A DNA stretch of 64,000 nt from an uncultured Roseibium sp. Its GTDB lineage: Bacteria > Pseudomonadota > Alphaproteobacteria > Rhizobiales > Stappiaceae. The stretch's first letter is position 1; every line of letters begins with the position of its first letter. Location: NCBI RefSeq assembly GCF_947494555.1, contig NZ_CANLVF010000001.1:1-64000 (forward strand), in the 5' to 3' direction. Below the pieces are notes generated by a model. The model ran no database searches and was not told where the DNA came from. It saw only the letters and a program-made list of their open reading frames with translations. This document shows positions 1 through 64,000 of the stretch, one piece after another. Position numbers and translations under genes: made by a program.

Positions 1-104
1 GCATGGCTCACAAGAACAAAACGTTCCCCTTCAGCCAAAACTGGCCCAGACAAACCCGTAAACGCAATGGCAGCTGCCGCCATCGCAAATAACGTCCTCT
101 TCAT
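1..104 (-). CDS. Sugar ABC transporter periplasmic binding protein, N-terminal fragment (cut by window edge)
   Basis: Only the first 34 codons are present; the gene runs off the left edge. The ATG at 102-104 follows a clear GGAGG. The translation begins MKRTLFAMAAAAIAFTGLSG and continues to a typical cleavage site (PVLA, then EGERFVLVSH). That is a lipid-free Sec signal peptide followed by the first beta strand usual in periplasmic sugar-binding proteins. The gene is divergent from the LacI regulator, and the shared control region carries a LacI-type palindrome, so myo-inositol or a related polyol is the likely ligand. The signal peptide is clear; the family and ligand are inferred from context. 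Confidence 0.6.
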   Translation of the reverse strand, partial: MKRTLFAMAAAAIAFTGLSGPVLAEGERFVLVSH

Positions 105-188
105 TCGTTCCTCCCAATTTTCAGGCACGTGCTTGCGTTTCCTTCAAAAAGAAACGTGCCTTATCTCAAACAACCACACTCTCGATAA

Positions 189-208
189 TTTTGCAACCGG
201 TTGCAAAA
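189..208. promoter_or_regulatory. LacI-type operator, perfect 20-bp palindrome
   Basis: TTTTGCAACCGGTTGCAAAA equals its own reverse complement, with the central CG expected of LacI/GalR operators. It lies between the divergent binding-protein gene (ATG at 104) and the regulator (start at 277). A near-identical copy, with one base changed in the centre, is at 4530-4549 in front of iolD. The regulator at 277-1281 probably binds both sites. Confidence 0.8.
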
Positions 209-276
209 AAATTGACGGGGTGAAGCTTTTGTGTAGTTTCAATGAGAGCGATGGCTGAAACAGGCAGGCAAGGGAT

Positions 277-1281
277 TTGGCGGTAACACTGAAGGAAGTT
301 GCGGAATTGGCAGGCGTTTCCCGCTCGGCGGTTTCGCGGACCTTTACAGACGGTGCCAGTGTCTCCGCACGAACCCGGGAGAAAGTCGAAAAGGCGGCAA
401 AGGCTCTCGGATACAGACCGTCTCTGATTGCCAGGAGCCTTGCGACAAACCGGACGAAACTGATCGGTCTCGTCGCCAACAATTTTCAGAACCCGGCCTT
501 TCTGGACGTCTTCGACCTGTTCACCAGTGAATTGCAGAAGCGGGAACTGCGGCCGCTTCTAGTCAATCTTTCCGGCGAAACGTCACCGAAGAAAATCGTC
601 GAACTGCTGCGCCAATACAGTGTCGACGGTGTCATTGTCGCCACGTCCACGCTGCCCACGAGTTTTGCGACCGCCTTCCAGACCGCAGGTATTCCCGTCA
701 TACATACCTTTGGAAAGTTTCAGGCGAACGCCAATGTTCATGTGGTCGGGATCGACAATGAATTCTGCGGTGCCATGGCGGCGCGAACTTTCTCGGACCG
801 TTCCTACAAAACCGTCGCATTGCTCGGCGGCCCCGAAACGGCAACGTCCACGCAGGACCGGTCCGCCGGCTTCCGGCGAGCTGCAAAGGAACTGGGGCTA
901 CGCGTTGCGAAAGTGTGTTACGCGGAGAATTATACTTACCAGGCCGGGCGCGACGCGATGCGCGATGTCCTGGAGGATGACGCTGTCGAGGCGGTCTTCT
1001 GCGGCGACGACCTGATCTGCATGGGGGCGATGGACGCAGCGCGTGATGCTGGAAAGGCGATCCCGGAAGATATCGGTTTTCTGGGCTTTAATGATATCGG
1101 GATGGCAAGCTGGGATGCCTATTCCCTGACGACCATCCGTCAGCCGATACGCGACATCATCATGAGCTCCGTGGAGCTGGTTGTCGGCATGGTGGAAAAT
1201 CCGGGCCGAAGCCCGGAAATTCGTCTCTTTCCCTGTTCAGTCATAGAACGCGGTTCGTTGAGGCCGGTCACGGAACTCTAG
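277..1281 (+). CDS. LacI-family transcriptional regulator, probably of inositol catabolism
   Basis: The 334-residue protein has an N-terminal LacI helix-turn-helix (residues 4-23, TLKEVAELAGVSRSAVSRTF) and the hinge at about 45-60. A periplasmic-binding-protein-like effector domain follows, with GDDLICMGAMDAARDAGKAI and FNDIGMASWDAYSLTTIRQP. The reading frame only opens at 259 and the only reasonable start is TTG at 277, because the upstream ATG at 251 is in another frame. Perfect LacI palindromes upstream and in front of iolD suggest a self-regulating repressor whose inducer is an inositol-derived metabolite. Function follows from family and operator position; the effector is unknown. Confidence 0.88.
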   Translation: MAVTLKEVAELAGVSRSAVSRTFTDGASVSARTREKVEKAAKALGYRPSLIARSLATNRTKLIGLVANNFQNPAFLDVFDLFTSELQKRELRPLLVNLSGETSPKKIVELLRQYSVDGVIVATSTLPTSFATAFQTAGIPVIHTFGKFQANANVHVVGIDNEFCGAMAARTFSDRSYKTVALLGGPETATSTQDRSAGFRRAAKELGLRVAKVCYAENYTYQAGRDAMRDVLEDDAVEAVFCGDDLICMGAMDAARDAGKAIPEDIGFLGFNDIGMASWDAYSLTTIRQPIRDIIMSSVELVVGMVENPGRSPEIRLFPCSVIERGSLRPVTEL

Positions 1282-1314
1282 GTGCTTGAAGAGGACAGGC
1301 CGTCCTTGTCTGCT

Positions 1315-2454
1315 TCAAAGATCGACCCATTCTCCACGGGACTTTGCGGACCGTGCTGCGGCCTCGATCGCCCGCATGGACCACAGACCGTCCATTGCCG
1401 TTGGGAAGTCCTGTGCAAGCGGATCGGCGGCAAGGCCGTCGCGTTCCGCTTTCAGAACATCAGCCAGATCATGATAGATATTGGCAAAGGCAACCGGCAT
1501 GCCTTCCGCGTGTCCGATCGGAATTCTGGATGCACGAACAGCCTGAGGCGAGAGCGCTGCGTCACCGCGTTCAAGAACCTGGGTCCTGCCGTTGAGCGGT
1601 GTCCAGTGCAGTTGCTCGGGATGCTGCTGCTGCCAGGAAAGCCCGCCTTTTTCACCGAAAACCTGCAGGGTCAGGCCGTGCATGCGGCCGACGGCGATGG
1701 CGCTGGTCCAGAGCCTGCAAAGGGCGCCGTCCGACAGCCGGATGTTGATCATGGCATCATCTTCAAGCTGGCGATCTCCAACCATGGATGCAAAATCGGC
1801 GGATAGTTCAGCCGGTGTCTGTCCGGAAACGAAGCAGGCCATGTGAAAGGCGTGAATGCCCGCATCGGCAAAGACGGCGGACGTACCGGCCTGATCGGGG
1901 TCATACCTCCAGCGGATCCTCGGATTGTCCGCTTCCTCGGCATCGGCATGGAACCCATGCGCGAATTCCGCCTTGATCAGACGGACTTTTCCGAGCTCTC
2001 CACCGGCCACCATGGCCCGCATCTGACGCACGAGCGGATATCCGCTATAGCCATAATTGACCGCACAAATCCTGCCGGTTTCTTCGGCGAGCGCAACGAT
2101 ATGCTCGGCTTCTTCGGCAGTCATCGTCAGCGGTTTTTCGCACAGAACATGAAAACCTGCTTCCAGGAAAGCGCGGGAAATCTCGTAGTGCGTGGCGTTC
2201 GGCGTGGCGACTGTCACCAGGTCCAGCCGATCGTCCCGCGTACGCTCTCCCTCAAGCATTTCCTTCCAGTTGCCATAGGCGCGGTCCTCGGCAATGCCAA
2301 GCCGCATAGCATAGTCCTTGCCCTTGGCCGGATCGATATCGAGCGCGCCGGCTGTCAGATGAAAATGTCCGTCCAGAGACGCGCTGATGCGATGTGCCGG
2401 CCCGATCTGCGACCCTTCGCCGCCGCCGATCATGCCCCATTTGAGTTTGGTCAT
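1315..2454 (-). CDS. Gfo/Idh/MocA-family oxidoreductase (inositol/sugar dehydrogenase-like)
   Basis: The 379-residue NAD(P)-dependent dehydrogenase has an N-terminal Rossmann fold with GGGEG at 10-14 and the family motif CEKP at 105-108. A C-terminal Gfo/Idh substrate domain follows. It is the last gene of a three-gene minus-strand operon (4514 to 1315), overlapping the preceding isomerase by 4 bp (ATGA). Such paralogues oxidise inositol stereoisomers or keto-inositols (IolG, IolX and IolW are members). The exact substrate cannot be read from sequence. Its place beside iolDCBJ and under the same palindromic operator supports an inositol-related role. Confidence 0.85.
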   Translation of the reverse strand: MTKLKWGMIGGGEGSQIGPAHRISASLDGHFHLTAGALDIDPAKGKDYAMRLGIAEDRAYGNWKEMLEGERTRDDRLDLVTVATPNATHYEISRAFLEAGFHVLCEKPLTMTAEEAEHIVALAEETGRICAVNYGYSGYPLVRQMRAMVAGGELGKVRLIKAEFAHGFHADAEEADNPRIRWRYDPDQAGTSAVFADAGIHAFHMACFVSGQTPAELSADFASMVGDRQLEDDAMINIRLSDGALCRLWTSAIAVGRMHGLTLQVFGEKGGLSWQQQHPEQLHWTPLNGRTQVLERGDAALSPQAVRASRIPIGHAEGMPVAFANIYHDLADVLKAERDGLAADPLAQDFPTAMDGLWSMRAIEAAARSAKSRGEWVDL

Positions 2455-3362
2455 GCTGCAACCTCAAAACCGATGGAGTGCAAGAAGGTGCGGTTCTCGC
2501 GGGCGTCGTCCAGCGGTGACTGCGCTTTTGAAGGGTCGCAGTCCTGCTCCACCGTGCACCAACCGGTGAAGCCGGAGCTTTCCAGTTTGGCCTTTACGGC
2601 GGGAAAGTCGACAGATCCCTTGCCGAGATTGCAAAAAATGCCATCGCCGCACGCGTCATAGAAATCGGCGCGATTTGCTACGGTCCGGCTGCGGACCTCC
2701 GGATCTATATCCTTGAAATGCATATAGGAAATCCGATCCATGTGACGATCCATGAAAGCGACCGGGTCAAAATCCGCATAGTGGCTGTGACCGGTATCCA
2801 GGCAGATCTTCAAGAGGCTGTCATCGATTTCCTCAAGCAGGCGTTCGACCTCGTTTTCGAAGTCCATGAAGCCACCGGCATGCGGATGGATTGCGGTTAT
2901 CAGGCCGTATTCTTCCGTCCCCATCTTGGCGATGTCCCGGATTTTGTCCCGGTAGGCGGACCATTCGGATGCTGACATCTGCTCTGCCTCGCCCGGCCGC
3001 CCGGCGGTCGGGGCGCGGCGCGGAGAGATGGAATCGATCAGAACCAGATGGCGGGCGCCATGCGCTTTCAAGGCCTCACAAGTACGCACCGAACCGTCCT
3101 TGACATCGTCCCATTTTGCCGCGTCGTGGAACGGGCGGAACACGACGCCGCCGATCAGTTCCAGATCCCGTTCGGCGAGCGCGTCGCCCAGTTCTGACGG
3201 GTCTTCGGGCATGAAGCCGACGGGACCGAGTTCAATGCCGCGATATCCGGCGTCGCGGCATTGATCAAGGACCGTCTGCCAGGAAGGATTGCGCGGGTCA
3301 TCCGCGAATTCAACACCCCAGGAACAGGGTGCATTTCCGATCTTGATTGTCATTTGATTCAT
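2451..3362 (-). CDS. Sugar phosphate isomerase/epimerase-like TIM-barrel protein (IolE/IolI/IolH type)
   Basis: The 303-residue xylose-isomerase-like TIM barrel opens with IKIGNAPCSWGVEF, the signature of IolE/IolI-related proteins. Metal-ligand segments are visible at AIHPHAGGFMDFENEVERLL, CLDTGHSHYADFD and MHFKDID. It could be a 2-keto-myo-inositol dehydratase or isomerase. Classical IolE has a different N-terminus, so I do not assign iolE. It lies between two Gfo/Idh dehydrogenases with a 4-bp overlap downstream. Two in-frame ATGs (3362 and 3353) are possible; the second gives the more typical MTIKIGNAPC start. Confidence 0.8.
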   Translation of the reverse strand: MNQMTIKIGNAPCSWGVEFADDPRNPSWQTVLDQCRDAGYRGIELGPVGFMPEDPSELGDALAERDLELIGGVVFRPFHDAAKWDDVKDGSVRTCEALKAHGARHLVLIDSISPRRAPTAGRPGEAEQMSASEWSAYRDKIRDIAKMGTEEYGLITAIHPHAGGFMDFENEVERLLEEIDDSLLKICLDTGHSHYADFDPVAFMDRHMDRISYMHFKDIDPEVRSRTVANRADFYDACGDGIFCNLGKGSVDFPAVKAKLESSGFTGWCTVEQDCDPSKAQSPLDDARENRTFLHSIGFEVAA

Positions 3363-3392
3363 CCAAAAATGACGGTCAGGGAGCGCTTTCGC

Positions 3393-4514
3393 CTAGACCG
3401 CGTCGAGATTGATCCAGCTCTTGGATTCGTGCGATTGCCAGGCCGCCTCGATGACCTGGTTTACGTAAAGGCCGTCCTCGAATGACGGCCAGATGTTCTG
3501 TCCTGTCTCGATTGCCGTCAGGAAATCCTTGGCCTCGATAATGATCTGGTCCTGATATCCCGTGCCATGACCGGCGCCAAGGCAGAAATTCACGTAGTCA
3601 GGGTGGTGCGGGCCGGTCAGTATTTTCCGGAAACCCTCCCGCGACGGGTTCTGACCCCCTTCGTAAAGCCAGAGGGCGTTCTGATCTTCCTGGTCGAAAC
3701 GGATTGTTCCGTTGGTTCCGAAGATCTCATAGGCATAGCCCATCTTGCGGCCCCACGCCGTACGGCTGATGTAGAGTGCGCCCAGAGCGCCTGAAGAGAA
3801 CCGGCACATGATTTGCGCCTGATCGTCATTGGTAACGGGCACCATGCCGTTGTCGGAGGGACGTTCCTTCACCACAGTGTCTATTTCGGCAAGTACGCGA
3901 TCAATCGGGCCGGCCAGGGCCTGTGTCCCGTTGATGATATGGGGTGCCAGATCTCCCATGTTGCCGTTGGAGCGGCCCTGTGCGCGCCAGGTTCCGGGGA
4001 GGTTGGGATCTGCAAAAAAGTCTTCGGTATGTTCGCCGCGCAGATAGGTGATCTCGCCGATCTCGCCTGCTTCGATGATTTCGCGTGCGAGCTGCGAGGC
4101 AGGCGTGCGGATATAGTTGAAGCCGACCATGTTGATACAGCCGGACACCTTGGCAGCCGCCGTCATGTCCCGGCTCTGTCTGAGATCCTGTCCGAGCGGT
4201 TTTTCGCAGAAGACCGGCTTTCCAAGCTCGAATGCCGCGGTCGCGATTTCAAGGTGGGTTTTTTGCGGTGACGCGATCACGATCGCCTCGACTTTGGGAT
4301 CGTTGACCAGTTCCCGCCAATCCGCCGTCGAGCGCTTGAACCCAAGCTCGCGTGCCTTGCGGGCCGCGCCTTCCGCTGTCGTTGTGCAGACCATTTCCAG
4401 AACTGGCCGCAACGTCGTGTCAAAGACCGCCCCGACTGAATGCATGGCAACAGCATGGGCCTTCCCCATATAGCCACCACCGATTATGCCGATGCCAATC
4501 TCGCGCGTTTCCAT
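3393..4514 (-). CDS. Gfo/Idh/MocA-family oxidoreductase, first gene of the minus-strand inositol operon
   Basis: The 373-residue protein has a Rossmann GGGYMG at 12-17, CEKPLG at 103-108 and a C-terminal Gfo/Idh domain. It is a second dehydrogenase, clearly diverged from the one at 1315-2454. It starts at ATG 4514, only 16 bp from the LacI-type operator 4530-4549 that it shares with divergent iolD. With the TIM-barrel protein it probably converts an inositol isomer or keto-inositol into the substrate of IolD. An iolG-type myo-inositol 2-dehydrogenase role is possible but not provable here. Confidence 0.85.
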   Translation of the reverse strand: METREIGIGIIGGGYMGKAHAVAMHSVGAVFDTTLRPVLEMVCTTTAEGAARKARELGFKRSTADWRELVNDPKVEAIVIASPQKTHLEIATAAFELGKPVFCEKPLGQDLRQSRDMTAAAKVSGCINMVGFNYIRTPASQLAREIIEAGEIGEITYLRGEHTEDFFADPNLPGTWRAQGRSNGNMGDLAPHIINGTQALAGPIDRVLAEIDTVVKERPSDNGMVPVTNDDQAQIMCRFSSGALGALYISRTAWGRKMGYAYEIFGTNGTIRFDQEDQNALWLYEGGQNPSREGFRKILTGPHHPDYVNFCLGAGHGTGYQDQIIIEAKDFLTAIETGQNIWPSFEDGLYVNQVIEAAWQSHESKSWINLDAV

Positions 4515-4529
4515 CTATTTTTGATCCAT

Positions 4530-4549
4530 TTTTGCAACCGCTTGCAAAA
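4530..4549. promoter_or_regulatory. Second LacI-type operator (iol divergent promoter)
   Basis: TTTTGCAACCGCTTGCAAAA differs by one base from the perfect palindrome at 189-208. It sits in the 117-bp divergent region between the dehydrogenase start (4514) and iolD (4632), close enough to the minus-strand start to block transcription both ways. Confidence 0.78.
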
Positions 4550-4631
4550 CAGCTAAACACCCATTAGCTTTCACAGTCAAGGGTCCCTGGGACCACACAA
4601 GAAATTTCCATTCCGGGAGGTGTTGAGGCCT

Positions 4632-6512
4632 ATGGTCCAGAAGACGGTACGCCTGACGATGGCGCAAGCGCTTGTGCGCTATCTAGCTGCGCAGTTTGTT
4701 GAAATCGACGGTCAACGCGTGCGGTTCTGCGCCGGCGGGTTCGGTATTTTCGGGCATGGAAACGTGACCTGCCTGGGTGAAGCCCTCTTTGAACACAAGG
4801 ATGAGCTACCGCTCTGGCGCGGTCAGAACGAACAATCGATGGCAATGGCAGCAGTCGGATACGCAAAGCAACAGCTTCGCCAACGCTTCATGTTTGCAAC
4901 CTCTTCGGCGGGGCCGGGCACGACCAACCTGTTAACGTCTGCCGGGATTGCGCACACCAACCGATTGCCGCTTTTGATGCTTGCCGGGGATGCTTTCGTA
5001 ACACGCCTGCCGGATCCGGTCCTGCAGCAGGTCGAGCATCCCGGCAATCCGAGCCTTTCGGTAAACGATGCCTTCAAGAGCGTGACGCGGTACTGGGATC
5101 GCATCACACATCCGGCGCAACTGCTGCAGTCACTTCCCGCAGCCATCAACACGCTGATCGACCCGGCCGATAGCGGACCGGTTTTCCTCGGACTGCCACA
5201 GGATGTGCAGGGCTGGGCCTATGACTACCCTGAAAAATTCTTCGAACCGAAAACGCATTATCTCAGACGGCAGATGCCGGACGTTCGGGAACTTGAAACG
5301 GCAGCGCAGATCCTCAAGACAGCGGAACGACCGTTGATCATCACCGGAGGCGGTGTCCAGTATTCGCTGGCGACGGCGGAAATGCGCGACTTTGCGCACA
5401 AGCACCAGATCCCGGTGGTCGAGACCATTGCAGGACGCGCCAATCTCATCTTCTCCGATGAGTTGAATTGCGGGCCACTTGGTGTCACCGGTTCGAATTC
5501 AGCCAACAATCTTGCAAAGGAGGCCGACGTCATTCTGGCTGTCGGGACGCGGCTGCAGGACTTTACGACAGGTTCCTGGACAGCTTTTGCCGCAGACGCG
5601 CAGATCGTGACGATCAATGTAGGGCGCCACGATGCCGCGAAGCATATGTCTGTCCCGGTTGTCGGCGATGCCAAGCTGACGCTTCCGGCGTTGTCGAAGG
5701 CGATGGGCTCATTCAGCGCAGCAGGCGGTTGGCTGGAGCGCTCCGCGAAAGAGCGGGCGGACTGGTCAGCCTATCTCGACGAAAACACCTCGCCGACGGG
5801 CAAGGACGGCAGCAATCGGCCAATGTCCTACGCGCAGGTGATCGGTGCGATCAACGAGGTCTGCGACGCGGAAGACCGCGTGGTCGCAGCGGCAGGTGGA
5901 CTGCCTGCGGAGGTCACCGCGAACTGGCGCACGAAATCCATCGGCAGCGTCGACGTTGAGTTCGGCTTTTCCTGTATGGGTTATGAAATTTCCGGCGGCT
6001 GGGGCGCGCGTCTCGGCCACATGGAAAAGCATCCGGACAAGGAAACCATCATCTTTGTTGGCGACGGGTCTTACCTGCTTCTCAATTCGGACATCTATTC
6101 CTCGGTTCTTTCCGGAGCGAAGATGATTGTCGTCGTTTGCGACAACGGCGGATTTGCGGTCATCAACAAGTTGCAGAACAACACGGGCAACGAGTCGTAC
6201 AACAATCTGATTTCCGACTGTAAATTAGCTGTCGAACCTTTTTCCGTCGACTTCGAGGCACATGCCCGGTCAATGGGAGCAAATGCCGAAACGATTCATT
6301 CCATCGAAGAACTGAAAGCGGCATTTGAGCGGGCAAAACAGTCCGAGCGAACCTATGTCATCTCGATGAAGGTTGATGCGTTCGAAGGCTGGACGCAGGA
6401 AGGGCACACCTGGTGGGAAGTCGGAACGCCGGAGGTTTCGAACAGCGAGCGCGTGCGCAAGGCGCATGAAGACTGGGAAGCCGGTCGCGCTCCGCAAAGA
6501 AAAGGCGTCTGA
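4632..6512 (+). CDS. iolD: 3D-(3,5/4)-trihydroxycyclohexane-1,2-dione acylhydrolase (IolD)
   Basis: IolD is the thiamine-diphosphate enzyme that opens the cyclohexane ring in inositol catabolism. The 626-residue protein has the family layout. The catalytic Glu is E67 in RGQNEQSMAM. The pyrimidine-binding domain comes first, then a central Rossmann-like domain. The ThDP motif begins GDG at 477-479 and ends in CDN at 503-505. I chose ATG 4632: GGGAGG at 4615-4620 lies upstream, while a GTG at 4620 would overlap that ribosome site. It is the first gene of iolD-C-B-J and is preceded by the LacI operator. Confidence 0.95.
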   Translation: MVQKTVRLTMAQALVRYLAAQFVEIDGQRVRFCAGGFGIFGHGNVTCLGEALFEHKDELPLWRGQNEQSMAMAAVGYAKQQLRQRFMFATSSAGPGTTNLLTSAGIAHTNRLPLLMLAGDAFVTRLPDPVLQQVEHPGNPSLSVNDAFKSVTRYWDRITHPAQLLQSLPAAINTLIDPADSGPVFLGLPQDVQGWAYDYPEKFFEPKTHYLRRQMPDVRELETAAQILKTAERPLIITGGGVQYSLATAEMRDFAHKHQIPVVETIAGRANLIFSDELNCGPLGVTGSNSANNLAKEADVILAVGTRLQDFTTGSWTAFAADAQIVTINVGRHDAAKHMSVPVVGDAKLTLPALSKAMGSFSAAGGWLERSAKERADWSAYLDENTSPTGKDGSNRPMSYAQVIGAINEVCDAEDRVVAAAGGLPAEVTANWRTKSIGSVDVEFGFSCMGYEISGGWGARLGHMEKHPDKETIIFVGDGSYLLLNSDIYSSVLSGAKMIVVVCDNGGFAVINKLQNNTGNESYNNLISDCKLAVEPFSVDFEAHARSMGANAETIHSIEELKAAFERAKQSERTYVISMKVDAFEGWTQEGHTWWEVGTPEVSNSERVRKAHEDWEAGRAPQRKGV

Positions 6513-6514
6513 CC

Positions 6515-7489
6515 TTGCCTGCGTATCTGACCCCAAAGTCGAAATTTCTGGTTCTCGGCCGTGCCGGGATGGATTTTTATGCTGATCCTCCCGGAGCCGA
6601 AGCGGAACATGCCACAAGGTTCACCACCGCTCTCGGCGGATCGTCCGGCAATATCGCGGCCGGACTTGCGCGGCATGGTCTTTCGGTCAGTCTTTTGACA
6701 TGTGTCTCCGATGACTCCGTTGGCCGTTTCGTGCTGAATCAGCTCAAGGCATACGGCGTTGCAACCGACCATGTGCGTGTGCTCAGCGGAGAATCGCGGA
6801 CATCGCTCGCGGTTACGGAAACCCGGATCGAAAACACCCAGAACACGCTCTACCGGAACAATGCGTCTGATCTCCTGATGAGCGAAGACCAGGTGCTCGC
6901 CGTTCCCTATGCTGACTTTGAAGCGTTGATCGTGACGGGAACTGCTCTGGCGGCCAACCCCTCACGGGAAGCAGCACTAAGGGCGATGGAACACGCGCGC
7001 CGCGTTGGCGCCCTTGTCGTGATCGACCTTGACTACAGACCCTATTCCTGGCCAAGCGCACACGAAGCAGCCGAGGTTTACCGCGCGGCCATTGAAAGTT
7101 CCGATTTTGTCGTCGGCAATGATGACGAGTTCGCAGTCGTTGCCAATGGCGCGCACGAAGACGGGCGGAACCTGGCCGCTTCGCTCGGGTCTTCCGAGAA
7201 AACGATAATCTACAAGCTCGGGGAGCGCGGCTCGGTCGTGTTCTCCGGTGACGAACCGTTCGAGACCGGCATTTTCAAGGTCGAGGCCATAAAGCCCATG
7301 GGCGCGGGTGATGCCTTCATGGCGTCACTCATGGCGTCACTTGCCGCGGAATTCTCGTTAAAAGAGGCGGTTCTTAGAGGCTCGGCGGCTGCCGCAATGG
7401 TGGTTTCGAAATTCGGATGCGCGCCTGCGATGCCGACGCCAGCCGAGCTGGACGCCTTTCTTTCCAATCACTCAGCCCCCCAGTCCTGA
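6515..7489 (+). CDS. iolC: 5-dehydro-2-deoxygluconokinase (IolC), PfkB family
   Basis: The 324-residue PfkB/ribokinase-family kinase phosphorylates 5-dehydro-2-deoxygluconate. It has the N-terminal RAGMDFYAD block, GGSSGNIAAGLARHG, and the C-terminal GAGD catalytic motif (G263-D266). It is a free-standing kinase, not the IolC-DUF2090 fusion common in many proteobacteria; the aldolase step is supplied by the separate iolJ. A TTG at 6515, two bases after the iolD stop, is the best start. The first in-frame ATG (6569) would remove the conserved first strand. It is probably translationally coupled to iolD. Confidence 0.92.
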   Translation: MPAYLTPKSKFLVLGRAGMDFYADPPGAEAEHATRFTTALGGSSGNIAAGLARHGLSVSLLTCVSDDSVGRFVLNQLKAYGVATDHVRVLSGESRTSLAVTETRIENTQNTLYRNNASDLLMSEDQVLAVPYADFEALIVTGTALAANPSREAALRAMEHARRVGALVVIDLDYRPYSWPSAHEAAEVYRAAIESSDFVVGNDDEFAVVANGAHEDGRNLAASLGSSEKTIIYKLGERGSVVFSGDEPFETGIFKVEAIKPMGAGDAFMASLMASLAAEFSLKEAVLRGSAAAAMVVSKFGCAPAMPTPAELDAFLSNHSAPQS

Positions 7490-7502
7490 GGAGACACACA
7501 AG

Positions 7503-8345
7503 ATGCACTTTCCTCCCTATGACAATGCGAACAAGGCGATTATCGATGTCGAGGACAGCAGGGTTCCGCTGAACTACTTCAATATCGTCAAGCTGACCCG
7601 CGGCCAGGCGTTTGAATACGCGGTGCCGGGTTATGAAACCGCGATTGTTCCGGCGACCGGCACCGTCGATGTCGACGTTGAAGGTGTTGCCTTCTCGGCC
7701 CTTGGCAACCGGGGCGAAGATGTCTGGGACGGGGAACCAGAAGGAGCCTATGTTCCAAGCGGCGCAAAAGCGCAGCTCGTCTGTGTTAGCGACACAGCTG
7801 AAGTCTTCATTGCCGGCGCAAAATACGACAAGGTGCTGGAGCCCTTTGACGTGCGGACTGCGGATATTGATCTTGTCCAGTACGGATCGGACGACACCAA
7901 GACCCACCGCAAGATCAAGCATATTTTGGGCACCAAATATCACGACAAAGTCGGTCGCCTGCTTGTCTCCGAGCTCTTCACGGTCGGGCAGGGCGGATGG
8001 TCCGGCTTTCCGCCCCACAAACACGACACGGACCGGATTCCGGAAGAGAGCCGGCACGACGAGACCTACAATTTCCGCTTCCGCCCGAAAAAGGGGTTTG
8101 GGATGCAGCTTGTGCAGCGCGAGGACGGAGAAGTCGGCGATGCTTATCACATTGTCGACGGCTCGACGATCGTGCTCGACAAGGGATATCACCCCTGCGT
8201 TGTCGCTCCAGGCTACGAGATGTACTACTTCACGATCCTTGGCGGCCTGTCGCAGCGTTCGCTGGTGCAGTTCTTCCAACCGGATCACGCCTGGCAGATT
8301 GAAACCATCCCCGGCATCAAGGACATGATCGCGAAGTTCAAATGA
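7503..8345 (+). CDS. iolB: 5-deoxy-glucuronate isomerase (IolB)
   Basis: The 280-residue bicupin is a member of the KduI/IolB family. It converts 5-deoxy-glucuronate to 5-dehydro-2-deoxygluconate, the substrate of IolC. The metal site is visible as H172 and H174 (FPPHKHDTD), E187 (RHDETYNFRF) and H230 (KGYHPCVVAPGYEMYY). Length and motifs match the family. GAGGAG lies ahead of the ATG at 7503, and the gene overlaps iolJ by 4 bp, so the four iol genes form one operon. Confidence 0.95.
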   Translation: MHFPPYDNANKAIIDVEDSRVPLNYFNIVKLTRGQAFEYAVPGYETAIVPATGTVDVDVEGVAFSALGNRGEDVWDGEPEGAYVPSGAKAQLVCVSDTAEVFIAGAKYDKVLEPFDVRTADIDLVQYGSDDTKTHRKIKHILGTKYHDKVGRLLVSELFTVGQGGWSGFPPHKHDTDRIPEESRHDETYNFRFRPKKGFGMQLVQREDGEVGDAYHIVDGSTIVLDKGYHPCVVAPGYEMYYFTILGGLSQRSLVQFFQPDHAWQIETIPGIKDMIAKFK

Positions 8346-9172
8346 CCGCTGCGACGCTTGCTGAGGTCCTCGAACCTGCGCTCAGCGAAAACTATGCGCT
8401 TGCCGGGCTCGTTGTGCTCGGATGGGAAGACGCGGTCGCGTTTGTGGAGGCTGCCGAAGAGGCCGGGTGTCCGGTCATTCTTCAGGCGGGGCCCGGATGC
8501 CGGGCGCACACCCCGGTTTCGGTGATCGGCAAGATGATGCGTCATCTGGCGGACCAGGCCAGCGTGCCGGTGGTCTGCCATCTCGATCATGGCTACACGG
8601 TTGACGAATGCCGGGCCGGGATCGATCACGGCTTTACGTCGGTCATGTTTGACGGCTCCAAGCTCCCGGTGTCCGAAAATATCGATCTGACGGCGGGGCT
8701 CGCCGAAGAGGCCCATGCTGCCAATGTCTCCGTCGAAGGGGAAGTCGGTTATGTCGGCTACGCCGAAGGTGCCGCCTCTGCCTTCACCGATCCGGGAGAA
8801 GCGGAGCGTTTCGACAAGGAAAGCGGGGCGGATGCAATCGCGATTTCGGTCGGAAACGTCCATTTGCAGACGGAAAAGACGGATGGCATCGACTTCGAGG
8901 CGTTGTTGGCGATCGAGCGCGTCACGTCGAAGCCTCTCGTCCTTCATGGGGGCAGCGGCATTCCGCCTGCCGTGCGCAGGCGTCTCGCGAAGGATACCAA
9001 AGTGTGCAAATTCAATCTGGGCACCGAGCTGCGTCAGACCTTTGGAGCGTCCCTGCGGCAGACGCTTGAAGACAACCCGCAAATGTTCGACCGTCTTTCC
9101 ATTTTGAAATCGACGATGCCGGCGATGCGCCAAAGCGTTTCGGATATCCTGAAGACGATTACTCTGGTCTAG
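8342..9172 (+). CDS. iolJ: Class II aldolase, probable 6-phospho-5-dehydro-2-deoxy-D-gluconate aldolase (IolJ)
   Basis: The 276-residue class II fructose-bisphosphate aldolase-family protein has zinc and substrate motifs CHLDHGYTVDECRAGIDHG, SVEGEVGYVGYAEG and LVLHGGSGIP. It is the last gene of the iolDCBJ operon (ATGA overlap with iolB). It would split the IolC product into dihydroxyacetone phosphate and malonate semialdehyde. Taken alone, the sequence could be any FBA/tagatose-type aldolase; the operon makes IolJ the natural reading. The malonate-semialdehyde dehydrogenase (iolA) is not in this window. Confidence 0.85.
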   Translation: MTAATLAEVLEPALSENYALAGLVVLGWEDAVAFVEAAEEAGCPVILQAGPGCRAHTPVSVIGKMMRHLADQASVPVVCHLDHGYTVDECRAGIDHGFTSVMFDGSKLPVSENIDLTAGLAEEAHAANVSVEGEVGYVGYAEGAASAFTDPGEAERFDKESGADAIAISVGNVHLQTEKTDGIDFEALLAIERVTSKPLVLHGGSGIPPAVRRRLAKDTKVCKFNLGTELRQTFGASLRQTLEDNPQMFDRLSILKSTMPAMRQSVSDILKTITLV

Positions 9173-9188
9173 CTGGTGAGGCCAGCTT

Positions 9189-9584
9189 TCAATCGAGTTG
9201 AGCGGTCGCCTCGATTTCGATCAGGGCTTCGTCCTCAATCAATCCAGCAACAACGACAACAGACATCGCCGGAAAGTGCCGGCCAAAAACGCGCCTGTAG
9301 GCCTGGCCGACCTCCTTCTGACGGGCGAGGTATTCGCGTTTGTCGGTGATGAACCATGTAAGGCGGACGATGTCGGAGACTTCGCCGCCGGCCTCCCGAA
9401 CGATTTCCGCGATATTTGTCAGCGTTTGCTCCATCTGGCCGACAAAGTCGTGAGTCTCGAAAACCTGGTCCTTGGTCCAGCCGATCTGCCCGCCGACATG
9501 CAGGGTCTGACCTTTTGTCAGCATCCCGTTCGCATATCCCTTTGCTGGTGCCCAACCGTCGGGTTGAATGTGTTTCGATGGCAT
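9189..9584 (-). CDS. Rid-family (YjgF/UK114) protein at the end of the anthranilate operon
   Basis: The 131-residue protein has the Rid fold signature: GQTLHVGGQIGW early and EDEALIEIEATAQL at the end. Canonical RidA imine deaminases have Arg in the PARS motif near the C-terminus (Arg105 in E. coli). Here the matching segment reads FPAMSVVVVAGL, with Met in that place. It therefore belongs to a subfamily without the standard catalytic Arg. It follows the livF-like gene by 24 bp as the last gene of the operon. The pathway makes an amino-cyclohexene (enamine) CoA thioester, so enamine handling is an attractive but unproven role. Confidence 0.82.
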   Translation of the reverse strand: MPSKHIQPDGWAPAKGYANGMLTKGQTLHVGGQIGWTKDQVFETHDFVGQMEQTLTNIAEIVREAGGEVSDIVRLTWFITDKREYLARQKEVGQAYRRVFGRHFPAMSVVVVAGLIEDEALIEIEATAQLD

Positions 9585-9608
9585 GGCTTCAGACTTTCCT
9601 TGGATGTT

Positions 9609-10295
9609 TCAAACGCCGATATATGTTGTTGTGATGTCGTCGGTGAGGTCTGCGATTTTTCCCGTCCAGACCGTTCTGCCGCGCTCCAGAATGGTTGCGC
9701 TGTCGCACACGTCCCGGAGTTCCTTGATCGACTTGTCGATCACAAGGATGGCGAGCCCTGTCTCGGCCTTGAGCGAGCGGATGACAGACCAGATCTCCTG
9801 GCGAATGATCGGGGCAAGGCCTTCGGTTGCCTCGTCCAGAATGAGCAGTTTCGGGTTGGTCATCAGGGCTCGTCCGATGGCGAGCATCTGCTGTTCCCCG
9901 CCTGAAAGCGATGAGGCGTTCTGATTGCGCCGCTCGCCCAGTCTTGGGAACATGTCGACAACGCGCTCAAAGGTCCAGTCACCGCTGCGCGCTGCCGCGA
10001 TCAGGTTTTCATGAACCGTCAGATTGCCGAAGCAGCGGCGGCCTTCCGGGACGAGGCCCAGTCCAAGTCTTGCTGCGCGATGGCTCGGAAGCCTGCTAAG
10101 ATCACTGCCGTCAAAGGTCAGTGTGCCACCCGATGGAAGCATGCGACAGATGCATTTTACCGTCGTGCTCTTGCCCATGCCATTGCGCCCCATGAGAGCG
10201 AGAACTTCACCCGCACCGATGGACAGATCGACGCCGAAGAGGGCCTGGCTGGCGCCATAGGCGGCGGTGATGTTCGAGGCCGTCAGAAGCGTCAT
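9609..10295 (-). CDS. livF: Branched-chain-type ABC transporter ATPase (LivF-like)
   Basis: The 228-residue ATP-binding subunit has Walker A GRNGMGKST, signature LSGGEQQMLAIGRAL and Walker B LLILDEATEGLAP. The LivF-type ADEATEGLAP wording separates it from LivG. It overlaps the livG-like gene by 4 bp. Substrate specificity is not leucine by default. Co-transcription with 2-aminobenzoate-CoA ligase and the monooxygenase suggests uptake of anthranilate or another aromatic acid. Confidence 0.9.
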   Translation of the reverse strand: MTLLTASNITAAYGASQALFGVDLSIGAGEVLALMGRNGMGKSTTVKCICRMLPSGGTLTFDGSDLSRLPSHRAARLGLGLVPEGRRCFGNLTVHENLIAAARSGDWTFERVVDMFPRLGERRNQNASSLSGGEQQMLAIGRALMTNPKLLILDEATEGLAPIIRQEIWSVIRSLKAETGLAILVIDKSIKELRDVCDSATILERGRTVWTGKIADLTDDITTTYIGV

Positions 10296-11041
10296 GCATC
10301 TTCTCCGAGGTAAGCTTCGCGCACGGCGGCATCGGAGCGGATTTCATCGACGGTTCCGGTGGCAATGACTTCGCCGTAAACGAGCACGCTGATCCTGTCC
10401 GCGAGTGCAAAAACCGCATCCATGTCATGTTCGACCAACAGGATCGGCGCTTGCTCACGCAGTTCGTCGAGGAACTCCGTCAGACGCTTGGACCCTTCCG
10501 ATCCCATTCCAGCCATCGGTTCGTCCATGACAAAGGCCTTGGGTTCTTTTGTGAGCGCAACGGCCACTTCAAGCTGCCTTCGCTGGCCGTGGCTGAGTTC
10601 CGCGGTTCGCGACAGTGCGTGATCCTGCAACCCGACACGGTGGAGCGCTTCTTCGGCCTTCGTCCGTAGATCCGTGTCTTTCAGAACGTCTTTCCAGAAC
10701 CGCCATGGATTTGCAGTTGCGCCAAGCGCGCCGAGCACAGCGTTCTGAAGAACGGTGTCTTCCATGGCGAGCGAAGAAATCTGAAACGTGCGGCCGAGGC
10801 CACGTTGAGCACGGTCTCTGGTGGCAAGGCCCGTCACGTCCTGGCCCAGAAGACGGACAGAGCCTGAATCCGGCTTGAGCGTTCCGCAGATCTGGCCAAT
10901 AAGCGTCGTCTTGCCAGCCCCGTTCGGACCGATGATGGCGTGGATTTCGCCCGCATTCAGGTCAAGCGAAATGTTCCTGCTGGCGCGTAAGGCACCGAAG
11001 CTCTTGCAGACATCGCGCGTTTCGAGAACCGGATCAGTCAT
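10292..11041 (-). CDS. livG: Branched-chain-type ABC transporter ATPase (LivG-like)
   Basis: The 249-residue ATPase has Walker A GPNGAGKTT, signature LSHGQRRQLEVAVAL and Walker B AFVMDEPMAGMG. It ends with the LivG-type extension (MDAVFALADRISVLVYGEVIATG, quoted in part). It overlaps the permease livM-like gene at its start (11034-11041) and livF at its end. It pairs with LivF to power the importer encoded by 9609-14129. Confidence 0.9.
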   Translation of the reverse strand: MTDPVLETRDVCKSFGALRASRNISLDLNAGEIHAIIGPNGAGKTTLIGQICGTLKPDSGSVRLLGQDVTGLATRDRAQRGLGRTFQISSLAMEDTVLQNAVLGALGATANPWRFWKDVLKDTDLRTKAEEALHRVGLQDHALSRTAELSHGQRRQLEVAVALTKEPKAFVMDEPMAGMGSEGSKRLTEFLDELREQAPILLVEHDMDAVFALADRISVLVYGEVIATGTVDEIRSDAAVREAYLGEDA

Positions 11042-12017
11042 GAACGGCCGCCTTTCCGGATGCGAGGCCTATCAGACCGCCCCGGCCGAAGAGCACGATG
11101 AGCAGAAGCAGGATGCCGAGATAAATATGCCAGTAGTCGCTGAGGCCGCCGAGCCAGTGTTCCAGCGCGACAAAGGCAAGAGCTCCGACGACCGGCCCGT
11201 AGAGACGACCGACACCGCCCAGGATCAGGAAGATCATGATTTCGCCGCTGGTCTGCCAGCTGAACATGGTCGGGCTCACGAAGCGGTTGAGATCGGCGAA
11301 CAAGGCTCCGGCAAGTCCAGTGATGGCGCCGGAAATCACAAAGGCGACGAGCTTCAGACGGGTCGGATCGAGACCGACCGTCTCGACGCGGACAGGCGCC
11401 TGCCGTGCGGCATTGAGGGCTAATCCGAAGGAGGATTTCGACAGTCGCCAGGTGAACAGCAGGACAAGGCACAGAATGACGAAGCAAAGGCCATAGAACT
11501 GGATGGGGGCGAGCGTGTTCAAGCCCGGGAAACCGTTGCGCACGTAGATCGACAATCCGTCTTCGCCGCCATATTCGGCCCAGGAAATGGTGAAGAAGAA
11601 GAACATCTGCCCGAAGGCCAGCGTGATCATGATGAAGTAGACACCGGTGGTCCTGAGGGAGAGTGTCCCGATCACGAATGCCGCGAGTGCGGATACCACG
11701 ACGGCAACGAGCCAGATAAGAGGCATCGACTTGGTGCCGTCGATCAGGAATGGCCATTCCGCCAGGGGTGTGTAGGTTTGCGCGTGATAGGCGAGAATGC
11801 CCATCGCGTAGCCTCCGATACCGAAGAAAACGGCATGACCAAGGCTGACGAGACCGCCGATCCCGAGGGCGATGTTGAGGCCGATTGCGGCGATCGCGAA
11901 GATTGCGGCGCGGGTCATCAGCGTGATGGTGAAGGGTTCGTCCGCAATAAGAGCCCAGGCCGGAATGACGACAAAGAGCCCGAGCGTCAGGGCGTTGAGA
12001 TAGGTTTCCCGGATCAT
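11034..12017 (-). CDS. livM: Branched-chain-type ABC transporter permease (LivM-like)
   Basis: The 327-residue, very hydrophobic permease has the LivM landmark segments ALGIGGLVSLGHAVFFGIGG and LALNAARQAPVRVETVGLDP (the EAA-like cytoplasmic loop). There are about nine to ten membrane spans. It overlaps livH and livG by a few bases on either side, which indicates tight translational coupling in the importer operon. Confidence 0.9.
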   Translation of the reverse strand: MIRETYLNALTLGLFVVIPAWALIADEPFTITLMTRAAIFAIAAIGLNIALGIGGLVSLGHAVFFGIGGYAMGILAYHAQTYTPLAEWPFLIDGTKSMPLIWLVAVVVSALAAFVIGTLSLRTTGVYFIMITLAFGQMFFFFTISWAEYGGEDGLSIYVRNGFPGLNTLAPIQFYGLCFVILCLVLLFTWRLSKSSFGLALNAARQAPVRVETVGLDPTRLKLVAFVISGAITGLAGALFADLNRFVSPTMFSWQTSGEIMIFLILGGVGRLYGPVVGALAFVALEHWLGGLSDYWHIYLGILLLLIVLFGRGGLIGLASGKAAVHD

Positions 12018-12934
12018 GCGCGCGCTCCGAACAGGCCCGCAGGACGCAGGATCAAAACCGCGGCCATGAGGATGTAGATCGCCATGGAGGCAAGCGAGGA
12101 GCCGACGGATGTTGCCGTTGAAGGATCGAGAAAGAGTTTCAGCGCCTCGGGCAGAAAGATGCCGCCGAGCGTATCCGTCAATCCAACGAGGATGGCGCCG
12201 ACCAGCGCGCCCTTAATCGAACCGATGCCGCCGATGACGATGACGACGAAGGCCAGAATGAGCACCGGTTCGCCCATGCCGACCTGCACCGACTGGATCG
12301 CTCCGACCAACGCGCCAGCGAGACCGGCCAGTGCCGCACCAAGCGCGAAGACGATGGTGTAGAGCTTGGCGATATCGATACCGAGCGCGGCGATCATTTC
12401 CCGGTCGTTTTCACCAGCCCTGATCTGGATGCCGAGCCTTGTCCGGGAAATCAGCATGTAAAGACCGAGGGCAACGAGAAGGCCGATGACGATCAGCGTC
12501 AGCCGGTAGAGCGGATACTCGATGCCGCCCGGCAGCGTTATGGGTCCGGAGAGGAAATCCGGGACATTGAGAAACAGGGGGAACGATCCGAAGATCCAGC
12601 GCGTGCCTTCGGAGAAGATCAGGATCAGGGCGAAAGTCGCGAGCACCTGGTCGAGGTGGTCCTTGTCGTACAGTCGCCGAATGACGACGAGTTCCACCAG
12701 CGCACCGGCGGCGGCAGCACCAGCAAGAGCGGCAACGAGACCCAGCAGAAACGATCCGGTTGCTGCGGCGACGGCAGCCGCGCAAAAGGCACCGATCATG
12801 TAGAGCGAGCCATGCGCAAGGTTGATGAGACCCATGACACCGAAGATCAACGTCAGGCCGGCCGCCATCAAAAAGAGCATGATGCCGAATTGCAGGCCGT
12901 TCAGAACCTGCTCTATGAGCAACAGAAATGACAT
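12014..12934 (-). CDS. livH: Branched-chain-type ABC transporter permease (LivH-like)
   Basis: The 306-residue permease starts LLIEQVLNGLQFGIMLFLMA and has the LivH signature LTLIFGVMGLINLAHGSLYM plus the loop IQIRAGENDREMIAALGIDI. It is the first membrane subunit after the binding-protein gene, separated by a 58-bp gap carrying a strong hairpin (12951-12977). Confidence 0.9.
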   Translation of the reverse strand: MSFLLLIEQVLNGLQFGIMLFLMAAGLTLIFGVMGLINLAHGSLYMIGAFCAAAVAAATGSFLLGLVAALAGAAAAGALVELVVIRRLYDKDHLDQVLATFALILIFSEGTRWIFGSFPLFLNVPDFLSGPITLPGGIEYPLYRLTLIVIGLLVALGLYMLISRTRLGIQIRAGENDREMIAALGIDIAKLYTIVFALGAALAGLAGALVGAIQSVQVGMGEPVLILAFVVIVIGGIGSIKGALVGAILVGLTDTLGGIFLPEALKLFLDPSTATSVGSSLASMAIYILMAAVLILRPAGLFGARA

Positions 12935-12950
12935 GAAAATTCAGCCCCAT

Positions 12951-12977
12951 GCCGTCCCGGCTCAAGGCCGGGACGGC
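12951..12977 (-). terminator. Intercistronic hairpin between binding protein and permease genes
   Basis: Perfect 11-bp inverted repeat: GCCGTCCCGGC (12951-12961), loop TCAAG, GCCGGGACGGC (12967-12977). There is no T-run on the minus strand, so it is not a full intrinsic terminator. In this position, 3' of a binding-protein gene, such hairpins commonly protect the upstream mRNA or partly terminate. The result is more binding protein than permease. Confidence 0.6.
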
Positions 12978-12992
12978 TCTGTTGGAGAGTGC

Positions 12993-14129
12993 TTACATGC
13001 TGCAATCGCCGGCATAGGCGTCAGCATGATCCGTCAGTGCGGCCGCAAGGATCTTGTTGGTGAAGACGTCACCTTCCTTGATGACCTCGCGGACATAGAT
13101 GTCCTGGACCGGGTGGTGGTTGGACCCGAACTTGAAGTCGCCGCGCGTGGAATCGAAGTCGGCTTCCTTCAAAGCTGCGCGGAAGGCATCCGCGTCCTTT
13201 ACGTCAGCTTTGGCCATCGCCGAAAGCAGGAGGTTTGCCGTGTCGAACCCTTGAGAAGCATAGAGGGACGGCAGGCGGCCGTATTCGGCCTGGAACGCTT
13301 CGACAAAGGCCTTGTTGGTCGGGTTGTCGATGTCCTTGTTCCACTGGCTGGTGTTCTTCACGCCAAGCGCGGCGTCACCAACGGCCTGCAGGATGCCCTG
13401 GTCGAACGAGAACGCCGGGCCGACAACAGGAAGGTCGATGCCGCTATCCGCATATTGCTTCAGGAAGGAAATACCCATGCCGCCGGGCAGGAAGAAGAAG
13501 ACGCTGTCTGCGCCGGAAGCGCGGATCTGGGCGAGCTCGGCAGCATAGTCGGTCTGGCCGAGCTTGGTGTAGAGTTCACCGGCAAGCTCACCATCGTAGA
13601 AGCGCTTGTAGCCGGTCAGTGCATCTTTTCCCGCCGGATAGTTGGGCGCCAGAATGAAGCTGTTCTTATAGCCTGTATCCTTGGCGTACGCGCCAGCAGC
13701 CTCATGCAGATTGTCGTTCTGCCAGGCAACGTTGAAATAATTCGGATGGCATCCCTTACCGGCCAGGGCCGACGGTCCGGCATTCGGTGACAGATAAAAT
13801 TTGCCCTGCGCGGTCACGGACGGCACGACAGCCATTGCCAGGTTCGACCAGATGATACCGGTCAAAACGTCGACCTTTTCCGACTGAACCATTTTGTCGG
13901 CGAGCTGTACGGCGATGTCCGGCTTGCGCTGGTCGTCTTCCACGATGACTTCAAGGTCTTCATTGCCGGCCTGTTTCACGGCCAGCAGGAAACCGTCACG
14001 GACGTCAATTCCAAGTCCGGCGCCACCCCCGGACAGTGTGGTGATCATGCCGACCTTGACCGGTTCGGCCTGTACGCTTGACAGGCTCATCGCCAGCGCG
14101 GCCGCTGCCGCCATTGTCAAAAACTTCAT
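12993..14129 (-). CDS. ABC transporter substrate-binding protein (Leu/Ile/Val-type, Peripla_BP_6)
   Basis: The 378-residue protein has a Sec signal peptide (MKFLTMAAAAALAMSLSSVQA, cleaved before EPVKVG) and the family fold: VGMITTLSGGGAGLGIDVRDG, then VDVLTGIIWSNLAMAVVPSV. It is the solute receptor for the LivHMGF-like importer downstream. The ligand pocket cannot be read by eye. Aromatic-acid receptors of this family are often encoded beside CoA ligases, as here, so anthranilate or benzoate-like ligands are the first choice. Confidence 0.88.
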   Translation of the reverse strand: MKFLTMAAAAALAMSLSSVQAEPVKVGMITTLSGGGAGLGIDVRDGFLLAVKQAGNEDLEVIVEDDQRKPDIAVQLADKMVQSEKVDVLTGIIWSNLAMAVVPSVTAQGKFYLSPNAGPSALAGKGCHPNYFNVAWQNDNLHEAAGAYAKDTGYKNSFILAPNYPAGKDALTGYKRFYDGELAGELYTKLGQTDYAAELAQIRASGADSVFFFLPGGMGISFLKQYADSGIDLPVVGPAFSFDQGILQAVGDAALGVKNTSQWNKDIDNPTNKAFVEAFQAEYGRLPSLYASQGFDTANLLLSAMAKADVKDADAFRAALKEADFDSTRGDFKFGSNHHPVQDIYVREVIKEGDVFTNKILAAALTDHADAYAGDCSM

Positions 14130-14257
14130 TGCTTGCTCCTGTTGATCAAAAAAGTCTGTTCCCGTTTATTGGTTTTCCGGCGGCTTCAATTGGCAGCCGG
14201 TCGGGGCTTTTGTTTGTGACATCTCTCGCGCACCCCTTTGCGAGTGAATTCTGAAAG

Positions 14258-15895
14258 TTACTGGTCCTGCCGCAATCGGAACCGCTGGATCTTTCCGGTC
14301 TCCGTTTTCGGAAGTGTGTCCGTGAAGATGATAGAGCGCGGATATTTGTAAGGCGCAATAGTCGATTTCACGTGATCCTGCAGTTGTTTGCGCATTGCGT
14401 CGTCGGCGCTTGCATCCGCGACCAGGACTACATGAGCCTCGACGATGGCACCTCTTTCCGTGTCCGGAACCCCGATGACCGCGCACTCCTGGACACAGGC
14501 ATGTGCGAGGAGTGCGGCCTCAACCTCAGGACCCGCGATGTTGTAGCCGGAGGAGATGATCATGTCGTCGTTGCGGGCTGCGAAATGCAGATGACCGTCC
14601 TCGCTCATGGAAAAACTGTCGCCGGTAATGTTCCAGCCGCCGACCACATAGTCGCTCTGCCGGTCATCGGCCAGATATCGGCACCCGGTCGGCCCGCGTA
14701 CAGCCAGACGGCCAACTTCTCCCGGTTCAACCTCTTTGCCGTTAGCGCCCAGAACGCGGACTTCATAGCCGGTCACCGGTTTGCCGGTGCAGGCGGGTTT
14801 ATGATCGTCAAAGCGATTGGAGACGAAGATGTGCAGCATTTCCGTTGCACCGATTCCGTCCAGCATCGGCTTGCCGGTCTTTTCCATCCAGGCGTCGTAG
14901 ACCGGGGCGGGCAAGGTTTCGCCTGCAGAGACCGCTGCGCGAAGCGATGACAGGTCCGCGCCTTCCTCCATCGCCTGAAGCATGACGCGGTAAGCCGTCG
15001 GTGCAGTGAAACAGACGGTTGCCTTATATTTCTGGATGATCTCGATCATGTTGGGCGGTGTTGCGCTTTCCAGCAGCGTGGCAGCAGCACCGAACCTGAG
15101 CGGAAAGACCGCAAGACCGCCAAGGCCGAACGTGAAGGCAAGCGGCGGCGATCCGACAAAGACGTCGTCGGGAGTGACGCCCAGAACTTCCTTTGCATAA
15201 CCATCGGCGATAATCAGAATATCGCGGTGGAAGTGCATCGTCGCCTTGGGCGTTCCGGTCGATCCGGACGTGAAACCAAGAAGCGCGACATCATCACGCC
15301 CGGTCGCAACTGCATCGTAAAGAACGGATTTTTCGAGCGCGAGGCGATCAAGTTCGGCATCGTGGTTGGAGGTGCCGTCGAAACCGATGACCTTCTTAAG
15401 GAAGGTCGACGTCTTGGCGCAAGCGACGAGCTCGTCCATCAGACGGGTATCGCACAACGCGAATTCCACTTCCGCCTTGTCGACGATCTTGGTGAGTTCC
15501 CCCGCGCGCAACATAGGCATCGTGTTGACGACAACGGCACCGGCCTTCGTTGCCGCCAACCAGCAAGCCACCATGGCCGGATTGTTTGCGGAGCGGATTA
15601 GGACCCTGTTGCCGGGCTTGACGCCCAGATCTTCGGTGAGCGCATAGGCCAGGCGGTTAGTCCAGTCGGAAAGTTCCTTGTAGGTCCGGCGTCTACCGTT
15701 GCCGATCAGCGCCGTGCGGTCGCCAAGTCCCTGTTCAACCATTTTGTCCGTCAGTTCGACGGCTACATTGAGTCGATCCGGATAGTCGAAACCATCAAGC
15801 AGGAAGTCCGGCCATTGCTCCGTCGGCGGAAGATTGTCGCGTGCAAAGGTGTCCACATGCGCGGAGGGCGAGAGTGTACCGGCCATGATCGACAT
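14258..15895 (-). CDS. abmG: 2-aminobenzoate-CoA ligase (benzoate-CoA ligase family)
   Basis: The 545-residue AMP-forming acyl-CoA synthetase has the P-loop-like LGFTSGSTGTPKATMHFH, GIGATEMLHIFVSN and the C-terminal catalytic lysine in LPKTETGKIQRF. Overall layout is that of benzoate/2-aminobenzoate-CoA ligases (EQWPDFLL...YPDRLNVAVEL near the N-terminus). It activates anthranilate to 2-aminobenzoyl-CoA in the cytoplasm. The substrate assignment rests on the same operon carrying the 2-aminobenzoyl-CoA monooxygenase/reductase fusion (19622-21919). Taken alone it could be a benzoate or salicylate ligase. Confidence 0.82.
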   Translation of the reverse strand: MSIMAGTLSPSAHVDTFARDNLPPTEQWPDFLLDGFDYPDRLNVAVELTDKMVEQGLGDRTALIGNGRRRTYKELSDWTNRLAYALTEDLGVKPGNRVLIRSANNPAMVACWLAATKAGAVVVNTMPMLRAGELTKIVDKAEVEFALCDTRLMDELVACAKTSTFLKKVIGFDGTSNHDAELDRLALEKSVLYDAVATGRDDVALLGFTSGSTGTPKATMHFHRDILIIADGYAKEVLGVTPDDVFVGSPPLAFTFGLGGLAVFPLRFGAAATLLESATPPNMIEIIQKYKATVCFTAPTAYRVMLQAMEEGADLSSLRAAVSAGETLPAPVYDAWMEKTGKPMLDGIGATEMLHIFVSNRFDDHKPACTGKPVTGYEVRVLGANGKEVEPGEVGRLAVRGPTGCRYLADDRQSDYVVGGWNITGDSFSMSEDGHLHFAARNDDMIISSGYNIAGPEVEAALLAHACVQECAVIGVPDTERGAIVEAHVVLVADASADDAMRKQLQDHVKSTIAPYKYPRSIIFTDTLPKTETGKIQRFRLRQDQ

Positions 15896-15996
15896 CTTCC
15901 CCTTTTGTTAAACGGACCGCAGAGCATTCCGACGTCTGTATGCTACAGTCAAGTTGCCCTAACGCTTTCGAAAAAATCAGTTATTTGCCTTCTAGG

Positions 15997-16449
15997 CTAC
16001 TCGTTGGCTTCGGGCGGCAGGAAGTCGACATCGTGTTCTGCCGAGACGCGCACAACCGCTTCCACATCCGTCATCTCGTGCAGTTCGTCGAAGAGGTCTT
16101 TGAGTTTTCCGGCTGGCGACACCCAGAAGAGGGCACGACAGGGACTGTCTGATTTGTTGAAGTAGCCGTGAGGAACGCCCATGGGCATGCGCACCAGGTC
16201 GCCAGCGCGGGCCTTGACCCATTCGCCGTCCAATTTGAGGTCGAGCTCGCCTTCCTGAACCAGAATGAATTCGTCCTGGGTGGGATGAACGTGGACGGGA
16301 ACAAACTGCCCGGGCTCAGAATTGGTCTCAAATGCAAATGTCGATTCGCACCAGGCCTTCGGATAGTAGGTCTGCCCCAGAATGTTGAGAGTCACCCCTT
16401 CGAAACCTTCGCCATTCGGAGTGATGCCGCCGTCAAGTCCCTTGGTCAT
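15997..16449 (-). CDS. Single-domain cupin protein in the anthranilate operon
   Basis: The 150-residue cupin has the metal-binding cluster at H53, H55 and E60 (PVHVHPTQDEF) and H94 (GVPHGYFN). It lacks the size of a ring-cleaving dioxygenase, and a small dioxygenase, isomerase or metabolite-binding role is possible. Its position between the acyl-CoA dehydrogenase and the ligase links it to processing of the non-aromatic CoA intermediates. The reaction is unknown. Confidence 0.8.
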   Translation of the reverse strand: MTKGLDGGITPNGEGFEGVTLNILGQTYYPKAWCESTFAFETNSEPGQFVPVHVHPTQDEFILVQEGELDLKLDGEWVKARAGDLVRMPMGVPHGYFNKSDSPCRALFWVSPAGKLKDLFDELHEMTDVEAVVRVSAEHDVDFLPPEANE

Positions 16450-16476
16450 GGTCTTTCCTTCCCTTCCAGTTGGCCG

Positions 16477-17622
16477 TCAGAGGCTTTGCAGCGCCTGACG
16501 TGCGATGATGATCTTCTGAACGTCGGATGCCCCTTCATAGATACGCAGAGCTCGGATTTCGCGGTAGAGTTTTTCGACGGTCGTGCCGCTGCGGACACCG
16601 TCACCGCCGTGAAGCTGAACCGCCTTGTCGATTACCTGTTGCGCCTGGTCGGTCGAAAACAACTTCGCCATTGCCGCCTCACGCGTGACGCGGGGGGCTC
16701 CGCTGTCCTTCGCCCAGGCGGCGCGGTAAATAAGGAGAGCGGCTGCGTCAATGTCGAGGGCCATGTCAGCAATATGCCCTTGCACAAGTTGCAGATCGAA
16801 AAGCGGTGCACCCTGGATCTTGCGGCTCGTGACCCGTTGCAGGGCCTCGTCGAGCGCGCACCTTGCAAATCCAAGTGCAGCTGCTGCGACCGTTGAGCGG
16901 AAGATATCGAGCACCGACATGGCGACCTTGAAGCCCGCACCCGGAGCGCCGATCAAACTTGACTTGGGTATGCGGCAATCGGTAAAGCGCAACGTTGCCA
17001 GCGGATGTGGTGCAATCGTTTCAAGACGTTCAACGACTTCAAATCCGGTGGCGTCCGGCGTCACGACAAAGGCCGACAGACCCTTTGCGCCCGGTGCTTC
17101 GCCCGTCCGGGCAAAAAGCGTATAGACGTCAGCAATCCCGCCGTTGGAAATCCAGGTTTTTTCGCCGTTGAGCACATATGTGTTGCCGTCTTCCGTCGCC
17201 GTCATGGTTGAGTTGGCAACGTCAGACCCCGACTGCGGTTCGGTCAGTGCGAAGGCGGAAATTGCCTTGCCGCCACGCGTGAGCGGCAGCCAGGCTTCCT
17301 TTTGGGCGTCTGTGCCGAAGAGGGAAATCGCGCCTGTCCCGAGACCCTGCATGGCAAAGGAAAAATCGGCGAGGCCGTCATAGCGGGCCAGCGTTTCGCG
17401 GATCAGGCAGAGGCTGCGGACGTCAAGCTCACCATCTGCCGATCCGGTCAGTTGCAGAAATCCGGCGTCGCCAAGATCAGCCACCATCTGTTTGCAGGCA
17501 GCGTCAGTGTCGCCGTGATCAACGTGGCCGAGGTTGGCCTTAGCCCAGGTCTCAAGTTCTTCGGCCAGTGCGCGATGCCGGTCTTCGAAAAACGGCCAGG
17601 TCAGAAAGGTTTTATCGGCCAT
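16477..17622 (-). CDS. Acyl-CoA dehydrogenase of the anthranilate pathway
   Basis: The 381-residue FAD acyl-CoA dehydrogenase has [60 protein letters not shown] and the C-terminal [18 protein letters not shown]. Length and motifs are standard. It starts at ATG 17622, sharing one base with the stop of the enoyl-CoA hydratase gene. It most likely dehydrogenates the saturated or partly reduced alicyclic CoA ester made after ring reduction, in a beta-oxidation-like phase. Confidence 0.9.
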
Positions 17623-18422
17623 CAGTCGCCCTCAAACACCGGTTTTTCCTTGGCCGCAAAAGCTTCATAGGCACGGCGGAAATCGTTGCCCTGCATGCAG
17701 ATCGCCTGAGCCTGGGCTTCTGCCTCGATTGCCTGTTCAAGGCTCATTGACCATTCCTGGGCCAGCATCGTCTTGGTCATGGAATTGGCGAAGGTCGGAC
17801 CGGCCGCGATCCGTGCGGCAAGATCCATGGCGGCGCCTTCCAGTTCAGCCGCCTCGACAACCGAATTGAAGAACCCCCACGCGTGGCCCTCATCTGCCTT
17901 CATGGAACGTCCGAGATAAAGAAGCTCCGCGGCCCGGCCCTGACCGATGATCCTTGGCAACATGGCGCATGCGCCCATATCGCAGCCCGCAAGGCCGACG
18001 CGATTGAACAGGAAGGCAACCTTTGCCTCCGGGGTTGCGATGCGCAGATCAGAGGCCATTGCCATGATCGCGCCTGCTCCAGCGCAGATACCATCCACCG
18101 CCGCAATGACCGGCTTGCCGCATCCGAGCATGGCCTTGACCAGATCGCCGGTCATGCGCGTGAACGCCAGCAGCTCCTTCATATTCATGCGAGTTAGTGG
18201 TCCGATGATGTCATGGACGTCGCCACCAGAGCTGAAATTGCCGCCATTCGGGAGAATGACGACCGCGTGGACATCGTCCGCGTAGTGTAGATCCCGGAAC
18301 CAGTCGCGCAGTTCGGCGTAGCTATCGAATGTGAGCGGGTTTTTCCGTTCGGGCCGGTCCAGCGCGATCTGCGCGATGCCGTCTTCGATCCGGCAACGAA
18401 AGTGTTCGACGTTGCTACGCAT
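17622..18422 (-). CDS. Enoyl-CoA hydratase/isomerase family protein
   Basis: The 266-residue crotonase has the oxyanion-hole segments [15 protein letters not shown] and [21 protein letters not shown] use ATG 18422 ([15 protein letters not shown]), which matches the usual crotonase start. A longer frame to 18554 exists but would lie inside the MarR gene. It overlaps the MarR gene by 8 bp and touches the acyl-CoA dehydrogenase gene by 1 bp. Predicted role: hydration or ring hydrolysis in the alicyclic CoA part of the anthranilate route. Confidence 0.9.
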
Positions 18423-18885
18423 CCGCGCGCTCCTTCTCGGTGCTTTGGGCCAGGACACGCTCAAGAGTATCTGAGAGTGCCTCAAGGTCTTCGAATGAAA
18501 GACCGTCGAGCAAGGTATCAATCCAGCTTTCGTGATGGTTCGCCAGGCTTTCAAACTCTGACTTGCCTTTTTCAGTCAAACGCGCGACCTGAGCCCGCTT
18601 GTCACCGGGCACGGCAACTCGCTGCGCGAGGCCTTCTTCGGTGAGCTTGTCGACGATACCTGTGACGTTTCCGTTGGAAACGCGCAGGAAGCTGGAGAGG
18701 TCGCTCATCTTCAGCCCCTCCGGAAACCGCGCCAGGGCCGACATTACATCGAAGCGCGGCAGTGTCGTGTTGTGGCGGTCACGCAGGTTGCGGCGAATTT
18801 CAGCTTCAATGCCGTTCGACGTTTTCAGGAGTTTGAGCCAGACGCGAAGACGTGTCTTGGAAATAGGTTCTATCGCAGAGGTCAT
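18415..18885 (-). CDS. MarR-family regulator of the anthranilate operon
   Basis: The 156-residue winged-helix regulator has [40 protein letters not shown] and [20 protein letters not shown]. The start chosen is ATG 18885, whose A overlaps the SDR stop (ATGA). A longer frame to 18951 is less likely. MarR proteins of aromatic-CoA pathways (BadR/CouR-like) are released by the CoA thioester. The gene sits inside the operon it probably controls, through the palindrome at 21982-22007. Confidence 0.88.
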
Positions 18886-19625
18886 AACTCGCCTCCCGAC
18901 AGGCTTATCGCCTGGCCGTTGATCGATCTCGCACCATGTGAACACAGCCACAGCGCGGATTCGGCAACTTCCTCTGCCTGGATGAAACGTCCCTGTGGAT
19001 TGTCCGCCTTGAGTGTGTTTGCCGCGTCCTCACGGCTCATGCCGGTCTTCGACATGATATTCTCGATCGATCTTTCGAGCATCGGCGTTTCAACGAAACC
19101 CGGGCAGATCGCATTGACGGTCACCCCGGTTTTGGCAAGTTCCCTGCCGAGCGCCCGGGTCAGGCCAACGACCGCATGCTTGGCGGCGCAATAAGCGCTG
19201 ACATAGGGATAGCCGCGCAGACCCGCCGTTGACGCGATTGCGATCAGCCTGCCCCAACCCGACGCCTTCATGTCCGGCAAGGCCGCTTGCCAGACGTTGG
19301 AAACGCCATAGAGGTTGACGGCCATCATGGCTTCCAGCATCTGCGGTTTCATTTTGGAGAAAGGCGTGCTTTCCGCAGCCCCGGCATTTGCGATCACGAT
19401 ATCGACAGGGCCTGATGACTCACGTGCCGCTTGAAAGGCGGTCTCAACGGCTCCTGCATCTGTCACATCGCAAAGCTGGTAGGGCAGCGACTGCTCGGCC
19501 AAAGGCTTTTCCGTTCGGCCGAAAATCGTCACCTTCGCTCCGTTTCGCGCAAGCAGCTGTGCGCAGGCTGCTCCCACGCCGCTGCCGCCGCCGGTCACGA
19601 CGATATGTCGATCCGACAGGCTCAT
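18882..19625 (-). CDS. Short-chain dehydrogenase/reductase (3-hydroxyacyl-CoA dehydrogenase-like)
   Basis: The 247-residue classical SDR has the cofactor motif [12 protein letters not shown] (11-22), NAGAAES and the active-site YCAAK after IASTAG. It overlaps the monooxygenase gene by 4 bp upstream and the MarR gene by 4 bp downstream. In this operon it would oxidise the hydroxyacyl-CoA formed by the enoyl-CoA hydratase. The substrate is inferred only from context. Confidence 0.88.
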
Positions 19626-21919
19626 GCGCGAACGATCTCCGCATCGCGGTCGCTGAGACGCCAGGCCTGATCTCTGCCGGCAAGATAGGGCAGGGGCCAG
19701 TCGGTCGCATGCCTGTCTCCGATCCGGCAGGCTTCATGGAGCGTCCAGTACGGGTCGGCTAGATGCGGGCGTCCAACAGCGACAAGGTCGGCGCGCCCGG
19801 CCATCAGGATCGAGTTGGCGTGGTCGGCCTCGTAGATGTTGCCAACGGCCATTGTCTGGAGCCCGCCCTCGTTCCTGATCTGGTCAGAAAAGGGCGTCTG
19901 GAACATGCGGCCATAGACCGGCTTTGCATCCGGCGTCGTCTGGCCGGCGGAAACGTCGATCAGGTCAGCTCCGGCAGCGCGGAACATCTTCGCGATTTCG
20001 ACAGCATCTTCGGGCGTTATGCCTTCGCTTCCGACCCAGTCATTCGCCGAGATGCGAACCGACATGGGTTTTTCCGGTGGCCATACCTCCCGCATGGCCC
20101 TGAAGACCTCCAGCGGCCAACGCATCCGGTTTTCAAGGGAACCACCGTATTCGTCCGCGCGGACATTCGAAACGGGCGAGATGAACGAGGAAAGCAGGTA
20201 GCCATGCGCCGCATGAAGCTCGATCATGTCGAACCCTGCGCGCTCCGCCATCTCGGCCGAGCGGACGAACTGTTCCTTGATATCCGCCATTTCGGCTTGC
20301 GTGATCTCGCGCGGCGTCGCGTTGTTTGCCGACCACGGGATCGCCGATGCGGAGACCAGTTCCCAGTTGCCATCGGCAAGCGGCGCATCCATTTCCTGCC
20401 AGCCAATCTGGGTCGACCCCTTGCGCCCGGAGTGCCCGATCTGGCAGCAGATCTTTGCGTCCGTCTCGGTATGAACGAAGTCGGTCAGGCGCTTCCAGGC
20501 GGTCTCGTGTTCGGGAGCGTAAAGTCCGGGACAGCCTGGGGTGATCCGGCCTTCGGCACTGACGCAGGTCATCTCCACATAGACAAGACCAGCGCCGCCT
20601 TTGGCCCGTTCTCCGTAGTGGATCATGTGCCAATCGGTCGGGGCACCGTCAACCGCCTTGTACTGAGCCATCGGCGAGACCACGACCCGGTTCTTGAGCG
20701 GCATCTCGCGAAGCTTGAAGGGAGCGAACATAGGTGCGCGCACCGGTGCATTCGGTGACGCGCCGGATCGGTCCATGAACCACCTTTCCGCCGTTTCAAG
20801 CCATTTGGGATCGCGCAGTCGAAGATTCTCATGACTGATCCGTTGCGAACGGGTCAGTAGATTGTAGTTGAACTGGACTGGATCCTGGTCAAGGTAGCGT
20901 TCCACGTTCTCGAACCATTCGAGCGAGTTGCGTGCGGCCGATTGGAGCCTGAGCACTTCCAGGCGACGTTCTTCCTGATACCTTTCGAATGCGGTTTCCA
21001 TGTCCGGTTCGCTGTGGAGATAGTCGGCGAGCGCAATGGCGCTGTCGAACGCCAGGCGTGACCCGGATCCGATAGAAAAATGACCGGTGGCCGCGGCATC
21101 ACCCATCAGGACCACGTTCTCGTGGTACCATTTTTCGCAAATCACGCGCGGGAAGTTCATCCAGACCGCAGACCCGCGAAGATGGGCTGCATTGGACATG
21201 AGGTCGTGGCCACCGAGATACTTTTCGAAAATCCTTCGGCAGGTCTCGACGGTCTCTTCCTTCGACATGTCGGCAAAGCCCCAACCGTCCCAGGTGGGCT
21301 GAAGGCACTCGACAATGAAAGTCGCGGTGTTGTCGTCGAACTGGTAGACGTGCGCCCAGACCCAGCCATGCTCCGTCTTCTCGAAGATGAACGTGAAGGC
21401 GTCGTCAAATTTCTGATGGGTTCCGAGCCAGATGAATTTGCAAAGCCGTGTGTCGATATCCGGCTTGAAGACAGTCTCGTATTCGGTGCGGACCCTGGAA
21501 TTGATGCCGTCTGAGGCAACGACGAGGTCGTAGTCCTTGCGAAATGTTTCGGCATCCTGGAATTCGGTTTCGAACCGCATTTCTACGCCGAGTTCACGGG
21601 CACGTTCCTGCAGCAGGATCAGCATCTGCTTGCGGCCAATGCCTGCAAACCCGTGCCCGCCCGAGACCGTGCGCACACCGTTGTGTTCGACGGCAATATC
21701 GTCCCAATAGGCGAAGTGGTCGCGGATTGACTGGGTGCTGACCGGATCGTTGCCTTCCATCCGGCTGAGGGCGTCATCCGAAAGAACGACACCCCATCCG
21801 AATGTATCGTTTGCGCGATTGCGCTCGACAACCACAATCTCGTGCGAGGGGTCGCGCAGCTTCATGGATATCGCGAAATAGAGGCCGGCCGGCCCACCGC
21901 CCAAACAGGCAATCTTCAT
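19622..21919 (-). CDS. 2-aminobenzoyl-CoA monooxygenase/reductase-type fusion (FAD hydroxylase + Old Yellow Enzyme domain)
   Basis: The 765-residue bifunctional flavoprotein has two parts. Residues 1 to about 380 are a p-hydroxybenzoate-hydroxylase-like FAD monooxygenase: [10 protein letters not shown] at the start, then [15 protein letters not shown]. Residues from about 400 onward form an NADH:flavin oxidoreductase/OYE TIM barrel ([48 protein letters not shown]). This fusion is characteristic of 2-aminobenzoyl-CoA monooxygenase/reductase and of salicylyl-CoA 5-hydroxylase relatives. It hydroxylates and then reduces the ring of the CoA thioester. ATG 21919 follows GGAGGATCTG; a GTG at 21931 lies before that site. 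It is the first gene of the 13-gene operon. Confidence 0.9.
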
Positions 21920-21981
21920 CAGATCCTCCACATGATGCGAGCCCCATCATTTCGATCAGCGAACCACGTTTCGAAATTTAC

Positions 21982-22007
21982 TTCAAGTCTAAAATTTCAA
22001 ACTTAAA
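21982..22007. promoter_or_regulatory. 26-bp imperfect palindrome upstream of the anthranilate operon (probable MarR operator)
   Basis: Half-sites TTCAAGTCTAAAA and TTTCAAACTTAAA are arranged as an inverted repeat centred on AAATTT; 20 of 26 positions agree with the reverse complement. It lies 63 bp before the monooxygenase ATG and after the LysR stop, in an AT-rich pocket. MarR regulators of aromatic-CoA operons favour such TTGAA-type palindromes, so the MarR encoded at 18415-18885 is the likely ligand. Confidence 0.62.
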
Positions 22008-22060
22008 ATAAATTCATTGACGCCGCTCCCCACTCACTCGTTCGGGTGAGCATCTGGGTG

Positions 22061-22966
22061 TTAGTCTTTCGGAACCTTGCGTGTGACCTGGCCGCGGATC
22101 CATGTCAGGAACTCGGCAACGGGCGGGGTCAGGTCTCCGGGCGGTGTTGCGAGATAGTAGTTGTGACCCGAACCGTCCTCGACACCCGACAGCGCAACGA
22201 GGCTGCCGGACGTGAGTTCGGTTTCGATAAGGTAGGTTGGCAGGATGGCCGCGCCCATACCGCTGCAAGCTGCTGCGATCACAAGTGAAAACTGATCAAA
22301 ATAGCTGCCGACCTGCACCTGGCCGGCTGCCTCTGGGACGGACTTTTGAAAGGCTTTCCACAGGTGCGGGCGCGAGGCCATGTGAAGCATGGGCATTTGC
22401 AAAATGTCCGCTTTTCTGTCGACCGGATACGCCTCTAGCAGATCCGGTGAGGCGACGGCGATCAGGTCCTCGGGGCAGAGGGGCGTCAGTTTTGCGCCAG
22501 GCCAGTCATTCGCGCCGAAGTGGATGGCGACATCAATGCCCTGTTCGACCAGGTCAAAAGGTTCCGTTCGGCTGTAGATCATGAGATCGAGGTTTGGCCG
22601 GCCTGATTTGAAACCGTTCAACCTCGGCACGAGCCAGCGGGCCGCAAATGTCGGCAGAGCCGCAATCGTCAGAAGTTCCTGGGTTTCTCCTGCCGCAACA
22701 GCCTGACTGATGGTTCGGCGCAGTCTCCCAAGATCGGAAAAGACGCTTTTTGCCAGAGCCTTACCTGCCTGGGTCAGCCTGATCCCACGGCCTTCCCGGC
22801 GAAAGAGCGCGGCACCTATCTGGTCCTCAAGTTCCTTGACCTGCCTGCTGACACCGCTCTGGGTCAGGCCGAGTTCTTCGGCCGCTGCAGTGAAGCTCTG
22901 GTGTTTCGCGGCGGCTTCAAAACAGCGCAGAACGGATATGCTCGGGATTGGAATGTCGCGGTCCAT
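22061..22966 (-). CDS. LysR-family transcriptional regulator (GcvA-like)
   Basis: The 301-residue LTTR opens PSISVLRCFEAAAKHQSFTA and has the helix-turn-helix ELGLTQSGVSRQVKELEDQI (about residues 31-50). A type 2 periplasmic-binding effector domain follows. The wording near the N-terminus and the C-terminal FLTWIRGQVT resemble the GcvA/amino-acid group. It is divergent from the saccharopine-dehydrogenase-family gene with 113 bp between starts, so that gene is the likely target. It could also affect the anthranilate operon just downstream. Confidence 0.9.
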   Translation of the reverse strand: MDRDIPIPSISVLRCFEAAAKHQSFTAAAEELGLTQSGVSRQVKELEDQIGAALFRREGRGIRLTQAGKALAKSVFSDLGRLRRTISQAVAAGETQELLTIAALPTFAARWLVPRLNGFKSGRPNLDLMIYSRTEPFDLVEQGIDVAIHFGANDWPGAKLTPLCPEDLIAVASPDLLEAYPVDRKADILQMPMLHMASRPHLWKAFQKSVPEAAGQVQVGSYFDQFSLVIAAACSGMGAAILPTYLIETELTSGSLVALSGVEDGSGHNYYLATPPGDLTPPVAEFLTWIRGQVTRKVPKD

Positions 22967-23079
22967 GATAAATCCGATGCATGAGTTTTAGTCATTGAAA
23001 CAACAATTTTTCAGGTGTTTTTGTGCTGGTCAAGGGCGGGTATTCTTCGCCGGAACAGTCTTTCGAAGGAAGAGCGCGG

Positions 23080-24135
23080 ATGCAGAAGATAGCGGTTCTG
23101 GGACTTGGCAAGGTCGGTACACTGGCGGGCGAACTGCTGCATGAAAGCGGCTTTCAGGTAACTGGTTTCGACGACACCGCGTCACACGATCTGCCGTTCG
23201 AGACGCGGCAAGTGGATGTCAGTAATTTGGAAAAGCTGAAAGACGTTCTGTCGGGCGTTGAAGCAGTCTTGTCCTGCCTTCCGTATTTTCTCAATGTCGG
23301 GGTTGCCAGCACCGCGCATGAACTCGGGCTGCACTATTTCGATCTGACGGAAGACGTGCCGACGACAAAGGCGATCATGGAAATGGCCCAATCGTCAAAG
23401 GGCCTGATGGCACCGCAATGCGGCCTTGCTCCGGGGTTCGTCGGTATCGTGGGTGCCAGTCTGATTGAGGAGCTCGACCAATGCAGGTCCTGCCGCATGC
23501 GAGTCGGTGCTCTGCCGCAGAACCCGGCCGGGCTGATGGGCTATTCCTTCAACTGGTCGCCGGAAGGCGTCGTCAACGAATACCTCAATGATTGCGAGGT
23601 GCTGGAAGACGGCGAGATAAAATGGGTCTCACCAATGGAGTGGATCGAGAAGATCGTCATAGGCGGCATCGAACTGGAAGCGTTCACGACCTCAGGCGGG
23701 CTCGGCACGATGTGTGAAACCTACAAGGACCGTGTGCCGAACATGGATTACAAGACCATGCGGTATCCGGGGCATGTGAAGCTGATGAACTTCTTCTTCC
23801 ACGAACTTCTGATGCGCGACCGGCGCCGGGAGGCCGGCGAAATTCTGGTCAATGCCAAACCGCCGGTCAGTGATGACATCGTCTATATTCATGTAGCTGC
23901 CGAAGGCGAAGCAGACGGGCGCATGCAGCGCCGCGAATTCGTAAGAGGCCTGAAACCGATGACAATTGCAGGAAAGGAGCGGACCGCCATTGCCTGGACG
24001 ACGGCGTCTTCCGTGGTTGCCGTTATCGAAATGGTGCGAGACGGAACACTTCCCGCGAAGGGTTTCCTCAAGCAGGAAGATGTTCCGCTGGACGTCTTTC
24101 TCAAGACCTCAAATGGTGCCCGCTACAATATGTAG
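23080..24135 (+). CDS. Saccharopine dehydrogenase family protein
   Basis: The 351-residue protein has an N-terminal Rossmann motif VLGLGKVGTLAGELL, SCLPYFLNVGVASTAHELGL and the C-terminal saccharopine-dehydrogenase domain (APGFVGIVGASLIEEL, YSFNWSPEGVVNEYL). The start at ATG 23080 follows AAGGAAG; codons further upstream (from 23023) look non-coding. Members act on lysine/saccharopine or related imino-linked amino acids. The divergent LysR suggests an amino-acid catabolic or salvage role. No partner lysine-catabolism genes are visible. Confidence 0.85.
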   Translation: MQKIAVLGLGKVGTLAGELLHESGFQVTGFDDTASHDLPFETRQVDVSNLEKLKDVLSGVEAVLSCLPYFLNVGVASTAHELGLHYFDLTEDVPTTKAIMEMAQSSKGLMAPQCGLAPGFVGIVGASLIEELDQCRSCRMRVGALPQNPAGLMGYSFNWSPEGVVNEYLNDCEVLEDGEIKWVSPMEWIEKIVIGGIELEAFTTSGGLGTMCETYKDRVPNMDYKTMRYPGHVKLMNFFFHELLMRDRRREAGEILVNAKPPVSDDIVYIHVAAEGEADGRMQRREFVRGLKPMTIAGKERTAIAWTTASSVVAVIEMVRDGTLPAKGFLKQEDVPLDVFLKTSNGARYNM

Positions 24136-24192
24136 GACAGGGTGACGCATTCTTTTTGCAAGCGTTTGATGCTCGTCGCGGCTGGCAGTGAC

Positions 24193-24606
24193 TTAGCTTG
24201 TAACGTTTTGATCGTAATAAAAAATCACCCTCAAGAAGCCACCGTCGACCCCTTTTTTGTCCGGCGCCAGCTGGACCGTCATTTGAAACTCTTCCTGGAT
24301 CTTGAAGGGATTCTTGACGGGTGCCCTTCCTGCATAGGCGCCGTCGTCATATTTCAGCTTCACCTTGGTGACCGGTTCGATGTTGCCGGCGAGATTGTCA
24401 CTCAGGTTGAAGGACTTGACCATGACGTGCTGGCTTTGGCTCACGGTGCAGCCGGGAATGTAAACAAAGCCGATCGCGACAACGCTCATGATGCCTGGGA
24501 CAAGAGCCGGAGCCTTTATCTCGCTTGCCGATATGTCGTCGATGAGGAACTCCCCAGGCTCATAGGGACCATAATCGTCGAAATTGAATGTTTGCGCCTG
24601 TGCCAT
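24193..24606 (-). CDS. Unknown 137-residue protein, last gene of the YcaO-TfuA locus
   Basis: I do not recognise the family. The protein has no signal peptide. It is acidic near the N-terminus (FNFDDYGPYEPGEFLIDD) and appears beta-rich in the second half (KVKLKYDDG..., ending GGFLRVIFYYDQNVTS). A single Cys is at IPGCTV. It is followed by the convergent saccharopine-family gene with a 57-bp gap and preceded by the 161-residue gene across 116 bp. Size and position would fit a substrate, carrier or structural protein for the YcaO-TfuA pair, but nothing in the sequence proves this. Confidence 0.7.
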   Translation of the reverse strand: MAQAQTFNFDDYGPYEPGEFLIDDISASEIKAPALVPGIMSVVAIGFVYIPGCTVSQSQHVMVKSFNLSDNLAGNIEPVTKVKLKYDDGAYAGRAPVKNPFKIQEEFQMTVQLAPDKKGVDGGFLRVIFYYDQNVTS

Positions 24607-24722
24607 GTGTTCACCCTTCGGCTTTTGCTGTGCGCGCCGTGCAGACAGTCAGCCTCCAGAGCAACGGAGGCCGCGCAGCGACTGCGATTTGATGCTTTTC
24701 AACCACGAACGAGTTGTCAAAG

Positions 24723-25208
24723 TCAGGAATTCAGGCGTCCTGACCTGTGCGCCATTTGCATGTTGGCGGCATAGGAGTTCGGAGACCTGCGTCCCGGCAG
24801 GTTTGCTTCCAGGATCAGCGTTTCCAGCAAGCCGTCCTCGACCGAGATTTCCGTAGTCCGGGTGAGTTTGTTCATGCGCCAGAATTTCATGGGGCGGTCC
24901 TTCGGCACATAGTTGCCCGGAAGGTCTTCACCCTCTCCCGAGACGACCATGAGTTTTGGTTTCGCCAGTTCGTAGTGGTTGCCTTCATAAATGTACGACT
25001 TGATCAATGCGATCTGCCGGTTGGGGGCGAACACCAGCTGGATGGAAATTCGGCTGAAATCATTGCCGCCGGTGTCGATCTTGACATCCGCGGCGCTGCT
25101 GCTCTTGATCCCGGAAATGTTCATGCCGACCAGAATGATCTCGGCAGGATCATAATACGGATCCGGTTGGATCATAGGAAGCTGATCATTCGAGTTCTCA
25201 TCGGACAT
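24723..25208 (-). CDS. Unknown 161-residue protein in the YcaO-TfuA locus
   Basis: I do not recognise the family. It starts at ATG 25208 and has a short polar, acidic N-terminus (MSDENSNDQLPMIQPDPYYD). Alternating hydrophobic segments suggest beta structure (AEIILVGMNISGI, RISIQLVFAP, ALIKSYIYEG). There is no Cys and no signal peptide. It ends in a basic polar tail (LPGRRSPNSYAANMQMAHRS). It lies 37 bp after the metalloprotease gene, so co-transcription is likely. It shares general character with the 137-residue neighbour but no clear sequence identity. Confidence 0.7.
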   Translation of the reverse strand: MSDENSNDQLPMIQPDPYYDPAEIILVGMNISGIKSSSAADVKIDTGGNDFSRISIQLVFAPNRQIALIKSYIYEGNHYELAKPKLMVVSGEGEDLPGNYVPKDRPMKFWRMNKLTRTTEISVEDGLLETLILEANLPGRRSPNSYAANMQMAHRSGRLNS

Positions 25209-25245
25209 TTGTTAGTCCCCCTTCTTTCTTCGTGTCACGCAAGGC

Positions 25246-26451
25246 TCAGGTTCGAACGACGATCTCTCGCCATTCCAGGTTTTCCATCAGGATATCGCCG
25301 GCTTCTTTTTCGCCCATCTCGTCGAACTGATCGGCTATTGCCGACCCGGCAACGGCGTAATTCAATGTGTTCGGATCAAGCGTGCTCCAAGATCGCGCAA
25401 TCGCCGATCCAAGCAGATCCCGGGCGTTTTCCAGCGTGGATTTTAAAAGAAAAGCGCGTGCTTCAAACGCTTCGGCAAAGCGGGCGTTGATCAACTCTAT
25501 TTCGTGGTGACCGAGTTCAAAGAGGCGGTCATGGCTTATGTCGTCAGGCAGGTCGACAAGATTTTTTTCCATCGCGCTTCGATGGAAGAGTTCCACCAGC
25601 GTGTCGAATATCGCGCCCGTGAAGGGTTTGGACAGGTCGTGAACAGCATCGCTGACCGTGCTCATTTTCCGGTCGTTGCACGCGGTGCGGATCTGACGGT
25701 CGCCTGCAAGTTCGGCAATGCGGTTCAACTCGTTCATCGTCAGAAGATTGCCGCGGGTCGATCGCAACAGCCGATCGAGCACACTGTCGAAATGAAGAAG
25801 CGAAATGAGCGCGATGAGGTCAGAGACACTCTCGTGGTAACCGAAATACTGCCTGTTCGCCTGCACGGTCGGCGTGCCCATTTCCGCGAAAATGAGCGCG
25901 TGACCGAATTCGTGGGCGATCACGTCGAAATTCAACGCATAGGGAAACGCGGCGTCCCGGTCATTCAGCTCTGTGCCGAATTCCATGTAACCGTAGCCGG
26001 ATTGTGCATTGTTCCAGTTGACCTGCGGGATGATCTCCAGACGTTCGTAAGTCTGCGAAAAGTGCCAGACGATTTCGTGTCCGAGATAGCTCTCCCAGAT
26101 GTCAAGGATGCGCCTGAGCGAAGCAAACACATGCGCGCTGACAAACTGGCGGCTCGATGGGTCGAGATGGTCGAAGTGCCCGTCCGGCCCAGCCTCGGCG
26201 GGTGGAAAAGCTGCGCCGACGAACGGTGGCTGAAAAGGATACTCGTAAACCGGTTTTTCAAATAGCGGATCGATCACGTACATGCGCCGATCGGCCGGAC
26301 CAGCCTGGATCTCGTCCGGCGGCGTGCTGATCCAGACTGTTTCAGGTTTTTCGTAGCCCTCCAGATGGGGGACCTGGGGGTAGATCAGAAATCGCGTTCC
26401 CAGACTTCCGGTCTCAGGTGAAACTGATTGCTGGTCCAGATAGAAACTCAA
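25246..26451 (-). CDS. Thermolysin-like (gluzincin) zinc metalloprotease without signal peptide
   Basis: The 401-residue protein has NFDVIAHEFGHALIFAE, with zinc ligands H180 and H184 and catalytic E181, then YHESVSDL with E207 and D211. This HExxH plus ExxxD arrangement is the M4/thermolysin layout. No signal peptide or propeptide is visible, so it is probably cytoplasmic or exported by a non-Sec route. The only usable start is TTG 26451 with GAGG upstream; the frame is open only to about codon -13. It lies between tfuA and two small unknown genes. It could process a YcaO-TfuA product, or be itself a modified protein. Confidence 0.8.
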   Translation of the reverse strand: MSFYLDQQSVSPETGSLGTRFLIYPQVPHLEGYEKPETVWISTPPDEIQAGPADRRMYVIDPLFEKPVYEYPFQPPFVGAAFPPAEAGPDGHFDHLDPSSRQFVSAHVFASLRRILDIWESYLGHEIVWHFSQTYERLEIIPQVNWNNAQSGYGYMEFGTELNDRDAAFPYALNFDVIAHEFGHALIFAEMGTPTVQANRQYFGYHESVSDLIALISLLHFDSVLDRLLRSTRGNLLTMNELNRIAELAGDRQIRTACNDRKMSTVSDAVHDLSKPFTGAIFDTLVELFHRSAMEKNLVDLPDDISHDRLFELGHHEIELINARFAEAFEARAFLLKSTLENARDLLGSAIARSWSTLDPNTLNYAVAGSAIADQFDEMGEKEAGDILMENLEWREIVVRT

Positions 26452-26621
26452 ATCGGCCTCGACAAAGCTGATGTAAAACCATCCGGTTCAAACAAGTCAG
26501 AATTAAAGGTGGAGCCTCGTTCAATCTTGGTGCGATACTGGTTTGTATTTCCTAGGTCGAACTTGACTATTTGGAGATCGGATCACCGTATGTATTTGTT
26601 ACTCTAGGTAATTCTTGGAGG

Positions 26622-27383
26622 CTACCAATGAACGTCTAGCGTGTCCAATGAAAAACCTGCGTCGGTCAAATCCTTCAAGAACGCATCTGTATAAACGAAC
26701 TTTTCTGCCGGCTCGGGCTCAGGCCAGCTGCTGGCTTGCTGGCGATCGCGAAGTTCAATTAGGAGGAGACAGGCGTCTTGCGCTTTCTGTGATCGGTTCA
26801 AGACGCTGAGAAGATCGGCGAGACCATCGGTTTCCGCAGTCGCCGCAGCAGACAGGATGTTTGCCAGGGTCCGCTTCGTATAGTGAAGATTTTCCGCAAT
26901 CCGCGACAGCTCGGCAGCCGTTTCACCCGATATGAGTTTGTCTCTTCTGGCCTGTGCGAACCTCCTTCTCAGATCGACGAGCGCTTCGGTCAGTGCGGCT
27001 GCGTCCAATTCAGGTGGAGCATGGAGCACGGCAACCGCATCGTCCGGAAGGAGCGGGTAACGGCGCAGCCACCTGTAGATCAACCCGCGCCCATGCATGC
27101 CGAAGGATGCGAGTTCCGCCGCTCTCAGGGCACCCATGCTTGATGCGCCGAAGATGACCGCTCCTCGGTCCATTGCCCAGAGAATTTCCTTGTGGCGCAC
27201 GGCCGGTACGCCCTGGAACAAGCCGTCGATCAGGGCGATAACACATTTGCCGTGCTGACGAACCGCTTCCACAAGGTCACCTTGCGCGGCGGGATGCCGA
27301 AGCTCGGCCTCCAACCCGTCCGGAAGTCCGGATGGATCAAGGCTGGGACCCGCGAAAACAATGATGGGGCGCTTCTGGCTCAT
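26622..27383 (-). CDS. tfuA: TfuA-like protein, partner of YcaO
   Basis: The 253-residue protein carries the TfuA core motif FGASSMGALRAAEL (78-91), followed by GRGLIYRWLRRYPLLPDDAVA. TfuA proteins act with YcaO enzymes, as in trifolitoxin, thioviridamide-type peptides and thioamidation of methyl-CoM reductase. They are thought to deliver sulfide or help form the thioamide. The ATG overlaps the YcaO stop by 4 bp, so the two are translationally coupled. Confidence 0.9.
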   Translation of the reverse strand: MSQKRPIIVFAGPSLDPSGLPDGLEAELRHPAAQGDLVEAVRQHGKCVIALIDGLFQGVPAVRHKEILWAMDRGAVIFGASSMGALRAAELASFGMHGRGLIYRWLRRYPLLPDDAVAVLHAPPELDAAALTEALVDLRRRFAQARRDKLISGETAAELSRIAENLHYTKRTLANILSAAATAETDGLADLLSVLNRSQKAQDACLLLIELRDRQQASSWPEPEPAEKFVYTDAFLKDLTDAGFSLDTLDVHW

Positions 27384-28558
27384 GTGCTGACTGCCCCCGG
27401 TATGCCGAGTGTTACGACACGGGTGATGAAAACGGGAATACCCGTGTCTTCCATCAGCCTGACCGAAACGGCTGTCAGGCCTTCTTCTTTCAATGCAGTG
27501 GCAAGGGCGAATGGACTGTCTTCCCTCGGTTCTGCCTCGGGCGACAATCGTCTATCGGTTGCCTTGCTCATTTGTGCGCGTTCAAAGGCAAGGAATTCTG
27601 CGTCCGCCCGCCGTGGGTAGTATTCCCACGTGATATCTTCCCGGCTCCCGGCAATAACCGATGCCCTTGTCTGGATTGCTTCCAATATGGCGGCTCGAAC
27701 CGCGCCGTCGACCGAGCCGCGGCAGGCAAAACCGTCCGCTGGAAAGGGCAGCGAAGTCGCTGAATTCTCCGCATCGAGCAGACGTGCCCAGACCACCGGG
27801 AACCCGCCGGCGGACGGACAATCATGGACCGTGCAAAGCAATCCGGTGGCCGCCAGACGTTCAAGCAGTTGGCGTGTTTGCGGTTCAACCATCTGGGTGC
27901 AGTCGAAGCGGTGTTTTTCGAAGAAGCCATGAATGTTCATCGCCCGCGACGTGCCCAGTCGCTCCAGAGTCTCGAACAAAGCCTGTGTCAGCGCCTCATC
28001 TGCCGTCGCCCCGCCGCCGAGGCCGGTGGTCGTTCTCATAAAGGGTGAAAGCGCATGCTCGGAAGCTGGCGTATAGTCAGTGCTGACAAGTGCGGCGGGC
28101 ACCAGGACTTGCTCTCCAGACAGAAGTTCCGTTCCACTAACGAAGGAAATCGTGGTCCCGGCCCAATCTGGATTTGCATCCGGAAAAAGGTGATGGCTGA
28201 GTCTTTCACGGGCTTGCGTGCCATAGACCGCCGAAGGTGTCGCCCGGGTTTCTGTCTCCGGATCAAGATGCTCGCCAGCATAGGTTTCAAGCGCTTCCAT
28301 GGTGGACGCGACCGCAGCCTCAGCAAGTGTCAGACCCTTGCCCTGGTTGACGGCGTTTGATCTCGCAAGGGGGCGAATCGCCTGAACAACGGGGATGCCG
28401 ACCCTGTCGAGACCGGTAACATCAGCGAGCCTTGAAAGGCCGAATGATCCGAGATGCGGCAAAAGCCGCTTCAAATAGGTGTTCGCAGGATAGTGTCGGC
28501 CCGGCGGTTGCGTATCTTCCGGAACCGCGATTTGAAACTGGCCGTCCTCTTGCATCAT
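27380..28558 (-). CDS. ycaO: YcaO-domain protein (ATP-dependent backbone-modifying enzyme, TfuA-associated type)
   Basis: YcaO enzymes phosphorylate a backbone amide to form azolines, amidines or thioamides. In the 392 residues counted from ATG 28558 the ATP/Mg-binding pattern is visible: S85, E88 and E91 (ASTMEALETYAGEH), then E188, Q192, E196, E199 and R200 (DEALTQALFETLERLG), then AAILEAIQTRASVIAGSRED. The Sx3Ex2E wording and IAGSRED resemble the TfuA-partnered group. There is no PxPxP C-terminus. No E1-like/ocin-ThiF partner is near, which points to thioamide rather than azoline chemistry. The start two bases after the cyclase stop is my choice; a longer frame to 28639 exists. Confidence 0.88.
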   Translation of the reverse strand: MMQEDGQFQIAVPEDTQPPGRHYPANTYLKRLLPHLGSFGLSRLADVTGLDRVGIPVVQAIRPLARSNAVNQGKGLTLAEAAVASTMEALETYAGEHLDPETETRATPSAVYGTQARERLSHHLFPDANPDWAGTTISFVSGTELLSGEQVLVPAALVSTDYTPASEHALSPFMRTTTGLGGGATADEALTQALFETLERLGTSRAMNIHGFFEKHRFDCTQMVEPQTRQLLERLAATGLLCTVHDCPSAGGFPVVWARLLDAENSATSLPFPADGFACRGSVDGAVRAAILEAIQTRASVIAGSREDITWEYYPRRADAEFLAFERAQMSKATDRRLSPEAEPREDSPFALATALKEEGLTAVSVRLMEDTGIPVFITRVVTLGIPGAVST

Positions 28559-28559
28559 A

Positions 28560-31500
28560 TCAGGCCAGGATCCCGGCCAGTAGGCTGAGGGCGCGTTCCC
28601 TCTCACGTCCGTTCTCAAGGTCTTGCAGAATTTCGCCAATCTGATTTCCCAGCTCCGGGCCGGTCATTTTGTCCGGCAATATCCTGGCCTTGTCGACAAG
28701 CGTGCGAAGGGTCAGCACCGTGGCACCCTGCTGCGCTGAGATCTCTTCCGCGCGAGCCAAATCTTCAGCAATCCGCTTTTCATCGTAGGCGGTCGTGCTG
28801 GTCAGTCTGGCACGCCGCCGGTAAAGCTCGGCAAGCCAGAATGCGTGGCCGGCCTCCTCCGCGCGTTCGATCGCGGAACTGACCAGCCGGAGACCATCTT
28901 CCTGTTTCCCGAGTTGGCCATCGAGTTCAGCAGCCATCTCCAGGTAAACCGGAAAATCCTCTTCGGTTCCGATTTCCTGTTGGATAGCCAGTCCTTGCGC
29001 CAGCGCTTCTCTGCCGTGCAATGGGTCCCCGGCCATCCCGTTTGCCCATCCGCCGAATATCAGGCTTTTTGCTTCAAGAGACTTGAGGTCATGTTCCTTG
29101 GCGGTGTCGCGCATTTGCCGCGCCAGGCGCGCGACCTGATCAATGTCTCCCCTGTAACGATGGAGCATGATCCCGATATCGAGCGCATGGCAGTTGCTGC
29201 CGACATGGTCAATATGCCGTGCCCAGTGCTCCGCCTGTTCAAGATGCGTCAGGGCTGTCTCGGTGTGACCCATGAACCACGAGGACAGCGCCCGTTCACC
29301 AAGTCCGCACACTCTCGCGTCATGGCCACCGTAGCGGGTCCTGTGGTCGAGTGCCTCGTCCTCGCTATAGAGCTCGAGGCCTTTTGTAATCGCATTCAGG
29401 CAATCGGTATGCTGACCCGTGTTGAATGCGGTTGCCCATCTGCAATGGAGCGCCTGCAACTCGACTTCCTGATTGTTGGAGCCGGCGAGGTCGGCAAGCA
29501 GCAGTTCTGCTCTTTCACGCTGAACTTTGAAGTTCGGTGCAGTGAACCACCAGCCCCAGTAAAGCGGGAAGCCGGAGGCGCGGTCGCCGTCCCGCTGTTC
29601 GTGAAGCAGCTCCACACCTTTTTGGTAAAGCTTCGAAGCAGCGTCCGATCCCGCGCCCTCTGTCATTGCGACGACAGGCCCGAGCAATTTCAGGATTTCG
29701 AGATTAAGAGAGCTCGCGGCTGCCTTGTCCTTGAGTTTCGCGGTGAGGAGCTCCGCCCGTTTCAAGAGTGCGCGCGCTTCCTGGAGCGCTGATTGCGAGG
29801 ATGCAGACCGGGCGGCGTCGAGATAGTGTTTGATCGCCTCGTTTCGCAATTGGGCCTGTTCGGCGTGCAGAGCCAGTTCAGCGCTTGAAAAGGAACTGCC
29901 GTGCTCAATGTCCTGTGTTGCGATCTGGTACAGCGCGGAATGCAGTGTCCGCTTGTTAGACCGCAAGAGACCCGAATAGGCTGCCTGCTGCACCAGCATA
30001 TGTCGAAAACGATAGGATGCTTCCGCATCGCTCGCGTGCTGTTCGATGAAGCCACCGGCAATCAATTCCTGCAAACTTTCTTCTGCAGTTGCGGGAGCTC
30101 CCGTTGTTGACAGCAGGGCGACGAGCGTCAGCACATTGAAACTGCGGCCGATAACGCTGGCAGCCTGTGCAACGAATTTCGCCGGGCCAAGGGTGCCGAG
30201 ACGCGCAGCGAGAAGGTCCTGCAGGCTGGCGGTTTCGTCTGAATCGAACAGTTTTTCCCACATTGCTTCGTCGAGCGCATCGTCCGCGCCACGGTCGATC
30301 ACAAATCGGGTCAGTTCCTCGGCGAAGAGCGGGACGCCATCACACCGTGTGGCGATCGCCTCAACCAGTTTTTGCGGCAGTCGCGTCGCGCCGGCCATAT
30401 TCTCGATCAACTCGATGATGCTGGCGGAACCCAGCCGTGTCAGATGCAGCGATGAAAAATGGCCATCACCATGCCAGCGATCGTCGGGAGGGTTCCTTGA
30501 TGTCACAATCACGAAGACAGGTGCGGATTTGATCCGTTCGAGCAATTGCAAGGCGATTTCCAACGTCTGGCTGTCCGCCCAGTGCAAGTCTTCAATCTTC
30601 ATGACGCACGGTTTCACGCTCGCAATCGCCATGACCGCATCCGCCAGTGTTTCGACGGCTGAGTGGGTGAAATCGGTGAGGTTGGGACTATCGCCCTGTT
30701 GTGATGGTGACAGGGGCGCCAGCAGATAGGCCAGCGCTTCGAAAAATTCGGCCGGATGTGTGCCCGGGAGCGCCAATGCGGCCCGGATCGTTTCAACAGA
30801 CGGATTTTGGTAGTCGAATTCCGGATCGTGCTGCTGCAGCACGTCGCGAAGACTTCGGATCACGGGGTAATAAGGCGTGTCCTGGCTTGCCGGTTCGCAC
30901 TGAAAATCCAGTATGTGCGCATCGTCCTTGCCCGCCTGCTCAAGGATCTGATGGCACAGCCGCGATTTGCCGATCCCCGGTTCACCGTGCACATAAAGGG
31001 CCTGACCGTTTCCCGATGCCGCCTCCCGCCATTTTGATATGGCCTCGGAAAACTCCTTCTGACGGGCCAGAAACGGCTGCGCGCTGTTGCGAAGGGTTTC
31101 GAATCGGTCGTTGGTTCTCCGCCGGCCAAGAGGCTGCCAGAGCGCGTGCGGTTCGTTGAAACCTTTCAGGTGCCGGGCACCCAGGCTTTCGTAGTGAAAA
31201 AGCCGCCGCGTCGCCTTGTAGGTCGCGTTTGATACGGCCACGGTGCCGACGCCTGCTTCACCTTGTATTCTCGCCGCGAGTGTCGGTGCTATGCCGACAA
31301 TTTCATCACGCGTTGCGAGCGCACCACTGCCTGCTTGTCCGGCCACGGCGGTACCTGTTGCGATACCGACGCGGATCATGATGGGCTGGTCGAAATCCTT
31401 CTGGACTTCCACACATTCGCGCAATATCGCAAGCCCAGCCAGGACGGCCTGCATAGGCGCATCCTCATTCGCAACCGGGTAACCGAAATAAGCGGACCCG

Positions 31501-31709
31501 CCGTCGCCCATAAGCAGGTCCAGATGTCCACCGTTCGCCGCGATCGCGCGGTGAGCCGCCTGGTGGACCGCCTGCTGAATTTCCCGGAAGTCCTCGATGT
31601 CCATGGTGTTGACCATGGTCGTGGATCCGACCATGTCGTAGAACAAGGCTGTGATCTGGCGGCGTTCACCTTTTTCGATATCAAGATCTATCGGGGTGTC
31701 CTGTGCCAT
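28560..31709 (-). CDS. Class III adenylate/guanylate cyclase - STAND ATPase - TPR regulator
   Basis: The 1049-residue protein has three parts. Residues 15-195 are a class III cyclase domain with metal aspartates D25 (FYDMVGST) and D69 (LMGDGG) and RVGIATGTAVAGQ. Residues about 215-560 are an AAA/STAND ATPase with P-loop GEPGIGKS (242-249) and Walker B-like VMKIEDLHWAD. Residues about 600-1040 are helical TPR-like repeats. Such proteins couple a ligand or protein signal to nucleotide production or oligomerisation. It is first in the YcaO-TfuA run; its stop is two bases from the ycaO ATG, so it is part of the locus. Confidence 0.88.
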   Translation of the reverse strand: MAQDTPIDLDIEKGERRQITALFYDMVGSTTMVNTMDIEDFREIQQAVHQAAHRAIAANGGHLDLLMGDGGSAYFGYPVANEDAPMQAVLAGLAILRECVEVQKDFDQPIMIRVGIATGTAVAGQAGSGALATRDEIVGIAPTLAARIQGEAGVGTVAVSNATYKATRRLFHYESLGARHLKGFNEPHALWQPLGRRRTNDRFETLRNSAQPFLARQKEFSEAISKWREAASGNGQALYVHGEPGIGKSRLCHQILEQAGKDDAHILDFQCEPASQDTPYYPVIRSLRDVLQQHDPEFDYQNPSVETIRAALALPGTHPAEFFEALAYLLAPLSPSQQGDSPNLTDFTHSAVETLADAVMAIASVKPCVMKIEDLHWADSQTLEIALQLLERIKSAPVFVIVTSRNPPDDRWHGDGHFSSLHLTRLGSASIIELIENMAGATRLPQKLVEAIATRCDGVPLFAEELTRFVIDRGADDALDEAMWEKLFDSDETASLQDLLAARLGTLGPAKFVAQAASVIGRSFNVLTLVALLSTTGAPATAEESLQELIAGGFIEQHASDAEASYRFRHMLVQQAAYSGLLRSNKRTLHSALYQIATQDIEHGSSFSSAELALHAEQAQLRNEAIKHYLDAARSASSQSALQEARALLKRAELLTAKLKDKAAASSLNLEILKLLGPVVAMTEGAGSDAASKLYQKGVELLHEQRDGDRASGFPLYWGWWFTAPNFKVQRERAELLLADLAGSNNQEVELQALHCRWATAFNTGQHTDCLNAITKGLELYSEDEALDHRTRYGGHDARVCGLGERALSSWFMGHTETALTHLEQAEHWARHIDHVGSNCHALDIGIMLHRYRGDIDQVARLARQMRDTAKEHDLKSLEAKSLIFGGWANGMAGDPLHGREALAQGLAIQQEIGTEEDFPVYLEMAAELDGQLGKQEDGLRLVSSAIERAEEAGHAFWLAELYRRRARLTSTTAYDEKRIAEDLARAEEISAQQGATVLTLRTLVDKARILPDKMTGPELGNQIGEILQDLENGRERERALSLLAGILA

Positions 31710-31777
31710 TTGCTGCCTTCGATCCGCGCCGTCAGACTGTTATAGGCGTGCCGATATTTTCAAAACCTCGCACATTA

Positions 31778-31806
31778 TTTAGGGGTGAGCAAAACTCACC
31801 CCTAAA
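31778..31806. promoter_or_regulatory. Perfect 12-bp inverted repeat upstream of the cyclase-YcaO-TfuA locus
   Basis: TTTAGGGGTGAG (31778-31789), loop CAAAA, CTCACCCCTAAA (31795-31806). It lies about 70 bp before the cyclase start in a 286-bp non-coding, AT-richer stretch (31710-31995). No T-run follows on either strand, so it is more likely an operator or 5'-leader hairpin than a terminator. The rest of this intergenic region shows nothing else I can name. Confidence 0.65.
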
Positions 31807-31995
31807 CCGCGAAGTATTATCAACTGCCCTGCCGTACAGTCTAGCAGATCAATTTCCGTAGACCACATAACTATATGTTAATTCTGCATTACTTGACTGA
31901 CGCGTGCTGCGGCTTGCGCCGGGTTTCGGTGATAGGTGCGGTCGGCACCAGTCCGGCCCGCCCGCTTTGCCAGCGCACCCGCATACCCGATCGGC

Positions 31996-32454
31996 CTAGC
32001 CCAATTCAGGAAATACCGCCGTTTTCTTGACAGTGCCGTAAACGAAACTGGTGTCGATCGAGGCTATGCCGCCGATCGGATGGATGCGGTTGCGGATGAA
32101 GTCCTCGTACGTATCGAGACCCGAAACCACCACACGAAGCTGATAGTCCATGGCCCCCGTGAGGACATGACATTCCAGCACCTCAGGAATGGTCTGAACG
32201 CGGCTCTCGAAGCGGCGGACATCTTCCTCGTTGTGCCGTTCAAGGCGGATCCTGACAAAAACGGTGATCGGCAGGCCGTAGGCTTCCGGATCGACGTCTA
32301 CGGAAAAGCCGCGGATCGCGCCCGATGCCTCCAGGTTCCGCAACCTTCTGAGGCATGGCGAAGGAGACAGATTGACTGCTTCGGCGAGGTCCTGGTTTGT
32401 CATTCTTCCATCCCTTTGCAGGGCCTGGATGATCTGGCGGTCTTTGGTGTCCAT
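31996..32454 (-). CDS. Lrp/AsnC-family regulator divergent from megL
   Basis: The 152-residue Lrp has TKDRQIIQALQRDGRMTNQD, the helix-turn-helix LAEAVNLSPSPCLRRLRNLE, and a RAM effector domain (AMDYQLRVVVSGLDTYEDFI). ATG 32454 gives the canonical MDTKDRQII start; the frame extends upstream to 32601 but would overlap megL. It is divergent from megL with 112 bp between starts. It is therefore the likely amino-acid-responsive activator of methionine gamma-lyase. Confidence 0.9.
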   Translation of the reverse strand: MDTKDRQIIQALQRDGRMTNQDLAEAVNLSPSPCLRRLRNLEASGAIRGFSVDVDPEAYGLPITVFVRIRLERHNEEDVRRFESRVQTIPEVLECHVLTGAMDYQLRVVVSGLDTYEDFIRNRIHPIGGIASIDTSFVYGTVKKTAVFPELG

Positions 32455-32566
32455 CTCGGCAACTTGTTGGCAGAAACTACTAATTTGAATACTAGATCTG
32501 ACAGTTTTTGAAATCAATGACCCTTCATCGTGCAGTAAATTGCTCGTGTAGCTGAAGGAGACTGTC

Positions 32567-33769
32567 ATGAGCCAAGTCAAGGGTTTTGCAAGCCGCGCCA
32601 TCCATCACGCCTATCGACCTCATGAAAATGAGGGGGCCCTGACACCGCCACTGCATTTGACATCGACCTTTGTCTTTGAAACTGCCGAGGCCGGTGGCGA
32701 AATGTTTGCGGGTGAACGTGCGGGTCATATCTACAGCCGGATTTCAAATCCGACACTGGATCTCCTTGAAAAACGCATAGCGGAACTGGAAGGGGCAGAA
32801 GCGGGGTTCGCGCTGGCGTCCGGAATGGGAGCCGTCACCGCAACGCTCTGGACACTGGTCAGTCCCGGGGATGAAATCATCGTCGACGAAACGCTCTATG
32901 GCTGCACGTTCTCGTTCATGCGTCATGGCCTGGCGAAATTCGGTGTGACTGTTTCGCATGTGGACATGACCGATCCGGAGAACCTGCGTTCCGCCATTTC
33001 CGATAAGACGCGCGTTGTTTACTTCGAAACGCCGGCGAACCCGAATATGCGCCTGGTGGATATCGCACGGGTATCCGAAATCGCGCATCAAGCAGGTGCT
33101 ACGGTTGTCGTCGACAATACATACGCGACACCTTACCTGACACGGCCCATCGAATTGGGTGCGGACCTCGTTCTTCATTCCGCGACCAAGTATCTTGGCG
33201 GTCACGGCGACGTCGTTGCTGGCCTCGTGGTCGGCAGGGCAGAAATGGTCAGCGAAATCCGGCTTGTCGGCATGAAAGACATGACCGGAGCCGTCATGGC
33301 GCCCCTGAACGCCCTTCTGATCCTCCGTGGCCTGAAGACCCTGGCCCTGCGTATGGATCGTCACTGCACAACGGCTTTGAAAGTCGCGGACTGGCTGGAG
33401 GCGCATCCCGCCGTTTCAAAGGTGTATTTTCCGGGTCTGCAAAGCTTTGAACAGCACGCCCTGGCAAAGCGGCAGATGAGCCGGCCAGGCGGCATGATCG
33501 CGTTTGAGCTGACAGGGGGTCTGCGTGCCGGAACAGAAATGATGAACGCTTTGAATATGATCCAGAGAGCTGTTTCATTGGGAGATGCGGAGACCCTCAT
33601 TCAGCATCCGGCTTCGATGACCCATTCCACGTATACTGCTGAAGAACGGGCGGCTCATGGGATCAGCGATGGGCTTGTGCGTCTTTCCGTCGGACTGGAA
33701 GATCTTGACGACATACTGGAGGACCTGAGCCAGGCATTGCCGCGACATCCGGTACACGTGGCAGCTTGA
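32567..33769 (+). CDS. megL: Methionine gamma-lyase
   Basis: The 400-residue PLP enzyme of the Cys/Met metabolism family has the PLP lysine K208 (LHSATKYLGGHGD), Y111 and C113 (LYGCTFSFMRHG). The Cys in the YGCT loop is the mark of methionine gamma-lyases (Cys116 in Pseudomonas putida) and separates them from most cystathionine enzymes. It converts methionine to methanethiol, ammonia and 2-oxobutanoate. The first gene downstream on the same strand encodes an AceE-like E1, which could oxidise the 2-oxobutanoate. Confidence 0.92.
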   Translation: MSQVKGFASRAIHHAYRPHENEGALTPPLHLTSTFVFETAEAGGEMFAGERAGHIYSRISNPTLDLLEKRIAELEGAEAGFALASGMGAVTATLWTLVSPGDEIIVDETLYGCTFSFMRHGLAKFGVTVSHVDMTDPENLRSAISDKTRVVYFETPANPNMRLVDIARVSEIAHQAGATVVVDNTYATPYLTRPIELGADLVLHSATKYLGGHGDVVAGLVVGRAEMVSEIRLVGMKDMTGAVMAPLNALLILRGLKTLALRMDRHCTTALKVADWLEAHPAVSKVYFPGLQSFEQHALAKRQMSRPGGMIAFELTGGLRAGTEMMNALNMIQRAVSLGDAETLIQHPASMTHSTYTAEERAAHGISDGLVRLSVGLEDLDDILEDLSQALPRHPVHVAA

Positions 33770-33782
33770 GGGAATGGGACTG

Positions 33783-34253
33783 CTAGGGTGTCCGCGCAAT
33801 ACCCGATTTGACGCGGCGCAGCGGAATTGAGCTTTCGATATTGGCAACACCCGGCACCTTGGTGAGCTTGCCGGTAAGAAACGTCTCAAATGCGGCGAGA
33901 CCGGTCGTTGCCACGCGTAACAGGTAGTCTCGGTTTCCGGTCATCAGCCAGCAATCAACGACTTCGGGAAATGCCTGAATGGCATTTTCGAACTGATCGA
34001 GCGTCACGTCGACCTGTTTGTCGAGTTGAACCGATACGAAGACGGAGACTTCGAAGCCGAGCGCGACCTCATCGATCAGGGCGCAATAGCCTGTGATGAT
34101 CTGTTTCTCTTCAAGGTGTCTCAGGCGCCGTGCGACGGGTGTCGCGCTGAGACCGACCCGTTCGGAGAGTTCCTGCAACGAGATTCGTCCATCCTGTTGG
34201 AGTTCGCGCAGGATCTGAATATCAAATGTATCGATGTTGGTGAAGGAGGACAC
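33783..34253 (-). CDS. Second Lrp/AsnC-family regulator, divergent from the E1-like gene
   Basis: The protein of about 156 residues has TFDIQILRELQQDGRISLQE, helix-turn-helix LSERVGLSATPVARRLRHLE, and RAM domain GNRDYLLRVATTGLAAFETF. I use GTG 34253 (VSSFTNIDTFDIQ). A TTG at 34295 would add 14 residues unlike the family. It is convergent with megL and divergent from the AceE-like gene, with 122 bp between starts. It differs clearly from the Lrp at 31996, so the two catabolic genes have separate Lrp controllers. Confidence 0.88.
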   Translation of the reverse strand: MSSFTNIDTFDIQILRELQQDGRISLQELSERVGLSATPVARRLRHLEEKQIITGYCALIDEVALGFEVSVFVSVQLDKQVDVTLDQFENAIQAFPEVVDCWLMTGNRDYLLRVATTGLAAFETFLTGKLTKVPGVANIESSIPLRRVKSGIARTP

Positions 34254-34375
34254 GAAATCAGCGCTTTCTAGTGAAAATCTCCAACATTTAGCCAAAATGG
34301 GTAGGAAATAGCAAGAAACCTACCCGATAGGCTCACTAAATTGTTGGGGAGCATCGAACCGATAGGATCTTCGCA

Positions 34376-36748
34376 ATGAGCACCGAGCACCTCAAGACGA
34401 TCGAAAAAAGACTGCTATGGCTGTCGCACTGGATGATCCATCACGCCAATCACATCCGGCCGAAAGTCGATGGCATCAAGGTTGGCGGACATCAGGCGAG
34501 TTCCGCCTCGATGGTTTCGATCATGACGGCGCTCTATTTTTCCGCACTCAGACCGGAAGACCGTGTCGCGGTGAAACCACATGCTTCACCTGTTTTCCAT
34601 GCGATCCAGTACCTGATGGGTAACCAGACCCGCGAGAAAATGGAAAACTTCCGAGGATTTGGAGGCGTGCAATCCTACCCGTCGAGGACCAAGGACATCG
34701 ACGACGTTGATTTTTCCACCGGCTCGGTCGGTCTCGGAGTTGCGATCACGTCTTTCGCGTCTTTGGTGCAAGACTATATCGATGCCAAAAACTGGTCGCC
34801 TGACCGGCCGCTCGGACGCATGATTGCGCTTGTCGGAGATGCCGAACTCGATGAGGGCAATGTCTATGAGGCTTTGCAGGAGGGGTGGAAGAACGATCTG
34901 CGAAACTGCTGGTGGATTATCGACTACAACCGGCAATCGCTGGATGGGATCGTGCGCGAAGGGTTGTTCGACAGGGTCGAGAAGATTTTCGATGCTTTCG
35001 GCTGGGACGTTGTCCGGGTGAAATATGGCGCGCTCCAGCGCGCTGCTTTTGATGAACCGGGCGGTGACAATCTGCGGCGCTGGATCGATGCCTGCTCCAA
35101 CCAGGAATATGCCGCGCTGACTTTCATGGGGGGCAAGGTCTGGCGCCAGCGCTTGATGGATGATCTTGGAGATCAGGGCGATGTAACAGCGCTCATCGAC
35201 CGGCGCAGCGACGCCGAGCTGGCGGAACTCATGGAAAATCTGGGCGGCAATTGCACCGAGACGATGCGCGACGTCTTTGCCTCGATAGATCATGACCGTC
35301 CGACCTGCTTCCTGGCCTACACCATCAAGGGTTGGGGAACACCGATTGCCGGCCACAAGGACAATCACGGTGGTCTGATGAACAAGTCCCAGATGGCTGC
35401 GTGGCAGGAGCACATGGGTGTCGCGGAAGGACAGGAATGGGAGCCGTTTGCGACGGTTGCAGATGTTGCGGCGCTCAGGACTTTTCTGCGCAAAGTGCCC
35501 TTTTTCTCCAAAGGCACGCGGCGCTATTCCGACAATACGATTGACGTTCCGGCGATCGAGTTGCAAACGGATCGGGACCTCTCGACCCAGATGGCCTTCG
35601 GCAAGGTGCTCGACGATCTGTCCAAGGGTGACAGCAAACTTGCAGAGCGGATCGTTACGACGTCACCGGACGTGACTGGAACAACAAATCTCGGCCCCTG
35701 GGTTAATCGCCGCAAGCTGTTTGCCCGCCACGCCCTGTCGGACGCGTTTATCGAGCACCGCATCCCATCGACCGCAAAGTGGGAATTCACGCCGGATGGG
35801 CAGCATATTGAGCTCGGTATCGCGGAGATGAACCTGTTTCTGCTGCTGGGGGCAGCAGGTCTTTCGCACACGCTTTTCGGCGAGCGCCTGATCCCGATCG
35901 GGACAGTTTATGACCCGTTTGTGTGCCGCGGCCTCGATGCCCTGAATTATGCCTGCTACCAGGATGCACGTTTCATGATTGTCGGAACGCCCTCCGGTGC
36001 GACGCTCGCTCCGGAGGGCGGAGCTCACCAGTCTGTCGGCACACCGCTGATCGGCATGAGCCAGGATGGACTTGCCACATTCGAACCAGCCTTTGCCGAT
36101 GAACTTGCCGTCATCATGGAGTGGGCTTTCGACTATCTTCAGCGCGATGGGGAAGGGGACCCGGACGAACGGACCTGGCTCCGCGACGAGACCGGCGGAT
36201 CGGTATACTTGCGTTTGTCCACCAACCCGATCGAACAACCCGTCAAACGCGCCGACGACGATTTCCGGCAAGGTGCGATTGACGGGGGCTACTGGCTGCG
36301 CAAACCCGGACCCAATTGTGAAGTCGTCATCGCCTATCAAGGTGTCGTCGCTCCGGAAGCGATCCGCGCCGCGGGCCAACTCTCCGGAAACCGGCGTGAT
36401 ATCGGAGTGCTCGCGGTCACGTCCGCCGATCGCCTGAACGCCGGCTGGACTGCAGCGCAAAGAGCACGTGCGCGCGGTAACACAGTGGCCTTGTCTCATG
36501 TCGAGCGGCTGTTGGTCGATCTGCCTGCTCACTGCCAACTGATCACCGTCATTGACGGCCATCCGGCCACGCTGGCATGGCTGGGCGGTGTCGCCGGGCA
36601 TCGCACAATCCCTCTGGGCGTTGAGCATTTCGGGCAGACCGGAACGATTGGAGACCTTTATCGTCACTTCGGCATTGATGCATGTTCGATCATCGACAAG
36701 GTCAATGGTCTTACTCCGGGAAGGCGTATCCAATTGGTGCAGGGATAA
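34376..36748 (+). CDS. AceE-like (homodimeric-type) 2-oxoacid dehydrogenase E1 / transketolase-like protein
   Basis: The 790-residue ThDP enzyme has the cofactor motif GDAELDEG (154-161) to N185 (DYNRQSLDG), very close in wording to AceE. AceE-type segments continue through the middle and C-terminal domains (TGTTNLGPWVNRRK, QHIELGIAEMNLFLLL, GATLAPEGGAHQS, VEHFGQTGTIGDLYRHFGID). It is about 100 residues shorter than typical AceE. No E2 or E3 gene is adjacent. With megL next door, 2-oxobutanoate oxidation to propionyl-CoA is a reasonable proposal; pyruvate is the alternative. Confidence 0.85.
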   Translation: MSTEHLKTIEKRLLWLSHWMIHHANHIRPKVDGIKVGGHQASSASMVSIMTALYFSALRPEDRVAVKPHASPVFHAIQYLMGNQTREKMENFRGFGGVQSYPSRTKDIDDVDFSTGSVGLGVAITSFASLVQDYIDAKNWSPDRPLGRMIALVGDAELDEGNVYEALQEGWKNDLRNCWWIIDYNRQSLDGIVREGLFDRVEKIFDAFGWDVVRVKYGALQRAAFDEPGGDNLRRWIDACSNQEYAALTFMGGKVWRQRLMDDLGDQGDVTALIDRRSDAELAELMENLGGNCTETMRDVFASIDHDRPTCFLAYTIKGWGTPIAGHKDNHGGLMNKSQMAAWQEHMGVAEGQEWEPFATVADVAALRTFLRKVPFFSKGTRRYSDNTIDVPAIELQTDRDLSTQMAFGKVLDDLSKGDSKLAERIVTTSPDVTGTTNLGPWVNRRKLFARHALSDAFIEHRIPSTAKWEFTPDGQHIELGIAEMNLFLLLGAAGLSHTLFGERLIPIGTVYDPFVCRGLDALNYACYQDARFMIVGTPSGATLAPEGGAHQSVGTPLIGMSQDGLATFEPAFADELAVIMEWAFDYLQRDGEGDPDERTWLRDETGGSVYLRLSTNPIEQPVKRADDDFRQGAIDGGYWLRKPGPNCEVVIAYQGVVAPEAIRAAGQLSGNRRDIGVLAVTSADRLNAGWTAAQRARARGNTVALSHVERLLVDLPAHCQLITVIDGHPATLAWLGGVAGHRTIPLGVEHFGQTGTIGDLYRHFGIDACSIIDKVNGLTPGRRIQLVQG

Positions 36749-36964
36749 ACCTGCTCAAAGTATCGAACCGGTCCATTCGGTCATTGAGCCGAAGCGGCAC
36801 GGTTAAATGGTGATCGCACCATCATTCGGGGACAGCCATCGACAACGCCGTTGGCCTACATACCATCGGCCGACCGGAAAAGGTGCGGGCCAGTTGGTCG
36901 GGAGCCATCGTGCCAATGCGTTCGCAATTGTTGTCGTTCTACCCTGAAGCCATCCAGCGGTTGC
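36749..36964. other. Intergenic 216 bp between convergent genes
   Basis: This lies between the stops of the E1-like gene (+) and the alpha/beta hydrolase gene (-). I see only a short inverted repeat around 36806-36825 (ATGGTG...CACCAT) without a T-run. I see no gene, no clear terminator and no repeat shared with other parts of the window. Confidence 0.5.
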
Positions 36965-37915
36965 CTACATTAACGCCTGCAGGCATGTGGACAGGCATTC
37001 TTCGTTGCCGTGATCGAGCATAGGCATGTGCGTATGACCCGACCGAACGTCATGAGCGGAGCGGACGAGAGTGGCTTTGCCGCCGTGTTTCCTCGCCGTC
37101 GTGACCCAATCGGTCCAGTTCTGTAACCTTTCCCGCCATCGGTGGTCGATATCCAGAAAGTCTCCGGCAAACAGGACTGTTGGAACTGATGCAATCAGCC
37201 CGGGATCGCTCAAGCGTGTCGATGGTTCAATCCCGATGAAGCCGGCAAATAGGTCAGGAACCTCCGCCATTGCATCCATAGCAATCTCACCGCCTTGACT
37301 GTGACAGATGACAATCGCCGGGCCGAGACGTTTCAGTACCGCGACCAGCGCAGCAATATGCAAGGGAGTTGTTGTAAGCCAGCGTGGCACCTGCATGCGT
37401 GAGAAGGTATCGAATGCTTGCGCCGGGAATTGTCCGTTTTCGAAAGGTGTGCGGGTCGAAAAACCTTCAATTGGGCCAATCCTGAAAAGCGTCCAGGCTT
37501 CCTGTTGTGATCGGCTGATCGGGTCTCCCTCCCAGATCCCGGTCGCAAAGCCAGAACGGCCACGTTCGACATTGTCTATGACGTGGGTTTCGTAGCCGGA
37601 GCGGACCAGATGATTGATCCAACCCGGCCGGCCATCCGGTGTGGTTTCCCAGGTGCTGCCGTGCATACCGCCGCCATGGACCAGCACGATCGGAGGCGCA
37701 TTATTCCGGTGTGCCGGTACGAAATACTGAACGTATGCATGCTCGACTGCGAAGCGACCCTTGGGGTCGTAGTTGTAACTGGCGGAGCGGGTGAACTGGA
37801 TATTCCGAGGTTCTCCCTCTGTCACCTCGTGGAGACGACCGGCAACTGTGTAACTGCCGAAATCTGAGAGGTTGTAGGTCAATGCTAGCGCTCCCCTGAA
37901 ATCCGGCGCAATCAT
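36965..37915 (-). CDS. Alpha/beta hydrolase
   Basis: The 316-residue hydrolase has the oxyanion-hole segment LVHGGGMHGSTWE (78-90), nucleophile S206 in CHSQGGE and a C-terminal His region (SGHTHMPMLDHG). There is no signal peptide. It resembles esterases of the HGGG class acting on small esters or lactones. It lies 58 bp downstream of dctP on the same strand and may be the last gene of the TRAP operon. It could then hydrolyse the imported compound; the substrate is unknown. Confidence 0.85.
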   Translation of the reverse strand: MIAPDFRGALALTYNLSDFGSYTVAGRLHEVTEGEPRNIQFTRSASYNYDPKGRFAVEHAYVQYFVPAHRNNAPPIVLVHGGGMHGSTWETTPDGRPGWINHLVRSGYETHVIDNVERGRSGFATGIWEGDPISRSQQEAWTLFRIGPIEGFSTRTPFENGQFPAQAFDTFSRMQVPRWLTTTPLHIAALVAVLKRLGPAIVICHSQGGEIAMDAMAEVPDLFAGFIGIEPSTRLSDPGLIASVPTVLFAGDFLDIDHRWRERLQNWTDWVTTARKHGGKATLVRSAHDVRSGHTHMPMLDHGNEECLSTCLQALM

Positions 37916-37973
37916 GGGAATTGCGCCGGATGTCCCCGCACAGCTGAAGCAGGGGCGTCCGGCGCGGCCGCGG

Positions 37974-38993
37974 TCAGTTCAAATTCGAAAGGCTTTGGTA
38001 TTCGTTATAGTGCGCGGCAAATGCGCGATAGCTGTCGATGACCCTCTTGAACATTTCGTTTTCTGCAGATTTCTCAGCATAGACCTCATCAGCGGCTTCA
38101 CGAAGAGCATCCATGACGCTGTTCGGGAAGCGTTTTATCTCAACACCGTTGGCCCGGAATTCCTGCAGGATTGGACTTTGTGCACCTGCAGCTACTCCCA
38201 TCGCAAAGAGATTTGCATCAGCGCAGGAGACCTCGATTGCAGTGCGTTGGGCATCCGTCAGTCCATCCCATTTGTCCTTGTTCATGTAAAACTCGATGAA
38301 ACCGGCCGGCTGGTGCCAGCCGGGAAAATAGTAATGCTTTGCGACCTTATCGAAGCCGAGCAGCTTGTCGACCAGCGGAAAGCTGAGTTCAGTGGCATCC
38401 AGGCGCCCGGTTTCAAGCGACGTGGAGATTTCCCCCACAGGCAGCGACATCGCGTTGGCACCAAGCTTGGCAAGGATTGCGCCGCCCAAACCGCCGATCC
38501 GGATATTCAGACCCTGAAGGTCCTCAGGGCTGTCAATCGATTTGGTGTACCAGCCACCGGCCTCCGAAAGGATCACGCCGCAAGCCATCGGGACGAGGTT
38601 ATAAGGCTCGTAAAGTTCCCGCCAGAGTTCCAGTCCGCCGCCGTGATGCAGCCAACTGACGTAGGACAGCGGATCGCCGCCGAACGGCACGGAGCCGAAG
38701 AGTGCGGCAGCGGGTTCCTTTCCCGATGCGTAGGCGGCATAGGACCATGCGGCATCGATTGCTCCTGCACTGACATTGTCGAATATTTCAAAAGGGGGCG
38801 ACAGTTCTCCTGCGAGCAAATAATCGAACTCGACTTCGCCGCCGGTCAGGGTGCTGACATTGCCGACGAAACGCTCGGCCGCCGGATTGAGGACGGGCAA
38901 CGCACCGAATGCGCTTTGCAGCGTGAATTTTTCCGCTTGCGATCCAGATGCGGTAAGCACAAGCAGCGCTGCGGCAATAAGTATCTGTTTCAT
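37974..38993 (-). CDS. dctP: TRAP transporter periplasmic binding protein (DctP family)
   Basis: The 339-residue protein has a signal peptide (MKQILIAAALLVLTASGSQA, then EKFTLQ). The TRAP receptor fold is seen in LNIRIGGLGGAILAKLGANA, GWYTKSIDSPEDLQ and ATELSFPLVDKLLGFDKVAK. ATG 38993 follows a strong AAGGGAGG; an apparent longer frame from 39014 uses a TTG that lies upstream of this site. The R in IRIGG is the usual carboxylate-binding arginine, so the ligand is probably an organic acid. Confidence 0.9.
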   Translation of the reverse strand: MKQILIAAALLVLTASGSQAEKFTLQSAFGALPVLNPAAERFVGNVSTLTGGEVEFDYLLAGELSPPFEIFDNVSAGAIDAAWSYAAYASGKEPAAALFGSVPFGGDPLSYVSWLHHGGGLELWRELYEPYNLVPMACGVILSEAGGWYTKSIDSPEDLQGLNIRIGGLGGAILAKLGANAMSLPVGEISTSLETGRLDATELSFPLVDKLLGFDKVAKHYYFPGWHQPAGFIEFYMNKDKWDGLTDAQRTAIEVSCADANLFAMGVAAGAQSPILQEFRANGVEIKRFPNSVMDALREAADEVYAEKSAENEMFKRVIDSYRAFAAHYNEYQSLSNLN

Positions 38994-39010
38994 CTTTATT
39001 CCTCCCTTGG

Positions 39011-40318
39011 TCAAATCAGCCCGGTGATCAGTCCGGGAAACAGGATCAGCAGCGCCAGCACCAGAAGCTGCAATGCGATGAACGGAACGACGCCGCCATA
39101 GATGTCTGGCGTCGACAATCGATCACCGACAGCGCCTCGCAGATAGAACAGCGAAAAGCCGAATGGGGGTGTCAGAAAGGATGTTTGCAAATTGACGGCA
39201 ACCAGGATCCCGAACCAGATAAGGAGCGCATCGCCCGCAAGCCCGTTTCCAAAGTCCAGCCCGGAAACGATCGGTGCAAAGATCGGCATAAGGATCAGAG
39301 TAATTTCGAGCCAGTCGAGCACGAAGCCGAGCAGAAAAATCGAGATCATCACGACTGCCAGCACGGTGTAGGGGCCATCGCCGAATGCAAGAATGCCGGC
39401 CTCGACCAGGTCGTCGCCACCGACTCCCTTGAAAACAGCCGAAAAACACGTTGCCCCGATCATCAGAAAGAGAACCGTCGAGGTGGTGATCACCGTCTTC
39501 CGGGCTGCCTCCATCACCATTGTCAGACTGAACTGGCGATAGAGTATTGTCATCAAGATCGCGCCGAATGCACCGAGGCCGCTTGCTTCCGTAGGTGTTG
39601 CCACACCCGCGATAATGGACCCCAGAACTGCAATTACCAGCCCCAGGAGCGGACCGAGATCCAAAACGACTTGAAACGGCGAAGCCCGGTCATTGCTGGC
39701 AATCCGAGGCAGGCCTCGCGATCGCCAGATCACGAACGAAGCGTACACCAGCACCAGTAGAAGGCCGGGGCCGATCGCGCCCGCGAACATTGACGGCACG
39801 GGTGTTTGCAACTGGTCGCCCAGAATAATCAGCATTACCGATGGCGGGATCAGGATTGCAAGCGTGCCTGAAGCCGTCACCAGGCCCGCCGTGGTCTGTT
39901 TGTCATATCCGGCCTCAAGAAGACGGGGCAGGGCCAGCAAAGCGAGCAACACGACGGATGCCCCGACGATTCCGGACGATGCTGCAAGCAGCACCCCGAC
40001 GATCAGGACGGAAATCCCCATGCCTGCAGCGCTGCCGCCAAGGGCTTTTTGCGCCGCGCGTAGCGAGCGTTCTGCAACGCCGGAGACTTCCAGGATCAAT
40101 CCCATGAATATGAACATCGGGATCGCGACCAGAAGCCAGTTGGACAGGACATTGGCATAGATGCGGCTGGTCAGAAGGTTGAAAAATGCTATCGGCAAAT
40201 CCGAGATCAAAATAAACAGGGCAGCCGAACCGGCCAGAACCATGCCGACCCGATAGCCCAGCAGGATCGCGCCGAGCGTGAGACCGGCCATCGCAAGAGG
40301 CAGCAGCGTCTCGCTCAT
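39011..40318 (-). CDS. dctM: TRAP transporter large permease (DctM family)
   Basis: The 435-residue membrane protein has DctM landmarks: MFIFMGLILEVSGVAERSLR, GVLLAASSGIVGASVVLLAL, GYDKQTTAGLVTASGTLAIL (serving as the Na+/substrate loop) and LTPPFGFSLFYLRG. About 12 membrane spans are visible. It overlaps dctQ by 4 bp and is 17 bp from dctP. It forms a sodium-driven importer with the two neighbouring products. Confidence 0.92.
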   Translation of the reverse strand: MSETLLPLAMAGLTLGAILLGYRVGMVLAGSAALFILISDLPIAFFNLLTSRIYANVLSNWLLVAIPMFIFMGLILEVSGVAERSLRAAQKALGGSAAGMGISVLIVGVLLAASSGIVGASVVLLALLALPRLLEAGYDKQTTAGLVTASGTLAILIPPSVMLIILGDQLQTPVPSMFAGAIGPGLLLVLVYASFVIWRSRGLPRIASNDRASPFQVVLDLGPLLGLVIAVLGSIIAGVATPTEASGLGAFGAILMTILYRQFSLTMVMEAARKTVITTSTVLFLMIGATCFSAVFKGVGGDDLVEAGILAFGDGPYTVLAVVMISIFLLGFVLDWLEITLILMPIFAPIVSGLDFGNGLAGDALLIWFGILVAVNLQTSFLTPPFGFSLFYLRGAVGDRLSTPDIYGGVVPFIALQLLVLALLILFPGLITGLI

Positions 40319-40830
40319 CGGACAGCCCGCAGGAGGCGCAGGGTTTCAACCATAACGGCGAGTGCCAGCAGCAGAAGCCCGAATGGCAGTACGGACTTTA
40401 TCAGCCACAGGTCGTTGAGCCCGCCATTGCGCGAGGCTTCATCAGACGTCCATGCGCGCTGAAAGAACTTTATCGATGCCGGAAGCATGAGACAGAAAAA
40501 CGGCGCAGCGAACAACAGATTGCCCGCCAGATCTATGCGCGCCTTCCAGCGCGGCAACATTGGATTGTAAAGAAAATCCACGCGGACATGGTTTCCATGG
40601 AGCCAGACCAAGCCAGCGGGCATCAGTCCGACAATCACCAGAATATGCCATTGAAAGTCCAGCAACGAGTTCAGCGTAATCGCCTTGCCCAACAAAGGTG
40701 TATCCGTCTGGAAAATGGCCAGCGGGTTAATATCCAGCGCGCTGCAAACCACCTGGAGAACAATTGCCGACATCAGCACGACAACTCCAACGGCAAGAAT
40801 CTTGAGGCTGACTTCCTGAAACGCTTTCAC
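40315..40830 (-). CDS. dctQ: TRAP transporter small permease (DctQ family)
   Basis: The 171-residue protein has four membrane spans and the DctQ loop GNHVRVDFLYNPMLPRWKAR. It starts with GTG 40830 behind a very strong AAGGAGGGG, which decides the start. It is the first gene of the dctQ-dctM-dctP operon and lies directly after a MarR-type operator. Confidence 0.9.
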   Translation of the reverse strand: MKAFQEVSLKILAVGVVVLMSAIVLQVVCSALDINPLAIFQTDTPLLGKAITLNSLLDFQWHILVIVGLMPAGLVWLHGNHVRVDFLYNPMLPRWKARIDLAGNLLFAAPFFCLMLPASIKFFQRAWTSDEASRNGGLNDLWLIKSVLPFGLLLLALAVMVETLRLLRAVR

Positions 40831-40845
40831 AAGCCCCTCCTTTTA

Positions 40846-40879
40846 GCTCCATATGGAACTATATATTTCCATCTGGAGC
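40846..40879. promoter_or_regulatory. MarR-type operator between dctQ and marR
   Basis: Inverted repeat of 14-bp arms with two mismatches: GCTCCATATGGAAC (40846-40859) and TTTCCATCTGGAGC (40866-40879), separated by TATATA. It lies just upstream of the dctQ ribosome site and in front of the divergent MarR gene, so one repressor could control both. Confidence 0.7.
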
Positions 40880-40903
40880 AATCTTTATTTTTCCATTATC
40901 GTG

Positions 40904-41368
40904 ATGCTCATGAAACTGCTTGGTATTCTCGATGCGACGCCGTTCCCGATCGGCTATCGAATTTCATTCCTCACCAATTTCTGGCGCGAGCCGCTTCTGA
41001 GGTGGATGGAGCGGGACACAGGACTGATCCGTCCGGAACTGACCGTGCTCATGTGCCTGAGCTTCCAGAAGGACCTCAATGCGCGCGATATCTGCGAAAT
41101 CACCGAGCAGCCGTCAAACACGGTCAGCCGGGCTGTCACATCGTTGAGCGAAAAAGGCCTGATCTCGCGTATTCCGGACAAGGTGGACACACGAAGACGC
41201 GTGTTGAACATCACGGAAGAAGGCCAAGCAATCCACGACCGACTGATGGCCCGGTTCGCCGACGCGGAAAGGGTGATGCTGGAAACGCTGTCAAAGCAGG
41301 AAATCGAAACGCTTGAACACCTGCTCGACAAGCTCGCCCGTGACGTGCCGCGCTGGCGTCAACCCTGA
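40904..41368 (+). CDS. MarR-family regulator of the TRAP operon
   Basis: The protein of about 154 residues has LIRPELTVLMCLSFQKDLNA, helix-turn-helix region CEITEQPSNTVSRAVTSLSE and wing SRIPDKVDTRRRVLNITEEG. I chose ATG 40904 (MLMKLLGILD); ATG 40910 is equally possible. The longest frame begins at 40853 inside the operator palindrome and is unlikely. It is divergent from dctQMP and probably represses it until the transported acid or a metabolite binds. Confidence 0.85.
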   Translation: MLMKLLGILDATPFPIGYRISFLTNFWREPLLRWMERDTGLIRPELTVLMCLSFQKDLNARDICEITEQPSNTVSRAVTSLSEKGLISRIPDKVDTRRRVLNITEEGQAIHDRLMARFADAERVMLETLSKQEIETLEHLLDKLARDVPRWRQP

Positions 41369-41448
41369 TTGTCGTACTTAGTCTTTTTATGCCGTGTCGC
41401 CAGAAGAGCTAAGCGCTGATTAGGGCGCGATGTAACCAGCACACTCCG

Positions 41449-42321
41449 TCAGGAAACGGCGTGCGTTTCTTTCTGTCCCAGCTTTTTCAGAAGAAAGTCC
41501 GCTGAGAGCGAAACATGGGCTTCGGCTGTGTTGGATTGATGCACGGAAATCACGACTTCCGGAAGCGGCGGTAAACCGGCCGCTCCTTCCACGATCCTGA
41601 GGCCGGAAGGTATGACCGATACCTCCATGGCGGATACCGCCGACCCGTCCTGCAATGCCTTCTCCATCAAGCCGATGCTGCGGGTTGAATAGGTAATGCG
41701 CCAGGACCGGTCGACGCTCTTCAACGCATCAAGGGCAATCTCTCTGCATACGCATCCAACGGGAAACAACACCAGCGACAGCGGTTCCTCGGGATCATCC
41801 ATGAAATCGGGCGCGGCAACCCAATGCAGAGGTTCATACCTTGCGATCTGACCCGCAACCGCGTCCGGACGGTGGGTGGCGACGACCAGATCAAGCTGAC
41901 CCTGCTTGAGTTGCGGCAGCAGATCGCAGGCATTGTCGCAAGTCACCTCGAACTGCAATCGGGGATGTTCCCTTGCAAGCGCGGACAGGAGAGGGGGGAT
42001 CATGAAAGTCGCGTAGTCATCGGGCGCACCGATCCTGACCAGCCCTTCCACTTCGGGACGCTGGAGGTGAGACAGCGCGGCGTCGTTTGCTGCCAGAATG
42101 CGATTGGCATAAACCAGCAGGGCTTCTCCTGTTTGCGTGATGGAGACAGACTGACGGGTCCGTTCGAAAAGGCGTTTTTCGACAATCTCTTCAAGCCGCT
42201 TGATTTGCAGGCTGACCGCCGATTGGGTCCTCCCGACAGCCTCTGCGGCGCGCGTGAAATTGCGATGCGCGGCAACGGCAACGAATGATCGGAGCAGGTC
42301 CATTTCGAGATCACGCTTCAT
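41449..42321 (-). CDS. LysR-family transcriptional regulator
   Basis: The 290-residue LTTR has the helix-turn-helix AEAVGRTQSAVSLQIKRLEE (about 26-45) and a C-terminal effector domain (EVTCDNACDLLPQLKQGQLD, LVLFPVGCVCREIALDAL). It is divergent from a possible small gene at 42416. The region between contains two direct copies of TTCCAGATCT. No metabolic gene sits beside it on the divergent side except that small frame, so its target is unclear. Confidence 0.88.
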   Translation of the reverse strand: MKRDLEMDLLRSFVAVAAHRNFTRAAEAVGRTQSAVSLQIKRLEEIVEKRLFERTRQSVSITQTGEALLVYANRILAANDAALSHLQRPEVEGLVRIGAPDDYATFMIPPLLSALAREHPRLQFEVTCDNACDLLPQLKQGQLDLVVATHRPDAVAGQIARYEPLHWVAAPDFMDDPEEPLSLVLFPVGCVCREIALDALKSVDRSWRITYSTRSIGLMEKALQDGSAVSAMEVSVIPSGLRIVEGAAGLPPLPEVVISVHQSNTAEAHVSLSADFLLKKLGQKETHAVS

Positions 42322-42331
42322 GGCTTATCAT

Positions 42332-42390
42332 TTCCAGATCTCATCACGATAAGCAATATAATTCGTTTCTGTGATAATGATTCCAGATCT
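42332..42390. promoter_or_regulatory. Direct repeats in the LysR divergent control region
   Basis: TTCCAGATCT occurs at 42332-42341 and again at 42381-42390, 49 bp apart, flanked by GATAA/TTATC segments. The two copies frame the LysR promoter region and are plausible regulator-binding sites; they are short enough to need checking. Confidence 0.4.
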
Positions 42391-42415
42391 AGAGTTGCTG
42401 CAGGAGGACCAGGCA

Positions 42416-42637
42416 ATGCTAGATTTGTTCGCTCAATCCATGTTCCTTGCAACCCGGGTCACGCCTCTCGCGCGCGCCACCGGGCGTCTCGGCCAGCACA
42501 CAGCGTTGCAGTCGAAAGCGGAAGAAAAAAGCCTGGAAAAATCGTCGCAGAACGCCGGGCACGCACCAAGAGGGACATCGGCGACGCGTCCGTCACATGG
42601 AGTGAGCGAGGCAGATTGCTTTGCGGGCGATGCCTGA
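42416..42637 (+). CDS. Possible 73-residue small protein
   Basis: ATG 42416 has an excellent ribosome site (GGAGGA at 42403-42408). The translation starts MLDLFAQSMFLATRVTPLAR and continues with a polar Ala/Ser/Lys-rich tail; it has no family I recognise. Support is the ribosome site and the divergent position to a LysR gene. The tail looks low-complexity and may not be under selection. Confidence 0.4.
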   Translation: MLDLFAQSMFLATRVTPLARATGRLGQHTALQSKAEEKSLEKSSQNAGHAPRGTSATRPSHGVSEADCFAGDA

Positions 42638-42714
42638 GGTCTGTCCGAAGGCGATCGACCATGCCGGTGGCCGTCAGACGATCTCCTCTCGGAACTGGAT
42701 CTGGAGAGCTGTCA

Positions 42715-43545
42715 TCAGTTCAGCCCATATGCCCGCAAGGCATTCAGGCCCAGCACGGCGTTTTTCTCCTCGGAGCTGAGTCCGTCCAGAAGCTGCTCGG
42801 TCGTTTCAACCCAGCGTTCGTAGCTGCTTGCCAAAAGGCAGACCGGCCAGTCGCTTCCCCATATGAGCCGGTCCGGGCCGAATGTTGCCAGAAGATGGTC
42901 CACGTAAGGGCGCAGGTGATCCACGGTCCAGTCGCCACGGGCCTCGGTGACAAGCCCTGAAAGTTTGCAAAACGCGTTCGTGTCTTTCGCGAGGATGGCC
43001 ATGTCGGCAGCCCATGCATCAATGCGGGCATCCCGGATATGGGGTTTGGAGCCGTGGTCGATCACGACGCACATTTCTTCGTGCCGTCCGATCAAGGTGA
43101 CCAGGTTGTCCAGATGCTGCGGCAAGGTGAGGGCATCGAATGTCAACAGGTTGTCGATCAGGGCTTCGAAGGCCGGTGTAAGGTCGTCGCGTAGCATCCA
43201 GTCATCATCTGCAATGTCCTGTATCATCGGACGCAGACCGACCATGGCCGGATGCGAGGCAAGCTCTGCAATCGTTTCCGGTGCGTCCGGTTGCTCAAAA
43301 TCCACCCAGCCGACAACCCCTTTAACCGAGGGCGTGTTCTCGGCGATCTCGAGCATGAACCGCGTTTCGGCGAGCGTCGGCGCGGCTTGCACCAGGATCG
43401 TGCCGGCTATGTCGTTATCGCCGAGATGTGGCGCAAGATCGTTGGGCAGGAAGTTCCGGTAGATCGGCTTGAGATCCGGCGTCAGCCATCCATAGTCACC
43501 GCGTTCGAGATTCCAGAAATGCTGATGTGCATCGATCCGTGTCAT
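42715..43545 (-). CDS. Amidohydrolase 2 family, probable L-fuconolactonase
   Basis: The 276-residue metal-dependent lactonase has DAHQHFWN at 5-12 (metal His pair), VVIDHGSKPHI, CKLSGLVTEA and RLIWGSDWPVCLL (metal Asp). This is the L-fuconolactonase/L-rhamnonolactonase type (COG3618). It hydrolyses the L-fucono-1,5-lactone released by the dehydrogenase at 43960-45012. It overlaps the mutarotase gene by 4 bp in a minus-strand operon. Confidence 0.85.
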   Translation of the reverse strand: MTRIDAHQHFWNLERGDYGWLTPDLKPIYRNFLPNDLAPHLGDNDIAGTILVQAAPTLAETRFMLEIAENTPSVKGVVGWVDFEQPDAPETIAELASHPAMVGLRPMIQDIADDDWMLRDDLTPAFEALIDNLLTFDALTLPQHLDNLVTLIGRHEEMCVVIDHGSKPHIRDARIDAWAADMAILAKDTNAFCKLSGLVTEARGDWTVDHLRPYVDHLLATFGPDRLIWGSDWPVCLLASSYERWVETTEQLLDGLSSEEKNAVLGLNALRAYGLN

Positions 43546-43970
43546 CCGATCACGCCCTTTTTCAGAATGATGTTGCCGTATAACCGCCGCTCTCCCGTTT
43601 GCACGACGGCAAATGCCTGCGCCGCCCGCTCATAGAAAGCAAATCGTTCCAGGGTCTGGATTATGGCCGGATTGTCCGCGGTTGCGTTTATGATCTTTTG
43701 GAAGTCGGCAACAGCCTCCGGTACGGCGTCCGGATCTCCGACAACCTGCATGGTGAGCGCAGGATCTGGGACGAAGCTGTCCAGCGGCATGACTGAGAGA
43801 ATTGCTTCCAGCATCTCGCTTGCCGTCGAGCCATCGGCCCGGATGCAGTCCGGTCCCAGGCTTTCTCCGGGAAAATTGGCGTCAGAGATGACGATCTCGT
43901 CGCCATGGCCCATGGCGCGCAGGGCGTAAAGCAGCTCAGGAGACAGGATCGGGCTGATGTCACGCAGCAT
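43542..43970 (-). CDS. fucU: L-fucose mutarotase (FucU/RbsD family)
   Basis: The 142-residue protein from ATG 43970 has LLYALRAMGHGDEIVISDAN with the catalytic His (H22), AFYERAAQAFAVVQTGERRLY and the family length. It interconverts the anomers of L-fucose so that the dehydrogenase gets the right form. A longer frame to 44018 would extend into the aldo-keto reductase gene; the chosen start overlaps it by 11 bp. Confidence 0.9.
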   Translation of the reverse strand: MLRDISPILSPELLYALRAMGHGDEIVISDANFPGESLGPDCIRADGSTASEMLEAILSVMPLDSFVPDPALTMQVVGDPDAVPEAVADFQKIINATADNPAIIQTLERFAFYERAAQAFAVVQTGERRLYGNIILKKGVIG

Positions 43971-45012
43971 GGCTGGTCTCTGAAGGCAGTGGCGCATCAG
44001 GACGGATAAGCCCTTCACCGCGAAGGTCGGACCAGAGTGCTGCCGGTATCGGCGTTTCCAGAACCTCGACGTTGGCGCTCACCTCGCGCGCATTGACCGC
44101 ACCGGGGATGACGGTCTTGACGCTTGGGTGGCCCAGGACAAATTGCAGCGCGGCAGCGATCAGCGGCGTGTTGTGAGCTTTGCAGACAGCTTCAATTTTG
44201 CCAACGCGCTCCAGAACTTCAGGCGGTGCATCGGTGTAGTTGTATTTCGCGCCCGGGACCGGGCCGGTTGCCAATATGCCGGAATTGTAGGGTCCTCCCA
44301 AAATGATGCCGACGTCACGCTTCTCGCAAAGCGGAAGGAAGCTCTCGAGTGCCTCCTGTTCGAGCAACGTGTAACGCCCGGCAAGCAGAAAGCCGTCGAA
44401 GTCACCCAGCCCGAGCAGTTTTTCGCAGACCTGCCATTCGTTCACACCCGCACCGATCGCTGCCACGTCACCGGCATCTTTCAGTTCGCGCAAGGCGCGA
44501 TATCCGCCACCGTCAAAGAGTTCCCGGACTTTGGCATCGCTTGCTTCCTGCGAACCTTGTGAGAACACACAGACATCGTGCACCAGAAGAATATCGGCAT
44601 TTGAAACATCCATGCGCTTCCGGCTGGCTTCGTAACTTCGCATGACCCCATCATAGGTATAGTCGAAGACGATGCGCTTCTGCGGTACGTCGATAAACGC
44701 TTCCGGTGTGACGTCTTCCGGCTCGCAGTCCACGAGCAGGCGGCCGATCTTTGTCGACAATTGAACGTTGGATCTGCCGAACCGCTTCAGGGCGACACCG
44801 AACCTTTCCTCCGACACTCCGAGCCCGTATTGCGGCGCCGTGTCGAAATAGCGGATGCCGGCGTCAAAGGCCGCCTGAAGCGCGGCCTGTGCGTCCTCTT
44901 CGGACACCTTGCGATAAAGGTTTCCGAGTGGCGCGCCGCCGAAGCCCATGCGGGTCAGGGGAACGGGTCGCTTCGTTCGGGAGTTCAAGAGAATGGTTTC
45001 GGTGACCTTCAT
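43960..45012 (-). CDS. Aldo/keto reductase, probable L-fucose (D-threo-aldose) 1-dehydrogenase
   Basis: The 350-residue AKR has the catalytic tetrad visible: D57 and Y62 (RYFDTAPQYGLG), K88 (LSTKIGRLL) and H145 (ILLVHDVCV). It is the wording of D-threo-aldose/L-fucose dehydrogenases (MGFGGAPLGNLYRKVSEEDA). It oxidises L-fucose to L-fuconolactone in the cytoplasm. ATG 45012 follows an AGGAACC segment; the frame upstream starts with TTG. Next to a mutarotase and lactonase the assignment is strong. Confidence 0.88.
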   Translation of the reverse strand: MKVTETILLNSRTKRPVPLTRMGFGGAPLGNLYRKVSEEDAQAALQAAFDAGIRYFDTAPQYGLGVSEERFGVALKRFGRSNVQLSTKIGRLLVDCEPEDVTPEAFIDVPQKRIVFDYTYDGVMRSYEASRKRMDVSNADILLVHDVCVFSQGSQEASDAKVRELFDGGGYRALRELKDAGDVAAIGAGVNEWQVCEKLLGLGDFDGFLLAGRYTLLEQEALESFLPLCEKRDVGIILGGPYNSGILATGPVPGAKYNYTDAPPEVLERVGKIEAVCKAHNTPLIAAALQFVLGHPSVKTVIPGAVNAREVSANVEVLETPIPAALWSDLRGEGLIRPDAPLPSETSHAA

Positions 45013-45026
45013 GCCTGGTTCCTGTT

Positions 45027-45737
45027 TCAACGGGATTGGAAAAGTTCGGGACGTGTTTCTGCGAGGGCTTCAATGCGCGGCATCAGCTGGCCGAGGTGAA
45101 GGCGCATTGCACGCTGTGCGGCGTCAGGATCCCTGATACGGATGGCATCGACCACGGCCCGGTGTTCGTCGAGCGTTTCCGTCGTGCGGCCTGGGGTCGG
45201 CAGGAGCAGCATGCGGGCGCGTGTTACCTGGAGCGACACCATGCGCGCGACCGTCTTGAGGCGCGGATATCCGGTGAACGCCATCAAAAGCGCGTGGAAC
45301 TCCTCGTCTGCCTGATAAAAGCCCGGAAAATCGCCGTCTTCGACGAGAAGATCCTGAAGCCGCATGTTCCGGTTAATCTGGGCGAACTGGTCTTCCGTCC
45401 GGTCTTCGGCGACCTTGGCGACGCTGGCAAGTTCAAGTGCCTGACGCAGGAACGTTCCTTCCCGGATGTCTTCCATCGACAAGTGGGCGATCCGTGTTCC
45501 TGACTGAGGGATCACATCGACAAGACCTTCATTGGCGAGGCGGGCGATCGCCTCTGATACGGGGGATCTCGATACGCCAAGCTTTTCGCAGACAGGTCCT
45601 TTGCGGACGACTTGCCCGGGCAGAAATTTCAGTGACAGGATGGCGTCCTGAAGTGCGAGATAAACCCGGTGGGCGAGAGATCCTTCGAAAGATCCGATGT
45701 CCTGCAGCCTGGTTGCGTCGATGTCTGTATTTGTCAT
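45027..45737 (-). CDS. GntR-family (FadR/FCD) regulator of the L-fucose cluster
   Basis: The 236-residue regulator has an N-terminal winged helix (LKFLPGQVVRKGPVCEKLGV, SRSPVSEAIARLANEGLVDV) and an all-helical FCD effector domain with metal-type ligands (DEHRAVVDAIRIRDPDAAQR, MRLHLGQLM). It is divergent from the UxaA-type dehydratase gene. The 14-bp palindrome just 16 bp from its start is the probable operator. Confidence 0.9.
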   Translation of the reverse strand: MTNTDIDATRLQDIGSFEGSLAHRVYLALQDAILSLKFLPGQVVRKGPVCEKLGVSRSPVSEAIARLANEGLVDVIPQSGTRIAHLSMEDIREGTFLRQALELASVAKVAEDRTEDQFAQINRNMRLQDLLVEDGDFPGFYQADEEFHALLMAFTGYPRLKTVARMVSLQVTRARMLLLPTPGRTTETLDEHRAVVDAIRIRDPDAAQRAMRLHLGQLMPRIEALAETRPELFQSR

Positions 45738-45752
45738 TTATGCACCATGGAG

Positions 45753-45766
45753 ACTAACATGTTAGT
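45753..45766. promoter_or_regulatory. GntR/FadR-type operator, perfect 14-bp palindrome
   Basis: ACTAACATGTTAGT equals its own reverse complement and has the spacing usual for FCD-type GntR sites. It overlaps a TTGACA (45766-45771) that may be the -35 box for the rightward dehydratase operon, and it is close to the leftward GntR start. Confidence 0.68.
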
Positions 45767-45849
45767 TGACATAGTTAGCAAGTCAAGCTAGTTCGTAGCA
45801 TCGAATGCGATCAAAAATCGCGGAAAATTTTGAAGCGGGGAAAGAGGGA

Positions 45850-47373
45850 ATGACCGGAAGCGGTTTCATTAAGCTCAGAGGCGACGACAACGTCATAATC
45901 GCTCTGCGCGCGCTTCCCTCCGGAACCCTGTTGGACGGTGTTCCCGCATCGCTTTCAGCGCCGGTTCACCCCGGTCACAAGATCGCTTGCGAGCCTATTC
46001 CGGCGGGTGAGAATGTCATTCGCTATGGTCAGATCATCGGCCAGGCCAAGTCTGCCATTCAGCCTGGTGATCACGTACATTCGCATAATCTGGGCATGGA
46101 AGGTCATAGTCTTCAGGACCATGAATTTGCTTCTCAAAACAGACCGCTTGCTCCCATTGATGCCGGAAGAACCTTTCAAGGGTACAAGCGCGCGGACGGG
46201 CGGACGGGAACGCGTAACTATATTGGCATCCTGACATCGGTGAACTGTTCGGGATCGGTTGCCCAGTTCATTGCCGAAGCCGCCGAAAAGAACGGTTTGC
46301 TGGACCGTTTCCCGAATGTCGACGGTGTCGTGCCAATCGTTCACGGCACCGGCTGCGGAATGTCGGGTGAGAATGAGGGCTACGCAGCGCTTTTCCGCAC
46401 GCTTTCCGGGTATGCGCAACATCCCAATTTCGGTGGCATTCTCCTCATCGGCCTTGGATGCGAAGTCATGCAGATTTCCGATCTCGTTGGCGGCCGGCCG
46501 ATCCGATCCGACGGTGCCTTGCGCTACATGACCATCCAGCAACAGGGAGGAACCCGCAGAACTATCGAGAAAGGATTGGAAGAGCTGGAAGGCATCGCGC
46601 GCCTTGCCGACAGTGTCAGCCGGAGCCCGGCTCCGATCAGCGAGATCACTGTTGGAATGCAGTGCGGTGGGTCGGATGGCTATTCGGGGATCACGGCAAA
46701 TCCGGCGCTCGGGTATGCGTCAGACCTTCTGGTGCGTCACGGTGGAACGACGATCCTTTCCGAAACGCCGGAAATATACGGTGCCGAACATCTGTTGACG
46801 AGCAGGGCCGAGACAACAGGCGTTGGCGAAAAACTTCTCGAGCGCGTTCGCTGGTGGGAGGACTATGCCGCCCGCAACGGCGGTGAAATGGACAATAATC
46901 CAAGCCCCGGCAACAAGCGTGGCGGGTTGACGACTATCCTGGAGAAATCCCTGGGCGCAGTTGCCAAGGGAGGTACCGCTCCGCTTTCCGGGGTCTATGA
47001 GTTTGCAGAGCAGGTCGACCGGAAGGGATTTGTCTTTATGGACAGTCCCGGTTTTGATCCGTGCTCTGTCACGGGACAGGTTGCGTCGGGCGCCAACATT
47101 GTCGTTTTCACGACGGGCCGCGGATCGGTCTCCGGATACAAGCCGACACCCTGCATCAAGCTCGCCACGAATTCCGAAATGTACGGCCGCATGTCTGAAG
47201 ACATGGACCTTAATTGCGGTGATATCGTCACCGACGGCGTGAGCATTGAGGAAAAAGGGGAAGAACTACTGGAACTGATGATCCGGGTTGCCTCCGGTGA
47301 ACACACCAAAAGCGAACAACTCGGGTTCGGCGGTGTGGAGTTCGTCCCGTGGCAAATTGGAGCTGTGATGTGA
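45850..47373 (+). CDS. UxaA-family (altronate dehydratase-like) sugar-acid dehydratase, probably acting on L-fuconate
   Basis: The 507-residue protein has the two UxaA parts. The N-terminal SAF-like region contains ENVIRYGQIIGQAKSAIQPG and GDHVHSHNLGMEG. The main domain includes GYKRADGRTGTRNYIGILTS, HGTGCGMSGENEGY, VGMQCGGSDGYSGITANPAL and TGRGSVSGYKPTPCIKLATN. Conserved Cys residues suit the Fe-dependent dehydratase. ATG 45850 follows AAAGAGGGA. It occupies the place of L-fuconate dehydratase, which in described pathways is often an enolase-superfamily enzyme. Confidence 0.88.
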   Translation: MTGSGFIKLRGDDNVIIALRALPSGTLLDGVPASLSAPVHPGHKIACEPIPAGENVIRYGQIIGQAKSAIQPGDHVHSHNLGMEGHSLQDHEFASQNRPLAPIDAGRTFQGYKRADGRTGTRNYIGILTSVNCSGSVAQFIAEAAEKNGLLDRFPNVDGVVPIVHGTGCGMSGENEGYAALFRTLSGYAQHPNFGGILLIGLGCEVMQISDLVGGRPIRSDGALRYMTIQQQGGTRRTIEKGLEELEGIARLADSVSRSPAPISEITVGMQCGGSDGYSGITANPALGYASDLLVRHGGTTILSETPEIYGAEHLLTSRAETTGVGEKLLERVRWWEDYAARNGGEMDNNPSPGNKRGGLTTILEKSLGAVAKGGTAPLSGVYEFAEQVDRKGFVFMDSPGFDPCSVTGQVASGANIVVFTTGRGSVSGYKPTPCIKLATNSEMYGRMSEDMDLNCGDIVTDGVSIEEKGEELLELMIRVASGEHTKSEQLGFGGVEFVPWQIGAVM

Positions 47374-48110
47374 TGCGCCTGCGAGGAAAAACCATTCTCA
47401 TCACGGCAGCAGGACAGGGCATGGGACGGGCCTGCGCCCTTGCCTGTTCCGCAGAGGGGGCTCATGTCATTGCGACCGACAAGGATCAGGCCTTGTTAGC
47501 GGGCTTTGAGGGCATCGAGACCCGCGTCCTTGACGTTACCGACGGGACGGCAATTACGCAGCTCGCAGCTGGCCTTCCCGACCTCGACGGCTTGTTCAAT
47601 GTTGCAGGTTTCGTTCATCACGGCACCATCCTCGATATCTCGGATGATGACTGGGCCTTCAGTTTCGAGCTCAACGTCACATCGATGATGAAGCTGACCC
47701 GCGCGTGCCTGCCCGGCATGTTGCGCCGGGCGGACGCGACCGGATCCGCGTCAATCGTCAACATGGCCTCCATGGCCAGTTCGGTAAAGGGCTTTCCCTT
47801 CCGGACAGCCTATGGTGCTACCAAGGCGGCCGTGATCGGTCTGACAAAGGGTATTGCGTCGGACTTTGTTGCAAATGGTATCCGGTGCAACGCGATTTGC
47901 CCGGGGACGGTCGACACGCCTTCGCTGCGTGGCCGGATCGATGCTGCACCCGACCCGGTGCAAGCCGAAAAGGATTTTATCGCCAGGCAGCCGATGGGCC
48001 GTTTGGCGGTGGTTGGAGATATTACCCCGCTGGCCGTTTATCTCCTGTCGGATGAAAGCCAGTTTGTCACTGGCCAGGCGCTGCTGGTCGACGGTGGTGT
48101 GACGGTTTAG
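47373..48110 (+). CDS. SDR, probable 2-keto-3-deoxy-L-fuconate dehydrogenase
   Basis: The 245-residue classical SDR has TAAGQGMGRACALA (cofactor), NVAGFVHHG and active-site YGATK. ATG 47373 reuses the last base of the upstream TGA (TGATG), so it is coupled to the dehydratase. In the non-phosphorylating L-fucose route an SDR oxidises 2-keto-3-deoxy-L-fuconate to the 2,4-diketo acid, which is then cleaved by a FAH-type hydrolase such as the one downstream. Confidence 0.88.
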   Translation: MRLRGKTILITAAGQGMGRACALACSAEGAHVIATDKDQALLAGFEGIETRVLDVTDGTAITQLAAGLPDLDGLFNVAGFVHHGTILDISDDDWAFSFELNVTSMMKLTRACLPGMLRRADATGSASIVNMASMASSVKGFPFRTAYGATKAAVIGLTKGIASDFVANGIRCNAICPGTVDTPSLRGRIDAAPDPVQAEKDFIARQPMGRLAVVGDITPLAVYLLSDESQFVTGQALLVDGGVTV

Positions 48111-48116
48111 GCATGG

Positions 48117-48135
48117 GCGGCGCGGAGTGCGCCGC
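48117..48135 (+). other. Short hairpin after the SDR gene
   Basis: GCGGCGC (48117-48123), loop GGAGT, GCGCCGC (48129-48135), a perfect 7-bp inverted repeat with no T-run. It sits at the start of the 241-bp gap (48111-48351) before the FAH-type gene and may slow or protect transcript ends. The rest of the gap shows no gene I can support. Confidence 0.4.
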
Positions 48136-48351
48136 AGCATACGTGTAACCGTTTGGGCAGAACTGACCGGCTTTACCGTTTCCAGGCCGCGGCACGTACC
48201 GAATCCGAGCGATGCGGGCTTCTTCGATCACTGCGTATCCAATATGAATAAAGCCGAAAATCTGCTGAGCATTGCAGCTTGAGGCCCGTGAACCATGCCG
48301 ATCAGCCGGTGACACCCGGCAAGACGACTGCTGAAACGAGGAACATGAACC

Positions 48352-49206
48352 ATGAAACTGCTGAGATACGGCCCCGTTGGGAAAGAGAAACCCGGGTTGC
48401 TGGATGATGAAGGGCGTGTACGTGATCTCACAGCACATGTATCCGACATTTCCGGCGACGCGTTACTGCCGGATGCGATAGCAAAATTGCAGGCGCTCAA
48501 TACCTCGGATCTGCCGCTTGTCGATGGGCAGCCTCAGCAGGATCTGCGTCTGGGACCTTGCGTCGGCAATGTCGGGAAATTCATCTGCATCGGACTGAAC
48601 TACGCAGACCATGCAGCCGAATCCGGACTGGACGTTCCGCCGGAACCCGTCGTCTTCGGCAAATGGACGTCTGCAATCGTCGGTCCCGACGATGACGTGG
48701 AAATTCCGCGCGGCTCGGAAAAAACCGATTGGGAGGTCGAGCTTGGTGTCGTGATCGGCAAAGGCGGAAAATACATCGAAGAAGCGGACGCGCTTTCGCA
48801 TATTGCCGGATTCTGCGTGATCAACGATGTTTCCGAGCGAGACTTTCAGCTGAACCGTGCCGGCACCTGGGACAAGGGCAAGGGCAGCGACACGTTTGGC
48901 CCGCTCGGCCCGTGGCTGGTGACGCCGGACGAAGTCGGAGACTTCGACCAGCTCGCCATGTGGCTCGAGGTGGACGGACACCGGTATCAGAACGGCTCGA
49001 CGGCGACCATGGTCTACAAAGTGCCCCATCTCGTCAGCTATTGCAGCCGGTTCATGAGCCTGCAGCCCGGTGATGTGATCTCGACAGGAACGCCTCCAGG
49101 GGTTGGAATGGGACAGAAACCGCCGGTCTACCTCAAGGGTGGCGAAGTCATGCGACTGGGGATCGACAAGCTCGGGGTTCAGACGCAGAACGTCAAGAAC
49201 GGCTGA
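48352..49206 (+). CDS. Fumarylacetoacetate hydrolase-family protein, probable 2,4-diketo-3-deoxy-L-fuconate hydrolase
   Basis: The 284-residue FAH-fold hydrolase has FICIGLNYADHAAESG, metal-ligand segment EKTDWEVELGVVIGKGG, DVSERDFQLNRAGTWDKGKG and the C-terminal GDVISTGTPPGVGMG. It would split the diketo acid into pyruvate and lactate, finishing L-fucose breakdown. It is separated from the SDR gene by 241 bp but lies on the same strand and ends at a terminator (49241-49275). Confidence 0.88.
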   Translation: MKLLRYGPVGKEKPGLLDDEGRVRDLTAHVSDISGDALLPDAIAKLQALNTSDLPLVDGQPQQDLRLGPCVGNVGKFICIGLNYADHAAESGLDVPPEPVVFGKWTSAIVGPDDDVEIPRGSEKTDWEVELGVVIGKGGKYIEEADALSHIAGFCVINDVSERDFQLNRAGTWDKGKGSDTFGPLGPWLVTPDEVGDFDQLAMWLEVDGHRYQNGSTATMVYKVPHLVSYCSRFMSLQPGDVISTGTPPGVGMGQKPPVYLKGGEVMRLGIDKLGVQTQNVKNG

Positions 49207-49221
49207 CGCAGCCAACTGTCT

Positions 49222-51438
49222 TTACTTGGTTTCGGCAACGAAAACGCCGTCCCACTCAGCTGGGGGCGGCGTTTTCTTGAAGGCTTCGATCCTCAGCCGG
49301 AACGTTTCGGCGAGGCGTGAAAGCTCGTTTTCCCTGTCCTTTTGCACGTCGTCGCAGTGTGACAAGGCCGTGTCCCAATTCTGCGCGCGGTAGTTCTGGA
49401 GCATTTTTTCGAAACTTGCTTTTTGGATCGCGAAGGAGTTCTTGAGCGCAAGGTCCATATCGCCCAAAAGGCAGTAGATCCGCTCCGGCTCCTTTTTGCC
49501 CTTGACCCGTATCAGGTCGGCTTCCACGAGGGCGAAGAGATCCATGACCTTATGGGCGGTGTTGTTGCCGATCAGGATCGTAACGCCATAGGTCTTGGTC
49601 TGTCCTTCCAATCTTGCGGCAAGGTTGACCGAGTCACCAAGCACCGAATAGTCGAAGCGGAACTCCGACCCCATGTTTCCGACGACACAGTCGCCGGTGT
49701 TGATGCCGACGCCAACGTTCAACGGAAAGAAAGTGTGTCCTTCAGTGTCCGCTTCCTGTTTGCGCTCCACGTTGATGGCGCGCATGCGCCGGACCATCAA
49801 AAGGGCTGCCTCGCATGCGTGGATTTCCTGGCTGTCATCGTCAAGGGGCGCGTTCCAGAACGCCATGATGGCGTCGCCCATGTATTTGTCGATCGTGCCG
49901 CGTTTTTCCATGATGCCGTTGGAAAGCGGGGTCAGGAACCGGTTCATCAACGCTGTAAGGCCCTGCGGATTGTCTGCAAAACTCTCCGAAATGTTGGTGA
50001 AATTTCGAACATCGGAAAACAGGATCGTCATTTTGCGCCGCTCGCCGCCAAGAGCGAGATTCTCTGGATTTTTTGCGATCTGTTCAACGTAGTCCGGTGC
50101 CAGATACTGCGCGAAGGCGGACCGGATTTCCTGGCGCTGAATCTCTTCGCGGCGGTAGTTGATGAAGACCAGAAGAAAAAACACGCTCAGGCTGGTGAAA
50201 AGCGGATAGATGGCATCAAGCAGCAGCTTTTCACTGGAAAAAAGATACCAGCTGCCCCCCACCCAGCTCGCTGCCAGGACAAATCCAAACGCCATTACCG
50301 GGAGTGCGCCGAGAATGGGAACCAGAATGATCGTCAGCAGTGACAGGACCGCCGCGGCTACGAGTTCTGCACCGAGAGCGTAATTGGGACGTTTCAGAAA
50401 AGACCCGCTCAGGATGTTTTCCAGAATTTGTGCATGGACTTCGACGCCCGGCATAGTGGGATTGAGGGGCGTTGCCTTCAGGTCGAGCAATCCGGTGGCC
50501 GATGGGCCGACCAGAACGAGATGGTCTCGAATGCGCGCGGGGTCAAATGTGCCATTTGCAATGTCGGAAGCAGAGACAAAGCGCAGCGGATTGGAAGGCG
50601 TATAGTGGACCCAGATTCGTCCGTTTCGATCCGTGGGGACCTCCGCACCGCCGACGACAACGGATGAAATACCCGCTTCGTCGCTTTTGACCGCAAATGC
50701 GTCTTGTCCGGTCGCAACGCGCAGAAGCTCCACGCTTAGGGCAGGTTGGATCTTTCCGTCCGCAATGACGGTCAGCGCAGCCCGCCGAACAATCCCGTCC
50801 GGGTCAGGGTAGATGGAAAAAAGTCCCTTGCCGGCAGCGGCATCTTCAAGAAGTTCGATATTCCTGAGGAGCTGCGGATACTCGAACATGTATTTTTTGG
50901 GGTCCGGACCGAGAAGCGCAACGGGGGTTTGAACCTGTTCGTTTCGGTCGGTCTCGACAAAATCGACCCCGCCGGCCTGGCCGACAACGACACGCATCCG
51001 GCGCATGGTGTCGCTCATGATCCTGTCGGTGCTGGGCAAGGCGGCCAACTCCTGCCGCAGCGCTTCGCTCAGTCCGCCGACGGACTTGCTATATTGGTCT
51101 GGCGACAATCGATCCGGCTCGGGGAAGACAATATCAAAAGCCACCGCGACACCGCCGGCTTGTGCAATATTCTGCAGGATTGTCGCCAATGTGGAGCGGG
51201 CCCAGGGCCACTGCCCGAGTTCGGCAAGGCTCTTCTCGTCGATGTCGACGATCGCGACCGGAAGTTTTTGAAAATCGCGCGGCTTGAGAACCTGATAGTA
51301 GTCGAAGGTTTTCAGGCGGATGAGTTCGACGACGTAGGGGTCGATGACACGCACAGCAAGCAGGAAAAGAAGCAGCAAAAGGGCGGACAGGCGCGCGCCG
51401 CCGAAAACCGAGTTCAGTTTTCCAATCAATCGTCTCAT
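49222..51438 (-). CDS. CHASE2-domain adenylate cyclase
   Basis: The 738-residue membrane-bound class III cyclase has one N-terminal span (LSALLLLLFLLAVRVIDPYV). An extracytoplasmic CHASE2 sensor follows (VAIVDIDEKSLAELGQWPWA, FDIVFPEPDRLSPDQ) and then three further spans at about 355-430. The cyclase domain is at about 470-650 (ILFSDVRNFTNISESFADNP, KYMGDAIMAFWNAPLDD, VGVGINTGDCVVGNMGSEFR). It is 51 bp downstream of the large secreted protein gene on the same strand, so the two are probably one operon. The CHASE2 ligand is unknown. Confidence 0.92.
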   Translation of the reverse strand: MRRLIGKLNSVFGGARLSALLLLLFLLAVRVIDPYVVELIRLKTFDYYQVLKPRDFQKLPVAIVDIDEKSLAELGQWPWARSTLATILQNIAQAGGVAVAFDIVFPEPDRLSPDQYSKSVGGLSEALRQELAALPSTDRIMSDTMRRMRVVVGQAGGVDFVETDRNEQVQTPVALLGPDPKKYMFEYPQLLRNIELLEDAAAGKGLFSIYPDPDGIVRRAALTVIADGKIQPALSVELLRVATGQDAFAVKSDEAGISSVVVGGAEVPTDRNGRIWVHYTPSNPLRFVSASDIANGTFDPARIRDHLVLVGPSATGLLDLKATPLNPTMPGVEVHAQILENILSGSFLKRPNYALGAELVAAAVLSLLTIILVPILGALPVMAFGFVLAASWVGGSWYLFSSEKLLLDAIYPLFTSLSVFFLLVFINYRREEIQRQEIRSAFAQYLAPDYVEQIAKNPENLALGGERRKMTILFSDVRNFTNISESFADNPQGLTALMNRFLTPLSNGIMEKRGTIDKYMGDAIMAFWNAPLDDDSQEIHACEAALLMVRRMRAINVERKQEADTEGHTFFPLNVGVGINTGDCVVGNMGSEFRFDYSVLGDSVNLAARLEGQTKTYGVTILIGNNTAHKVMDLFALVEADLIRVKGKKEPERIYCLLGDMDLALKNSFAIQKASFEKMLQNYRAQNWDTALSHCDDVQKDRENELSRLAETFRLRIEAFKKTPPPAEWDGVFVAETK
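49241..49275. terminator. Bidirectional intrinsic terminator at convergent gene ends
   Basis: AAAACGCCGTCCC (49241-49253) pairs with GGGGCGGCGTTTT (49263-49275), 12 of 13 positions, with T-runs on both strands. It lies inside the last codons of the CHASE2 cyclase (minus strand) and 35 bp after the FAH-gene stop (plus strand). It can end the rightward fucose transcript and may also act at the end of the leftward one. Confidence 0.72.
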
Positions 51439-51489
51439 TCAGCAGAAGGACAGGTCAGAGGCGAATACCAAAAAGCGGCCGTGCGTGGG

Positions 51490-54400
51490 TCATGCCGCGA
51501 CGCTGTCGGTCGCCTGAACCCCGTTATCTGAAAAGACAAAGTCAATGATCCCCCCCGCTTGGACCGATTGAAGTACTGCGACGTCCCTGAAGTCGGACGT
51601 TCCGCCAGTACCATCTTTATCGACGCTCAAAACCGCGTCGTCGCCATTTCGCTCCACCTGAACATAGTCGCCGACGTCGGCGGTATTGAAGTTGGCTTCC
51701 AAGAGTGACGACAGATCAAGCCGGTCTTCGCCAACTTCAAAATCGGCGATGATGTCCGCAAAGTCGTCATGGGACAGAACGAAGGTATCGGCACCACCAC
51801 CGCCGACCAGAGTATCAAGTCCAGCGCCACCATCGAGCGTTTCGCCAAGATCGGTGCCAATCAGGAGATCATTGCCCGCGCCTCCGATAGCCTTTTCGAT
51901 TGTTGTGCCATACGCGATGCCGATGTTGTTGGTCATGCCGTTGACCGATGAATATGCACCCGGGTTCAGATCAATGATCGCGGGCGCATCCCAGCCGGAG
52001 AAATCAAGAACGTCGACACCATCCGCATCGTAGATGGTCAAAACGGGGTCTTCGTTCGCTGCAAAATCATAAATCGATCCGGTCTCGGTGCTGTTGAAGC
52101 CGTAGACGGTATCGCCGGAGCGGGTTTGAGGATTGATCCCGTAGGCCTGCTGAACTGGCGCAATATCCTCCACCATTGGGCTTTGGGCATAGATCCAGAC
52201 ACCGTTTTCGTTCCACCAGCTGATGCCGATGGAGTCTGGCGTCACCGATGACATGACACTTTGGGTCTGGGTGATTGAAGCGGGGGCGTTTTCCAGGCCG
52301 AGGGCATGGCCGGTCTCATGCAGAAGCGCTTGAAATCCGTAGGTGCCGGCGTCGGGCGACAGGGTTTCGGCGACATCGGGGTTCGTAATGATCGTGCTTC
52401 CGGCAGCGGTGTCAAATGTCTCCGCAAAGGCAACGTCTGTCGAGTTCACGAACCTGACCGTGGCGGGTTCGGAGGCACTTGCCTCAGAGATCGTCAGTCC
52501 GGAGACGTCGGCCCAAAGAGACAGTGCGGCAACCGCCGCCATCTGTTGGGCGGGCGTGTAACTTGTCAGGTTATTGCCCGTTTGCGAGACGGAGGGAAAG
52601 GAATAGCTGACCGCGTTCGACGGAAGAACATCGTTAAGTGCAATGCCGTTTGCGGGTGCGCTCAAAACGACCGGCGTCAGGGATTGAGGTGCAGCTGCGC
52701 TCCGGTCGGACACAGGCGCGTAGGCCAGCGCTGCGCTACCTGCCCGAAATCCTGCACCGACGACATCGACCGAGGCCGTTGCCGTATCAAACCCGCCATT
52801 GCCATCGCTTACCGTATATTGAAAAGTGTCGGTGACCGTTTGGCCGGGCGTGAGAAAGTCAAATGCATTGCCGGTGTTATAGACAACCGTACCGTTTTCT
52901 ATTGAAACGGCGGCGCCAAAGGTGCTCGTGGCAGAGACACTCTCCAGAGTGATCGGGTCTCCATCCGAGTCGGACGCATTTTGAAGAAAACGGCCTTGCG
53001 AAAAGGACTGTGTTCCACCCGCCAACACGTCGGTGCCCACGATACCGGCTGTTCCAATTGCCAGCCGCGCACCAAGAGAACCACCGTCGCTTGCATCAAA
53101 GCTGCCGACCTTGAATTCGATGCGATAGGTGCCGGAGATTTCGATCGGCACCTCAATGGACTTTGCATCCTCAAATGTGCCGACCGGGGTCTGTTCAAGA
53201 AAGACCTGGTTGCGCACGCCGGTGTCGATATTGATCAATTCGGCGGTGTGGTAGGCATCATCGACCGAGAAAAAGGATCTGTATTCGAAACTGACGACCT
53301 CTCCTTCAAATGCGCTGAAGTCATCACTGATGAGAGAAGGGCCGAAGACAGTACCCCGCCCGGGTCCATCGCCCCAACTGTCCAGCCAGCCGGAGAACTG
53401 GACAACGGCCACGTTGTCGTCGCCGGGAATGAAAAAGCCAGACTGGTCGACGTCGAACGAGTAGTCGTAATTGTTGGCGATAAACTCACCGTTTGGACCT
53501 GGCTGTGGGCCGGCAACCTGCTGCCAGCCGCTAAAGCCGTCGTCGAAACCACTGTTGCCGCTGCCCGGAGACGTCAGGGCGAAATCGGATGCCACCGGTG
53601 CGTCGTTCATGCCGGTGACCGTGATCGTGACCGTTGCCGGAATTTCCGAAACGAGGCCTGTATTGTCGACGGCTGCGTATTGGAACGTGATTTCTTGTGT
53701 TGTGTTGGCCGTCAGATTGTCGAAATCACCGTTCGTGTCGAACGTGAATGTGCCGTCGGGCGAGACCTCGAGCTTGCCAAGCGACGGGGGCGAAAGCGCA
53801 TAGAGCGTGAGTGTGTCGCCCTGGTCCGGATCGCTCCCAAGAAAGGGTGCGGTGACGCTGCCGTTTTCGTCGACGTTCAGGGCAATGTCATAGACAATCG
53901 GAGGATCTTCCACCGGCTGGATTGTGATCGGCAGATCCGCACTCAGCGTCGTCTCGCCATCGAAGACGGTGAGCGAAAGACCGCCGGTCTCGCTGTTCGG
54001 TGACGGCGTGTAAGTGATGCTTGCCAAAGCCGCGTTGATATCGGCTTCGGAGCCGCTGAAAGCGACTTCCTTGTCGTCAATTCCATCACCGACAAGAAAG
54101 GTCAGTCCGGAAACCTGTGCCAGCGTGACGGTCGATCTTGCGACGATTGTAACGGTACCCTGGCCGTCACCCGGAATTTCGACATTCAATCCGCTGAAGT
54201 TGATCGACTGGTCTTCCTGGGTGACCAGATTAGGTGGCAGAAAGACAAGGAGATCATCGCTGCTCGAGGGCGGCAGGCCGCTGTCGTCGATTGTGTCCGG
54301 CGAGTTCGTGCTGCCGGGCTGCTGACGGCCGTTCGATGGCGGGGGAGCACCGGGGTCCAGCGGAGACGATCCGCCGCCGCCGCTCGAACCTGCAGGCCCG

Positions 54401-55479
54401 TCGGTGGACAGTCCACCACCACCGTTGCCAAGTGGTGACAGATCCGGCGTTCTGAGATCAGGAACGGGGCCACCCTCAATCTGGTTCTGGCCTGCATCTG
54501 TCTGTCCCGGTCCGGTGTCGTCCTGCAGCCCGTCATTGTCATTGGTATTCTGCTGTCCGAGCCCTGCCGCGCCATATGCGGCATAGGCTTGTTGCAGCTG
54601 ACCTTCCACAGCTGCGAATTCAGATGGTGTTCGCGGTGTGATGATCGGTGCCGTGCCGGGGGAGGGAACGAAGAACGTGCTGTCGGTTGTGTTTACCGTG
54701 CCGATCAGCTGACCGGTCACCCGGTCGAACAGTTGATAAGACCCCAGTTGCCCACCCGGATCGAAGGCAAGCGCAAAACGGGTTGCACCATCCAGGGAAC
54801 TGATCTGCACTATTGGCGTCGTGCCCCGGATCCCCATGGTGGCCGTCGGCGTTTCGACGCGCATGTCGCCTGTCGGCGCGACTTGCCCGGTAACGAAAAC
54901 GAAACTCCCCTGAACCAGGTTCATCACCATGGAATTGTCAGAGCCGCCCGGCGAGTAGATCAGTTCATCGAGAACCATCCTGGCATCAGCGGAGAGCGTA
55001 AACAGGGTTTCGTCAACGAAAACGATAACCAGTGAAGACCCGTCGCCGGTTTGAACGACGTCTCCCTGAAAGACGGGATCGCCGGCAGTGAGTGTTGCCG
55101 TCGAGCCATCCGCTCGCTGTGCGGTAACCGTTCCTTCCGAGGATTGAACATTGCCGATGGGCGCCGCAGCAAGGCCCGTTCCTGCCTGCGCGAATTGTGC
55201 AGGCGCAAGCGGACCTGCCAGTCTTGCAACGGTTTCGCCGTCAAGAATGGGACCGTCCGTGGTGACAAGATCCGGTGGCTGCGTCTGCCTGAAATAGTTC
55301 AGGATCATCAGGGAGCCGTGTTCGGGATGCGCGATCAGAAGATCTGGCCCCGCTCGCGTAAAGTCGCCCTGAAAAACAAGGGATGTATTCGCGATTGGCG
55401 CAAGGGTTTCTGAGGCATCCACAACCGCTGTTTTTGCAGTTGCTGGCAGATTAATCCCGATATCCGGAATTTTAGACAC
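51490..55479 (-). CDS. Large type I-secreted RTX protein with LapA-like/FecR N-terminus, cadherin-like repeats and degenerate serralysin-like domain
   Basis: The protein has 1329 residues. Residues about 105-275 are a FecR/LapA retention-module-like domain (IGNVQSSEGTVTAQRADGST, DETLFTLSADARMVLDELIY). Residues 305-405 are a Gly/Pro/Ser/Gln linker. Residues 410-910 are cadherin-like repeats (VTITVTGMNDAPVASDFALT). Residues 940-1115 are a serralysin-like domain with H1054, E1055 and H1058 (LLHETGHALGLEN) and a Met-turn at M1076. The position of the third zinc His is Asn (N1064). RTX glycine repeats follow at 1199-1230 (GGAGNDLL, GGAGLDTL, GGGGADTF). There is no N-terminal Sec signal. The exporter is encoded divergently. 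Confidence 0.85.
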   Translation of the reverse strand: MSKIPDIGINLPATAKTAVVDASETLAPIANTSLVFQGDFTRAGPDLLIAHPEHGSLMILNYFRQTQPPDLVTTDGPILDGETVARLAGPLAPAQFAQAGTGLAAAPIGNVQSSEGTVTAQRADGSTATLTAGDPVFQGDVVQTGDGSSLVIVFVDETLFTLSADARMVLDELIYSPGGSDNSMVMNLVQGSFVFVTGQVAPTGDMRVETPTATMGIRGTTPIVQISSLDGATRFALAFDPGGQLGSYQLFDRVTGQLIGTVNTTDSTFFVPSPGTAPIITPRTPSEFAAVEGQLQQAYAAYGAAGLGQQNTNDNDGLQDDTGPGQTDAGQNQIEGGPVPDLRTPDLSPLGNGGGGLSTDGPAGSSGGGGSSPLDPGAPPPSNGRQQPGSTNSPDTIDDSGLPPSSSDDLLVFLPPNLVTQEDQSINFSGLNVEIPGDGQGTVTIVARSTVTLAQVSGLTFLVGDGIDDKEVAFSGSEADINAALASITYTPSPNSETGGLSLTVFDGETTLSADLPITIQPVEDPPIVYDIALNVDENGSVTAPFLGSDPDQGDTLTLYALSPPSLGKLEVSPDGTFTFDTNGDFDNLTANTTQEITFQYAAVDNTGLVSEIPATVTITVTGMNDAPVASDFALTSPGSGNSGFDDGFSGWQQVAGPQPGPNGEFIANNYDYSFDVDQSGFFIPGDDNVAVVQFSGWLDSWGDGPGRGTVFGPSLISDDFSAFEGEVVSFEYRSFFSVDDAYHTAELINIDTGVRNQVFLEQTPVGTFEDAKSIEVPIEISGTYRIEFKVGSFDASDGGSLGARLAIGTAGIVGTDVLAGGTQSFSQGRFLQNASDSDGDPITLESVSATSTFGAAVSIENGTVVYNTGNAFDFLTPGQTVTDTFQYTVSDGNGGFDTATASVDVVGAGFRAGSAALAYAPVSDRSAAAPQSLTPVVLSAPANGIALNDVLPSNAVSYSFPSVSQTGNNLTSYTPAQQMAAVAALSLWADVSGLTISEASASEPATVRFVNSTDVAFAETFDTAAGSTIITNPDVAETLSPDAGTYGFQALLHETGHALGLENAPASITQTQSVMSSVTPDSIGISWWNENGVWIYAQSPMVEDIAPVQQAYGINPQTRSGDTVYGFNSTETGSIYDFAANEDPVLTIYDADGVDVLDFSGWDAPAIIDLNPGAYSSVNGMTNNIGIAYGTTIEKAIGGAGNDLLIGTDLGETLDGGAGLDTLVGGGGADTFVLSHDDFADIIADFEVGEDRLDLSSLLEANFNTADVGDYVQVERNGDDAVLSVDKDGTGGTSDFRDVAVLQSVQAGGIIDFVFSDNGVQATDSVAA

Positions 55480-55725
55480 GTTCCACGCTCACCGGTATGG
55501 TTAAGAACTACAGCAAATCGAAAGTTAAAACGCTATCAGGGGCCTTAGCACTTTTTTAACAAAAAATCTTTGCTGCGTCCAAATAAACTGCGTTATGGTT
55601 ATTGAGTGGGTTGAATAATATACGCTTTCAGCTGTGGCAGGTCGAAAGCGTGCCGTTGGGTAAGGTTGTTTCTGTTGGAAATTCTTTTCCGATAGACTTA
55701 GTTGGCGGGTGTTGGGCAGGGTAGA
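55480..55725. promoter_or_regulatory. Divergent control region between the RTX protein and its exporter
   Basis: This is 246 bp of AT-richer DNA between divergent starts (55479 and 55726), with A- and T-rich patches near 55555-55610. It must contain both promoters. I cannot pick out a convincing -35/-10 pair or operator by eye. Confidence 0.5.
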
Positions 55726-57174
55726 ATGTCGCACAAAACTCAACTTGAGTTTGTATTGAATAAAGTGTCCGGCAAATATTCGCTTCCGTTTCACTGCGGT
55801 CGTCGACTGGTTTTTCTTTTCTCGCTTCTGATTGCCTTTACGGTTGCTGTTTCACCACGCGTATCGGCCATGACTCTAGACGAAGCCATTGCCAGAGCAG
55901 TTACCACAAATCCCCAGGTTCTGGCCGCCGCGGCCAATCGACGTTCCGTCGATCACGAATACGATCAGGCGAAAGGTGCCTATCTTCCCAAAGTGGACCT
56001 CGACGCCTCGTTCGGCGCGCAATACATCGACCGGCCCAATTCACTCGAAGTTACCGATAATCGCGAATGGCGGAACGCAAGAGATGCGACATTGACCGCA
56101 AGGCAGGTCTTTTTCGACGGGTTCTCGAGGGCGAACGAGATTTACCGTCAAGCTGCACGGGTCGATGGCTCGGCGGCCCGCGTCATGGAACGTGCCGAAC
56201 TGATCGGACTGGATGCTGCCGAAGCGTTTCTGGATGTGTACCGGCATCACCGTATCCTGGCGGCTGCCGAAGAGAATATCCGGCAGCATGTTCGGCTGCT
56301 CGGGATTGTGCGCGCGAAAGTCCAGGGCGGATCTGCGACTGAAAGCGAATTGAGGCAGGCGGAAGAACGTGTTGCAGCCGTACACGCTGTGCGAGCGGAT
56401 GTCTTAAGAGAGCTGGGAGCCGCAAATGCCCGGTTTGAAAGCGTGATCGGTCTTGCGCCGCCCATGCTTAAAACGCCTCGCAGACCCAAGTCGATGCCGG
56501 GATCACAGGCCAATGCAATCGCGACGGCGCGGGGCAATCATCCTTCTCTGCGAGCCGGGTCTGCTGATGTCGATGCAGCAACAGCCGACTACGATAAGTC
56601 GCAATCTTTGTTCCTGCCCAATCTGGGTGTGGAGGGTGTTGCATCCGTGGGCGAAGACCTGGATGGAACGCCGGGCAGAAACAATGAATTTGCTGTTCGC
56701 ATGACCATGTCCTGGAATCTGTTCAACGGGACGATAGATACCAGCCGGCGGCGTCAGCTTGGTGAAAAGGTGACCGAAAGCAAGCTGCAACTGGATCACC
56801 TGCGCCGTACCGTGGACGAAAGTGTGCGCCGATCCTGGAGTGACATCGTTACCAATGACATCCGTCTCAAGGCATTGGGGGAGCAGACGGTAGCCGCTGA
56901 GGCGGTTATCGTGAGCTATGAAAAGGAATATGAAGCAGGACTGCGTGATCTGCTGGATCTTCTGATCGCACAGAATTCCGCCTTTACGTCCCGCGTTCAA
57001 CTGATCAGCTCGCAGACGATTGCCATATTTTCACGCTATCGGCTTCTGGCCTCGACCGGCAGCCTTCTGTCTTCGGTGGGCGTGAGCGCACCACCTGAGA
57101 GCCAGGCAGGGCCGGCTGAAGTTCCCTGGTTCGTCGGGTCGAGAGGTTTGATTGAACCGCTGCGAAAGTGGTGA
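55726..57174 (+). CDS. TolC-family outer membrane channel of the type I secretion system
   Basis: The 482-residue protein has a signal segment (LVFLFSLLIAFTVAVSPRVS, then AMTLDEAIARAVTTNPQVLA). TolC-type repeats follow, including LDASFGAQYI, FDGFSRANEI, GSATESELRQAEERVAAVHA and MSWNLFNGTIDTSRRRQLGE. ATG 55726 is used; a TTG 24 bases upstream extends the frame only slightly. It is the outer-membrane duct for the ABC/HlyD pair encoded next to it. The downstream ABC gene overlaps its end. Confidence 0.9.
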   Translation: MSHKTQLEFVLNKVSGKYSLPFHCGRRLVFLFSLLIAFTVAVSPRVSAMTLDEAIARAVTTNPQVLAAAANRRSVDHEYDQAKGAYLPKVDLDASFGAQYIDRPNSLEVTDNREWRNARDATLTARQVFFDGFSRANEIYRQAARVDGSAARVMERAELIGLDAAEAFLDVYRHHRILAAAEENIRQHVRLLGIVRAKVQGGSATESELRQAEERVAAVHAVRADVLRELGAANARFESVIGLAPPMLKTPRRPKSMPGSQANAIATARGNHPSLRAGSADVDAATADYDKSQSLFLPNLGVEGVASVGEDLDGTPGRNNEFAVRMTMSWNLFNGTIDTSRRRQLGEKVTESKLQLDHLRRTVDESVRRSWSDIVTNDIRLKALGEQTVAAEAVIVSYEKEYEAGLRDLLDLLIAQNSAFTSRVQLISSQTIAIFSRYRLLASTGSLLSSVGVSAPPESQAGPAEVPWFVGSRGLIEPLRKW

Positions 57175-59428
57175 GGCAATCGCCGTGGATGGAGGAGAGC
57201 AGACAATCCGCCTGGAACAGCGCCGAGACGGTTCTTCTGCAGCCGAAGAGGGTTCAAAACCCACCAATGCGAATGAGCAGACCGGCAACGGCCTACTGGA
57301 AGCCCTGAACTGGATCGTCCGGTACCACGGACGCGTCGCCAATTCAGCTGAACTGCTGCGCGGCCTGCCGGTCGATGCCACGGGACTTCCTGTCAGTTGT
57401 CTTCCAGAGGCTGCAGACCGGCTCGGACTTGAGGTGCGGATCGAGCAGCGTGACGTTGCGACCGTTCCGATTGTTACCCTTCCGATCATCGTGTTGCAGG
57501 AAGGTGAGCCGGCTGTTGTCGTGGAAAAAATAGACCGTGTGGACGGAACCGCGCACGTGCGCGCACCCTTCCTGCCAGGCGGCTCCCGGAGCGTTGCGCT
57601 GTCAAAGCTTACGGGTAAGAAGCATCCCGTCGTTGCTTTTGTCAGCCTGAAACAAGAAAGCGGCCATCAGAAATCGGAAGCGCAGACACCCAGGGACTGG
57701 TTCTGGTCCGCGGTTCGCCGTTTCTGGCCGAATTACACGCAAGTTGTCATCGCAGCGCTGATCGGCAATCTGTTGGCACTCGCCAGCCCGCTCTTCATCA
57801 TGAATGTCTATGACAGGGTCATCCCGAACCTGGCGATTTCAACGCTCTGGGTGCTTACGCTCGGTGTCCTGATCGCGTTCCTGTTTGATTTTGTCTTCAA
57901 GATGCTGCGTATGAAGATCGTCGACGAAACAGGACGGCGGGTCGACATGGCAGTTGCCGGGCGCATGTTCGATCACTTCCTTCGCTTGAAGATGTCAGGG
58001 AGGCCCGCGTCTACAGGTGCCGTTGCCAATCAGGTTCGCGATCTGGATTCGGTGCGCGATGCGTTGACGTCATCCTCTGTGATCGCCGTGACCGACCTTC
58101 TTTTCATCGGCGTGTTCGTGTGGGTGATGTGGTTCCTGGTCGGACCGCTCGCGTGGGTGCCGGCACTCGCAGTGCCGGTTGTGATCGCCGTGACGGGTTT
58201 TGTTCAATTTCCGCTCTCGCGGGCGCTCGAAAACGGCCAGAGGGATGCCGCACGCCGCCAGGCACTTCTTGTCGAAACCGTTTCGTCACTGGAAACGATC
58301 AAGGTAAGCGGCGCGGAAAGCTGGTTTCGCCGGCACTGGGACCGGGCGGTTGCGGCAGCGAGCCGTTCGACCACAGCGGCCAGATACTGGGCCAACGTGG
58401 CATCGTCGTTTACCTCTGTCGTATTCCAGCTGGTTTCCATCGTGATTGTGGTCTGGGGGGTCTTTCTTGTTCTCGATGGCCGAATTACGGTCGGCGCCCT
58501 GATTGCCGCGAATATCCTGGCGGGGCGTGTCCTTGCACCGCTGAACAACATTTCGCAGACGCTTGCGCGTCTTCTTCACGCCCGGAGCGCGCTCAAAAGT
58601 CTTGATGGGCTCATGAAATGCGAAACCGAGGCGGGATTTACCGCGCGTGGCGTCGCTGCGCCGGACAAGGCTTCGATCGTGTTTGAAGGCGTTTCGCTTA
58701 CATATCCTGGCAACTCGGTGCTGGCGTTGGACAATGTGAGTTTTTCTGCGAAAAGCGGTGACAGAATAGGCGTCATAGGGCGCGTCGGTTCCGGTAAGAG
58801 TTCGCTTGTGCGTATCTTGTCGGGTTTGTACGAGCCCCAATCCGGGACCTATTCGCTCGGGGGCGCCGACACGCGACAGTATTCGGCCGCCGACATGAGA
58901 GCGACCGTCGGTCTGTGTCTCCAAGACGCCGAACTGTTTACCGGGAGCTTGCGCGAAAACATACTCATCGGTGCTCCCTACGCCTCCGCGCAGGAACTGG
59001 AGCGGGCGGTTCACCTTGCCGGAGTTGACTTCTTTTCATCGCATCATCCGGACGGATTGGAGATGCATATCGAGGAACGTGGCCGCAGTTTGTCCGGCGG
59101 ACAGAGGCAAGCAGTTGCGCTCGCCAGATGCCTGATCCGGTCGCCGAGCATCATTTGCCTGGACGAACCCACTGCCTATCTCGATGTCATGTCGGAAAGA
59201 CAGCTCTGCGACCGCCTGAAACAGATTGCGGACGAAGGGATCACGCTTTTTGTCGCCACCCATCGGGATGGACCGCTCGATCTGGTCGACCGTATCCTGC
59301 TGCTCGACAAGGGCAAGCTGATTATGGACGGTTCGAAGGACGTCGTTGTCGCGCGACTTAAGGCAGGCGCCCAGGCAGGTTACAAGGCGCAGGCGTCCGG
59401 TTCGGGAGGCGGTCATGCCCCGGCTTGA
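57152..59428 (+). CDS. Type I secretion ABC transporter with inactive C39-like domain (LapB/HlyB type)
   Basis: The protein of about 758 residues has a C39-like N-terminal domain at about 40-165 (LEALNWIVRYHGRVANSAEL) lacking the catalytic Cys, as in RTX exporters that bind but do not cut the substrate. A six-span membrane domain follows (about 185-470). The ATPase has Walker A GRVGSGKSS (543-551), signature LSGGQRQAVALARC and Walker B IICLDEPTAYLD. The start is uncertain: TTG 57152 has GAGAGG close by, and GTG 57185 would remove 11 residues. It overlaps the TolC gene and the HlyD gene. Confidence 0.92.
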   Translation: MNRCESGEAIAVDGGEQTIRLEQRRDGSSAAEEGSKPTNANEQTGNGLLEALNWIVRYHGRVANSAELLRGLPVDATGLPVSCLPEAADRLGLEVRIEQRDVATVPIVTLPIIVLQEGEPAVVVEKIDRVDGTAHVRAPFLPGGSRSVALSKLTGKKHPVVAFVSLKQESGHQKSEAQTPRDWFWSAVRRFWPNYTQVVIAALIGNLLALASPLFIMNVYDRVIPNLAISTLWVLTLGVLIAFLFDFVFKMLRMKIVDETGRRVDMAVAGRMFDHFLRLKMSGRPASTGAVANQVRDLDSVRDALTSSSVIAVTDLLFIGVFVWVMWFLVGPLAWVPALAVPVVIAVTGFVQFPLSRALENGQRDAARRQALLVETVSSLETIKVSGAESWFRRHWDRAVAAASRSTTAARYWANVASSFTSVVFQLVSIVIVVWGVFLVLDGRITVGALIAANILAGRVLAPLNNISQTLARLLHARSALKSLDGLMKCETEAGFTARGVAAPDKASIVFEGVSLTYPGNSVLALDNVSFSAKSGDRIGVIGRVGSGKSSLVRILSGLYEPQSGTYSLGGADTRQYSAADMRATVGLCLQDAELFTGSLRENILIGAPYASAQELERAVHLAGVDFFSSHHPDGLEMHIEERGRSLSGGQRQAVALARCLIRSPSIICLDEPTAYLDVMSERQLCDRLKQIADEGITLFVATHRDGPLDLVDRILLLDKGKLIMDGSKDVVVARLKAGAQAGYKAQASGSGGGHAPA

Positions 59429-60719
59429 TGAGAGCTTTGCAAACGATGTGCGGGCTGCGCTCGATCAACGCAGCAATGCCGGGATCTGGGGCATTTTATG
59501 CGCTGCGCTCTTTTTGCTCGGCGCACTTGCCACCTGGGCTTATTTTGCCAAGATCGAAGAAGTCACAACGGGCGATGGGCGTGTCATTCCATCAAGTCAG
59601 ATCCAGGTCGTGGAGTCTCTTGAAGGCGGGCTCGTCGCTGAAATCCATGTTCGCGAAGGAGATGTCGTCGAGGCCGGCCAGGCGCTGGTCAGGATCGACG
59701 ATACTGGCTTTGCCGCCAATCTGGGAGAGCTTCAGCAGCAAAGACGCGCACTGGTGATGCGCGCGCGGCGCCTTGATGCGGAAGCCCAGGGAAAACCTCT
59801 CGTGCTGGAAGATGGCACGAACGAACAGGCGCTGGCGCGCGAACTTGCGTTGTTCAATGCCCGTGAAGCGGCACTCAATCAGGAACTCTCGGTTATCGAG
59901 CAGCAACTGTCTCAAAGACAATTGGAGAAGGTGGAACTCCAAACACGGCTTGTCAGTGTAAAGCTGTCTTCCGAGCTGTTGAACGAGGAGCTGGAGAGTG
60001 CGCGGCAACTGTCGGCCGCCGGCGCCTATCCCAAGATGGATCTTTTGCGGCTTGAACGGGAAGCTCAGGGGGGCAAGCTCGAAGTCGAGTTGCTGAATGC
60101 TTCCATTCCGCGCTCCGAAGCGGCCATCACCGAAGCATCCGCCCGTCTGGAAAGTGCGGTGCTGGGCTTCCGCGCACAAGCGCACGGGGACCTGACACAA
60201 ACGCTTAACGAGCTGACTGTTCTTGATGAGACCATCAAATCCGCGACAGACAAAGTGCAACGGACTGTCCTGAGGGCTCCGGTGCGCGGCATCCTCAACA
60301 AGTTCTCGGTAGCGACCATCGGGGCGGTCGTGTCTCCGGGCGAGAGCATTTCGGAAATCGTTCCGCTCGACGACACGCTGTTGATTGAAGCGCAGATCCG
60401 TCCTCAGGATGTCGCTTTCCTGTTCCCGGGGCAGTCCGCCCGTGTCCGCGTAACGGCGTATGACTATACGGTTTACGGGGACCTTCCCGGTGTGGTGGAG
60501 CGCATCGGCGCGGATACGATCACAAGTGAAGACGGCAATACTTTTTACAGGGTCGTTTTGAGAACAGACCGGAATTGGCTCGGTTCGGAAAGCAACCGTT
60601 TACCAATAATGCCGGGAATGGTTGTAAGCGCGTCGATATTAACCGGCAATAAAACGGTACTCGACTATCTGTTGAAGCCAATAATCAAGGCGCGCTCTGA
60701 AGCTCTAAGAGAAAGATAA
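59415..60719 (+). CDS. HlyD-family membrane fusion protein of the type I secretion system
   Basis: The 434-residue adaptor has a single span near residues 25-45 (GIWGILCAALFLLGALATWA) and a lipoyl-like half (VVESLEGGLVAEIHVREGDV, EAGQALVRID). A long coiled coil follows (about 85-250), then the C-terminal beta domain (TVLRAPVRGILNKFSVATIG, PGMVVSASILTG). ATG 59415 overlaps the ABC gene by 14 bp. It bridges the ABC transporter and the TolC channel. Confidence 0.92.
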   Translation: MPRLDESFANDVRAALDQRSNAGIWGILCAALFLLGALATWAYFAKIEEVTTGDGRVIPSSQIQVVESLEGGLVAEIHVREGDVVEAGQALVRIDDTGFAANLGELQQQRRALVMRARRLDAEAQGKPLVLEDGTNEQALARELALFNAREAALNQELSVIEQQLSQRQLEKVELQTRLVSVKLSSELLNEELESARQLSAAGAYPKMDLLRLEREAQGGKLEVELLNASIPRSEAAITEASARLESAVLGFRAQAHGDLTQTLNELTVLDETIKSATDKVQRTVLRAPVRGILNKFSVATIGAVVSPGESISEIVPLDDTLLIEAQIRPQDVAFLFPGQSARVRVTAYDYTVYGDLPGVVERIGADTITSEDGNTFYRVVLRTDRNWLGSESNRLPIMPGMVVSASILTGNKTVLDYLLKPIIKARSEALRER

Positions 60720-60748
60720 GCAAGTATCGGCGCGCCTGAACAGGGCAG

Positions 60749-61483
60749 ATGTCGATGCGTTCCGCTTGTGATCTTTCAAGAGCACTCGTGTTCTTGCTTA
60801 CTTTGGCAGTTGCAGCCTTCGTGGGAACTGTGCTTCCCGCGAAGTCGGTGGAGTTCAAGCGCGCGGCCGATGTTGCGCTTCAATTAACCTGGTCTGCGCC
60901 GGAAACCGGTCGCAAGCCGGTGATCAAAGCCTCGGTTCAGGCAGACGCCGGACAGGAAATGATACACAGTTCCAACACGGTTCTCGCACGGCGCTGGGCC
61001 ATGACCAGAGCGCGTCTTGAGGCCGAGGCCGCGTGGCTCAATTCCTGCGCAAGAGGAGCCTGCCGCGATCCGCGCGCAGCGACATGGTCGAACGTCGTTG
61101 CTCTCGTCAAATCCGTGCGCCCTCTGCAACGACCAGCCCTTGTTCAAAGCCTGTTTTCCAGCACCATCGAGTACGTGAATGACAGCGCCGGCGATGATCA
61201 CTGGGCCAATCCCCTGTCAACGCTTCTCTTAGGAGCCGGGGATTGTGAAGACCACGTGCTTTTAAAACGCGCTGTTCTGATTTCTGCCGGTTACCGCGAG
61301 GCGGACATGCAGTTGCTCATACTTCATACGGCGTCAGGAACCGGCCATATGGCGTTGCAGGTCAAAGCGGGGCAAACGCTGGTTCTGGACAACCGTTACC
61401 GCTACCCGGTGTCGGAACGCACGATGACAGGCGATACCCTTGCCGCCATTGCGACAGACCGCGGGTACTATCTCGTAAGGTGA
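60749..61483 (+). CDS. Transglutaminase-like periplasmic cysteine protease (BTLCP/LapG-like)
   Basis: The 244-residue protein has an N-terminal signal (ALVFLLTLAVAAFVGTVLPA) and the bacterial transglutaminase-like cysteine protease domain. The catalytic triad is visible: C166 (GAGDCEDHVLLK), H200 (GTGHMALQV) and D214 (LVLDNRYRY). LapG of this family clips LapA-type adhesins at a di-alanine site and so releases them from the cell surface. It lies 29 bp after the HlyD gene in the exporter operon, so the RTX protein at 51490-55479 is the natural substrate. Confidence 0.88.
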   Translation: MSMRSACDLSRALVFLLTLAVAAFVGTVLPAKSVEFKRAADVALQLTWSAPETGRKPVIKASVQADAGQEMIHSSNTVLARRWAMTRARLEAEAAWLNSCARGACRDPRAATWSNVVALVKSVRPLQRPALVQSLFSSTIEYVNDSAGDDHWANPLSTLLLGAGDCEDHVLLKRAVLISAGYREADMQLLILHTASGTGHMALQVKAGQTLVLDNRYRYPVSERTMTGDTLAAIATDRGYYLVR

Positions 61484-61543
61484 TCGCCGGCGCTTGCGGT
61501 GCAGATACCGTGTCGATGGTGCGACGTGCCGCCTTTAAGACAA

Positions 61544-62260
61544 TCAGTCGAAGACATAGCCGATGCCGCGAACCGTCCGGATCGTTTCCGGCTTTGTCGG
61601 ATTGGTCTCGATTTTTCGTCTCAGTCTTGAGATCCTCAGGTCAATGGAGCGATCAAAAGGTTCCCAGTCCTTGTCGTGGGCCTGCTCCAGGAGCTGATCG
61701 CGGTTGAGCACGCGCCCCCGGTTTTCCGCAAATACCCGAAGCAAGCTGAACTCCATGGCGGTGAGCGGGATTTCATCGCCGCCGCTTCCAAACAGTCTTG
61801 CCCCGTCAAGATCGAGCCGGCAGGTTCCGAAGGCGACAGTGCCGCCCATTTTTTCCTTTTGCTCAACCTCGGCGTTGACCAGGTTCTGGCGGCGAAGGGT
61901 CGCCTTGATCCGGGCTTCAAGCTCTCTGAGATCGACGGGTTTGCCTACATAGTCATCGGCGCCCATTTCAAGACCGATGACACGGTCGATCACCTCGCTT
62001 GCGGCCGTCAGCATGATGACAGGGATTTCAGATGTTGCCCGCAGTTCACGCAGAGCCGTCAAGCCATCCGTTCCGGGCATGTTCACATCCAGAACGATCA
62101 AGTCGGGCGTGTTGGTCTCAAGGCTATCTTTCATCTCGGGAGCGCTTGAGGCCTCAATCACGGCATAGCCACGCTCGCTCAAATACTCGGCGACCATCTC
62201 TCTCAGGTGCGGTTCATCATCACAGACGAGAATAAGCCTGTTGTCCTGCATTGCATTCAT
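61544..62260 (-). CDS. OmpR/PhoB-family response regulator
   Basis: The 238-residue protein has a receiver domain with the acidic pair D14/D15, phosphoacceptor D58 (DLIVLDVNMPG), TAAS and K107-region GKPVDL. A C-terminal winged helix follows (EIPLTAMEFSLLRVFAENRG, SIDLRISRLRRKIETNPTKP). It overlaps the sensor kinase gene by 4 bp and is convergent with the LapG-like gene. It may regulate the adjacent secretion locus; no binding site is visible. Confidence 0.92.
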   Translation of the reverse strand: MNAMQDNRLILVCDDEPHLREMVAEYLSERGYAVIEASSAPEMKDSLETNTPDLIVLDVNMPGTDGLTALRELRATSEIPVIMLTAASEVIDRVIGLEMGADDYVGKPVDLRELEARIKATLRRQNLVNAEVEQKEKMGGTVAFGTCRLDLDGARLFGSGGDEIPLTAMEFSLLRVFAENRGRVLNRDQLLEQAHDKDWEPFDRSIDLRISRLRRKIETNPTKPETIRTVRGIGYVFD

Positions 62261-64000
62261 GACCGTTTTTCTCCGGGATCAAGCCGCCTGACCAGCGCCT
62301 CCAACTCAGCACTGGAAATCGGCTTTTCAACGAATGGGCGCTCACTTTGCGACAGGAAGCGTGTGACCGCTTTACCCATTGAGTCGCCAGTGACATAGCC
62401 TATCCGGTCGGCATATTGAGGCATCGTCTTCAACAAGGCGTTGTAAAACTCCTCGCCATTCATGCCGGGCATTTTGAAATCGCTGATGATCATGTCGTAT
62501 GAACCATCCGAAAGGCGGTCGAGTGCCTCTCTTGCATCACCGCAAAGGGTCGTTTCGCAGCCAATTTCCGTCAGGAGATCGCCGATCAGCTCGCCGACGC
62601 TCGGTTCGTCGTCAATGATCAGCACCCTGCGTTTCGTGATGCTTTCAGCAGAACCTTCGGATGCGAAATCCGAATTCGTGTTGGCTTCGACCGATTGCAG
62701 GCGAACAAAGATGCTTGTCCCCTGATCCGGGTGCGAAACAACTTCGAGAACGCCACCATGCGTATCAATAATCCGGTGACTGAAAGCGAGCCCGACGCCG
62801 GTACCTTCGCCAACATCCTTTGTTGTGAAGAAAGGTTCGAAGATCCGGGCCTGCAGGTCTTCGGGTATCCCCGGACCATTGTCGCGTATCTCGATCACGG
62901 ACTGGTCGCTTTCGCTGTCATAAAACGACCGCAGCAAGAGCGCGCCTTCTTCACCTTTCGGAGCCAAAGCGTGTTCTGCATTTACAATCAGATTGGTGAA
63001 CACCTGGACCAACTGATCTCCGTCGCCTGTAACAAGTGGCAGTGTTTCATCGAGGTCCGTGCGTAAGGCGGCCCCATTCGCCCGCAGGCCGTAGCCGGCG
63101 ATCTCCTGCGCGACGGTGACGATTTCATTGAGCGACAGCTGCTCGATTTTTGCCGGTTTCTGCCGCGCCATTGCCAGGAACGTCTTGACGATCCTGGCGC
63201 TCCGGTCGGCGGCCTGAGCGATCCGGTCGACGCGTTTCGACAGGACAGGGTCATCGAGTTTGCCCTCCAGCATCTGTGCGTAGCCGACGATGATGGAAAG
63301 CGGGTTGTTGAGTTCATGCGCGACACCGGCCAGAAGTTCGCCCAAAGCGGACAGTTTCTCGTTCTGATGCGCAATTTCACGCTGCTTCTGGAGCTCTTCC
63401 TGCATGGCGAGTTGGTCTGAGATGTCCCGGGTTGACGAAACGATCACATCCTCGCCCTTGTAGTCCGTTACTCGGGCTGCGGTCAGGCCTTGCATGATGG
63501 AGCCGTCTGCCCGGCGGAACTGCACACGGTAGTCGTCCAGCGATCCGGTCGGCAGTAATGCGTCCAGGTATTTGGTTCTGTCGTCCGGGTGCAGGAAGAA
63601 GCTGAGTGTCGATTTAATCGAGCCGAAGCGTTCACGAGACGCCGGCGGACAATAGATGATCTTGCCGTCCTCGACGCGCGAGACCAGAAAGTTCGCAGGG
63701 CATGCCTCCACAATTGTTCGCAGAAGAAGATCGGATTCGCGCTGTTCCTCTTCGGCTCTCCGCTGCTCGGAAATGTCGGTAAAAGACAGCAGATAACAAT
63801 CGAGTTCGGTCTGGTGAACGGAGGCCAGCAAAATCGTTCCGTCTCCAAGCTTCATCGTTTCGTTTTTCGTATAGACGCCGACAAGACCTGTCAGATGGTT
63901 TATGTAATCCTGCTTGTTGGTGTCGTCCGGGACGAGGAGCACCCCGGCGTCAAACAGGCGGTCCATCATCGCCACGAGGTTCTCATTTCCGGCCGGAGGC
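62257..64000 (-). CDS. PAS-containing hybrid sensor histidine kinase with C-terminal receiver (cut by window edge)
   Basis: At least 580 residues are encoded and the frame stays open to the right edge, so the N-terminus is missing. In order it shows PAS-like segments (LLLRTIVEACPANFLVSRVE, STRDISDQLAMQEELQKQRE) and a HisKA H-box (GVAHELNNPLSIIVGYAQML). The HATPase boxes follow (NLIVNAEHAL, IRDNGPGIPEDLQARIFEPF, VGLAFSHRIIDTHGG), then a receiver (LIIDDEPSVGELIGDLL, MIISDFKMPGMNG). It pairs with the OmpR-type regulator with which it overlaps by 4 bp. The attached receiver suggests self-control or a phosphorelay step. Confidence 0.9.
   Translation of the reverse strand, partial: PPAGNENLVAMMDRLFDAGVLLVPDDTNKQDYINHLTGLVGVYTKNETMKLGDGTILLASVHQTELDCYLLSFTDISEQRRAEEEQRESDLLLRTIVEACPANFLVSRVEDGKIIYCPPASRERFGSIKSTLSFFLHPDDRTKYLDALLPTGSLDDYRVQFRRADGSIMQGLTAARVTDYKGEDVIVSSTRDISDQLAMQEELQKQREIAHQNEKLSALGELLAGVAHELNNPLSIIVGYAQMLEGKLDDPVLSKRVDRIAQAADRSARIVKTFLAMARQKPAKIEQLSLNEIVTVAQEIAGYGLRANGAALRTDLDETLPLVTGDGDQLVQVFTNLIVNAEHALAPKGEEGALLLRSFYDSESDQSVIEIRDNGPGIPEDLQARIFEPFFTTKDVGEGTGVGLAFSHRIIDTHGGVLEVVSHPDQGTSIFVRLQSVEANTNSDFASEGSAESITKRRVLIIDDEPSVGELIGDLLTEIGCETTLCGDAREALDRLSDGSYDMIISDFKMPGMNGEEFYNALLKTMPQYADRIGYVTGDSMGKAVTRFLSQSERPFVEKPISSAELEALVRRLDPGEKRS

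Follow-up and report, generated by a model that had tools for sequence, protein, structure and literature searches.

A putative YcaO-TfuA peptide modification operon with a large candidate precursor protein and its own thermolysin-like protease in Roseibium

Here we report that an operon of an uncultured Roseibium sp., located in a stretch of 64,000 nucleotides analyzed as a whole (the window), encodes next to YcaO and TfuA a candidate for their substrate, a 161-aa protein whose homologues in part end in tandem repeats of a few residues. The operon probably represents a RiPP-like modification system in which YcaO-TfuA would thioamidate the C-terminal tail of this precursor and a dedicated M4-like protease would process it, and we interpret it as a novel form of peptide modification by YcaO-TfuA. 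The following features were confirmed or assigned in the window:

31709-28560, minus strand: cyclase-STAND-TPR protein, 1049 aa, first gene, with a class III nucleotide-cyclase-fold domain and an AAA_16/STAND-like NTPase
28558-27380, minus strand: YcaO, 392 aa, backbone-amide-activating enzyme nearer to the thioamide type
27383-26622, minus strand: TfuA, 253 aa, putative sulfur-delivery partner
26451-25246, minus strand: thermolysin (M4)-like metallopeptidase, 401 aa, TTG start, putative maturation protease
25208-24723, minus strand: candidate precursor/substrate protein, 161 aa, with an N-terminal beta domain (about residues 20-136) and a tail (residues 137-161)
24723..24800, minus strand: tail LPGRRSPNSYAANMQMAHRSGRLNS (residues 137-161) plus stop codon, candidate core for YcaO-TfuA
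24606-24193, minus strand: beta-sandwich accessory protein of the Roseibium lineage, 137 aa

All six ORFs are present on the minus strand. The first ATG of YcaO lies 1 bp after the cyclase stop codon, correcting the 2 bp given by the first-pass annotation, and the 4-bp overlap of YcaO and TfuA agrees with the sequence. The remaining gaps measure 170 bp (TfuA to protease), 37 bp (protease to 161-aa gene) and 116 bp (161-aa to 137-aa gene). Scanning for promoters and terminators gave signals at or below chance level.

The gene order was then compared between loci. In all 15 loci retrieved by the 161-aa family alone, the order cyclase-STAND-TPR, YcaO, TfuA, protease, 161-aa protein is found, with one gene matched in two pieces in L004 (protease), L009 (cyclase) and L011 (YcaO). 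This recurrence argues for an operon and against a chance arrangement, and the linkage thus extends well beyond the ycaO-tfuA pair. Conserved co-occurrence of the six families holds for the first five, the 137-aa gene being recognizable by tblastn in only 5 of the 15 loci, all from Roseibium/Labrenzia. In short loci the protease gene was adjacent in 12 of 12 cases. The operon is patchily distributed (12 of 61 genomes, including that of the window), and 152 plasmid records contain a protease match, 122 of them from Rhizobium. Altogether 49 loci were counted, with one exact duplicate taken out (L008, identical to L081) and near-copies retained. The short loci L018-L029, L039, re-fetched members of L040-L080 and L030 (= L017) were not counted twice, and protease matches with E above 1e-40 were left out of the fetched loci. 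As ORFs were started at the first start codon, they are over-extended at the N-terminus, which inflates the lengths of the cyclases and of some precursors.

Both modification enzymes are well recognized by Pfam (YcaO 6.3e-46, TfuA 1.7e-39). YcaO exceeds the cut-off of the YcaO domain model TIGR00702 with 121.7 bits and scores higher with the McrA-thioamidation model TIGR03266 than with the SagD model (114.5 vs 68.4 bits, each under its own cut-off); the better of its two PDB matches is MJ1094 (6pe3, E 3e-10). TfuA reaches 164.5 bits with NF033432, under the cut-off of 235.2, and matches the TfuA structure 6xp8 (E 2.9e-20). A C-terminal PxPxP motif, which we take to mark azoline-forming YcaO proteins, is absent from all 48 YcaO ORFs, that of the window counted and those of L034 and L011 being fragments. 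The higher score with the McrA model, the lack of PxPxP and the adjoining TfuA place the pair nearer to the thioamide than to the azoline types, as had been proposed earlier, although the scores with the specific NCBIfam models stay under their cut-offs. Judged from these sequences, thioamide formation by YcaO-TfuA on the tail would be the expected chemistry.

An azoline (TOMM) system of the Burkholderia kinase-cyclase type is highly improbable. It would be in line with the 328-bit match of the cyclase protein to TIGR03903 (TOMM_kin_cyc), with the later part of which the C-terminal region of the protein aligns, and the two share a cyclase-ATPase protein beside a YcaO-family enzyme. However, the score is far from the cut-off of 705.75, the match begins at model position 279 and leaves the N-terminal positions 1-278, including what we take to be the kinase part, unmatched, and the same genome holds two further places with higher scores (416 and 348 bits). 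The match is therefore not specific, and we rejected it as proof of a TOMM system. Furthermore, PxPxP is missing, TfuA is present, no azoline partner was seen in the operon and the precursor belongs to another family.

The 161-aa protein had no match in Pfam and none in the PDB at E<=0.001 (best 0.28). It is not a paralogue of the 137-aa protein (BLASTP E 1.6). The tail is its most conserved stretch, with a mean column identity of 0.75 vs 0.50 for residues 18-136 and 8 of 25 positions invariant in an alignment of 25 rows, and its codons differ between the window and L005 by 13 synonymous and 0 nonsynonymous changes. It can be recognized in Roseibium, Rhizobium, Mesorhizobium, Microvirga, Amaricoccus and alphaproteobacterial MAGs. 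Such conservation counts against a core, since many RiPPs have cores that evolve fast. In the structure model the blocks from residue 141 on have pLDDT values of 48, 49 and 39; because a helix is drawn at residues 143-153, confidence is low and the alignment is shallow, a disordered tail is only a reading of this low confidence.

Among the 49 loci, the precursor ends in a PGRRSP tail in 25, in tandem repeats in 19 and in an Arg-rich tail in 2, whereas none was found in 3 loci on contigs cut short, hence 46 readable precursors. The 19 repeat-type proteins carry 4-12 copies of units of 4-6 residues; units in the homologues are SGARV, SGSKV, RGASV, SGANL, YSGGKA, AVMASR, LVGRSD and GMNV. These repeat-ending homologues of the N-domain also adjoin YcaO, TfuA and the protease. 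An N-domain profile from tail-type proteins, with the tail removed, was run on 4904 ORFs; at E<=1 it matched each of the 21 precursors with repeats or an Arg-rich tail and no ORF of any other kind. A linked protein family with a shared N-domain and an exchangeable C-terminal part, made of repeats in 19 of 46 cases, suggests a RiPP-like leader-plus-core design in which the exchangeable part would be the modified core. The operon thus encodes a substrate candidate, whereas the substrate had been regarded as unknown and no obvious short precursor had been seen. With 149-291 aa, all 46 precursors are bigger than usual and exceed 120 aa, the upper end of the range of about 20-120 aa that constitutes the RiPPER search window and not a law of the RiPP class; a tool so limited would therefore miss them. 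A pentapeptide-repeat beta-helix was also considered for the repeats and is not favored, since the Pfam Pentapeptide match is marginal (19.8 vs 20.2 bits, one SGARV precursor) and the family as a whole shows periods of 4, 5, 6 and 7.

The 401-aa protease remains below the gathering threshold of Pfam Peptidase_M4 (E 0.0012, 19.7 vs 22.4 bits). Residues N148, A149, D176, H180, E181, H184, E207 and D211 are kept in 49 of 49 loci, H271 in 48 (one gap) and H206 in 46, so that HExxH, ExxxD and the catalytic His/Asn are in place; these positions are presumably equivalent to those of thermolysin. The previous assignment as a thermolysin-like protease holds. The protein shares the catalytic and zinc motifs with family M4 and differs in its score under the Pfam cut-off and in that no signal peptide or propeptide is visible by eye. 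Of 7995 candidates scored in the search, 1401 are related to it at E<=1e-5. Wherever a precursor was found, its gene is preceded by that of the protease, and this position points to a putative role of the protease in precursor cleavage. Thermolysin-type enzymes favor bulky hydrophobic residues at P1', and every repeat unit named above contains one or more of these.

YcaO and TfuA are absent from all six fetched Rhizobium-plasmid loci (stretches of 13-21 kb, picked from 20 listed rows of one protease group and forming one protease clade), which retain cyclase, protease and precursor. In L087, TfuA is present and YcaO was undetected. These loci speak against a general modification by YcaO-TfuA. 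They are compatible with a regulated-proteolysis pair, in which the cyclase/STAND protein would control a protease cleaving the 161-aa protein, tail or repeats would serve as binding or cleavage element, and YcaO-TfuA would be optional or have another target; a homology cluster that includes the cyclases is likewise found in 39 of the 48 non-window loci. We consider this rather unlikely. A tree of sampled proteases, rooted at the midpoint and with several weak forks, places the YcaO-less clade among YcaO-bearing repeat types, which suggests a loss of YcaO. In the loci other than this clade, apart from the undetected YcaO of L087, YcaO-TfuA precedes the protease gene in the same orientation, in the window with only the 1-bp gap and the 4-bp overlap, and the differing repeat periods match no single structural repeat. 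In favor of the modification system, a single open frame of one S. meliloti record matches the cyclase-STAND as well as the YcaO profile, although its annotation names YcaO alone.

The 1049-aa protein matches Guanylate_cyc (5.8e-12) and AAA_16 (1.1e-19) in Pfam. Its cyclase domain keeps both metal-binding Asp motifs and has Thr at the position of the catalytic Asn, which is missing in the readable cyclase rows of the PGRRSP clade and retained in a repeat-type cyclase (the roles of these residues being assumed here). The nucleotide cyclase described before thus stands as a fold, whereas cyclic-nucleotide output cannot be assumed with the catalytic Asn lost; the protein is a putative sensor/regulator. 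In two repeat-core loci the cyclase is shorter and weakly resembles TIGR04510 (putative peptide modification system cyclase; 43.7 and 37.2 bits, far under the 400-bit cut-off). The weak match of the cyclase domain to PycC in PADLOC (best 3.3e-11) and the STAND-like ATPase would also fit an anti-phage or conflict system with a Pycsar- or Avs-like sensor and the protease as effector. This is very unlikely, as none of the other five proteins matches PADLOC at E<=0.01, which leaves no effector model among them, the catalytic Asn is lost as described, and the neighboring genes checked with Pfam are metabolic or regulatory.

The two small proteins, which had been treated alike, are not comparable: the 161-aa protein is the conserved candidate precursor, the 137-aa protein a lineage-specific beta-sandwich accessory. 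The latter has no Pfam match and only 6 database relatives, its own entry included. Its AlphaFold2 model (mean pLDDT 84.6, eight strands) finds unrelated beta-sandwich proteins with Foldseek (best E 1.4e-4, TM 0.40), the 37 structure matches at E<=0.001 being assorted proteins with TM values of 0.23-0.46 by query length. Overall, the first-pass annotation was right on YcaO-TfuA type, protease and linkage; it missed the precursor and was inaccurate or incomplete on the 137-aa protein and the cyclase.

In the preferred explanation, the 161-aa protein would be synthesized ribosomally as a precursor whose folded N-terminal domain serves as an oversized leader docking to the modifying enzymes, with the tail as core. 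YcaO would use ATP to activate at least one backbone amide of the core, TfuA would deliver sulfide to give the thioamide(s), and the M4-like metallopeptidase would separate the core from its leader and probably, in relatives with repeat cores, one repeat from the next. The cyclase-fold/STAND/TPR protein may sense a signal and gate expression or assembly of the machinery, and the 137-aa protein may be a lineage-specific binding or protective partner. An exporter family common to many loci was not seen among those sampled, an observation that counts against this explanation; the product may stay in the cell or leave by a general route. Within the same explanation, a conserved thioamidated peptide that stays in the cell as a signal or in a cofactor-like role, and is no toxin or antibiotic, is possible but doubtful: the lack of a common exporter and the invariant positions of a tail shared by several genera favor it, whereas this conservation could reflect enzyme recognition instead, and the loci are patchy and often on rhizobial plasmids.

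Among known systems, the thiovarsolin pathway (varA-Y-T-O, Streptomyces varsoviensis) is similar in requiring YcaO and TfuA and in the repeated APR cores of VarA, and its products are N-acetylated, while six repeat-type loci here carry a GNAT-family gene (Pfam on one of them); PMC6511847 is not known to describe a dedicated protease for it. The present loci differ by an M4-like protease and a cyclase neighbor, about 100 or more residues before the core and mainly alphaproteobacterial hosts. YcaO-TfuA also thioamidates McrA in methanogens (PMC5589413). The McrA models are the best specific NCBIfam models for the window's YcaO and TfuA, but both scores are sub-cut-off, no McrA is expected and a substrate candidate lies within the operon. 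According to PMC13063428, E. coli YcaO thioamidates uL16 and is able to recognize a folded substrate, as proposed here in place of a short leader, with a ribosomal target and without TfuA.

In the main text of a 2021 survey (PMC8120280), the thioamidated YcaO-TfuA RiPPs then known were all from Actinobacteria and over a thousand proteobacterial clusters were counted; other precursor candidates are assigned to some Rhizobium, Bradyrhizobium and Nostoc clusters, which may overlap the present loci. That main text contains 'cyclase' 0 times and 'peptidase' once. Among the titles listed in our literature search, none was recognized as a description of the present gene combination. For one group of proteobacterial YcaO-TfuA clusters, our results name a concrete candidate substrate and a candidate protease, and the candidate cores can be tested in Roseibium and rhizobia that grow in culture. 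Tentatively, the loci may form a widespread alphaproteobacterial class of thioamidated ribosomal products with a large folded precursor, YcaO-TfuA, an M4-type protease and cyclase/STAND control, in which the window's clade would have replaced repeats by a single 25-residue core acting as intracellular signal or cofactor. A single conserved core and tandem repeats within one precursor family constitute a natural experiment on target choice by YcaO-TfuA.

The six ORFs that the first-pass annotation had placed on the minus strand at 24193..31709 are indeed present there. In family searches, they matched cyclase and AAA_16, YcaO, TfuA and, below threshold, Peptidase_M4. The nearest specific NCBIfam models for YcaO and TfuA are those for McrA thioamidation, both under their cut-offs, and YcaO scored lower on the SagD cyclodehydratase model than on the McrA-thioamidation model. 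Two PDB matches were obtained for YcaO, MJ1094 being the better one, and one for TfuA (6xp8). Those neighbours of the operon that were checked with Pfam comprise an Oxidored_FMN/FAD protein, LysR, a saccharopine dehydrogenase-like protein, two Lrp-type regulators, a Cys/Met PLP enzyme and a transketolase-like protein. Further along the window (49222-55479), two large minus-strand ORFs of 738 and 1329 aa resemble, by eye, a CHASE2-type cyclase and a large repeat/adhesin-like protein, respectively.

Conserved linkage was assessed with the family of the 161-aa protein as the only query. This family comprises 16 proteins including the query in the protein search and 15 loci in the genome collection, those of Roseibium and Labrenzia being the closest named ones. 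The other hosts are Rhizobium anhuiense, R. leguminosarum, R. johnstonii 3841 (pRL11), Microvirga, Amaricoccus and further alphaproteobacterial or Rhizobiales records. Co-occurrence of all six families, as considered in the first-pass annotation, held for five of them: cyclase, YcaO, TfuA, protease and 161-aa homologue follow each other in the same order in 15 of 15 loci (in three, one gene is in two pieces), but a different small ORF occupies the sixth position in rhizobial and some other loci. Common descent of these small ORFs with the 137-aa protein of the window could not be demonstrated; the latter has six database members, itself included, and a beta-sandwich in the predicted model. The R. 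johnstonii record annotates an AAA family ATPase, YcaO-like and TfuA-like proteins and three hypothetical proteins. In Labrenzia sp. DG1229 (locus L004), protease (8692-9946) and sixth gene (10705-11116) each match in two pieces, reflecting either decay or sequencing error. Since the 161-aa family was found in 12 of the 61 genomes compared, own and relatives (the own genome of 7.02 Mb, ten congeners and one further member of the order), the system is a patchy, accessory trait.

Distant homologues of the 161-aa protein in four same-genus genomes match only the part before the C-terminal tail (residues 137-161). These loci also carry YcaO, TfuA and protease (G023, on a cut contig, with a YcaO fragment only), and their C-termini consist of seven or eight SGARV-type units in three genomes and six YSGGKA units in one. 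Neighbourhoods were then compared more widely with the protease family as query, and 27 longer stretches were fetched from its matches. Addition of the window itself, of all 15 loci of the 161-aa family and of loci L031-L037, followed by removal of one exact duplicate, gave 49 rows. Their precursor C-termini are 25 window-type (PGRRSP) tails, 19 tandem repeats and two Arg-rich sequences (L085, L106); L083, L103 and L105 had no readable precursor. The repeat units, in 4 to 12 copies by script count, have a period of four (GMNV), five (SGARV, SGAKV, SGSKV, SGSRV, RGASV, GGGKV) or six (YSGGKA, AVMASR, LVGRSD, MMTGRS-like, SGANL+1), and Rhizobium plasmids hold a further class of period seven (SRSGG).

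When the PGRRSP-type N-domain, stripped of its tail, was used as a profile against the 4904 ORFs of the fetched loci, all 21 repeat or Arg-rich precursors were recovered at E 1.5e-14 to 0.0019, and ORFs of any other kind gave no match at E<=1. The probability from profile-profile comparison was 98.9%. A single branch of the protease tree (support 100/99) separates the 25 PGRRSP rows from all others, with the repeat rows scattered over the remainder. Two plasmid loci from Mesorhizobium and S. meliloti, whose tails are variants, also group with the PGRRSP rows. In the S. meliloti Ak57 pSymB locus (L113), where the precursor tail is divergent, a single open frame at 1868-6169 (plus strand) matches both cyclase-STAND and YcaO profiles, possibly a gene fusion; the record itself annotates YcaO alone.

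Among the 25 PGRRSP proteins, mean column identity is 0.75 in the tail, with 8 of 25 positions invariant, versus 0.50 for residues 18-136 and 0.65 for the highest-scoring other segment of the same size. In the tail codons, five Roseibium/Labrenzia relatives show 3 to 13 synonymous changes against the window, and nonsynonymous ones are confined to L006, which has three. An AlphaFold2 model of the 161-aa protein (24 sequences, mean pLDDT 76, pTM 0.65) has strands from residue 23 and a helix at 127-136; a PDB match to this fold was sought and not found. From residue 141 on, where a helix is drawn at 143-153, pLDDT values were 48, 49 and 39. We read the tail as probably flexible, low model confidence on a shallow alignment being no proof of disorder.

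In the protease, N148, A149, D176, H180, E181, H184, E207 and D211 are conserved in 49 of 49 rows, H271 in 48 (one gap) and H206 in 46; we take these ten residues to match the zinc and catalytic set of thermolysin. The family has 1401 proteins at E<=1e-5 among 7995 scored candidates. At this threshold, it occurs in 14 of 385 genomes of the class and in 13 of 398 of the phylum; at E<=1e-40, 21 of 397 genomes of the order have it. Of the 152 matching records in the plasmid collection, 122 are from Rhizobium. Six fetched Rhizobium plasmid loci (L115-L120), chosen from 20 rows of one protease clade among the matches listed, contain cyclase, protease and an SRSGG-repeat precursor, and YcaO and TfuA are absent from all six within the 13-21 kb examined. 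A small protein lies downstream in L115, L116, L117 and L120. On a plasmid of Nostoc sp. UHCC 0302 (L114, 6001-7263, plus strand), a protease homologue adjoins two ferritin-like proteins and a radical SAM protein, and no precursor was detectable at this locus; L087 has TfuA, and YcaO was not detected in that stretch. These loci speak against the scheme favoured below: the link between protease and thioamidation does not hold throughout all lineages.

The long cyclase-ATPase protein lies upstream of YcaO in all 25 PGRRSP loci (split into two ORFs in L009) and likewise in three repeat-core loci (L084, L086, L107). Among the remaining 16 repeat-core loci, ten carry a cyclase-family protein of 585-629 aa in the vicinity, in most cases on the opposite strand. 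Both such proteins tested contain cyclase and TPR domains (Pfam) and match TIGR04510 ('peptide modification system cyclase') far under the cut-off. A single-linkage cluster with the cyclases spans 39 of the 48 non-window loci; no other family in the stretches examined is as common, the next, ABC-like by eye, being present in 10. The Asn of the PNLAAR motif, which normally serves cyclase catalysis, is replaced by T, A, V or I in every readable row of the PGRRSP clade (L011 was unreadable) and kept in L084, L086, L107 and L105. Therefore, judging from this motif, the window cyclase may bind nucleotide without normal turnover.

Some loci carry additional features. A GNAT-type acetyltransferase family (Pfam on one member) is common to six repeat-core loci (L031, L033, L034, L082, L096, L102); thiovarsolins are N-acetylated (PMC6511847). 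TfuA of L096, L032, L085 and L104, with repeat or Arg-rich cores, has 443-454 aa, its C-terminal half matching no Pfam family over cut-off. A second YcaO of the own genome (L038, 9589-10974; G000:C2, about 199.5 kb; Pfam 1.9e-30), left out of the 49 rows, adjoins two small ORFs of 115 and 104 aa, leader-peptide-like by eye, and a larger protein resembling a B12-type radical SAM enzyme by eye. This may be another RiPP cluster; BLAST found no TfuA match in the stretch.

Overall, the assignment of the 161-aa protein as the substrate, taken alone, is quite probable. The complete scheme, which we favour with moderate confidence, is that it would be a precursor with a folded leader, whose tail would be thioamidated by YcaO-TfuA and matured by the M4-type protease, under control through the cyclase/STAND protein. 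The closest precedent to the operon is thiovarsolin with its repeated APR cores (PMC6511847, in excerpt). Recognition of a folded substrate has a precedent in the uL16 case, and TfuA is described as a hydrolase helping to hand over sulfide from ThiS-like carriers (both PMC13063428, in excerpt). The global survey of YcaO-TfuA clusters (PMC8120280) ran the precursor mining tool RiPPER at standard settings. With its precursor size range of 20-120 aa, RiPPER would leave out 46 of 46 precursors, taking their lengths as called here.
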